Shown: one piece after another, positions 1-25,810 of the stretch
Layout: each line of letters starts with the position of its first letter
Numbering within the stretch: the first letter of the stretch is position 1
NCBI GenBank assembly: GCA_016180645.1
Contig: JACPAV010000059.1
Location: forward strand, 1 to 25,810
Direction: 5' to 3'
DNA length: 25,810 bases
Source: Nitrospirota bacterium
GTDB lineage: Bacteria; JACPQY01
The notes under the pieces: generated by a model
The model's database searches: none
The model's input: the letters and a program-made list of their open reading frames with translations, nothing else
Told to the model about the DNA's origin: nothing
Program-made: the position numbers and the translations under genes

Positions 1-33
1 CTATGATTGCCAGAGGCCATGAAATGACCTCCC

Positions 34-669
34 ATGGGACCGAAAACTGTAACCCATTTACCCCAGGGGGACCTGGGACATAAGCTCCGGGACAGAACAT
101 TGTACACGGGTCGCGAATTTGACCCTCAAACAGGGCTTCAGTATTTCCGAAGGCGCTACTATGATCCAAGTGCAGGGAGATTCTTGCAGAGAGACCCCAT
201 CTCGATAGCCAGTTGGCGCGTTCCCGTTCAATTCTCCTTGGAGGCGATGTTCGCAGGGAACCTGACATCACCACTGTTTCGTCTGCTTCGGGCGGGTCTG
301 AACTCATACACGTACGTATTTAACAACCCGCTAAGTCTTACTGATCCATGGGGACTCTTGGGGGGCGAAGGAAATAGACCTCCCGGCGGTGCTCAACCGA
401 CATCTGGCGATTTTCCTTGGCCGCAGGTACCACCATCCACTTCACGCGAGCCTCTACCCCCACCCGGGCCGCCGTCACCGGAAGCGGAGGATCCCAACAT
501 CCCGCACGATATGGGCATGCCAAGATTGTACTGTCCGGCCCTATGCTTACTGGCGGACATGTCCGCTTTCGCGGGCGGTAGGGCGGCGGCAGGAGGCGCA
601 GGAGGAGCCGCAGCCGGCCTGATATGCACAGTTGTCTCTGAGTCATTGTGCGAACTGATGTGCCCCTAG
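34..669 (+). CDS. Rhs-family core C-terminal tip (orphan fragment)
   Basis: Residues 25-55 carry the classic Rhs/YD core signature: YTGREFDP.TGLQYFRRRYYDP..GRFLQRDPI. Residues 90-110 have the usual end of the core, NSYTYVFNNPLSLTDPWGL, although about 30 residues are inserted between RDPI and this part. In the family the core builds the end of a large secreted shell and the variable tail after it is a toxin. Here the tail (about 100 aa) is Pro-rich, then Gly/Ala-rich with four or five Cys, and I do not recognise its fold. The frame is closed by a stop at 25-27, so the long N-terminal repeat region is absent. This looks like an orphan tip cassette or a truncated gene. The small membrane protein gene that starts 4 nt after the stop may be its partner (inference). 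Confidence 0.75.
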   Translation: MGPKTVTHLPQGDLGHKLRDRTLYTGREFDPQTGLQYFRRRYYDPSAGRFLQRDPISIASWRVPVQFSLEAMFAGNLTSPLFRLLRAGLNSYTYVFNNPLSLTDPWGLLGGEGNRPPGGAQPTSGDFPWPQVPPSTSREPLPPPGPPSPEAEDPNIPHDMGMPRLYCPALCLLADMSAFAGGRAAAGGAGGAAAGLICTVVSESLCELMCP

Positions 670-673
670 CGGC

Positions 674-1009
674 ATGTGGCGGATTCCCAACGATATTGGT
701 GGCTGGGTACTTCTGGTCGCGGCACTGTTGTTTCTATCGCGTCTGAAATGGAGTGATCTTCGCATGCCCTCTTCGCCTTTGCGGCGCAGAGTTGTGGTTA
801 CGATGCTGCTGATGCTATCGCTTCCGGGGCTGGTATTCTTTGCCTACATCGGCTTCAGGATATTCAAGCCTGTGCCTGACGTTGCCGGCAAGTATTCAGA
901 CATGTTGGCTGACTTTGTTGCCTTCGCGTTGTTTCTGCTGGCCGGTGTAGCGATAGCGTGGTTTCGGTGGAAGTTGTCTAGACGAAGCGAAGTGCCCCCA
1001 CACGAATAG
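674..1009 (+). CDS. small integral membrane protein, possible Rhs-tip immunity protein
   Basis: A 111-aa protein with three clear hydrophobic segments: residues about 9-22 (GWVLLVAALLFL), 40-63 (VVTMLLMLSLPGLVFFAYIGF) and 78-98 (MLADFVAFALFLLAGVAIAWF). Short basic stretches lie between them and the tail is charged. The ATG lies 4 nt downstream of the stop of the Rhs tip gene, which suggests translational coupling. In Rhs and other polymorphic toxin systems the gene just after the variable toxin tip usually encodes the immunity protein, and membrane immunity proteins are common. That assignment is positional only; no family is recognised. The gene ends with TAG. Confidence 0.55.
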   Translation: MWRIPNDIGGWVLLVAALLFLSRLKWSDLRMPSSPLRRRVVVTMLLMLSLPGLVFFAYIGFRIFKPVPDVAGKYSDMLADFVAFALFLLAGVAIAWFRWKLSRRSEVPPHE

Positions 1010-1227
1010 AGAAATGAATCGGGTCAGATCGAGCAAGTGGTGACGAAGGTCTTGCCCGGACCTGGTTTTTCCCAAAGGGACCATGGGGTCAGTCGTCATG
1101 GCCGGCTGGCCACCCGCGAACGATGAAAATGATCTTGTAGCGGGTTCATCGTGGCCTACAAGATGTTGCGTGTGGAAGAGCATTTTCGACGTAGACATGT
1201 ATATCTTGACAATCTTATGTTCGACAC

Positions 1228-1662
1228 TTGCGATCGAGCGGCCCGGCCCTTTCCACGTTTGAGTACGCGTATGATAAGGTAGGGAACAGGACGAGCATGA
1301 AGACGCTCGACGGCTTGCACCAATACACATACGATCCCCTCTACCGGCTCACCAAGGCCGATTATCCAAATGGCTATCCGTTCAAAGACGAGGAGTTCCA
1401 GTACGACCCCGTGGGCAACCGATTGGCCCGCCTGACACCCACGGAACAGGAACGCCTGCACAAGTATGACGCTGCCAACCGCCTCTTGGAAGACGACCAG
1501 TTCAAATACGAGTGGGACATGAACGGCAACATGATTTCCAAGACTCCGAAGTGCCCGACCCCTAACCCCTGTGCCCTGACCCCTACTCGATACCGTTACG
1601 ACGCCGAGAACATGCTCGTTCATGCAGCATGCCGGGGGTCAGGTCTTTCGCTGATGCATTGA
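1228..1662 (+). pseudogene. Rhs/YD-repeat protein fragment
   Basis: The reading frame contains several YD repeats: YAYDKVGNRTSM, YTYDPLYRLTKADYPNG, FQYDPVGNRLARL, HKYDAANRLL, YEWDMNGNMISK and YRYDAENMLVHA. These are typical of the middle of Rhs shells, which are normally more than 1000 aa long. Only about 140 codons remain, and the frame ends soon after the last repeat. Core-tip sequence lies upstream rather than downstream, so this piece and the tip at 34-669 cannot form one intact gene. I read it as a remnant left by recombination. No start with a good ribosome binding site is visible; the ATG at 1228 is only the first in frame. Confidence 0.7.
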
Positions 1663-2017
1663 CAGGCTATTATGCTCGCATGTCTGGGGCGGTGGCGGGA
1701 TCGGAACGGACCGTGATTGCGCCTCGCCCGCCTGATGCTCGGGTTCGAATCTTGACGAAGCCCTCGAAGTTCATGCCATACAACTTGCCATGGTGGTCAG
1801 CGCCCAACTTGGCCAGCCGGTTTGACGAGGAACCGAGGATTGAGGGGCCATTCCGAAGAACGTCAACGCGAACGGCGTTGGCACACGCTCGGTGATGGTC
1901 TCGCGGCCGAGATTCCTGATCGACTCCTTGACCTCAACCTGCAAAGTGTTCAGTTCGGGTTTACGAATAACTCGATGTTCTTTGTTGATCGCCGCCGGGG
2001 CGGGGTAGGACCTGACC
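1663..2017. other. 355-bp region without a convincing gene
   Basis: Nothing here can be assigned firmly. On the minus strand a frame between about 1771 and 2010 has coding-like composition (segment NKEHRVIRKPELNTLQVEVKESI) but it would overlap the 3' end of the CoiA-like gene in another frame. The left edge contains GGGGGTCAGGTC at about 1632. A T-arm-like string (GGGTTCGAATC, about 1740) has no matching acceptor or anticodon arms and is not a tRNA. Confidence 0.3.
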
Positions 2018-3154
2018 TCAGGCGTGCGGCTTCCGTTCCGATTGGACCCGAAACTTCCAGAGCCCCTTCGCGCGGTCGACCGGAGCGATAACGTTTTCCC
2101 TTGCAAGTAGCTGGAGCCAGCCTTCGATGTCCCGCCGGAGGAAGGCGAGATTCACTTTGAAGTGTTTATTCAGGAACCGCTGAATAGCCAGCACCGCGAA
2201 GGGTTTCGAGGCGTGGACGAATCGGTGGAACGCCGCCGCCCTCCAGAGTATCTGGACTGCCGATCCACCGTGGACTCCCTTCATGAGAGGGACGCTCTCC
2301 TTTCCGATCTTGAATTCCAAGAAATCGCGCCAGCGGAAGTCGAGCGGGTGGGGGCCGTCTTCCATTCGCCAGTGGTCCCGGAGCCGTTGGACCACCTCTT
2401 GGATTTTTGGATCCGCCGATCGGCCGGCTTCCTTGAGAAGCGAATCTAACTCAGAGTAGGCCGGGGTCGGCTCGGCGAGCGCCGTGGCCGCGGACGTGCC
2501 TTCGACGGCCAGCTGATAGGCGTGCGCCGCAGGCGCGAGCGTGGTCACCGGTCTGGCGGAGGTGGGGGCGAGGGCGTTCTCCGGGAACAGAATCTCCCAG
2601 AAAGTGCTACTTTCGCCTGAGAAGGCGTATAGCAGCCGTCCGGGCGCGTGCTTCTGGAGGTATCTCTCTCCGGGACTCAGCGAGAAACCCCAACCTCTCC
2701 GGAGCAGGAAGTGCCGTCCTCCGGTCGAGAACCGTTCCCCTCCGTCCAGGATCCAGATGATCTTTGCACCCGCCTTCGCGTAGTCGGTCTCCCGCGCCCG
2801 GATCTCCCTCGGATCGATGGGAGAGACCTGGCATTCCACCACGTACGGGTATCCCGATCGCTCGAAGTAGACATCGGCCACTCTCATGATTTTGGGGAAG
2901 AAGCGTTCCATCTGCACGGATCGGTTGTCGGGATCCTTGGCGAGGTGTTCGTGGACCGTCTCCTGCATCTGATAGTGGCGCGGAGTCTTGCCGTGATTGA
3001 CGCAGGTGGAATGGGCCTTGTGTGCAAAGTGGGGGACTCGAACCGTGCCTTTCCGGAGGATCACCAATTCGGAGCACACGGGACATTGGTAGTGATCTCC
3101 CCGGCTCGCCGCCCGGGCGGCAGTTCGTTCTCCTTCGTGGATGGCAACCAGCAC
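2018..3154 (-). CDS. CoiA-like nuclease (competence/DNA-processing family)
   Basis: A 378-aa protein that starts with GTG. The N terminus has a zinc-ribbon-like CPVC (24-27), followed by HFAHKAHSTC with further Cys/His. It then has a restriction-endonuclease-like core: VADVYFE (D94) and YVVECQVSP (E107, Q109), the D...ExQ arrangement seen in the CoiA family. Downstream, ETDYAKAGAKIIWILDG also fits the fold. CoiA-like proteins are predicted nucleases first known from natural competence and are also found on mobile elements. The C-terminal 150 residues are not recognised; they contain FWEILFP near 198, a short string also present in the membrane protein at 4490-5344. The gene is the last of a run of minus-strand genes, 163 nt after the HTH protein gene. 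It ends with TGA. Confidence 0.7.
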   Translation of the reverse strand: MLVAIHEGERTAARAASRGDHYQCPVCSELVILRKGTVRVPHFAHKAHSTCVNHGKTPRHYQMQETVHEHLAKDPDNRSVQMERFFPKIMRVADVYFERSGYPYVVECQVSPIDPREIRARETDYAKAGAKIIWILDGGERFSTGGRHFLLRRGWGFSLSPGERYLQKHAPGRLLYAFSGESSTFWEILFPENALAPTSARPVTTLAPAAHAYQLAVEGTSAATALAEPTPAYSELDSLLKEAGRSADPKIQEVVQRLRDHWRMEDGPHPLDFRWRDFLEFKIGKESVPLMKGVHGGSAVQILWRAAAFHRFVHASKPFAVLAIQRFLNKHFKVNLAFLRRDIEGWLQLLARENVIAPVDRAKGLWKFRVQSERKPHA

Positions 3155-3317
3155 GCGATGAACCTATCACCCCATCAGGGGGTGTTCAAAGAAGTGCCGG
3201 CCGGACGGGGGGAGTAGATTGGTTGTGAAATTCAGTCGCCGGCTCCCGGCACCTGAGATTTTCGAAGGGCCAAGGAGAGACGTGCGATCTTTGGAGTGCC
3301 GAGCCCTTGCGCTGCGC

Positions 3318-3875
3318 TCAAACCTGCTGTGCGGTCGCCCGCGGAAGCGCCGGCTCGCGGGGGAGGCTCTGTCCGTTCGATCGTCCGATCTGTGCACGGG
3401 CCAGGTCGGCCAGCGCCGATCCGATCCACGGGAGGACAGCGCGGCTCAAGTCCGAATCGTGTGCGAGTACGTTGTCGCGTATCGTGCGCAAGAGAACAAA
3501 AGGATCTTCCGCTGTCGATCCACCCTTCAACATGCAATCCAGCGCCAGCCACAGCTTGGTCCTCGCCCGACTCAGCAGTTTGTCGTCGTCGGCTTGGTCC
3601 ACCTCCGTGGTCGCCAGGAGCAGAATGATGGAACGGAGACCCTGAACGATTTCACCCACGGGGCATGGCTTTCGGGTCTCAGCCTTCTCACGTTGGACGG
3701 CGATTCTGAGTTTCGCAAGGGCCTTGCGTTCGGTCTTGAGCACGGCGGCCGGCGTGACCGAGAAGAGTTTTGCGAGTTGAGCAAGGGTCATGCCCGGTCC
3801 TGCCTCTCCTGATGTCGTCGCGGATCCTTCCGGTTCAAGTGCGGCTTCGTCCATCTGCAATACCAGTTGTCTCAT
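3318..3875 (-). CDS. hypothetical protein with sigma-region-4-like HTH
   Basis: The gene encodes 185 aa. Residues 28-57 (MTLAQLAKLFSVTPAAVLKTERKALAKLR) read like a helix-turn-helix of the sigma-70 region 4 or LuxR type, with the pattern 'LAKLF.VT...V...E..AL.KLR'. The rest is mostly alpha-helical and has no motif that I recognise. The start is well supported: GGGAAAGGAGAGGCC lies directly before the ATG at 3875. An AT-rich promoter region lies further upstream and includes ATACTGTAGTAT (3958-3969), a motif also found in front of the XRE gene at 20395. A DNA-binding regulatory role is plausible but not shown. Confidence 0.6.
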   Translation of the reverse strand: MRQLVLQMDEAALEPEGSATTSGEAGPGMTLAQLAKLFSVTPAAVLKTERKALAKLRIAVQREKAETRKPCPVGEIVQGLRSIILLLATTEVDQADDDKLLSRARTKLWLALDCMLKGGSTAEDPFVLLRTIRDNVLAHDSDLSRAVLPWIGSALADLARAQIGRSNGQSLPREPALPRATAQQV

Positions 3876-3957
3876 GGCCTCTCCTTTCCCTGATTCATCG
3901 GATCACTGTCTCTCTCCCATTGCCTGCATCCTACCATATACCATATCTTAGTACAGA

Positions 3958-3970
3958 ATACTACAGTATG
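3958..3970 (-). promoter_or_regulatory. operator-like motif CATACTGTAGTAT, copy 1
   Basis: On the minus strand the sequence reads CATACTGTAGTAT, with inverted half-sites ATACT and AGTAT around GT. It is identical over 13 nt to 20368-20380 and sits about 85 nt upstream of the start at 3875, in an unusually AT-rich patch (about 3930-3970) that also holds TAAGAT and TATGGT as possible -10 boxes. The identity to the second copy makes a shared regulator plausible. Confidence 0.45.
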
Positions 3971-3996
3971 GGTTATGGTCCCGATCCGGGGGCGGG

Positions 3997-4488
3997 TCAG
4001 GCGGACGGCCGGTTTCGCGAAGGTCCTTCGAGCCAGGCCTCGGCCGGTAGCCACCAGGGGACTCCGGCCTCGCGCCGATTCCGAACGGCAGCCCGGCTGT
4101 CGATCTCGAATCGTTTCTCGATCACCTCGATACTCTCCTCCGTGAACGACACTCCAGCGAGCTCCTCTGACATGACTTCGGGGAGGAAGATGCTCCACGT
4201 CCCGGTTCCCATGAAGGTCTGGGCCACGTCGTCCTTTTCGTCCAGAGGCTCACCGGGATTCCATGACCATGAAGGATTTCCGTCGTTCCGTTTGATCTCC
4301 CTGACGAGCGCGATTCGGCGATTTAGAGCGACGGACTGGAGTCGGAGCTTGGTATGGGCATCCAGATCGTTCCAAGCCACCTCAAGAAGGTACTTCTCCA
4401 GGAATAGGAATCTCTCCCTTCGCCCTTCGGGCCCCATGAGATACGCCTCGAAAGGGTCTCCGGCCTCGGTGTCAGGTTGCCGGACCAT
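3997..4488 (-). CDS. hypothetical protein
   Basis: A 163-aa soluble, acidic protein with many charged residues and several Trp, for example NPSWSWNPGEPLDEKDD and GTGTWSIFLPEVM. There are no membrane segments or signal peptide, and I do not recognise the family. The start codon lies one nucleotide after the stop of the 284-aa membrane protein gene, so the two are almost certainly co-transcribed and probably translationally coupled. It is the last gene of the minus-strand cluster that begins with the recombinases; the 3876-3996 spacer then carries a separate promoter region. It ends with TGA. Confidence 0.6.
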   Translation of the reverse strand: MVRQPDTEAGDPFEAYLMGPEGRRERFLFLEKYLLEVAWNDLDAHTKLRLQSVALNRRIALVREIKRNDGNPSWSWNPGEPLDEKDDVAQTFMGTGTWSIFLPEVMSEELAGVSFTEESIEVIEKRFEIDSRAAVRNRREAGVPWWLPAEAWLEGPSRNRPSA

Positions 4489-4489
4489 C

Positions 4490-5344
4490 TCAGTCGGTTT
4501 GGACGATCCGGATCTCCAGTTCCGGATTGGGGCCGGAGGGCCGCGCGAACGGATCTTGGTCTTTCTGAACGGCAGCTGCGGGTTGGGGGAGGGCGGCGGC
4601 AGGAGACAGAATCTCCCAGAATCCTCCTGACACGAAGATCGCCCTTACCGGAACGAGAGCGATCACGATCCAGGCGGGGATGGCAATGAGGAGATTGAGC
4701 GCGGTGGGAAAAGAATGTTCAAGGAGATTGATCCGAGCGCCCGAGTAGATAGAAGCCGCGAACTCACCGAGAAGGAGGGGCGCATAGCGACTGGGACTGA
4801 GGACGGCGTTTCCGGGCTCCAGGATCTGCTCCAGCCAGGCCGCGTAGACGAGGAGCGTGGCCAGAGAGGTCAGTGCGAACGCGAGCCGGACCGATCGGGT
4901 CTGGGCCGGCCTGCGGACGGCCATAAGGAGATCCGGCATCCGAACGAGGACGGCGTGGATTTTCGGCAACCGTTCAAAAAGGGTTTCCGGCCACCGGCAG
5001 ACTCGGCTAAGGCCTGATTGGAGCCGGCTGCAATCGGGATCGGCCAGGAGGCAGTAGACCGTCGTGAACACGCCCATCCAAAACGTGAAGGCGGCGGCCT
5101 GTCCGTGCTGGGCCAGGAGCCAGAGGCTCTGGAGATGGCAGGTTCGTCCGGCCCAAGAAAGCAGGCGTTCGGGGTGACCGCCCCTGGAGAAGGCGAGCAG
5201 CAGGATGCCAACCGCCGAGAGCCGTCGGAGAGGTTTGTAGTCGCCGGCTTTGGCGGATGCGGCCGCCTGCACTGTGGGTAGCAGGGCGATTACGAACAGG
5301 GACTCCACCACGTACGCGAGTCCGGCCCGGCGGTAGAGGGACAT
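4490..5344 (-). CDS. multi-pass membrane protein of unknown function
   Basis: The gene encodes 284 aa with about five hydrophobic stretches: residues 9-26 (AYVVESLFVIALLPTVQ), 44-52, about 85-100 (AFTFWMGVFTTVYCLLA), about 153-172 (LAFALTSLATLLVYAAWL) and about 213-236 (ALNLLIAIPAWIVIALVPVRA). The C-terminal tail is polar and Pro-rich. The string FWEILSP just after the last membrane segment is encoded by the same 16-bp DNA word as FWEILFP in the CoiA-like gene. The gene lies 42 nt downstream of another small membrane protein and 1 nt upstream of the 163-aa gene. The start ATG has only a weak ribosome binding site. The function is unknown. Confidence 0.6.
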   Translation of the reverse strand: MSLYRRAGLAYVVESLFVIALLPTVQAAASAKAGDYKPLRRLSAVGILLLAFSRGGHPERLLSWAGRTCHLQSLWLLAQHGQAAAFTFWMGVFTTVYCLLADPDCSRLQSGLSRVCRWPETLFERLPKIHAVLVRMPDLLMAVRRPAQTRSVRLAFALTSLATLLVYAAWLEQILEPGNAVLSPSRYAPLLLGEFAASIYSGARINLLEHSFPTALNLLIAIPAWIVIALVPVRAIFVSGGFWEILSPAAALPQPAAAVQKDQDPFARPSGPNPELEIRIVQTD

Positions 5345-5386
5345 CGAAGCTATCGTCTCGGGATCTCACCCGCTCTGGCCCCGTGC

Positions 5387-5737
5387 TCATTGCTCTTCAT
5401 CAGGGTCCTCCTCGAGGGCGTCCTCCACCGCCTGGAAGAATCGGTAGGCGGATGCGGACAGTATGAAGGTGAGCAAGAGAAATACAATCCACGAACCGCC
5501 CCGGACAAGAGGCGGGATCTCGACGCCATTCCGCATCAGATAAGTGCTCCAGATGAGTTCAAAGGCGGCGATCCAAAAGAGCAGGAAATCGGCGGCGGTT
5601 TCCCTGGCGTGCCGGAGGAGGGATCGCTCTGTCGGCGAGAGATCGCGGAGTTTCCGCCGGAGTTCCGACATGGTCATGGCGGGGATGCCGAACAAACGGC
5701 ACGCGGTCTTGAGGGCGGCGTCTCGAATGTTTCTCAT
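5387..5737 (-). CDS. small two-helix membrane protein
   Basis: A 116-aa protein with an amphipathic, basic N-terminal half (MSELRRKLRDLSPTERSLL), two hydrophobic helices (about residues 48-65, ADFLLFWIAAFELIWSTYL, and 80-98, GSWIVFLLLTFILSASAY) and an acidic tail (EDALEEDPDEEQ). I do not recognise the family. It starts 28 nt after the stop of the 756-aa recombinase and is probably co-transcribed with it. It is followed by two further genes on the same strand. The small size, paired helices and charged ends would suit a holin-like or toxin-like protein or an accessory membrane factor, but nothing in the sequence decides this. Confidence 0.55.
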   Translation of the reverse strand: MRNIRDAALKTACRLFGIPAMTMSELRRKLRDLSPTERSLLRHARETAADFLLFWIAAFELIWSTYLMRNGVEIPPLVRGGSWIVFLLLTFILSASAYRFFQAVEDALEEDPDEEQ

Positions 5738-5765
5738 GGGATGAGTCTACCACCCGAAGTCTGTC

Positions 5766-8036
5766 TCATTTACCGCCATCGTCTGCGAACAGATTTTCCG
5801 CAGTGTTTCCATGATTCCTTCTTCTGCGGATGTGCAACACGCGCCGCGCCAGATGTTGGACAACGGCCCCGGCCTCGACGAACCGCTGTCTGCGTCTGGT
5901 ATCCTTCATGGTGCATCCAGGCGGCGGGGTCTTCGTCACATGCAGATGGGGTTCCCGGTACATCCGGTGGGCGGCCTGGACGGAAACGCCAAGGAGGGGA
6001 GCTACCTGCCGCACCGGGAGCCAAATCTGGCCTGTGGGACTATCCAGATGTGTGGAAAGCGCCCTTTCCTGGGCAATCGGAAAAACGTGAACATAGAACG
6101 AGAGCGTCAAAGCCAGCTCAGCGTGACCGGCGAGCTTGGAGGCGGCCTCCAGGGGCATGCCGGCGAGGATCGCCTGGCAGATGGCCGAAGCCCGCAAGTC
6201 GTGCGCGGTCAACCTGCGAGCCAAGACGGTCCGAGACAGCTTGGCGAGCGCTCGATCAAGGTCATGCAAGGTCAGCCTGGAAGGGAGGATGGGCGGGCCT
6301 TCCCATTGGGAGGAGGTGGGTCCCTCAAGGGCAATCGAGCGGTCGATGCCATCCTGCACGAGCGATTTCTCGAGTTCTTTCCCTCGCTTTACGGCGCACG
6401 CGAGGACGATCGACGCCGGAGTGCTCATGAACGGTTGGTACAGAGGCACGCGTCTCCGGGACCGGCGGGTTTTCGTACCCTCGACCCACATCTCCGGCCA
6501 ACCCCAAGAATCGACACCGGTTGCCCGCTGACGAGCGGCTTCTCGCTTTCGAAGAGTAAGGGCGCAGAGGGCCGTCAGCGTGCGGAGGGTTTCCGCCGGA
6601 ACAGTCCCAACGGATCCGGCTTGCTTGATGAGCCGTTCGACGTCCTGCTGCGTTGGAATGAGCCTCTCCGGTCCCAAGATTGGGGAAGGGTTGCCGCGAA
6701 GTTTTGGAACTTTTCCCGTGCAGCCGGCTGCCGACCACATGAGTGAAAGCGTCCAGCCGTACACCTCCGCGTCATTCCACTTTGATGTCCCAACCCGGTT
6801 CTTCCCCGGTGGTGAGTTGAGCTGACAAATGGGAAGGCCGCCAAGCCAGTCCAGAAGGGCCGCGCCCGTGGAGATGAGTGTGGCAAGCGTGGCTCCACTG
6901 GTCGTGTGTTCGGCCTGCGACCGGGCTGCGGCAATGAGGGCCCACAGATTGAAAAGCCGTCCCCCGTTGGAAGGCGTGGCGAGCGGGCCGGCTTTCGTCT
7001 GTCGAAGGACTGGGGACCGGAGGAGGTCTTGGCAGGCGGATTGGAAGCTGCGGGCGGCGTCCAGGCTGTATCGACCCTGGAGGTGCCGCCGCCTTGCCAG
7101 GCTCAAGTCTTGTCGGATCGCGAGCTCGGGCTTTTCGGGTGGAGAGGCCCAACTCGCCGGCCTGGGGACGTCCGGCTTCAATCTGGAAGGCTTTGCGATC
7201 TCGACAAGACCCGATAGCGCCGAGACCATCCAGGGTGGATAGACCTCGATGAGATAGCGGATTTCGCTCGACCGGGTCTGAGAGACGGTTCTTGGCCGCG
7301 CCTTACCCATGAAAGCGAGCCACTTGAGGTATCCTTCTGGGGAGACCGACTCTCCAATCGGCCGATTGGGGGAGGAACGAAGCGCCCTCAGCAAGGCGAT
7401 GCGCTGCATGGGATGGCACGACCAGCGGAGCCATGTGGCTCCCTGGCGCCGATATGCAAGCAGGCCTGATCGGGGATCGTAGTCCCGCGCGGGAACAATT
7501 CCGCTCACGATCTGGAAAAACTCTTCGCCGCACGGCCCGCCGAAGAGCTGTAGACTTGAGAGCGCCTGCAAACGCAACTCATCAGCATCATGGTATCCGA
7601 GCATGCGATCGAGAAGCAGGTTTTGCCATGTTCGCCACCGGCTCGCCGGGACAAGCGCTCGGTCGAGAGGGTCGAAGACGGCCTCACGCTGGGGTTTCCC
7701 GTGGGCGAGGGGAATCCGAATCGAGATTCTGCCCTCAGCGGCGGACTGGAAGAGCGTGTGAAACAGAAGTGACTCGGCCTTGTACCGCCGGCTGGCTTGA
7801 CTCCGTGCCGGAAATCTTTGCCGAATTTTCTCCTGAGCCTCCTGGAGATCCGGCAGATCAAACGCGGTCGGGGCTTGGGGGTGCTTCGCCAGCCAGGAAG
7901 CAAGGATGTCCTCGATCAGACGGGCTTCGGGCCGTTCCTTTTCCGTAGGCGCTTCACCGGTGGAATCAAAGGCGAGCTCGGAGAGGGCGAGCGCGATTTT
8001 CTCGCGAACCTCGGACCTTGGACCGGGCGATGTCAT
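5766..8036 (-). CDS. large tyrosine recombinase with C-terminal excisionase-like HTH
   Basis: A 756-aa protein, about twice the size of ordinary phage integrases. The catalytic end is readable: a box I Arg in TLRKREAARQRAT, box II HDLRAS (H612, R615), GH at 637-638, and the nucleophile Tyr in SFYVHV (Y648). The spacing from the Arg to GH and Tyr (23 and 33 residues) fits the family. After the catalytic domain come about 90 more residues with WLPVRQVAPLLGVSVQAAHRMYRE (about 672-695), a winged-helix/excisionase-type HTH. A recombination directionality function could therefore be fused to the recombinase (inference). The long N-terminal half has no recognised domain. Its ATG overlaps the TGA of the 801-aa recombinase (ATGA), so the two are made together and may act as a heteromeric pair. 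Confidence 0.8.
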   Translation of the reverse strand: MTSPGPRSEVREKIALALSELAFDSTGEAPTEKERPEARLIEDILASWLAKHPQAPTAFDLPDLQEAQEKIRQRFPARSQASRRYKAESLLFHTLFQSAAEGRISIRIPLAHGKPQREAVFDPLDRALVPASRWRTWQNLLLDRMLGYHDADELRLQALSSLQLFGGPCGEEFFQIVSGIVPARDYDPRSGLLAYRRQGATWLRWSCHPMQRIALLRALRSSPNRPIGESVSPEGYLKWLAFMGKARPRTVSQTRSSEIRYLIEVYPPWMVSALSGLVEIAKPSRLKPDVPRPASWASPPEKPELAIRQDLSLARRRHLQGRYSLDAARSFQSACQDLLRSPVLRQTKAGPLATPSNGGRLFNLWALIAAARSQAEHTTSGATLATLISTGAALLDWLGGLPICQLNSPPGKNRVGTSKWNDAEVYGWTLSLMWSAAGCTGKVPKLRGNPSPILGPERLIPTQQDVERLIKQAGSVGTVPAETLRTLTALCALTLRKREAARQRATGVDSWGWPEMWVEGTKTRRSRRRVPLYQPFMSTPASIVLACAVKRGKELEKSLVQDGIDRSIALEGPTSSQWEGPPILPSRLTLHDLDRALAKLSRTVLARRLTAHDLRASAICQAILAGMPLEAASKLAGHAELALTLSFYVHVFPIAQERALSTHLDSPTGQIWLPVRQVAPLLGVSVQAAHRMYREPHLHVTKTPPPGCTMKDTRRRQRFVEAGAVVQHLARRVLHIRRRRNHGNTAENLFADDGGK

Positions 8037-10438
8037 GCGAAAGAAGGATCCTTCGGCAGTACGCGGGCGAGAATCCGGTCTGTAGACTCTCGAAATTCTG
8101 ACTGGAGAATTGGGATGCTCTCCGAGCTCAACCGGTGATAGACGGTGGTCGTTTCCGTCGTGTGGCCGAAGGCGTCATTGACGGCTTCGGAGCGGACCCC
8201 CTCCAATTCGAGCTGAGTTCTAAGCCAATGCCGGAGATGCGATGGAGCACACGCCTTCCAGTCGTCGTGCAACCCATACCTGCAAATCAGGCGGTCCAAA
8301 TCGCCAAAACGGATGGGTCGCGGTCCGCCGTCCACATGGACGTGAAAAATGTGACGTCGACCCCGTGCGAACCGGCGGTACACGGGAGAATCCAGGTAAC
8401 GGGACAACCACCGGGTGACGGATTTCCCGAGGGGGACTTCGCGCGCCTCCCGAAAGAATGAACTCTGTTTACCTTGGATGCGGAGGAGGGCCGTCGCGGG
8501 GTCGAACCTGCTGACATTGAGGTTCCCCAGCTCAACCTTCTCACGGATCCCCGTCCCAGCCAGCACGACACCGGCTGTGAGCATCGTGAGCAGGTTGAAT
8601 CGGTCGGATTCGGCTGCGACCGCGGAGAGCGTCCGCCATGCGGCTTCCAGCGTGCGCTTCAGACGTGCCGTATCCACGGTGAACATGGCTCCATATTGGC
8701 CATCGATAAGGAAGGAGGGTGGGGGAACGGGATCCGTTGCGAGGGGGATCTGGTCGGCTGGGGGGATCACTTGGCCAACAAGCTCGATCATTCTTGACTG
8801 GAGCGTTGAAAATCTTTCCCAGAACGAGCGAGTCGGGTAGGAGACGTAGTGGAGGAGGACGCGTTCGTGATAATTGGGAGATCCGGAGGACACCGCAGTG
8901 AGCAGAGGTGAATAGCCGGCGTTTCGGGCGTACGTCTTGAGCGTCCTGCGGAGCCTCGCGAATGTGAGTCCCGGGGGAAGCGGAGAGATTGTTCTTCCAG
9001 CGATCTGAAGCCACTGGAGAACTTCTGCTTCCGGAATAGGTTTTCCGTTCCGCCGCTGAAGAAAAGGCCCTCCCGGCGGGGGAGATGATTCCGATCCCCG
9101 CCACAAGGCGTTGGCCAGTGGGCCTAAAATTCGGGGCAGGGGGACACGGACCGTATTCAAAGGAGGGCTAGCGTGCGGGGAAACCCCGGCAGCTCCCGAT
9201 TCAGGGGCCCGCAGCCAGATGATTCCGGCTTTGGGACAAATGACCACCCAGTCATCGGTACGACTTGCCAACATGGGTTCTTTCTTCCGCAGCCATTCTT
9301 CGATCACCGCGGGCGGACCATTCCATATGGTCGCTTTCATCAGGCGACTCTCCGGGATGCCGGTAAAAGCCGCGAGGCCCAGGAAGTACCAAGGTCTGAT
9401 TTCCCGCCCTACGTCGCCCGCGCGGCAGATCCGTATCACCAGCCGGGTGAGTTCATTCGGAGTGAGCGCGGTTCCGTCCCAGATCTGGGGATACCAGTCG
9501 GATCTCGGTGCGGACCGGCTCCAATTGAAGGACAATCCTTTCGGCTGAATCCACTCAGCCTCCTCGAGAGGATGCGAAGGGTCATCCGCTATTTGCTCCG
9601 GGCATGCCAGGAGAGCCCGCCGGGAGCCGTCCGCCTCGGAAGGCATGAGGGCCATCACTCGAATTGGACTGCCACTTGCCGATCGACCGCAATACCGAGC
9701 GAGTTCAGGCCACTGGTCCGACGTGCAGATTCTTTGCCGCGCAAATGCGGACTTCTTGATGGAGAGGGCCTTGGCCACGCTTTCGGCATACTGCAACGCC
9801 GTGTGCTCAAGCTTGATTCCCCTTTGTGACAATCGATAGGCCCGGAAAGCCTCGAAGATATCTTGATAGGCGACTTGGCCGATGACCCTCTCTCCGGCGA
9901 GGCGCGAGGTCGGGAAGAAGTGAATGAACATTGCAAGCACGTACGGCAGGCGCTGGACCTCATCGCGTTGAACGTCCGCCCTCTGGGGCCAGTGTACCAA
10001 GGCTTGTTCGAGTGCACCCGTGCAGATTGGCAAGAGCGTCCGCAACGCGGGGGGGCGTTTCTTGGTTGCTGCGTGAGCGCGCGTGACCTGGTGAAGAAAG
10101 TATCGGATGGGATCGCGAGAGAGTTCCGGAACTTCGGTGATCTGGGGCCACAGTGGAGACAGCTTGCGCAGGACGGCAAACACCTTCCGTCCGCTGGCCG
10201 CCGATTCTCCGGACGGCTCGATCACCTGTCGTAGGACGGAAGCGGCGTGCTGAAGATGGACAAGTCCATAGAGGGGGTCGGCGGGACGGTGTGGACAGGA
10301 GGGAATCGATCGGAGGACATTGTGAAGCGACTCGATCATGTCGGGATTTGATTGTGAGAGGCGCACGAAGGTCGCCATGAAGCCTTTGGGCAGGGTGAAC
10401 GGGGCCTCGGTTCGGGCTAGACCGGTATTGTCTGACAT
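8033..10438 (-). CDS. very large tyrosine recombinase
   Basis: An 801-aa protein. The C-terminal catalytic domain shows box I TGIREKVELGNLN, a beta-hairpin Lys in IQGKQS, box II SHLRHWLRTQL (R736), GH at 758-759, and Tyr in TTVYHRL (Y767). The usual His three residues before the box II Arg is Ser here, with His one residue later, so the register of that catalytic residue is uncertain. The N-terminal 550 residues are unassigned. It is the first gene of the minus-strand cluster. The start ATG at 10438 has no Shine-Dalgarno sequence and follows directly after an AT-rich palindromic promoter region, so a leaderless or near-leaderless mRNA is possible. Pairs or trios of tandem tyrosine recombinases are known from Tn554-like and RIT elements, but those proteins are mostly smaller. 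Confidence 0.8.
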   Translation of the reverse strand: MSDNTGLARTEAPFTLPKGFMATFVRLSQSNPDMIESLHNVLRSIPSCPHRPADPLYGLVHLQHAASVLRQVIEPSGESAASGRKVFAVLRKLSPLWPQITEVPELSRDPIRYFLHQVTRAHAATKKRPPALRTLLPICTGALEQALVHWPQRADVQRDEVQRLPYVLAMFIHFFPTSRLAGERVIGQVAYQDIFEAFRAYRLSQRGIKLEHTALQYAESVAKALSIKKSAFARQRICTSDQWPELARYCGRSASGSPIRVMALMPSEADGSRRALLACPEQIADDPSHPLEEAEWIQPKGLSFNWSRSAPRSDWYPQIWDGTALTPNELTRLVIRICRAGDVGREIRPWYFLGLAAFTGIPESRLMKATIWNGPPAVIEEWLRKKEPMLASRTDDWVVICPKAGIIWLRAPESGAAGVSPHASPPLNTVRVPLPRILGPLANALWRGSESSPPPGGPFLQRRNGKPIPEAEVLQWLQIAGRTISPLPPGLTFARLRRTLKTYARNAGYSPLLTAVSSGSPNYHERVLLHYVSYPTRSFWERFSTLQSRMIELVGQVIPPADQIPLATDPVPPPSFLIDGQYGAMFTVDTARLKRTLEAAWRTLSAVAAESDRFNLLTMLTAGVVLAGTGIREKVELGNLNVSRFDPATALLRIQGKQSSFFREAREVPLGKSVTRWLSRYLDSPVYRRFARGRRHIFHVHVDGGPRPIRFGDLDRLICRYGLHDDWKACAPSHLRHWLRTQLELEGVRSEAVNDAFGHTTETTTVYHRLSSESIPILQSEFRESTDRILARVLPKDPSFA

Positions 10439-10441
10439 GTG

Positions 10442-10457
10442 TACATATTATTATGTA
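10442..10457. promoter_or_regulatory. palindromic operator-like site TACATA-TTAT-TATGTA
   Basis: This is a perfect 6-bp inverted repeat around TTAT. It lies 3 nt upstream of the recombinase start codon, in the only strongly AT-rich stretch nearby (10440-10500). Next to it the word TATAGG occurs twice with 15-nt spacing (10456 and 10471), and reading toward the recombinase these give TATACC-like -10 boxes. A site this close to the start would be well placed for autorepression. A similar ACATA...TATGT pair occurs at 20334-20349. Confidence 0.4.
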
Positions 10458-10533
10458 TAGGTATCTCAGGTATAGGAATAATGATAAAGTTTATTTTTAG
10501 TCCAAGCGCAGGAGGCTTGATCTAGCGGCCCGA

Positions 10534-10715
10534 GCGGACCTTGGCCATCTTCTCCTGGGTGCGTGTGGTCCAGAAACTCGTTTGCTGGCTTGCTGGGCTC
10601 CCGATCATTACGGCTGGGCGTGCCGGGATCGGGTCTCATGGCCTGATGACGGCCGCCAACCCCGGGAGCGCGACGTCGGTCGGGGAGTCGGACAGGACTC
10701 GACGGGGATGCTCAT
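10534..10715. repeat. long direct repeat, left copy
   Basis: About 182 bp are repeated at 11845-12026 with roughly 90% identity by eye. Both start at GCGGACCTTGGCCATC and end near GACTCGACGGGGATG. The two copies are in the same orientation and enclose the MNT/HEPN gene pair. The repeat has open frames on both strands, but none looks like a known protein. It may be part of an older gene or transposon end that was duplicated when the module was captured. Confidence 0.8.
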
Positions 10716-11045
10716 TTTGTGGACCGCAGGCGGTCAGAGGCATGGTTCGTAAGATGCCGTGGAGGAGCGCGGTCACCGCGCCGCAGCTTGACGATGGTGG
10801 GCGCCTTCGGCGTCGTTTGATCCGGAGGACGTGCCTACGAAATCGCCTCCGTCCAAACCCAGTCGGGCAAGAGGTACGTATCGGTGTGGGCCTACAGCGC
10901 TCGGGGGCGGATCATCAGGCAGTTCCTCACCGATGCGGATGCGGCACGCGAAATCGGCACGATGTTGCCGCGGGTGGATGGCGATCCGCCCGCGGCGGGA
11001 GCGATGACATTCCCCCGTGACCGGAGTATCCTTGGGAAAGGAGCG
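10716..11045 (+). other. 330-bp spacer with a coding-like remnant
   Basis: No complete gene is supported. A plus-strand frame from about 10840 into 11045 reads SVQTQSGKRYVSVWAYSARGR followed by IIRQFLTDADAAREIG, which looks like the end of a real protein. It lacks a start and continues without a stop into the nucleotidyltransferase frame. I take it as a remnant cut by the repeat. Confidence 0.3.
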
Positions 11046-11378
11046 ATGAAGAGGAAAAGCCAATCTGTAAACGGAAATATCCGCAAAATGGTTCGCCGGA
11101 TCGTCGCGCAGTTCCGTCCGGAACAGGTCTACCTGTTCGGATCTCGTGCGCGAGGGAGCGAGAGAAAGGACAGCGATGCGGACCTGCTTGTGGTCATGCC
11201 CGTGGAAGGGTCCAAGCGGGAGAAGCGCTTGGCCATTCGCGGCGCGTTGCATGACATACCCATGGCCGTTGACGTAGTGGTTGTCACCCCGAACGAAATG
11301 GAAAGCTGGAAAGACATCCCGGCCACGATCCCGCGGGTGGCACTCAAGGAGGGAAAGCTTCTCTATGCCCGATCCTGA
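11046..11378 (+). CDS. mntA: MNT-family nucleotidyltransferase antitoxin (MntA-like)
   Basis: A 110-aa minimal nucleotidyltransferase. The signature is GSRARGSERKDSDADLLV: GS at 32-33 and the metal-binding DxD at D44 and D46; a third acidic residue probably lies in MAVDVVVV. In characterised MNT/HEPN pairs this protein neutralises the HEPN ribonuclease toxin by adding AMP to a tyrosine. I chose the ATG at 11046 because GGAAAGGAGCG precedes it; the open frame extends further upstream without a good start. The 3' end overlaps the HEPN gene by 14 nt. The pair sits between two copies of a 182-bp direct repeat. Confidence 0.85.
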   Translation: MKRKSQSVNGNIRKMVRRIVAQFRPEQVYLFGSRARGSERKDSDADLLVVMPVEGSKREKRLAIRGALHDIPMAVDVVVVTPNEMESWKDIPATIPRVALKEGKLLYARS

Positions 11379-11796
11379 TGCACTGCTTGAGATCGTGGGC
11401 GCTTGGGTTCAAAAGGCCGAGAATGATCTCAAGAACGCGACTCTGACGCTGAAGTTCGAAGACGACTGTCCGACCGACACCGTTTGCTTCCATGTTCAGC
11501 AATGTGTGGAGAAGTACCTCAAGGCGTTCCTCACCCATCGCGGAATCGATTTCCCGAAAGTACATGACCTCAAACGGATCGTCGCACTTCTGCCTCCGGA
11601 ACTTGCAATCCCTCTGAGTCCAGGAGACCAGGACAGGCTCACCGAGTACGCCACTGTGATGCGGTATCCAGGGGACTATGAGCCCATCGGCCTGAAGGAG
11701 GCCCGTCGGGCGGTGCGGACGGCGCGACACGTTCGGAAGATTATCAGGGGGAAACTGCCCAAGGAAGCCCTGACGCGTCGCCGGGCAAAAGCCTGA
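11365..11796 (+). CDS. hepT: HEPN-domain toxin (HepT-like)
   Basis: A 143-aa all-helical protein with the typical HEPN strings AWVQKAENDLKNA (14-26), FHVQQCVEKYLKAFL, KVHDLKRIVALLP and YATVMRYPGDYEPI, followed by EARRAVRTARHVRKII. HEPN toxins are RNases with an Rx4-6H motif. Here the best candidate is around RRAVRTARH, which has an H but is not a textbook match, so catalysis is not certain from sequence. The ATG lies inside the end of the nucleotidyltransferase gene, giving tight translational coupling as expected for a toxin-antitoxin pair with the antitoxin first. It ends with TGA. Confidence 0.85.
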   Translation: MPDPDALLEIVGAWVQKAENDLKNATLTLKFEDDCPTDTVCFHVQQCVEKYLKAFLTHRGIDFPKVHDLKRIVALLPPELAIPLSPGDQDRLTEYATVMRYPGDYEPIGLKEARRAVRTARHVRKIIRGKLPKEALTRRRAKA

Positions 11797-11844
11797 GATC
11801 CGACGGACTGTTCGAGTCTATCTCCGGGTAGATCCCGGACCCTC
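11797..11844. other. short spacer before right repeat copy
   Basis: These 48 nt between the HEPN stop and the right copy of the long direct repeat contain no recognisable signal. Confidence 0.3.
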
Positions 11845-12026
11845 GCGGACCTTGGCCATCCTCTCCTGGGTGTTTGTGGTCCAGGAACTCGCTTGTCGGC
11901 TTGCTGGGCTCCCGATCATTGCGGCTGGGCGTGCCCGGGATAGGGTCTCATGGCCTGATGACGGCCGCCAACGCCGGGAGCGCGACGTCGGTCGGGGAGT
12001 CGGACAGGACTCGACGGGGATGTTCA
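11845..12026. repeat. long direct repeat, right copy
   Basis: Second copy of the repeat at 10534-10715, in the same orientation and about 90% identical, with scattered substitutions and one or two single-base indels. Recombination between the copies would delete the whole MNT/HEPN pair and leave one repeat. Confidence 0.8.
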
Positions 12027-12183
12027 TCGTGAGGGTGAAACCCGAGGATGGGGGATCAAGTCTGTAGTACATTTCCAAGCTCCAACGCGATCACCTTGTG
12101 CCCATTCAAGATTCGACCTTGCCCGTTCTGCGTGCAATGGTCTCCGATGGTCCCCTCGTCGCCCTTGACGAATCCCCGGTGCG

Positions 12184-12828
12184 ATGCCATTCTACTCAGA
12201 TAGCAAGAGTGCTACTGTCATGAAATGGATGGAGATTGACAAGATCGTGGCCCGGTCCGGCCTGCGAGCGTTCACCGATCGCGAATTCCGCGCCGTCACG
12301 GGGACAACGGCCATGTCGGCGAAGTTCATGCTCATCCGGTACACCCGCCGCGGCCTTCTCAAACGTCTCAAGCGCGGCCTCTATGCGGTTGAAGGCCGGC
12401 TCCCGCCCAAGTGGGCGCTCGCCAACCGGCTCTATCAACCCTCTTACATCTCCCTTGAGTCGGCCCTCTCGTACTACGGGATCATCCCCGAAACCGTCTA
12501 CTCCGTCACCTCCGTCGGCACGAAAAGTACCCGCGAGTTCGAGGTCCTCGGTACGCGCTATCTCTTCCGAACCGTCACGCGCCGTGTCTTCACGGGATAC
12601 CGCAACGTGGAGATCGAAGGGCAGCCCGTGCTCATCGCCGAGAAGTCCAAGGCCCTCGCCGACTACCTTTACTTCGTGTTTCTCAAGAAGGCGCGTCTCA
12701 ACACCCGACTCCGGCTGAAAGCCGTCAGCCGGCGCGACCTGATGAACAGTCTGGAGGCGTTTGGAAACGCCCGCTTCCTGCGGTGGTTCAAGCATGATCT
12801 CACAGTCTCAGATCACCGAACTGAGTGA
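12184..12828 (+). CDS. abiEi: AbiEi-family antitoxin (type IV toxin-antitoxin)
   Basis: A 214-aa protein. The N-terminal part (about 20-70) is a winged-helix domain: FTDREFRAVTG...RRGLLKRLKRGLYAV. It is followed by the typical AbiEi core PSYISLESALSYYGIIPE (87-104) and TVYSVTSVGTKSTREFE. In this family the N-terminal domain represses the operon and the C-terminal domain counters the AbiEii nucleotidyltransferase. The start is uncertain. The ATG at 12184 has no ribosome binding site, and the ATGs at 12220 and 12229 also lack a strong one; the conserved domain begins after all of them. The gene overlaps abiEii by 35 nt. It ends with TGA. Confidence 0.85.
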   Translation: MPFYSDSKSATVMKWMEIDKIVARSGLRAFTDREFRAVTGTTAMSAKFMLIRYTRRGLLKRLKRGLYAVEGRLPPKWALANRLYQPSYISLESALSYYGIIPETVYSVTSVGTKSTREFEVLGTRYLFRTVTRRVFTGYRNVEIEGQPVLIAEKSKALADYLYFVFLKKARLNTRLRLKAVSRRDLMNSLEAFGNARFLRWFKHDLTVSDHRTE

Positions 12829-13519
12829 CCGCTGGCAGACTCCCGAGTCCAACGTGGCGCGGGAATTCGTCCAGCACGTGCTCCTGTGCGCTCTTTTCCA
12901 GATCAGGGGCGCGGACTCGAAGCTCGCGTTCAAGGGCGGGACGGCTCTCCACCTCCTGAGACGCAGCCCGCGATTTTCGGAGGATCTGGACTTCACGGCC
13001 TGGGCCAGGCCGTTTCACATAGGAGAGTGGATCAAGCAAGCGGCCAAGGAAGCCGGGCGGGCGGGGCTCAACTTCAAGACGGTCGAGTCGAACCCGACCT
13101 CGGGAGGGTGGTTGGCGCTGACGGAGACGCGCGTCCACGACTGGCCCGTTCAAATCGAATGGAATGTCTCCCTCCGAGGCGGGAGAGTCTCCCCCGCGCA
13201 CGAGACCGTCCTCGTCACAACCCCTCTCTGGACACCGTACACGGTCACCGCCCTTTCAATGGACCAGATGGTCCAGGAGAAGATCGAAGCCTTGCTCCGG
13301 CGACAGGAGCCGCGGGACTTCTTCGACCTCTATTTCGTGATCCGCGAGCGCCTCGGAATCAAAAAGATCGTCGCCCGGAAGGAGAAGTTGCTCCGCCTGG
13401 CACGGGAGATCAACCTCAGAGCGGCCGCAAGGGAACTGAAAGAATTCCTGCCGCGGACCCATTGGGCGGTCATCAAGCAACTCCCCAAGATCCTCTCCCA
13501 AGAGATCGAGCGCTTGTAG
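12794..13519 (+). CDS. abiEii: AbiEii-family nucleotidyltransferase toxin
   Basis: A 241-aa protein when started at the ATG at 12794; an in-frame ATG at 12761 is further inside abiEi and less likely. Motif I is FKGGTALHLLRRSPRFSEDLDF, with KGGT at 47-50 and SEDLD at 62-66. Motif III-like strings are QMVQEKIEALLRR and PRDFFDLYFV. AbiEii/MenT-type enzymes transfer nucleotides; some mycobacterial relatives modify tRNA acceptor ends. That would be notable next to a tRNA array, but the substrate of this protein is unknown. The gene overlaps and follows the cognate antitoxin. It ends with TAG. Confidence 0.85.
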   Translation: MISQSQITELSDRWQTPESNVAREFVQHVLLCALFQIRGADSKLAFKGGTALHLLRRSPRFSEDLDFTAWARPFHIGEWIKQAAKEAGRAGLNFKTVESNPTSGGWLALTETRVHDWPVQIEWNVSLRGGRVSPAHETVLVTTPLWTPYTVTALSMDQMVQEKIEALLRRQEPRDFFDLYFVIRERLGIKKIVARKEKLLRLAREINLRAAARELKEFLPRTHWAVIKQLPKILSQEIERL

Positions 13520-14153
13520 CCTGCACGGCCTGGAAGACCACTGCCTGAGACTCGGGCAGCTTCCGTCGCTCGCGTACGGCGGCATTCGTGCGGCCACGAG
13601 TTCAGGATTTGGCCTCAAGACAAGTTCGTCAACCACTGGACGCTGGCACGGGAGACCTGGAGGCAGGGGAAACGGTGCATCAGGGCGATCGGTTTCGACG
13701 CATCCGAGACGCGAAGGACCTACCGGGTCTCAACCTGCTTCAGGCGGATGAACGGCCTGAGGCGGACGCCGCCGCCGTTGTCCATCATCTGACTGTCGTA
13801 ACGCGCAATGTGCGCGACATCACGCGTTACGAAAATGGGGGATCCGAAATACGCGCATTGGTAACCGCTCATCGAGCGGGGCCTGACGCGCTCCGACTGC
13901 ATTGCCCGAATCCGCGAGGAGAGACTGAGCCTGCCCCCAGAAAAGCTCCTGCTTCTTCTGCCCGGTGATGAAGCGCCAGGAGATCCTCGACCTGCACGCT
14001 CGTCATCCGTATCTTGTGCGGCGGGCTCTACAGATGGAGGAAAAATAGGCAAAAAGCTCCTAGGCCAAGGGATCGACGCGGGGCTTGGCCCCAGAGACGG
14101 AGTTGGAAAGAGATCCTGCTCTAGGAAGAAGAGAGAAGAAGGACGGCTTCGCT
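13520..14153. other. 634-bp region with toxin-gene debris
   Basis: Apart from the VapC-like remnant (13700-13870) I see no gene. Several open frames exist on both strands because the region is GC-rich, but none has both a ribosome binding site and a recognisable domain. Confidence 0.35.
13700..13870 (+). pseudogene. VapC-like PIN toxin, C-terminal remnant
   Basis: One plus-strand frame reads GDRFRRIRD, followed by ADAAAVVHHLTVVTRNVRD and ITRYENGG. This matches the end of VapC PIN domains, where a D-x-x-x-A-A-x-A segment precedes HxLTxVTRNxxDF and the last acidic active-site residues. The N-terminal half with the first catalytic Asp is absent, and there is no VapB-like gene in front. I therefore read it as the debris of another toxin-antitoxin module in this island. 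Confidence 0.5.
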
Positions 14154-14354
14154 ATGGAACAAGCCGACGGGAACGGAGGCCATGGGGCCGACGACGCTCC
14201 CATGACGCCTTCCGCTGACGGGATTCTCGATCGTCTGAAGCTCGACGGAGCCCTCCTCAAGGAGAATCCCAAGAACGGACGCCGGGAGTTCATTCACGAG
14301 CCGACGGAAACGTATCTCGGATACCTCGGTCGAGGCCGGACCGGGCGGCGCTGA
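14154..14354 (+). CDS. possible small hypothetical protein
   Basis: A 66-codon frame (MEQADGNGGHG, then GILDRLKLDGALLKENPKNG) with a purine-rich stretch GAGAAGAAGGACGG 10-25 nt upstream. The second half looks like an ordered, charged helix and the first part is Gly/Asp-rich. I know no related family, and a 77-codon frame on the other strand is equally open. It may not be a gene. Confidence 0.25.
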   Translation: MEQADGNGGHGADDAPMTPSADGILDRLKLDGALLKENPKNGRREFIHEPTETYLGYLGRGRTGRR

Positions 14355-14452
14355 AGTATTGAATCCCTGGGATTGATCGAATGCGGCTCGAAGACGGTCC
14401 GTCCTGACATTTTGGAAACAGACGCCTAAAGCGTGACGGCTGTCGAGAGGAC

Positions 14453-16198
14453 CTATCGCAATCGGCAAGCTGGTTTCGGGCGAAGAGCCATGAAGCTGGA
14501 GATGTACCGCTCAGCTTGGCCCTTGGAAAGCTTGGCCTTCCGGAGCTCGCCGGCGGAAATGGTCGAAAGCCTCGATAGAAGGCCCACCTGACGATCCGTC
14601 ATCGGGTCCGGACTCCGCCTCCATTTGGCCCTGGCATTCGAAACTTCGATCAAATCACGATCGACGTGCAGGGGCAGCAGCCTCTCGAGGGCTTTTATGG
14701 TCTCGTCTTGAGATCCCGCGACCGTCAGAGTCTTTCGGATTCCGTTCTCCGTCTCCAAGACCGCACAGAAGATGCTCCCGTGTTGGGCGATGGAAACCGT
14801 GCTCCCACCGACCAAGCTCAAGAAGACTGCCCCACCAGGAAGTTTCAGAAATGGGAGGCCGGTGACGCGGTCCAAGACGTCGCTGATACGCCACTCCTCG
14901 TGTGGCTCGCTGAACGAAGGTGGCTCATATCGATTGATCAACCTTACGAGCGTGTGATGGAGCGCCTGACGCGTTCTCGCGCGCCGCGCGTTCTCAAGGT
15001 TGGCGGCATGCTCGGCCATCAGCTGTCCGTTCGGGAAATCTCCATCTTCCCCGGTAAAGTGCATAGGCACCTTCGGGCAGCTCCGGCTATGGCGTTGGTC
15101 GATGAGCTGAATCACGATCGCGTAGGCTTTCCCCGGCCAAGTGCGCAGGGTGCGGCCGACCTGCTGAAGCATGAGGACACGCGCTGAGAATTCCGTGAAG
15201 GGTCGCAGAAGGAGAACACAACGCACCTGCGGACAATCAAACCCTTCGGCCAGCAACCCACACGTCACCAAGACTTGGATTGCCCCCTCCCGAAACGCCT
15301 CCAAGATCTCCAGCCTTTCCTTTCGGCTGAGCTTGCTGTGGATTGCGCGAGCCGCCAGTCGCTCCCTCCGGAACCGCTCGGCCACCGACTCTGCGTGCAC
15401 GATATCCGCGCAAAACGCGATGGCCTGCTCATCTTCTCCCCACTCCAGGTACGCCTCGAGAGCCATTTGATTCCGCCAGTCAACATCAACCTTCTGCCCA
15501 AGATTTCCCGGATGAAAATCTCCTTCCTGGCCGACGCTTACTTCTGAGACATCCATGAATGTATTGCGACCGTAGAAACGGCCGTCGACCAGATGCCCCA
15601 TCTCGATGAGCTCTCGCAGGCCCAGGTAAGACACAATTGGACCGAACTCAGTGAGGCAGACCCCATCACCTCGGACCGGTGTAGCGGTAAGGAGCACAAG
15701 AAACGATTCCTTATACACATCACGCCACCTGCGGAAACTATGGGCCAGCATATGGTGCCCTTCATCCATCACGACCGTATGGAAAGATTCCGGTGCGAGG
15801 CCCCCTGGAGGCTTCTGAGCAAACACACTCGCTATCGCAATGTCCTCGCCGCGACTCACGTTGACTTGCGGTGAGAAGCTCACCCTGTGGCCGGAGGCAC
15901 CGTGCCGCATGCGGGTCACCTCGTGCAGTTTTTCCGCCCACTGCCGAAAGAGCACATCCTGATGAGCGAGGACAGACCCATAGGGGCCGGCCTTCTCACA
16001 GGCGAGCGTAAGGATCGACGCGCCGACGTCGGTCTTGCCGGCGCCGGGCGGCATCACAAGGACCACGGTCTTCCCGACTTCGTGCAGCCGGAGCGCAACA
16101 TCCACGGCTTCGAGCTGATAAGGTCGAAGCCGCCATTGGCTTAGTGCATGCTGAGCCATAGGGTTTCCACGGCAGTTTGGGACCGCTTCTCCGGGCAT
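14453..16198 (-). CDS. superfamily 2 DEAD/DEAH-type helicase
   Basis: About 581 aa with a complete set of SF2 motifs: a Q-like RPYQLEAVD, motif I PPGAGKT (about 50-56), motif II DEGHH, motif III TATP, motif V VTCGLLAEGFDCPQV and motif VI QQVGRTLR. The order and spacing fit the RecG/XPB/type III restriction-like group that begins with a 'LRPYQ' helix. The C-terminal 180 residues (after PKVPMHF) are not recognised; they end with a helical segment containing TDRQVGLLSRLS and ELRKAKLSKGQAERYI, similar to small domains at the end of some phage and mobile-element helicases. I chose the ATG at 16198; a TTG at 16207 and an ATG at 16159 are alternatives, none with a strong ribosome binding site. No nuclease or methylase partner is adjacent, so a full restriction system is not supported. 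It ends with TAG. Confidence 0.8.
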   Translation of the reverse strand: MPGEAVPNCRGNPMAQHALSQWRLRPYQLEAVDVALRLHEVGKTVVLVMPPGAGKTDVGASILTLACEKAGPYGSVLAHQDVLFRQWAEKLHEVTRMRHGASGHRVSFSPQVNVSRGEDIAIASVFAQKPPGGLAPESFHTVVMDEGHHMLAHSFRRWRDVYKESFLVLLTATPVRGDGVCLTEFGPIVSYLGLRELIEMGHLVDGRFYGRNTFMDVSEVSVGQEGDFHPGNLGQKVDVDWRNQMALEAYLEWGEDEQAIAFCADIVHAESVAERFRRERLAARAIHSKLSRKERLEILEAFREGAIQVLVTCGLLAEGFDCPQVRCVLLLRPFTEFSARVLMLQQVGRTLRTWPGKAYAIVIQLIDQRHSRSCPKVPMHFTGEDGDFPNGQLMAEHAANLENARRARTRQALHHTLVRLINRYEPPSFSEPHEEWRISDVLDRVTGLPFLKLPGGAVFLSLVGGSTVSIAQHGSIFCAVLETENGIRKTLTVAGSQDETIKALERLLPLHVDRDLIEVSNARAKWRRSPDPMTDRQVGLLSRLSTISAGELRKAKLSKGQAERYISSFMALRPKPACRLR

Positions 16199-16317
16199 CC
16201 TGGACAATAGGTCCCCGTGTTCGAACGGAAGTACTCACAGTGGCCGGCGTCGCGTAGCGGGACGTTACACGACCGCAGCCTGCGACGCGGGAGATGCCTG
16301 TAGATCAGCGTGTGCAA

Positions 16318-16878
16318 TCACTCCTCGACTTCTGAATTCAGAGCGTCCTCGCTTGCCCCATATCCCAGGAGCGTTTCGCTGGCGCAATAGGCATCACTCA
16401 GAATTCTGTCGAAACCGAAGACCATCGAGAGTGCAACACGCTCCCCATCCTTGTGCGCTCTCAGGAGTCTCCCGATGCGCGGGTTGCCGTTGTCGACACG
16501 GAACACATACACGGGTTCAGGACCCGCGCTAAACGTGTCGATTACCAACCGTCGCGCGTGATCGATGGTGAGGGAAGGACCCCGGCAGGCCCCAATTAGG
16601 CTGTCGTTCACACATATCAACGGGTCATCGTCATGGCACTCAATGAGACGATCGATCTGTTCGGGTTCCAGTCGGACTCCGTCATCGCACTCGAACCGGA
16701 AAATCAACCTTGGAGCCCAGCAGATGTCGGTTATCATCCCGATTCCCAAACTCACGATTTCCCCCCGGTCCCGAACGCCACCGGGTGCTTCCACAGCCAC
16801 CTCCTCGCGCTTCCCCCCTGAGTCGCAAATACGTGCCACACTCGCGTGTCGAAAACGCAGCAAATTCACGGAGAACAA
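16318..16878 (-). CDS. hypothetical protein
   Basis: The frame encodes up to 186 aa, starting with TTG. A shorter start at an internal ATG (in SLGIGMITDICW) is also possible. The middle is acidic and ordered (FRFECDDGVRLEPEQIDRLIECHDDDP). No membrane segment, signal peptide or known motif is visible. It lies upstream of the helicase on the same strand with about 120 nt between them, so joint transcription is possible. Confidence 0.45.
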   Translation of the reverse strand: MFSVNLLRFRHASVARICDSGGKREEVAVEAPGGVRDRGEIVSLGIGMITDICWAPRLIFRFECDDGVRLEPEQIDRLIECHDDDPLICVNDSLIGACRGPSLTIDHARRLVIDTFSAGPEPVYVFRVDNGNPRIGRLLRAHKDGERVALSMVFGFDRILSDAYCASETLLGYGASEDALNSEVEE

Positions 16879-17121
16879 ATTGCGGTATCGCTGGACACTC
16901 GACCGACCGGCTCAGGGTGAGCCGGTGGAGGCGGAGCAAGAGCTATGGGGCGCGAACTGAAGGATCCTTTCCTTGTGGGAACTCGGATCCGGAGACACCG
17001 GCTGCCCATCCCAAGAGCCAATGCCTGAAATGTTTGGCGAATGGTGGCCCAGCCCAATTCCGAATCTTTGGCCTGGGCTCGGTGGTGAGAGGACGGACGT
17101 GCAGGAGTTTTCTCCCCGCCC
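16879..17121. other. intergenic region between divergent genes
   Basis: This region separates the minus-strand helicase cluster from the plus-strand ligase cluster. I see no gene, clear promoter or tRNA in it. The large inverted repeat follows directly. Confidence 0.35.
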
Positions 17122-17198
17122 GACATAGTGAGACGCTCCGCTTTCTCGCCTTTTCCTCATTCGGATTTTCGCGGGGGCGGGGAGGGTCTCACTATGTC
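17122..17198. repeat. 13-bp inverted repeat forming a long hairpin upstream of the RNA ligase
   Basis: GACATAGTGAGAC (17122-17134) and its exact complement GTCTCACTATGTC (17186-17198) are separated by 51 nt. The stem can extend imperfectly inward through CTCCGC and GCGGGGAG. The loop contains a pyrimidine-rich part followed by GCGGGGGCGGGG. It lies 63 nt before the ligase start codon. It could be a miniature element with terminal inverted repeats, an attenuator or a terminator of readthrough from the left; there is no T-run to support a simple terminator. Confidence 0.6.
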
Positions 17199-17261
17199 AT
17201 GTCGGCGTAATCGGGCCCGCCCCAGGTAAATGACCACGCCTCACTCCCTTACAATAGTCCC

Positions 17262-18443
17262 ATGCAAACGCTTGCCGGATACTTCGCGGAGCACAACCTC
17301 TTTGACGAGACGACCCTTCGGGAGCACGGCCGGGCGCGCGGCGTCCGGGTGGCGACCTCTCCGCGGTTTCCCCACCTCAGACTTCTGGAATATGGCACCC
17401 TCGTGCAGATCGAAAAGATCCCGTGGGACCTCTTCAACCGGCGTTGCCGCGGCATCGTTGTCGACTTGGAGAGGAAGCGCCTCTTGGCCTTTCCCTTCCA
17501 CAAGTTCTTCAATCTCGGGGAAAAGCCTGAAACGGCGGTCAACCGCCTCCTTGAACTGGGCACCTTCACCGCCACGGAAAAACTGGACGGATCGATGGGC
17601 ATCCTCTTCTACGACGAGGCCTCAGGACGCTTCCACATCACGACTCGGGGGAGTTTCGACTCGACGCAGGCCCTATGGTCCTCGGAGCGCATTCCGGCCT
17701 CCGTGCAGGACACCAATCTCGTCGAGGCCTACACTCTGATTTTCGAGATCATCGCCTATCGGGTTCGGGGTCTCGATAACATCATCGACTATCGTAAGAA
17801 AGGTTTGGCCGAGGGCCTGTATCTCGTGGGGATGCGCCACCGGATCTCCGAAACTCTTCTTCCCCACGCCGAGCTCTTCCGCTTTGCGAAGGCGCGGGGT
17901 CTGCCCACACCGAGGGTCCATGCGTTCGCTTCTCTCGATGCCTGCACGTCGCATGCGAAGACCCTCGATTGGATGGATGAAGGGTTCGTGCTGGAGTTCC
18001 GCGACGGCACGCTGGTCAAGGTGAAGAGCCCCGAATACTTGAGAGTCCACCGGTTCGTCTCGGGGTACAGCGATCGCAGGGTGCTGGAAGCCCTGCGTGA
18101 CGGGAAGTCCGACATCATGTTGGCGGGCGTGCCGGAGGAGTACCGAGGACCGGTGGAGGCGGACTTCGAGAAGTGGCGACGGAAGGCCCTGGATCTCCGC
18201 AACGAGGCTTATGCGCAGCTCGCGCGCGCCCCGCAGGGCGACCGGAAGGCCCTTGCCTTGTGGTGCAATGAGCACGTTGCCCACCATCTGATCCCGTTCG
18301 TTTTCCTTGCCCTGGACAACCGACTCACTCTCGATGGGTTGTACGGATATCTCCTGAAGGGGCTCGGACCGGGGGAAACGGATCGGAGGAACTTGGCCCG
18401 GGGAAGCCGGCCGGCAGATTCCGGGGAGCCTCCCGAAGGGTGA
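17262..18443 (+). CDS. T4 Rnl1-like RNA ligase
   Basis: A 393-aa protein, close to the 374 aa of T4 RNA ligase 1, with the family motifs in order. CRGIVVD (63-69) and FPFHKFFNLGE (77-87) come before motif I EKLDGS with nucleophile K107. Motif III is in VEAYTLIFEIIAYR (about 154-167), motif IV is EGFVLEF (E240) and motif V is VKVKS (K253, K255). In the family the enzyme forms a lysine-AMP and seals 3'-OH to 5'-phosphate RNA ends. T4 Rnl1 repairs tRNA cut in the anticodon loop by a host anticodon nuclease. No polynucleotide kinase/phosphatase partner is visible here. The stop overlaps the GTG start of the recombinase-like gene (GTGA), so both are expressed together. A tRNA array with unusual anticodon loops lies 3.2 kb downstream on the opposite strand. 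Confidence 0.88.
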   Translation: MQTLAGYFAEHNLFDETTLREHGRARGVRVATSPRFPHLRLLEYGTLVQIEKIPWDLFNRRCRGIVVDLERKRLLAFPFHKFFNLGEKPETAVNRLLELGTFTATEKLDGSMGILFYDEASGRFHITTRGSFDSTQALWSSERIPASVQDTNLVEAYTLIFEIIAYRVRGLDNIIDYRKKGLAEGLYLVGMRHRISETLLPHAELFRFAKARGLPTPRVHAFASLDACTSHAKTLDWMDEGFVLEFRDGTLVKVKSPEYLRVHRFVSGYSDRRVLEALRDGKSDIMLAGVPEEYRGPVEADFEKWRRKALDLRNEAYAQLARAPQGDRKALALWCNEHVAHHLIPFVFLALDNRLTLDGLYGYLLKGLGPGETDRRNLARGSRPADSGEPPEG

Positions 18444-19315
18444 AAACGTTCGCGCAGGCTGCGCTCTTTCCGACGGAAGCCCCGCTGGATCCGACCCTTC
18501 CGGATCTGCTGCCTTTCTATCGGGACCACCTGATTGCTTCGAAGAAGAGCCATCACACCGTGGCCAGCTATCTGAGGATCCTTCGATCGTTCGTTCGGGA
18601 TGCCGGGGCCGGCCGGCGACTCAACGCCTACTCGGTCCGGACGATCGAGGCGTACATTGCCCGGGTCCGATACGGAGACGGCGCTGACAAGACGGTGGAG
18701 CTGAACGCCGCGGCCCTCCGGCACTTCTTCCGGTGGGCGAGGGAAAACGAGTTTATGAGGGAGGATCCGGGCCAACGGCTCATCTTCCCCCGTGCGCAGA
18801 TCAAGCTCCCGGAGATCCCATCCATCAAAGAGGTGGACAAACTCCTGGAGACCGCGGCGGTTGACCCCCACGATCTTCTCCTGCTCCTCCTGTTCGCTGA
18901 AGGGGGCCTCAAGCGGGAGGAGGTCCTGGCGCTCCTGCCAAAGCATGTAAACGTGCGACATCCGCTCCACGTTGAAATCACCGTCCCGGCGTCCAGTCCG
19001 AGGAAGGTTCGAGTCGCGCGGATTCCGAGGGACTACGCGGTGGTGATTGAGGCGATCCTGGAAGAGGCCCACCCCGAGATCCCCGTTTGCACCTTCTCCC
19101 CGCCGTCGGTCTCGGCTCGTGTAGAGGCGATGGGACGCCTGGCAGGAGTCCGCCCTAGGATCACGCCGGCATCTCTCAGGCACTTCTGCGCGGTGAGGAT
19201 TCTGAAGGCGGGGAGAACTATCGACGAAGTCCACGCCTATCTCGGGCTCGCCTCACCTAAGGACAGCCCGATCATGCGGGACATCTACGTCACCCTCGCG
19301 AAGCTTCCTCTGTGA
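18440..19315 (+). CDS. XerC-like tyrosine recombinase, catalytic residues degenerate
   Basis: A 291-aa protein with the size and two-domain plan of XerC/XerD. The SAM-like N-terminal domain is at about 22-110 (LLPFYRDHLIASKKSHHTVASYL, ALRHFFRWA) and the catalytic domain follows. The active-site boxes are altered. Box I reads EGGLKREEVLAL, with Lys where Arg is expected. Box II reads TPASLRHFCAVRIL, with Ala instead of the first His but the Arg kept. The GH box is YLGLAS. The nucleophile region still has Tyr (RDIYVTLA). An Arg-to-Lys change in box I would normally abolish strand cleavage, so this may be an inactive DNA-binding partner or a gene with a new role. It starts at GTG, overlapping the ligase stop by 4 nt. 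It ends with TGA. Confidence 0.8.
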   Translation: MKTFAQAALFPTEAPLDPTLPDLLPFYRDHLIASKKSHHTVASYLRILRSFVRDAGAGRRLNAYSVRTIEAYIARVRYGDGADKTVELNAAALRHFFRWARENEFMREDPGQRLIFPRAQIKLPEIPSIKEVDKLLETAAVDPHDLLLLLLFAEGGLKREEVLALLPKHVNVRHPLHVEITVPASSPRKVRVARIPRDYAVVIEAILEEAHPEIPVCTFSPPSVSARVEAMGRLAGVRPRITPASLRHFCAVRILKAGRTIDEVHAYLGLASPKDSPIMRDIYVTLAKLPL

Positions 19316-19396
19316 TGGAGAGATGGCCGATGCGCGGATTGCAACAGTTGCCAAACTAGGTTAGAAGTGCGGGGTTCTGCAATCTGCCTCCACCCC

Positions 19397-19408
19397 TGGT
19401 TATAACCA
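19397..19408. promoter_or_regulatory. perfect 12-bp palindrome TGGTTATAACCA
   Basis: This palindrome is flanked by CCCC on the left and, after two bases, GGGG on the right, so the dyad extends further. It sits in the 140-nt gap before the basic protein gene, about 50 nt upstream of its GTG. TATAAC could serve as a -10 box. It looks like an operator or a symmetric promoter site. Confidence 0.4.
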
Positions 19409-19455
19409 ATGGGGAGAGGCTGGAGCGAGAGCAATAGAATGAAGGAGGATGATTC

Positions 19456-19911
19456 GTGGCAAAATCAAAGAGAAAGAAAGCCAGGGGCAAGGTCATCCTG
19501 GCAGGTGAGTACGCGCGCAAGTCACTAACCGCGCTCAGACCGTCGTCGATCAACGATCTTGTCAAGAAAGTGAAGGCAGTCACCGGGCGCAGACTCGCGT
19601 TTGCAACGGCGAAGGCCCTGTATCAGGAGTTCCGCGCCAAAGTGGGTGCTCCCGCTCCGACGGCGGACAGGCCCGCACCACGTGCGCGTCGTGCCCCGGC
19701 CCGCCGGCCATCGGCTGGACAGAACGGCGAGCAGTACCTGGTGGTAACCCGGGATCGGGGCTTTAGGCTTGAAGTCCTGCGCTACATGGACAAGGGGCAG
19801 GCGGAGAGAAAGGCAACCGAGATGATCGGAGCGGGGCGAAAAACGCGCGTCCTGGTCGCGAACACGCGAGCATCGCATCGCGCTGAGAGAGGAGGTTCAC
19901 ATGGTAGATAG
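19456..19911 (+). CDS. basic hypothetical protein
   Basis: The gene encodes 151 aa starting with GTG, with a strong ribosome binding site GAAGGAGGATG upstream. It has three parts. The N terminus is Lys-rich (MAKSKRKKARGKV) and runs into a short ordered region (SINDLVKKVKAVTGRRLAFATAKAL). The linker is rich in Ala, Pro and Arg (about 68-93). A compact C-terminal part (EQYLVVTRDRGFRLEVLRYMD) follows. The pattern suggests a nucleic-acid-binding protein, but I do not recognise a family. The last codons overlap a possible 24-codon gene that has its own strong ribosome binding site. It ends with TAG. Confidence 0.6.
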   Translation: MAKSKRKKARGKVILAGEYARKSLTALRPSSINDLVKKVKAVTGRRLAFATAKALYQEFRAKVGAPAPTADRPAPRARRAPARRPSAGQNGEQYLVVTRDRGFRLEVLRYMDKGQAERKATEMIGAGRKTRVLVANTRASHRAERGGSHGR

Positions 19912-19975
19912 GAAACCGTTCGGAGGCATGACGATTGACTTCGGAGGCCGGAAAGTTATATCGAGATCGTCATAA
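19901..19975 (+). CDS. possible 24-aa peptide
   Basis: AGAGAGGAGGTTCAC precedes an ATG whose 24 codons (MVDRKPFGGMTIDFGGRKV and five more residues) end at TAA. The start overlaps the end of the basic protein gene by 11 nt, as in coupled genes. If the UUA-anticodon tRNA reads this TAA, the frame would continue for 12 more codons to a TGA. The peptide has no recognised function and may be only a start remnant. Confidence 0.3.
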   Translation: MVDRKPFGGMTIDFGGRKVISRSS

Positions 19976-20359
19976 CCTTCCTTATGTGCAGGCCCAGCGA
20001 GATGACGAAGAAACTCTGGGCGTTCGTCAAAGCCAAGAAGCTTGTGAAGCGGTAGTTCATTCGATTCCCCAGACCGCAATTCGGACGCCCCCTGTCACAT
20101 GCCACGGGGCGCCCGGAGTTCCGTCCTACGGAAAGTGCTCGTGAGCGGGGTCTGGCGCCGCTCTGTTGCCCACTTGGCGGGGCCAGTCAGGAGATGGATG
20201 CGTCCCGGAGCCTCCGGTCGGAACGGAGATGGGATCGTTAGGCAACCATTCACGGCGCAGGCAAACAAGAGCACGCAAGGTGAGGTCGTGTCAGAAGTGC
20301 CCCCAGTTTCCCCGCCAGAGTTTGAGTATGTGAACATATTTCATTATGTATCTTATGCA
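19976..20359. other. 384-bp region with no convincing gene
   Basis: It contains a 17-codon frame at 20002-20055 (MTKKLWAFVKAKKLVKR) without a good ribosome binding site, and open but featureless GC-rich frames. The right end turns AT-rich, with an ACATA-TTTCAT-TATGT dyad at 20334-20349, just before the promoter of the XRE gene. Confidence 0.35.
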
Positions 20360-20388
20360 TTGATTGACATACTGTAGTATGTTATGCT
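20360..20388 (+). promoter_or_regulatory. promoter with embedded operator for the XRE/Fic operon
   Basis: TTGATT (20360-20365) and TATGCT (20383-20388) are separated by exactly 17 nt. Between them lies CATACTGTAGTAT (20368-20380), identical to the motif at 3958-3970. The -10 box is only 6 nt before the ATG, and no Shine-Dalgarno sequence is present, so the transcript is predicted to be leaderless. Binding at the dyad would block RNA polymerase. Confidence 0.55.
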
Positions 20389-20394
20389 TGTGGC

Positions 20395-20862
20395 ATGAGA
20401 AAACATTCCCGGCCGTTCAATCTTGCGGTGGACGAGCAATTTCCAAGCCTGGAAACTCACCCGCTCGTTCGCCGTGCCCGGAGGGCACCGGTCGGCCGAC
20501 AAATCCGGTGGATCCGTCTGAGGATCGGGATGACCCAGAAACAACTGGCCCGAAGGGCGGGGATCTCGCAGCAACACGTAGCTCTCTTGGAGAAGGACGG
20601 CTCACAAGCGGAGCTCAGGACGCTGACCAAGGTGACCGAAGCGCTGGAGTGTACCCTCGCCGTTCTCGTCTCCCCGCGCGACAAGTTGAGTCGCATGATC
20701 CGCAAGCAAGCGGAGAAGGTTGCCGGAAAGAGACTCTCGAAGGTGATGGGGAATATGGCGCTTGAGGGCCAGGAGCCTTCATCGGCGATGTCGAAGCGGC
20801 TTCTTGAAGACGAGATCAAGAACCTCTCGATCAAACCATCTTCGGAGCTCTGGGAGGAATGA
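20395..20862 (+). CDS. XRE-family regulator, 'mobile mystery protein A' type
   Basis: The gene encodes 155 aa. A Cro/C1-type helix-turn-helix occupies about residues 35-90: RQIRWIRLRIGMTQKQLARRAGISQQHVALLEKDGS, then LRTLTKVTEALECTLAVLVSP. This is followed by a helical region ending IKPSSELWEE. The domain and its pairing with a Fic gene directly downstream match the pair annotated in many genomes as mobile mystery proteins A and B. It likely represses its own promoter, where a 12-bp dyad lies between the -35 and -10 boxes. The same dyad in front of the 185-aa HTH gene suggests a second target. The stop overlaps the Fic start (ATGA). Confidence 0.85.
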   Translation: MRKHSRPFNLAVDEQFPSLETHPLVRRARRAPVGRQIRWIRLRIGMTQKQLARRAGISQQHVALLEKDGSQAELRTLTKVTEALECTLAVLVSPRDKLSRMIRKQAEKVAGKRLSKVMGNMALEGQEPSSAMSKRLLEDEIKNLSIKPSSELWEE

Positions 20863-21467
20863 AGCCGACCTTGAGACAGCCGGAGGGCGCCACGCCGCTG
20901 ACGGATGTCTCCGGACTGTTATTGGAAAACGTTGCGACCCTCGACGCGCTCAACGTTGTGGAATCGGCGAATATCCTTGACGCAACCCGGGAGCATCTTC
21001 GACGGCGGCATGGCTCCAAGAGGAGATGGATCACCGTGGCGTATCTGTTGCGCGTACACCGCGACATGTACGGGGAGGTTTGGCGCTGGGCGGGCGAAAT
21101 TCGCCGGACGGAAAAGAACATAGGCATCGAAGCGTACCGGATCCGAGAGGAGTTGGAGAAACTGTGCGGCGACGTGAACTTCTGGGATACGCAGGAAACG
21201 TCGATGCCGGTCCTCGAAAGAGGCGTGCGCATTCACCATAGACTGGCCTGGATACACGCGTTCGAAAACGGCAACGGACGCCACGCCCGACTCATGGCGG
21301 ATATCTATCTCCATGCACATCGCCAGCCGCTCCCCGAATGGCCATCGAGCAACCTCGTAAAAGTCGGCAACGCCCGCAGATCGTATCTGGAAGCCATGAG
21401 GGCGGCTGACGGCGGAAATGTGGAGCCGCTCCTCCAACTCACTGCACGCTTCATCAAGAGCGCCTGA
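20859..21467 (+). CDS. Fic-domain protein, 'mobile mystery protein B' type
   Basis: The gene encodes 202 aa with the Fic core HAFENGNGRHARL (H133 to R144), matching HxFx(D/E/N)GNGRxxR. The upstream part (ESANILDATREHL, ITVAYLLRVHRDMYGEVWRWAGEIR) is typical of this subfamily. Fic enzymes usually transfer AMP from ATP to a hydroxyl on a target protein; the target here is unknown. An inhibitory helix is not obvious by eye. It is translated from the same operon as the XRE regulator, with a 4-nt overlap. The two genes act as a unit that travels on mobile elements, and here they sit at the edge of the tRNA array. It ends with TGA. Confidence 0.88.
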   Translation: MKPTLRQPEGATPLTDVSGLLLENVATLDALNVVESANILDATREHLRRRHGSKRRWITVAYLLRVHRDMYGEVWRWAGEIRRTEKNIGIEAYRIREELEKLCGDVNFWDTQETSMPVLERGVRIHHRLAWIHAFENGNGRHARLMADIYLHAHRQPLPEWPSSNLVKVGNARRSYLEAMRAADGGNVEPLLQLTARFIKSA

Positions 21468-21593
21468 TCCGACGCGCCTGCGTACCCCTGTTCAACCGGT
21501 GCGTCGAAAGCCGGTACCGCCTGCCGGAGGAATTCTGATCCGAAGGCGCTTCGTTCAGCCTCATTTCCCCGACAGAACCGTCACTTGAACTTC

Positions 21594-21667
21594 CGGTCCC
21601 GGCCGGACTTGAACCGGCTTTCTCCGCCTTGACAGGGCGGCGTCTCGACGGCTTCGACTTCGGGACC
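21594..21667 (-). tRNA. tRNA-Asp (GTC)
   Basis: Acceptor GGTCCCG/CGGGACC with G73; anticodon stem CCGCC/GGCGG around CTGTCAA; T loop TTCAAGT. All arms pair. CCA is not encoded. It is the last gene of the array in transcription order. Confidence 0.92.
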
Positions 21668-21669
21668 AT

Positions 21670-21776
21670 CGCTCCTGCCCGGATTTGAACCGAGGTCCCA
21701 TGGCTGAGAACCACGTGTCCTGATCAACCTGGGCGGGCCGCTTCCGTGGCGTTGCAGGTGGTGGGACCATCGAGCC
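21670..21776 (-). tRNA. tRNA-Glu (CTC)-like, degenerate acceptor and enlarged D loop
   Basis: The 3' half is good: T arm CTCGG-TTCAAAT-CCGGG, anticodon arm CGTGG-TTCTCAG-CCATG and a GGACA D-stem end. The 5' half has no GCTCCTG to pair with CAGGAGC. If a D stem GTCC/GGAC is used, the D loop holds about 43 nt, including a hairpin ACCTG...CAGGT. The acceptor then pairs at only four positions (GCTC/GAGC). The CCA word repeated at both ends of the extra segment suggests an insertion. It could equally be a pseudogene. The 5' end is approximate. Confidence 0.5.
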
Positions 21777-21778
21777 TC

Positions 21779-21853
21779 TGGTAGCGGGTCCAGGATTTGC
21801 ACCTGGGATCTCGTGGTTATGAGCCACACGAGATACTACTTCTCCAACCCGCG
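21779..21853 (-). tRNA. initiator tRNA-fMet (CAT)
   Basis: Loop CTCATAA. The first base pair is a C1/U72 mismatch, the mark of initiators (usually C/A). T loop TGCAAAT has G at 55. A73 is followed by encoded CCA. The anticodon stem is TGTGG/CCACG, not the usual three G-C pairs. No elongator Met tRNA is present in the array. Confidence 0.88.
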
Positions 21854-21890
21854 ATCAGAAACTCGACGATTGAATGGTGTGTGGTAGGTT

Positions 21891-21914
21891 ATCGCTCGCG
21901 CATTCGCGGGCGAT
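21891..21914. repeat. strong hairpin between tRNA-Cys and tRNA-fMet
   Basis: ATCGC-T-CGCG-CATT-CGCG-G-GCGAT forms a 9-bp stem with one internal T/G mismatch and a 4-nt loop. No T-run follows, so it is not a simple terminator. It may be a processing signal or a decayed hairpin element. Confidence 0.5.
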
Positions 21915-21943
21915 CTTCGTAGAAGGACTCCGCGCCCATCCGG

Positions 21944-22014
21944 ACACGGCTGCGGGAGTTGCACCCGCCTGATGTGGGTTGCAGCCACACGCCTACCTGC
22001 TCGGCCAAGCCGTG
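21944..22014 (-). tRNA. tRNA-Cys (GCA)
   Basis: Acceptor CACGGCT/AGCCGTG, U73; anticodon stem TGTGG/CCACA with loop CTGCAAC; T loop TGCAACT (G55). The first pair is C-G rather than the usual G-C. CCA is not encoded. Confidence 0.88.
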
Positions 22015-22066
22015 ATCAGATGGACGCAGACTACAGTTCGATAGATGCTTCATCACGTTGCCTCCG

Positions 22067-22139
22067 CTGGGGAGGTGAGTCTCGATCTCACAACTTCCTG
22101 ATTAACAGTCAGGCCCGTTGCCAATTGCGGTACTCCCCA
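22067..22139 (-). tRNA. tRNA-Asn (GTT)
   Basis: Acceptor TGGGGAG/CTCCCCA, G73; anticodon arm CCTGA-CTGTTAA-TCAGG; T loop ATCGAGA, with A54 in place of U. A 48-codon frame with a GGAGGAGAGGAG ribosome binding site runs through the gene on the same strand. Confidence 0.9.
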
Positions 22140-22229
22140 GCGCAGACCACGCACCAGAAAGTTCCTATTGCTCGGACCCAGTTTCTTCATGCTGTTCATG
22201 GTACTCCTCTCCTCCCGATTGTCAAACTG

Positions 22230-22302
22230 CGGGGGTCGGGAGACTCGAACTCCCACGAGCCGTTTTGGAGACGGCGCGGCTATCCTGTTACCACAGACCC
22301 CC
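22230..22302 (-). tRNA. tRNA-Trp (CCA)
   Basis: Acceptor GGGGGTC/GACCCCC, G73; anticodon arm GCCGT-CTCCAAA-ACGGC; canonical T loop TTCGAGT. Confidence 0.92.
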
Positions 22303-22306
22303 TAGC

Positions 22307-22378
22307 TCGGCGCGGGTGGACTCGGACCACCATCAGTCGGTTATAAGCCAACCGCTCTAACCCTTGAGCTACACGCCG
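22307..22378 (-). tRNA. tRNA-Ile (TAT)
   Basis: Acceptor CGGCGTG/CGCGCCG, A73; anticodon arm GTTGG-CTTATAA-CCGAC; T loop TCCGAGT (C55). Most bacteria read AUA with a lysidine-modified CAU tRNA, so a genuine UAU anticodon is uncommon. Confidence 0.88.
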
Positions 22379-22385
22379 TAACCTT

Positions 22386-22475
22386 CGGAAGCTGAGGGAA
22401 TTGAACCCCCGTCCCATCACAGGCGGGATTCCCCTTAGCAGGGGGATGCGACAAACCGACAGTCGCCTACCTTCC
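22386..22475 (-). tRNA. tRNA-Ser (GCT)
   Basis: Type II tRNA of 90 nt with a long variable arm (TCCC...GGGA). Anticodon arm TCCCC-CTGCTAA-GGGGA; T loop TTCAATT; acceptor GGAAGGT/AGCTTCC with one G/G mismatch; G73. Confidence 0.88.
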
Positions 22476-22482
22476 CAAACTG

Positions 22483-22554
22483 AGCCGAGGGACGGTTTCG
22501 ATCCGTCATCTCCGCATTACGGGTGCGGTGCTCTGCCGACTGAGCTACCCCGGC
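22483..22554 (-). tRNA. tRNA-Thr (CGT), C33
   Basis: Acceptor GCCGGGG/CCTCGGC, U73; anticodon arm CCGCA-CCCGTAA-TGCGG, so position 33 is C; T loop ATCGAAA (A54). Confidence 0.88.
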
Positions 22555-22558
22555 ATTG

Positions 22559-22632
22559 AGCCGCCGGTCGGGGTCGATCCGACACCTTTCCGCTTACAGG
22601 GCGGATGCACTCCCTTGTTGTGCTACGGCGGC
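22559..22632 (-). tRNA. tRNA-Thr (TGT), C33
   Basis: Acceptor GCCGCCG/CGGCGGC, U73; anticodon arm TCCGC-CCTGTAA-GCGGA with C33; T loop ATCGACC (A54). Confidence 0.88.
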
Positions 22633-22639
22633 GTAAACG

Positions 22640-22711
22640 TGTGGGAGGCGGGGGTCGATCCCGCGTATCCGGCTTGGAAGGCCGGTGCCTGATCCGTTCG
22701 GCCACTCCCAC
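22640..22711 (-). tRNA. tRNA-Gly (TCC)
   Basis: Acceptor GTGGGAG/CTCCCAC, A73; anticodon arm CCGGC-CTTCCAA-GCCGG; T loop ATCGACC (A54). Confidence 0.9.
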
Positions 22712-22718
22712 ATAACCT

Positions 22719-22790
22719 TGCGCGGGGCCGGCCTCGATCCGGCATGGACCTGTGCGTAGGACAGGCGGCTCTCCATTCACCTACCCACGC
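22719..22790 (-). tRNA. tRNA-Val (TAC), C33
   Basis: Acceptor GCGTGGG/CCCGCGC, A73; anticodon arm CCTGT-CCTACGC-ACAGG with C33 and G37; T loop ATCGAGG (A54). The 7-nt loop fixes TAC as the anticodon; an ACG (Arg) reading would need a shifted loop. Confidence 0.82.
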
Positions 22791-22797
22791 TCAAACT

Positions 22798-22869
22798 TGT
22801 GGGAGACAGGATTCGCACCTGCGTGATCCGACCTGGCAAGCCGGCGCCTGACTTCTAGGCTACTCCCAC
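22798..22869 (-). tRNA. tRNA-Gly (GCC)
   Basis: Acceptor GTGGGAG/CTCCCAC, A73, identical to the TCC gene; anticodon arm CCGGC-TTGCCAG-GTCGG; T loop TGCGAAT (G55). Confidence 0.9.
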
Positions 22870-22872
22870 TCA

Positions 22873-22944
22873 AGCCCCCACGGAGCGTCGATCTCCGGTC
22901 GCCACGTTACCGATGCGGTGCTCTGCCGACTGAGCTACAGGGGC
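22873..22944 (-). tRNA. tRNA-Thr (GGT), C33
   Basis: Acceptor GCCCCTG/TGGGGGC, U73; anticodon arm CCGCA-TCGGTAA-CGTGG with one A/C mismatch at 31-39 and C33; T loop ATCGACG (A54). Confidence 0.83.
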
Positions 22945-22950
22945 GCAAAT

Positions 22951-23039
22951 TGGCGGAAGGGGAGGGATTCGGACCCTCAACGCCCTTTCGAGCGCACCCG
23001 CTTTCGAGGCGGGCCGACTACCCGTTATCGCACCCTTCC
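22951..23039 (-). tRNA. tRNA-Ser (CGA)
   Basis: Type II, 89 nt including an encoded CCA after G73. Acceptor GGAAGGG/CCCTTCC; anticodon arm CCCGC-CTCGAAA-GCGGG; T loop TCCGAAT (C55). Confidence 0.9.
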
Positions 23040-23044
23040 AAACT

Positions 23045-23131
23045 TGGCGGTGAGAGCAGGAATCGAACCCGCGACGGATTTCCCGTTCTCCGCTTCCAAC
23101 GGAGCGCCTTCAACCGCTCGGCCATCTCACC
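23045..23131 (-). tRNA. tRNA-Ser (GGA)
   Basis: Type II, 87 nt including an encoded CCA. Acceptor GGTGAGA/TCTCACC, G73; anticodon arm CTCCG-TTGGAAG-CGGAG; canonical T loop TTCGATT. Confidence 0.92.
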
Positions 23132-23137
23132 ACAATT

Positions 23138-23224
23138 CGGTGGAGGCGGGATTCGGACCCGCGTCCGCCGGTCGGCGGAATCCGTTTTCAGGACGGACGG
23201 TTTCAACCACTCACCCACTCCACC
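23138..23224 (-). tRNA. tRNA-Ser (TGA), C33
   Basis: Type II with variable arm TCCGCC/GGCGGA. Acceptor GGTGGAG/CTCCACC, G73; anticodon arm TCCGT-CCTGAAA-ACGGA with C33; T loop TCCGAAT (C55). Confidence 0.88.
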
Positions 23225-23230
23225 AAAACT

Positions 23231-23313
23231 TGGCCCCGCCAGGACTTGCACCTGGACGGCCTTCTCGGCCGGCGGGTCTTAAGCCCGCTGCGTCTCCGTT
23301 CCGCCACGGGGCC
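23231..23313 (-). tRNA. tRNA-Leu (TAA)
   Basis: Type II. Acceptor GGCCCCG/CGGGGCC, A73; anticodon arm GCGGG-CTTAAGA-CCCGC; variable stem GGCC/GGCC; T loop TGCAAGT (G55). No group I intron is present. Confidence 0.9.
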
Positions 23314-23349
23314 GGTTTCTCTCTTTCGTTGTCAAAGAACCGTCAAACT

Positions 23350-23432
23350 TACCCGGAGAGGGATTTGCACCCCCACGCCCGTTACGGCACCTGGGCCTGA
23401 GCCAGGCGCGTCTGCTGTTCCGCCATCCGGGT
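23350..23432 (-). tRNA. tRNA-Leu (CAG)
   Basis: Type II. Acceptor ACCCGGA/TCCGGGT, A73; anticodon arm CCTGG-CTCAGGC-CCAGG; T loop TGCAAAT (G55). A frame with ribosome binding site GGAGGAGAGG (ATG at 23500) runs into this gene on the same strand. Confidence 0.9.
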
Positions 23433-23684
23433 GTCAAACGTCTCGGAGTCGCGACTCGAATCCGGACGCCAAAAACTTCATCCCGTAGCACGGGGTTCAT
23501 TGCCTCTCCTCCAAAATGCAGGGACAGACCAAATGAAAACATTCCACGGTCACGGTTGGCTCCTCGAGTGTTTTGTTCGGGGGCTCGCCGCGACCTATAA
23601 GGTCTGCGTGCCGAGCGATCCGACTGTGAGCAGTATCGTGGCCGCGATGGACCACAACACTGATAGGACAAACGAGAAGGAGCC
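23433..23684. other. 252-bp gap inside the tRNA array
   Basis: I find no complete tRNA. Visible structure includes the 12-bp palindrome GAGTCGCGACTC (23445-23456), the hairpin CCCGT-AGC-ACGGG at about 23482-23494, and GACC-TATAA-GGTC at about 23591. On the minus strand the frame MNEKKKDPFFTN... (start 23795) passes through tRNA-Phe and ends here with a hydrophobic segment. A strong ribosome binding site plus ATG lies at 23500. A decayed tRNA cannot be excluded. Confidence 0.4.
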
Positions 23685-23757
23685 TGGCCACTCCAGGAAT
23701 CGAACCTGGCTCTGTCCCTTTTCAGGGGACCGCATCGACCACGGTTGCTCAGTGGCC
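23685..23757 (-). tRNA. tRNA-Phe (GAA)
   Basis: Acceptor GGCCACT/AGTGGCC, A73; anticodon arm GTCCC-CTGAAAA-GGGAC; T loop TTCGATT. The acceptor helix can extend by three more pairs into the flanks (CCT/AGG). Confidence 0.9.
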
Positions 23758-23834
23758 AGGTTCGTAAAGAACGGGTCTTTCTTCTTCTCGTTCATGTTCG
23801 TACCCTCATTGTGCCAGATTGAACTCCCAAGTCA

Positions 23835-23910
23835 ATGCCGGGGTGGGAATCGAACCCACGACCACGACGTTTAAGGCGTCGGCTCCGATGCCAACACAGA
23901 GTGCCCGGCA
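23835..23910 (-). tRNA. suppressor-type tRNA, anticodon TTA (UAA stop), Gln-like
   Basis: Acceptor TGCCGGG/CCCGGCA, U73; D arm CTCT...GGAG; anticodon arm CGACG-CCTTAAA-CGTCG; T arm GTGGG-TTCGATT-CCCAC. The centred 7-nt loop gives anticodon UUA with C33, A37 and A38. The D arm is nearly the same as in the neighbouring tRNA-Gln(CTG), and both have a U1-A72 pair, a Gln identity feature. A Leu (TAA) reading would need an off-centre loop, and the short variable region (TGGTC) is wrong for Leu. Predicted to read UAA and perhaps UAG. Confidence 0.75.
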
Positions 23911-23919
23911 ACTAACTTG

Positions 23920-23995
23920 ATCCCAGGGAAGGAGTCGAACCTTCAACCAACGGTTTCAGAGACCGTGCTCCGATGCCGGTACAGAGTGCCTGGGA
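23920..23995 (-). tRNA. tRNA-Gln (CTG)
   Basis: Acceptor TCCCAGG/CCTGGGA (U1-A72), U73; D arm CTCT...GGAG; anticodon arm ACGGT-CTCTGAA-ACCGT; T loop TTCGACT. Probable parent or sister of the UUA-anticodon gene 10 nt away. Confidence 0.88.
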
Positions 23996-23998
23996 ATA

Positions 23999-24072
23999 TG
24001 CCCCCGGCAGGATTCGAACCCGTATCTCTCAGTTACGGTGTTCCGGGTAGAAACCGGAGCCGGTACGGGGGC
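23999..24072 (-). tRNA. tRNA-Arg (TCT)-like, D arm missing, long variable region
   Basis: Acceptor GCCCCCG/CGGGGGC with A73, and a T arm (ACGGG-TTCGAAT-CCTGC, one mismatch). The only good anticodon arm is TCCGG-TTTCTAC-CCGGA. It leaves just 7 nt (TACCGGC) between acceptor and anticodon stems, and 18 nt in the variable region. Comparison with the Gln gene suggests the D stem was lost while the D-loop word TACCGGC was kept. Total length is normal (74 nt). It may be non-functional. Confidence 0.55.
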
Positions 24073-24079
24073 CTGAACT

Positions 24080-24151
24080 AGCCCTCGGCGGGAGTTGCAC
24101 CCGCACCCATCCGCTTAGGAGGCGGACCCCTGTCTGTTCGGGATCGAGGGC
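24080..24151 (-). tRNA. tRNA-Arg (CCT)
   Basis: Acceptor GCCCTCG/CGAGGGC, U73; anticodon arm TCCGC-CTCCTAA-GCGGA; D stem CCC/GGG; T loop TGCAACT (G55). Confidence 0.88.
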
Positions 24152-24177
24152 GGTACCTGGTTTTAGGAGTGAAGTGT

Positions 24178-24196
24178 CGGCGTAGAGGGACTACGC
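24178..24196. repeat. single hairpin with AGGGA loop, possible element remnant
   Basis: GGCGTAG-AGGGA-CTACGCC is a perfect 7-bp stem with the same 5-nt loop as one hairpin of the twin-hairpin insert in tRNA-Pro(CGG). It lies between tRNA-Arg(CCT) and tRNA-Tyr. The second hairpin is not evident. Confidence 0.5.
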
Positions 24197-24222
24197 CTGT
24201 CTTTGCCGGTGGGACCTGAACT

Positions 24223-24310
24223 TGGTGGAGGCGGCAGGACTCGAACCTGCGAAGAGGTTTCCCTCAACTGCTCTACAGGCAGCCGCATTTGCCGCTGATG
24301 CTACACCTCC
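24223..24310 (-). tRNA. tRNA-Tyr (GTA)
   Basis: Type II, 88 nt including an encoded CCA after A73. Acceptor GGAGGTG/CGCCTCC; anticodon arm CTGC-CTGTAGA-GCAG; long variable arm (GAGG...CCTC); T loop TTCGAGT. Confidence 0.92.
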
Positions 24311-24377
24311 GAAATCCTCGGAGTCCGCACCAGCAGTGCTATACAGCAGGTTCATCCGTGTCTTCATGCCGATGAGT

Positions 24378-24524
24378 CTACCTCTGTCTCGTCGCTTCGT
24401 CAATTTCCTTCTTCATGGCCTCTTCCTCGGCCCGAAGCTGAGGTGTCTTCTTGGGCGCCAAGCCCTTCTTGTGCGGCTTGCACAGGCCGCACGAGCGCCT
24501 CTTACGTTTGTACACGGCACCCAT
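24378..24524 (-). CDS. small Lys/Arg-rich CxxC protein inside the tRNA array
   Basis: The gene encodes 48 aa. It has a basic start, a CGLC pair followed by KPHKKG (MGAVYKRKRRSCGLCKPHKK), then APKKTPQLRAEEEAMKKEID. The 'SCxLCKPHK' pattern recurs, as far as I recall, in small uncharacterised bacterial proteins, so I think this is a real gene rather than a shadow. It is on the same strand as the tRNAs, between tRNA-Arg(CCG) and tRNA-Tyr, and fills an otherwise unusual gap. The frame is open for 16 more codons upstream, but those overlap the tRNA-Arg(CCG) 3' end, so I prefer the ATG at 24524. A role in RNA binding is only a guess from composition. It ends with TAG. Confidence 0.6.
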   Translation of the reverse strand: MGAVYKRKRRSCGLCKPHKKGLAPKKTPQLRAEEEAMKKEIDEATRQR

Positions 24525-24545
24525 GCCGAGATTGTCCCAAAAACT

Positions 24546-24638
24546 TGCCCTCGGTGGGCCTCGATCCCACAATCTTCAGGCTCGGAACCTGACGTGCCCC
24601 GTAATGCGGGGCGCGCGATCCCTTCGCACCGCGAGGGC
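24546..24638 (-). tRNA. tRNA-Arg (CCG) with extra hairpin before the anticodon arm
   Basis: The total is 93 nt. Acceptor GCCCTCG/CGAGGGC, A73; D arm GTGCG-AAGGGAT-CGCGC; anticodon arm TCAGG-TTCCGAG-CCTGA; T arm GTGGG-ATCGAGG-CCCAC (A54). Between the D and anticodon arms lies an extra hairpin, GCCCCG-CATTA-CGGGGC, plus three bases, where normally one base is found. The hairpin resembles GCCCCGC-AGGAT-GCGGGGC of the insert in tRNA-Pro(CGG). Confidence 0.75.
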
Positions 24639-24682
24639 GCGAAGGGGAAAAGAAAGGGGCACCCCTCTTTCCCCTCCAAACT

Positions 24683-24754
24683 TGGGACCGGAAGGAGTCG
24701 AACCTTCGACCTCTCGCATGTCGAGCGAACGTTCCACCGCTGAACTACGGTCCC
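24683..24754 (-). tRNA. tRNA-Val (GAC), C33
   Basis: Acceptor GGGACCG/CGGTCCC, A73; anticodon arm TTCGC-TCGACAT-GCGAG with C33; T loop TTCGACT. Confidence 0.85.
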
Positions 24755-24755
24755 G

Positions 24756-24827
24756 TGGAGCCGACTGGAATCGAACCAGCAGTATCGACAATGCCATTGT
24801 CGCGTGTTCCCGTTACACCACGGCCCC
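24756..24827 (-). tRNA. tRNA-Ala (GGC)
   Basis: Acceptor GGGGCCG/CGGCTCC, A73; anticodon arm CGACA-ATGGCAT-TGTCG; T loop TTCGATT. The usual Ala G3-U70 pair is present (G3 opposite T70). It is one base from tRNA-Val(GAC). Confidence 0.9.
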
Positions 24828-24835
24828 CAAAACTC

Positions 24836-24978
24836 TGCGGCTGGTGAGATTCGAACTCACACGCTGCTCCGTCCGTACCTGGCCAGGATGGCTTGGTACT
24901 GCGAGACGATGCAGCGCCAGGACGGCGCTGCATATAACCGCTGTAGCGGAGTGGCCTCTCCAATTGACCGACAGCCGC
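24836..24978 (-). tRNA. tRNA-Arg (ACG) interrupted in the anticodon loop
   Basis: The gene is 143 nt long. Acceptor GCGGCTG/CAGCCGC, A73; D arm GGTC-AATTGGAGA-GGCC; anticodon stem CTCCG/CGGAG; T arm GTGAG-TTCGAAT-CTCAC. The anticodon loop contains a 68-nt insert flanked by TAC. Removing it gives the loop CTACGGA, anticodon ACG, and a 75-nt cloverleaf. The insert is too short for a group I intron. Confidence 0.82.
24875..24942 (-). mobile_element. twin-hairpin insert, copy 1 (68 nt) in tRNA-Arg(ACG)
   Basis: Read with the tRNA it begins AGCGGTTATATGC and ends CCAGGTAC. Hairpin 1 is GCAGCGCC-GTCCT-GGCGCTGC. Hairpin 2 is GTACC-AA-GCC-ATCCT-GGC-CA-GGTAC. TAC occurs at both borders, so the exact cut point is ambiguous by three bases. 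The same family occurs twice in tRNA-Pro(CGG), in the opposite orientation. Confidence 0.85.
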
Positions 24979-24988
24979 GCAAACCTAC

Positions 24989-25062
24989 GGTGGCCGACCG
25001 GAATCGAACCGGCGTGAGCGTGGGCCACAACCACGCGCCTTACCAACATCGGCCACGGCCAC
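24989..25062 (-). tRNA. tRNA-His (GTG)
   Basis: Acceptor GTGGCCG/CGGCCAC, C73; anticodon arm CGTGG-TTGTGGC-CCACG; T loop TTCGATT. The base at -1 is T, so the G-1 that pairs with C73 in most bacterial tRNA-His is not encoded. Confidence 0.9.
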
Positions 25063-25078
25063 ACTTCAATAAACTTCG

Positions 25079-25127
25079 GGACGGCGCCAGGATGGCTTGG
25101 CCATCCCGCGACTGGCCGGATGCCACC
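25079..25127. repeat. degenerate twin-hairpin copy 4 between tRNA genes
   Basis: It shares GCCAGGATGGCTTGG with the plus strand of copy 1, giving GCC-AGGAT-GGC. A second small hairpin TGGC-CGGAT-GCCA follows at the expected position. The remaining sequence has diverged. It sits between tRNA-Pro(GGG) and tRNA-His, not inside a tRNA. Confidence 0.6.
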
Positions 25128-25129
25128 AA

Positions 25130-25201
25130 GCGGGACGCTAGGATTCGGACCTGGGGCCACTCGCTCCCCGAACGAGTGCTCTATCTCTGAGCTACGTCCC
25201 G
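25130..25201 (-). tRNA. tRNA-Pro (GGG), C33
   Basis: Acceptor CGGGACG/CGTCCCG with C1-G72, typical of Pro; anticodon arm CTCGT-TCGGGGA-GCGAG with C33; T loop TCCGAAT (C55). Base 73 is C and the base before position 1 is G, so one extra G-C pair is possible, as in tRNA-His. Confidence 0.8.
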
Positions 25202-25207
25202 CAAGTT

Positions 25208-25281
25208 TCAGGGCGGTGAGAATCGAACTCACGGCCTCCCGGTTCCAAGCCGGGTGCTCTTGTCCCCTGAGCTACGCCCTG
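25208..25281 (-). tRNA. tRNA-Pro (TGG)
   Basis: Acceptor CAGGGCG/CGCCCTG (C1-G72), A73; antic­odon arm CCCGG-CTTGGAA-CCGGG; canonical T loop TTCGATT. Confidence 0.92.
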
Positions 25282-25323
25282 TCTTCATTTCGGGCTGCTC
25301 GGAATCGAGCCGAGTCCACATGC

Positions 25324-25389
25324 CACGTTGATCGCCCCGCATCCTGCGGGGCTTTCCTATCGTGGTACCAGGACTCCCTGTCCAGGTGC
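25324..25389 (+). mobile_element. twin-hairpin insert, copy 3 (66 nt) in the anticodon loop of tRNA-Pro(CGG)
   Basis: On the plus strand it reads CACGTTGATCGCC...CCAGGTGC. Hairpin 1 is GCCCCGC-ATCCT-GCGGGGC. Hairpin 2 is GTACC-A-GGAC-TCCCT-GTCC-A-GGTGC. It aligns with copy 2 over 66 nt, apart from a one-base register slip in the middle third. TGC flanks both ends. Stem bases differ from the other copies but remain paired. Confidence 0.82.
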
Positions 25390-25412
25390 TCCCGAAGCAT
25401 GGATGCGACCAC

Positions 25413-25478
25413 TACAGCGTTATATGCAGGCCATCCTGGCCTGCTTCCTTTCGCAGTACCAAGCCGTCCTCGGCCAGG
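25413..25478 (+). mobile_element. twin-hairpin insert, copy 2 (66 nt) in the D loop of tRNA-Pro(CGG)
   Basis: On the plus strand it reads TACAGCGTTATATGC...GGCCAGG followed by TAC. Hairpin 1 is GCAGGCC-ATCCT-GGCCTGC. Hairpin 2 is GTACC-AA-GCCG-TCCT-CGGC-CA-GGTAC. It is closely similar to copy 1 (shared TTATATGCAG, CGCAGTACCAAGCC and GGCCAGGTAC) but is inverted relative to the tRNA that carries it. Confidence 0.85.
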
Positions 25479-25492
25479 TACACCACACCCCG

Positions 25493-25566
25493 TGGTGCGC
25501 CGGGATGGAGTTGAACCATCATCTCCGCGTTATCGGCACGGTGCTCTGCCGTTGAGCTACGGGCGC
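25493..25566 (-). tRNA. tRNA-Ile (GAT), C33
   Basis: Acceptor GCGCCCG/CCGGCGC with one C/C mismatch, A73 and encoded CCA; anticodon arm CCGTG-CCGATAA-CGCGG with C33; T loop TTCAACT. Confidence 0.87.
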
Positions 25567-25576
25567 GTTCACACTT

Positions 25577-25649
25577 TGGGTCCGGTGGGATTTGCACCCA
25601 CAGCTCCCCGGTTAAAGGCCGGGTACTCTGTCTGTTGAGTTACGGACCC
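25577..25649 (-). tRNA. tRNA-Lys (TTT), C33
   Basis: Acceptor GGGTCCG/CGGACCC, A73; anticodon arm CCCGG-CCTTTAA-CCGGG with C33; T loop TGCAAAT (G55). It is the first gene of the array in transcription order. No clear -35/-10 pair is visible upstream on this strand. Confidence 0.9.
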
Positions 25650-25652
25650 GTG

Positions 25653-25712
25653 ATCCCACCACCTGTCACTAGGTCGAAAACCTGCCTTCCGGCAGTGACA
25701 AGGTGGTGGGAT
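25653..25712 (+). promoter_or_regulatory. perfect three-way-junction palindrome overlapping a ribosome binding site
   Basis: A 12-bp outer stem ATCCCACCACCT/AGGTGGTGGGAT continues (one bulged A) into GTCACT/AGTGAC. It encloses two hairpins, AGGT-CGAAA-ACCT and GCC-TTCC-GGC. The right arm of the outer stem contains the purine-rich AAGGTGGTGGG and the first two bases of the next ATG, so the folded RNA would hide the start. It also lies just upstream of the tRNA array on the other strand and could act there. Confidence 0.65.
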
Positions 25713-25810
25713 GATGACAAAACACCTGCGCAAGCATCTTTCTGGTAAGGGTTGGAGTTCTGGAAAGACCCTTGCGCTTACCGTGCCGCTGGACGCGGGA
25801 CGGCGATGCG
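25711..25810 (+). CDS. start of an unidentified gene, cut by the window end
   Basis: Thirty-three codons are visible (MMTKHLRKHLSGKGW, then SSGKTLALTVPLDAGRR) and the frame is open to the end of the window. AAGGTGGTGGG precedes the double ATG. The start is basic and polar. Too little is present to name a function. Its ribosome binding site is part of the three-way-junction palindrome, and it is divergent from the tRNA array. Confidence 0.5.
   Translation, partial: MMTKHLRKHLSGKGWSSGKTLALTVPLDAGRRC

Follow-up and report, generated by a model that had tools for sequence, protein, structure and literature searches.

A T4 Rnl1-type RNA ligase gene overlapping a degenerate recombinase gene near a tRNA array on a Nitrospirota contig

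What an RNA ligase does beside a bank of tRNA genes in a bacterial genome is the question raised by this locus. The ligase of phage T4 repairs tRNA-Lys cut by the anticodon nuclease PrrC (PMC10264068), and the original prediction for the Nitrospirota sequence analysed here was that a ligase of the T4 Rnl1 type may repair or join the tRNAs of a nearby array. The window (25,810 nucleotides) is the entire contig C59 of a genome bin of 4.7 Mb (65 contigs, 97% complete), and no terminal overlap indicative of a circular contig was found. The features discussed are presented in Table 1.

Table 1. Features of the ligase operon, the tRNA array and the region between them (window positions)
Feature	Position	Strand	Evidence or remark
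Inverted repeat upstream of the ligase operon	17122..17198	.	18-nt arms, 94% complementary, 41-nt spacer
T4 Rnl1-type RNA ligase, 393 aa, ATG start	17262..18443	+	PF09511, phrog_562, PDB T4 Rnl1, AlphaFold + VIA
XerA/XerD-like tyrosine recombinase, degenerate, 291 aa, GTG start	18440..19315	+	Overlaps ligase by GTGA
151-aa protein, no family assigned	19456..19911	+	86% identical copy on C25
HTH protein, 'mobile mystery protein A' type	20395..20862	+	TIGR02612, E 3e-24, below cut-off
Fic protein, 'mobile mystery protein B'	20859..21467	+	TIGR02613, above cut-off
tRNA array, 31-33 genes, about 8 per kb, 10-11 with C33	21594..25649	-	ARAGORN + Rfam
tRNA-Arg(ACG), anticodon loop interrupted	24836..24978	-	Rfam tRNA, 37.9 bits over 143 nt
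68-nt twin-hairpin insert, 5' flank CTAC, 3' end GGTAC	24875..24942	-	
Second twin-hairpin copy, 87%, outside tRNA, opposite orientation, same CTAC 5' flank	25409..25481	+	
Last 99 bases of window, identical to last 99 of contig C25 (L004:7785-7883)	25712..25810	.	Assembly fork

The ligase matched the Pfam family RNA_lig_T4_1 (E 2.8e-15, 57 bits, cut-off 28), phrog_562 'RNA ligase' (E 1.8e-47) and, in the PDB, T4 Rnl1 (E 5e-7). As described, all nucleotidyltransferase motifs of Rnl1 were present, namely I (KLDGS, K107), Ia (TTRGS), III (LIFEII, E162), IV (EGFVLEF, E240) and V (VKVKS, K253 and K255), and residues K107, D109, G110, G130, E162, E240, G241, K253 and K255 were invariant in a 38-row alignment. 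The catalytic residues are intact, so no decay of the gene is visible. The AlphaFold model (mean pLDDT 91.8) was matched by T4 Rnl1 (5tt6) with a Z of 25.0 over 238 residues (VIA; rmsd 2.4, residues 3-265) and by fungal Trl1 ligase domains with a Z of ~20 (VIA). Alignment of the whole model to 2c5u extended up to residue 373, but with an rmsd of 11.7, and the C-terminal domain predicted alone had no clear match in the PDB, T4 Rnl1 included. The title of a reference in PMC11494293 attributes the tRNA specificity of T4 Rnl1 to its C-terminal domain. The score against NCBIfam TIGR02308, the T4 RnlA equivalog, was 38.6 bits (cut-off 242.25), and by this score the protein is classed as a relative, not as a T4 RnlA equivalog. 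The gene encodes an Rnl1-type ATP-dependent RNA ligase that is real, looks active and is probably functional. The name of phrog_562 also carries a second role, that of a tail-fibre attachment factor; with no phage structural gene recognised among the window ORFs searched, such a role is hardly conceivable here.

The overlap of the ligase with the next gene by GTGA was found as described, and the term 'degenerate' is correct for the recombinase (E 1e-24 against NCBIfam XerA), since alignment to XerA/XerD revealed replacement of Arg-I by lysine (GGLKREE, 155-161), of the HxLRH histidine by alanine (TPASLRH) and of the LGH histidine by leucine, with retention of the catalytic tyrosine (RDIYVTL). 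The complete catalytic R-K-H-R-H-Y set is therefore lacking, with three residues missing. The gene occupies the downstream slot where many ligase relatives have a kinase. No sigma-70-like promoter or terminator consensus was found upstream of the ligase. The overlap within one operon might point to a ligase that partners the recombinase and acts on DNA, for example by sealing recombination intermediates, and the ligase-recombinase pair does stop where homology to a second contig of the genome (C25) begins. This is very improbable, as Rnl1 and tRNA ligases far outscored DNA ligases as fold matches of the ligase model, the recombinase lacks Arg-I and two histidines, and no recombinase relative was found near the other ligase loci examined.

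Thirty array tRNAs were found by ARAGORN at 21779-25649 (3.9 kb), and Rfam added genes at 21594-21667 and 23999-24072 and the interrupted gene. The array is a tRNA array unit by the published definition of at least 20 tRNAs at a density of no less than 2 per kb (PMC5966550). The ligase had been called close to this array; the distance is about 3.15-3.2 kb, with four genes between them (recombinase, 151-aa gene, HTH and Fic) and the array on the opposite strand, so that the two are not transcribed together. The 99 tRNAs detected by Rfam in the genome comprise scattered host genes and two arrays, the second being on C25 (62346-67783). Gene order is partly common to the two arrays, with matched segments 68-93% identical. 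Given the identical ends of the two contigs, the arrays could represent either separate loci or variants from two strains. Outside the arrays, the contigs have mainly a 0.7-kb segment in common, which includes the 151-aa gene and begins at 19338, just past the recombinase; the C25 copy of this gene is about 9 kb from the second array. The window ligase was the sole ligase match in the genome and the paralogous C25 array is without one, which makes the ligase-recombinase pair accessory to the array.

Interrupted tRNAs had been proposed as a substrate for joining, and one real case was found, tRNA-Arg(ACG). The insert falls precisely within the anticodon loop. With the 68 nt removed, ARAGORN reported a tRNA-Arg(ACG) of normal form, whose loop CTACGGA is identical to that of the host tRNA-Arg(ACG). 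This favours excision of the insert as an intron and sealing of the halves by the ligase, but the second copy of the element lies outside the tRNAs, in opposite orientation and with the same CTAC flank, as for a mobile hairpin. In addition, a host gene makes this tRNA-Arg(ACG) redundant, its homologue on C25 has no interruption, and the tRNA array of an Elusimicrobia contig (L094, see below), with a ligase inside it, shows no comparably interrupted tRNA. With its two subterminal hairpins and fixed tetranucleotide 5' flank, the element resembles, and is possibly, a minimal IS200/IS605-type element. The insert thus looks like a mobile hairpin element rather than an intron, splicing of this tRNA by the ligase is very unlikely, and the insert was discounted as a ligase substrate. 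Among the loci examined for co-occurrence of the ligase and the twin-hairpin element, both clear copies of the element were those of the window.

The array was also said to carry anticodon-loop variants, and these were borne out. U33 is otherwise near-universal in tRNAs. C33 was present in 11 of the 30 window array genes called by ARAGORN, a count which includes one doubtful gene (Asn-ATT), compared with 1 of 44 host genes (p = 1e-4). When the Rfam-only genes were included, the count was about 10/31, with the position-33 register, which was automatically misplaced in the genes at 22307, 22873 and 23999, corrected by eye. C33 was present in 6/32 genes of the C25 array (Rfam-only genes added), in 6/25 of the L094 array versus 0/20 tRNAs in a sample of the same genome (p = 0.03), and in 13/251 genes of phage arrays. 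Altered anticodon loops of phage tRNAs have been predicted to be nuclease-resistant (PMC10264068).

Relatives of the ligase were obtained with alignments, whereas scanning the genome and viral collections with a single protein gave none; no ligase was found in the one other genome of the same phylum that was covered. A tree of 72 ligases placed the window ligase in a clade of eight (SH-aLRT 99), together with those of viral contigs L014, L015, L187, L315, L316 and L317 and of L094, a contig of an Elusimicrobia MAG. The L094 ligase (about 40% identity to the window ligase) lies inside a 25-tRNA array, its reading frame is broken near the C-terminal end, and the other genes of the contig are cellular-looking (radical-SAM-like, aminotransferase-like). 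L014 is a 193-kb viral contig with 33 tRNAs directly upstream of the ligase, whereas the 39 tRNAs of the L015 record are mostly elsewhere than near the ligase. An array beside or around the ligase was thus observed in three of the eight clade members, including both bacterial ones, which belong to different phyla. In this tree, whose branching order next to the window lacks resolution, L094 joins L015 rather than the window, so the ligase may have been acquired separately in the two bacteria. The phages L316 (120 kb) and L317 (108 kb) have no tRNAs, though ligase and HD-Pnk are present, which indicates that the ligase has no need of an array. A Fic protein is also encoded near the L014 ligase (L014:12472-13203), and is not similar to the window Fic at E 1e-3. 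In L007, a Rhizobium phaseoli plasmid, a distant Rnl1 relative adjoins rtcR, an RNA-binding protein gene and rtcB (7842-14602), placing two RNA ligases within one repair neighbourhood.

The viral ligase loci were compared with thyX loci, the control gene PhoH having yielded too few. Ten or more tRNAs within 10 kb were present at 10 of 80 viral ligase loci and at none of 79 thyX loci (p = 8e-4, a value which is optimistic because some loci are nearly identical, and which comes from phage genomes unmatched in size). At the lower thresholds of at least 1 and at least 5 tRNAs over the same distance, the two sets did not differ significantly. A Mycolicibacterium fortuitum plasmid with a distant ligase had no tRNA within 20 kb. 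The association of ligase and tRNA array is therefore recurrent but not obligatory, and the expected co-occurrence was upheld in part: L094, L014, L015 and the excess over thyX loci are in its favour, and L316, L317 and the ligase-free C25 array are against it. The relationship may simply reflect chance, the ligase being phage-derived RNA-repair cargo of a variable region which repairs other host RNAs or confers no benefit, and the array being separate cargo with which it does not cooperate. The C25 array without a ligase, the limited homology of the two contigs, starting only after the recombinase, the two clade phages without tRNAs and the four intervening genes are all compatible with this. 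The intact catalytic residues and the recurrence of the array in three of eight clade members, among them bacteria of two phyla, are less easily accommodated, and we consider a chance neighbourhood rather unlikely, though a serious alternative.

The lack of an end-healing enzyme, which the original prediction remarked upon, was confirmed for the contig. There is no kinase in the window and likewise none at the L094 locus, and an HD-Pnk profile retrieved only HD-domain proteins from the window genome (G000) and the L094 genome. In contrast, an HD-Pnk-like gene was present within about 8 kb of the ligase in each of the five phages of the clade that had sufficient flank; that of L014 has HD and AAA_33 domains. 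Of the ligase relatives, 24/80 viral and 48/80 genomic ones had a kinase or HD-Pnk gene nearby, which is an RNA-repair context, whereas none of the 79 thyX loci did. L198, the sole AAA_33 match above the cut-off, was rejected as a polynucleotide kinase, being zeta-toxin-like by eye. Rnl1 requires 5'-phosphate and 3'-OH ends (PMC11494293). With this requirement and no healing partner found, either the substrate would be ligatable on arrival or an unrelated enzyme would heal it. Metal-dependent nucleases such as PIN-domain VapC toxins leave 5'-phosphate/3'-OH ends.

The ligase is related to those of phage ligase and HD-Pnk cassettes, is carried without the healing enzyme and, in the best reading, would be phage-derived. 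The function that we favour, with a probability of roughly 0.5, is that the ligase and the spare tRNAs form a tRNA-rescue module. Under attack on translation by anticodon nucleases, the array would provide spare tRNAs, many of which may be poorer nuclease targets through their C33-altered anticodon loops, and the ligase, adenylated at K107, would reseal tRNAs whose anticodon loop had been cut. As the searches gave no partner for end healing, the expected natural substrate is one that carries 5'-phosphate/3'-OH ends already, as from PIN-domain VapC toxins. That the ligase repairs the array's own tRNAs is doubtful. Equally tentative is the wider proposal that bacteria took up a sealing-only Rnl1 with a C33-rich tRNA bank more than once, as a module for replacing and resealing tRNAs against VapC-like nucleases. 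Several observations count against the rescue module: L316 and L317 lack tRNAs; the ligase is 3.15 kb from the array, which is on the other strand; the C25 array has no ligase, though one ligase could act in trans; the C-terminal domain is unmatched alone; the RnlA cut-off was missed; and the L094 ligase frame is broken.

The T4 pair of Rnl1 (gp63) and Pnkp, which repairs tRNA-Lys against PrrC, has the same ligase fold and motifs (Z 25). It differs in that the window ligase has no kinase/phosphatase partner found and a C-terminal domain unmatched alone, and lies on a bacterial contig by a tRNA array, overlapping a recombinase gene. The phage Rnl1 and HD-Pnk cassettes (L014, L015, L187, L316 and L317) are the closest ligase clade (35-42% identity), but HD-Pnk is absent from the window and was not found in its genome, and most phages of the clade have no array beside the ligase. 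Like the window array, the tRNA array units described in mycobacteria and in their plasmids and phages (PMC5966550, PMC12803027) contain at least 20 tRNAs at a density of no less than 2 per kb, are redundant with the host set and have protein genes embedded or nearby. The genes named in those papers are HNH endonucleases and release-factor-like genes, whereas the window has an RNA ligase; 'RNA ligase' is absent from the text of PMC5966550 and 'ligase' from that of PMC12803027. In Anabaena, TrcR co-represses the tRNA array of a plasmid (the trn operon) and the RNA ligase RtcB (PMC10272220), a tie between array and RNA ligase under translational stress that is comparable to the window, but RtcB belongs to an unrelated kind of ligase and its gene is chromosomal, separate from the array. 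Jumbo-phage genomes contain tRNAs together with RNA ligases and kinases (PMC7824862), with tRNAs and an ATP-dependent RNA ligase per genome as here; those are phage genomes with kinases, whereas the window is a bacterial contig without one.

The current proposal for redundant tRNA banks in bacteria is a role in anti-defence. A sealing ligase by or in the banks of two unrelated bacterial genomes, together with the C33 excess, gives testable predictions for this proposal, namely that array tRNAs resist anticodon nucleases and that the ligase reseals those which are cut.

The surroundings of the ligase look like a variable region rich in mobile, defence and toxin-antitoxin genes. Upstream of the ligase are a RadD/XPB-like helicase gene and an AbiEi/AbiEii type IV toxin-antitoxin pair (12184-13519; PADLOC E 3e-41 and 3e-24), as well as two large overlapping genes on the minus strand (5766-10438), whose products of 756 and 801 aa have a tyrosine-recombinase domain at the C terminus. 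Fragments resembling RHS/YD repeats, apparently split over several frames, were observed at 34-1895, and a 183-base direct repeat (93% identical) at 10534-10715 and 11845-12027. Within the array, the tRNA at 23835-23910 (minus strand) has C33 and the anticodon TTA, which would read the UAA stop codon; it is similar to the neighbouring tRNA-Gln(CTG) and is possibly an ochre-suppressor tRNA.

Follow-up and report, generated by a model that had tools for sequence, protein, structure and literature searches.

We consider it likely that the three short inserts found in two tRNA genes of the window (the whole stretch of 25,810 nucleotides analysed, contig C59 of a 4.7-Mb draft genome, here G000) are copies of a non-autonomous single-strand DNA element whose insertion is guide-directed and which is most likely moved by a Y1 (HUH) transposase. 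On balance, the copies appear to represent an undescribed family of self-addressing single-strand DNA elements of ~66 nt, in which a single triplet alternates between pairing with the chosen target and pairing with the right end of the element itself, the triplet has been switched several times with the target dinucleotide following it, and insertion occurs in hairpin loops, including the anticodon and D loops of tRNAs.

More than 30 tRNA genes are packed on the minus strand into the final 4.2 kb of the window. The tRNA-Arg(ACG) gene (24836-24978, minus strand; 5' part 24946-24978, 3' part 24836-24877) is split in its anticodon loop by one element, E1, and the tRNA-Pro(CGG) gene (25290-25492, minus strand) by two, E2 and E3, one in the D-loop and the other on the 3' side of the anticodon arm. 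With the cut set after the target triplet, E1 is a twin-hairpin element of 68 nt (24878-24945, plus strand; covariance model match of 70.4 bits) whose right end reads ...CGCTGTA. Its target triplet GTA (24875-24877, plus strand) forms the left flank and pairs with an internal guide, TAC, located at the 3' foot of hairpin 1 (24897-24899, plus strand; columns 25-27 of alignment A1). E2 (25321-25386, minus strand, GCA-type, 69.8 bits) and E3 (25413-25478, minus strand, GTA-type, 85.5 bits) are twin-hairpin elements of 66 nt each, with targets GCA (25387-25389) and GTA (25479-25481) and guides TAC at 25365-25367 and 25456-25458, respectively. The guide of E2 thus faces its target with an A.C mismatch; its relatives in a second genome, G001 (L041, L045 and L051), carry TGC.

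The first-pass annotation had described three full twin-hairpin copies, and their coordinates, stems and AGGAY/RTCCT loops were all confirmed on the sequence. Its observation that clean removal rebuilds a normal tRNA was also borne out, by deleting one element and one triplet each time: the empty Arg site yields a canonical 75-nt tRNA-Arg(ACG), and the empty Pro site a 71-nt tRNA-Pro(CGG) with a single G.G mismatch in the acceptor stem. With the inserts left in, ARAGORN called no tRNA at the interrupted genes. A paralogous array of the same genome (L013, G000:C25:66100-67883) shows mostly the same gene order without inserts and carries intact Arg(ACG) and Pro(CGG) genes. Since the host has this other array, the one on C59 is probably dispensable, and its two interrupted tRNA genes are most likely inactive. 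The exons are still intact, which suggests that the insertions into the tRNA genes are fairly recent.

The inserts belong to a large family. A covariance model built from 22 family copies found at least 99 copies in G000 and at least 132 in G001, a groundwater Nitrospirae MAG and the sole relative searched; across ~288 other genomes it found essentially none, and no convincing match. In the set searched the phylum was represented by these two genomes only, and both were positive. The family-A pattern was not found in viral contigs, and in genome contigs it was found in G001 and as single matches in unrelated genomes only. The elements, of 66-69 nt across the family, are dispersed genome-wide, with more than 200 copies outside tRNA arrays; within G000, E1 and E3 have copies of 87-91% identity on other contigs (for E1, 91% on C6 and 87% on C13), and G001 holds a 94% identical copy of E3. 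Empty and filled versions of the same site were identified in both directions: L041/L045 are filled at the junction of GGGACGCA and TTCCTATGCGTCC, which is empty in the flank of L033, while L033/L037 are filled at CTTC-GTA, which is empty in L041/L045. Elements were also found nested inside the loops of other element copies (L104 and L179). Together, the many non-tRNA copies at unrelated sites, the empty/filled pairs and the element-in-element nesting uphold one half of the earlier proposal, namely that of a small transposable element. A fourth tRNA case is L191 (G000:C16:36376-36444), where an element lies at the acceptor 3' end of a chromosomal tRNA-Ile(TAT), whose acceptor stem is still intact, as the element's right end restores the sequence.

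Part of the copy number is due to hitch-hiking inside spreading composite REPs, as GTAG-type REP/REPIN repeats with an element in their loop have multiplied as composites in both genomes (L161-L171 and L183-L200). Approximately 12 identical copies in G001 were considered as that many recent jumps; this reading was rejected, as these copies have longer REP-type flanks in common and spread together as a composite, and sites were therefore de-duplicated by flank before counting.

In the alignment, the layout comprises the target nNN, hairpin 1 with an AGGA-type loop, the guide XYC, four bases, a linker, hairpin 2 with the loop AGGAT or AGGAC, a spacer and the right end GNN. The target dinucleotide NN is host DNA, and the ends read NN/CC...GNN in the copies inspected. 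No terminal inverted repeat was found in alignment A1. Among 22 family members 91.7% of the cells pair and nine pairs have changed on both sides, giving a covariation score of 0.433; shuffles gave 0.152 (0/500), and slid controls did not exceed 0.133. The compensatory stem changes noted in the first three copies, and the conserved structure that they implied, hold with more copies. Hairpins 1 and 2, one subterminal at each end, both covary, as does an alternative outer helix formed by pairing of the guide and the next bases with the right end. Pairing of the guide with the left nNN forms the foot of hairpin 1; in the alternative fold the guide pairs with the GNN at the right end of the element itself and so closes a stem around hairpin 2. 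Left target, guide and right end show three-way covariation, and the two folds are mutually exclusive because both use the same guide. As most copies lie outside tRNA transcripts, selection on folded single-stranded DNA accounts for this covariation at least as well as selection on RNA. A CsrA-type RNA-binding role of the AGGA loops was set aside, since the constant ends and the guide pairing favour an action at the DNA level.

The relation between guide and target was analyzed in 88 copies, 39 of which have distinct flanks and were taken as independent insertion sites. The guide dinucleotide at the 3' foot of hairpin 1 matches the left flank dinucleotide exactly at 32 of the 39 sites, guides TA, TG, GG and GA corresponding to left flanks TA, CA, CC and TC; when the guides were shuffled among sites, the mean was 11.8 matches and the maximum 24 in 100,000 permutations. 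In all seven exceptions, E2 among them, A stands opposite C or G opposite T. Since copies sharing a guide are kin, the independent evidence consists of a handful of switches. A tree made from the element bodies, with guide and target masked, implied ~9 guide changes and ~7 target changes on different branches; examples of such switches within the GGC/CC clade are L175 (TGC/CA) and L180/L188 (GAC/TC). The match does not reflect stem conservation alone, because empty sites place the left flank outside the element.

The identical triplets at both sides of the inserts (GTA for E1, GCA for E2 and GTA for E3) had been read as 3-nt direct repeats and, in turn, as a possible 3-bp target duplication. 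The triplets are present at these three elements, but the other copies show no true duplication. Only the adjacent dinucleotide, matched by the guide, is common to both sides; the base 5' of it is G on the right in 39/39 sites, whereas on the left it is variable (G 18, A 12, T 6 and C 3), and this is therefore not a 3-bp target duplication. The pattern at the ends, as read from the sequence, is what one would expect if both ends were cleaved 3' of a dinucleotide matched by the guide, and not if the cut were staggered.

Insertion takes place just 3' of the dinucleotide NN, and preferentially within hairpin loops: a stem of at least 7 pairs, formed by the joined flanks around the cut, is present at 17 of the 39 sites and at 1.9% of the genomic positions used as matched controls (p ~3e-9 with all stem lengths considered). 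The targets include the loops of GTAG-type REPs, perfect palindromes such as GAGCCTTAAGGCTC, the loops of other element copies and the tRNA arms of the window. The tRNA genes are targets because their D and anticodon arms are hairpins that carry TA or CA in or beside the loop, and the array to which they belong is probably dispensable.

Hairpins, guide-matched cleavage and the lack of duplication are features of the Y1 (HUH) single-strand transposases (PMC6006769), and it is because of this likeness that we propose a Y1 mode. The element would act as folded single-stranded DNA, pairing of the guide would select both cleavage sites, as guides do in IS200/IS605, where guide tetranucleotides pick the cleavage sites (PMC6006769), and a Y1 (HUH) transposase of the TnpA-REP/IS200 type would catalyse strand transfer into single-stranded hairpin loops. 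In support of the selection step, an altered GTAG guide of a Marinomonas REP shifted the TnpA-REP cleavage dinucleotide predictably (PMC8266576). The element itself carries no gene. There are seven Y1 genes in G000, those for the long forms of the protein on C34, C32 and C37, and eight in G001, and inspection of their surroundings in both genomes for element ends revealed no REPtron-like flanking, although on C34 one element copy lies ~0.7 kb from a Y1 gene. Because no Y1 gene is flanked by the element, we infer the enzyme from the mode of insertion. A search among the loci examined for an autonomous version (a left half without a right half, or pairs flanking open reading frames) led only to a nested case and to ordinary genes.

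The same guide-carrying DNA element might be moved by an unrelated enzyme or process; examples would be a tyrosine recombinase that uses folded single strands, or template switching at hairpins during replication. The absence of element ends alongside any Y1 gene would agree with this, tyrosine recombinases are encoded in the genome (three of them on contig C59), and insertion into hairpins would also suit events at the replication fork. We regard this as an unlikely explanation, since the IS200/IS605 and TnpA-REP mode is characterized by precise, constant ends and by guide-target matching, and constant right ends are not expected from template switching. Classical GTAG-type REP/REPIN elements account for the data even less readily: high copy number, hairpins and a host with Y1 genes are shared with them, and GTAG REPs exist in the same genome with the element inside their loops, yet the two hairpins are direct rather than inverted, the guide is variable, and no copy read has a GTAG or CGTC foot. 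We hold this identity to be highly improbable, and in its strict form it is refuted by the absence of the conserved GTAG foot from all copies read.

The other half of the earlier proposal, that the inserts are excised from the transcript, would make them miniature intron-like RNAs cut from the tRNA precursor and sealed by an RNA ligase of the same contig, leaving the tRNAs functional. The intact exons, even in the doubly struck tRNA-Pro gene, the covarying stems and a T4 Rnl1-like RNA ligase encoded at 17262-18443 are what such excision would lead one to expect. Nevertheless, E1 is antisense to its tRNA whereas E2 and E3 are sense to theirs, nearly all copies (more than 200) lie outside tRNA arrays, an Rfam scan at gathering scores for introns and ribozymes returned only tRNAs, and the Pro acceptor stem has the G.G mismatch; moreover, mitochondrial double-hairpin elements in genes have been reported to stay in the transcripts (PMC2800124). 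Given the orientation of the inserts and the intact, element-free array on C25, splicing is not needed to explain the data, and on these sequence grounds we judge it very unlikely. Group I and group II introns were rejected on account of the length of just 66-68 nt and of the lack of a catalytic core recognisable by Rfam. A guide-directed single-strand DNA element thus remains our preferred reading of the inserts.

Other features of the window deserve mention. A second hairpin repeat (family B; 25077-25135, plus strand), of which ~20 copies are scattered over G000, directly adjoins tRNA-Pro(GGG) at its 3' end and could be more distantly related to the element. Inside the array, a tRNA with the anticodon UUA, ochre-suppressor-like, is predicted at 23835-23910 (minus strand), and a 93-nt tRNA-like gene with an extra GC-rich hairpin lies at 24546-24638 (minus strand); ARAGORN assigns the latter as tRNA-Asn(att), and its anticodon arm is ambiguous. 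A nested palindrome (CCCACCACC...GGTGGTGGG, with inner stems) is located at 25655-25714, upstream of the array's first tRNA gene. Beside the array lie the RNA ligase gene (plus strand), for which no relatives were found in genome and viral contigs, and a gene for a Fic/Doc protein (20859-21467, plus strand); both fit a tRNA-repair or translation-related cargo of a mobile element.

What is known of guide-directed single-strand transposition comes chiefly from a small number of model insertion sequences and from work in which their guides were engineered, and the spread of REP-like repeats is still poorly understood. In the present family, the concerted change of guide and target is documented by over 200 natural copies of an element that is short enough for synthesis as a single oligonucleotide, which would allow tests of how REP-like repeats spread and of why hairpin loops are targets. 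Our results also advise caution, as a tRNA gene that is interrupted in a bacterial assembly may have been hit by a mobile element rather than contain an intron.

Small hairpin repeats have been described before, and so, separately, have double-hairpin elements and single-strand transposition directed by guides; a literature search, with most subscription journals outside it, found no bacterial element with one common guide, natural variants following different targets and insertion into tRNA loops. The IS200/IS605 elements (IS608, ISDra2) and their miniature derivatives resemble the present element in several respects: hairpins are found close to both ends, the guide pairs with the right end as well as with the left target, and insertion occurs 3' of a short motif without duplication. 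Unlike them, the element is just 66-69 nt long and without a gene, favours hairpin loops and has a natural range of four dinucleotide targets; while IS608 has two guides, each 5' of its hairpin, the element has one common guide, 3' of hairpin 1. A MITE of the terminal-inverted-repeat type has terminal inverted repeats and a target duplication of fixed length, and the element has neither. With REP/BIME/REPIN sequences and their TnpA-REP (RAYT) it shares non-coding hairpin repeats in high copy, several Y1 genes in the genome and a guide that chooses the cleavage dinucleotide (PMC8266576), and some REP dimers have been reported within palindromes (PMC3733652); it differs from them in lacking the GTAG/CGTC foot and the inverted REP pair and in not flanking Y1 genes. 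The double-hairpin and related hairpin elements of fungal, algal and sponge mitochondria are of similar size, dispersed, also present in RNA genes and without clear target duplication (PMC2800124), but the present element is bacterial and GC-rich, and guide-target pairing is, as far as our sources go, undescribed for them. Finally, the Rickettsia palindromic elements (RPE) are likewise small palindromic repeats within genes; they carry a CGTC tag (PMC3733652) and were described in protein genes, not in tRNA loops, where the element reported here also occurs.
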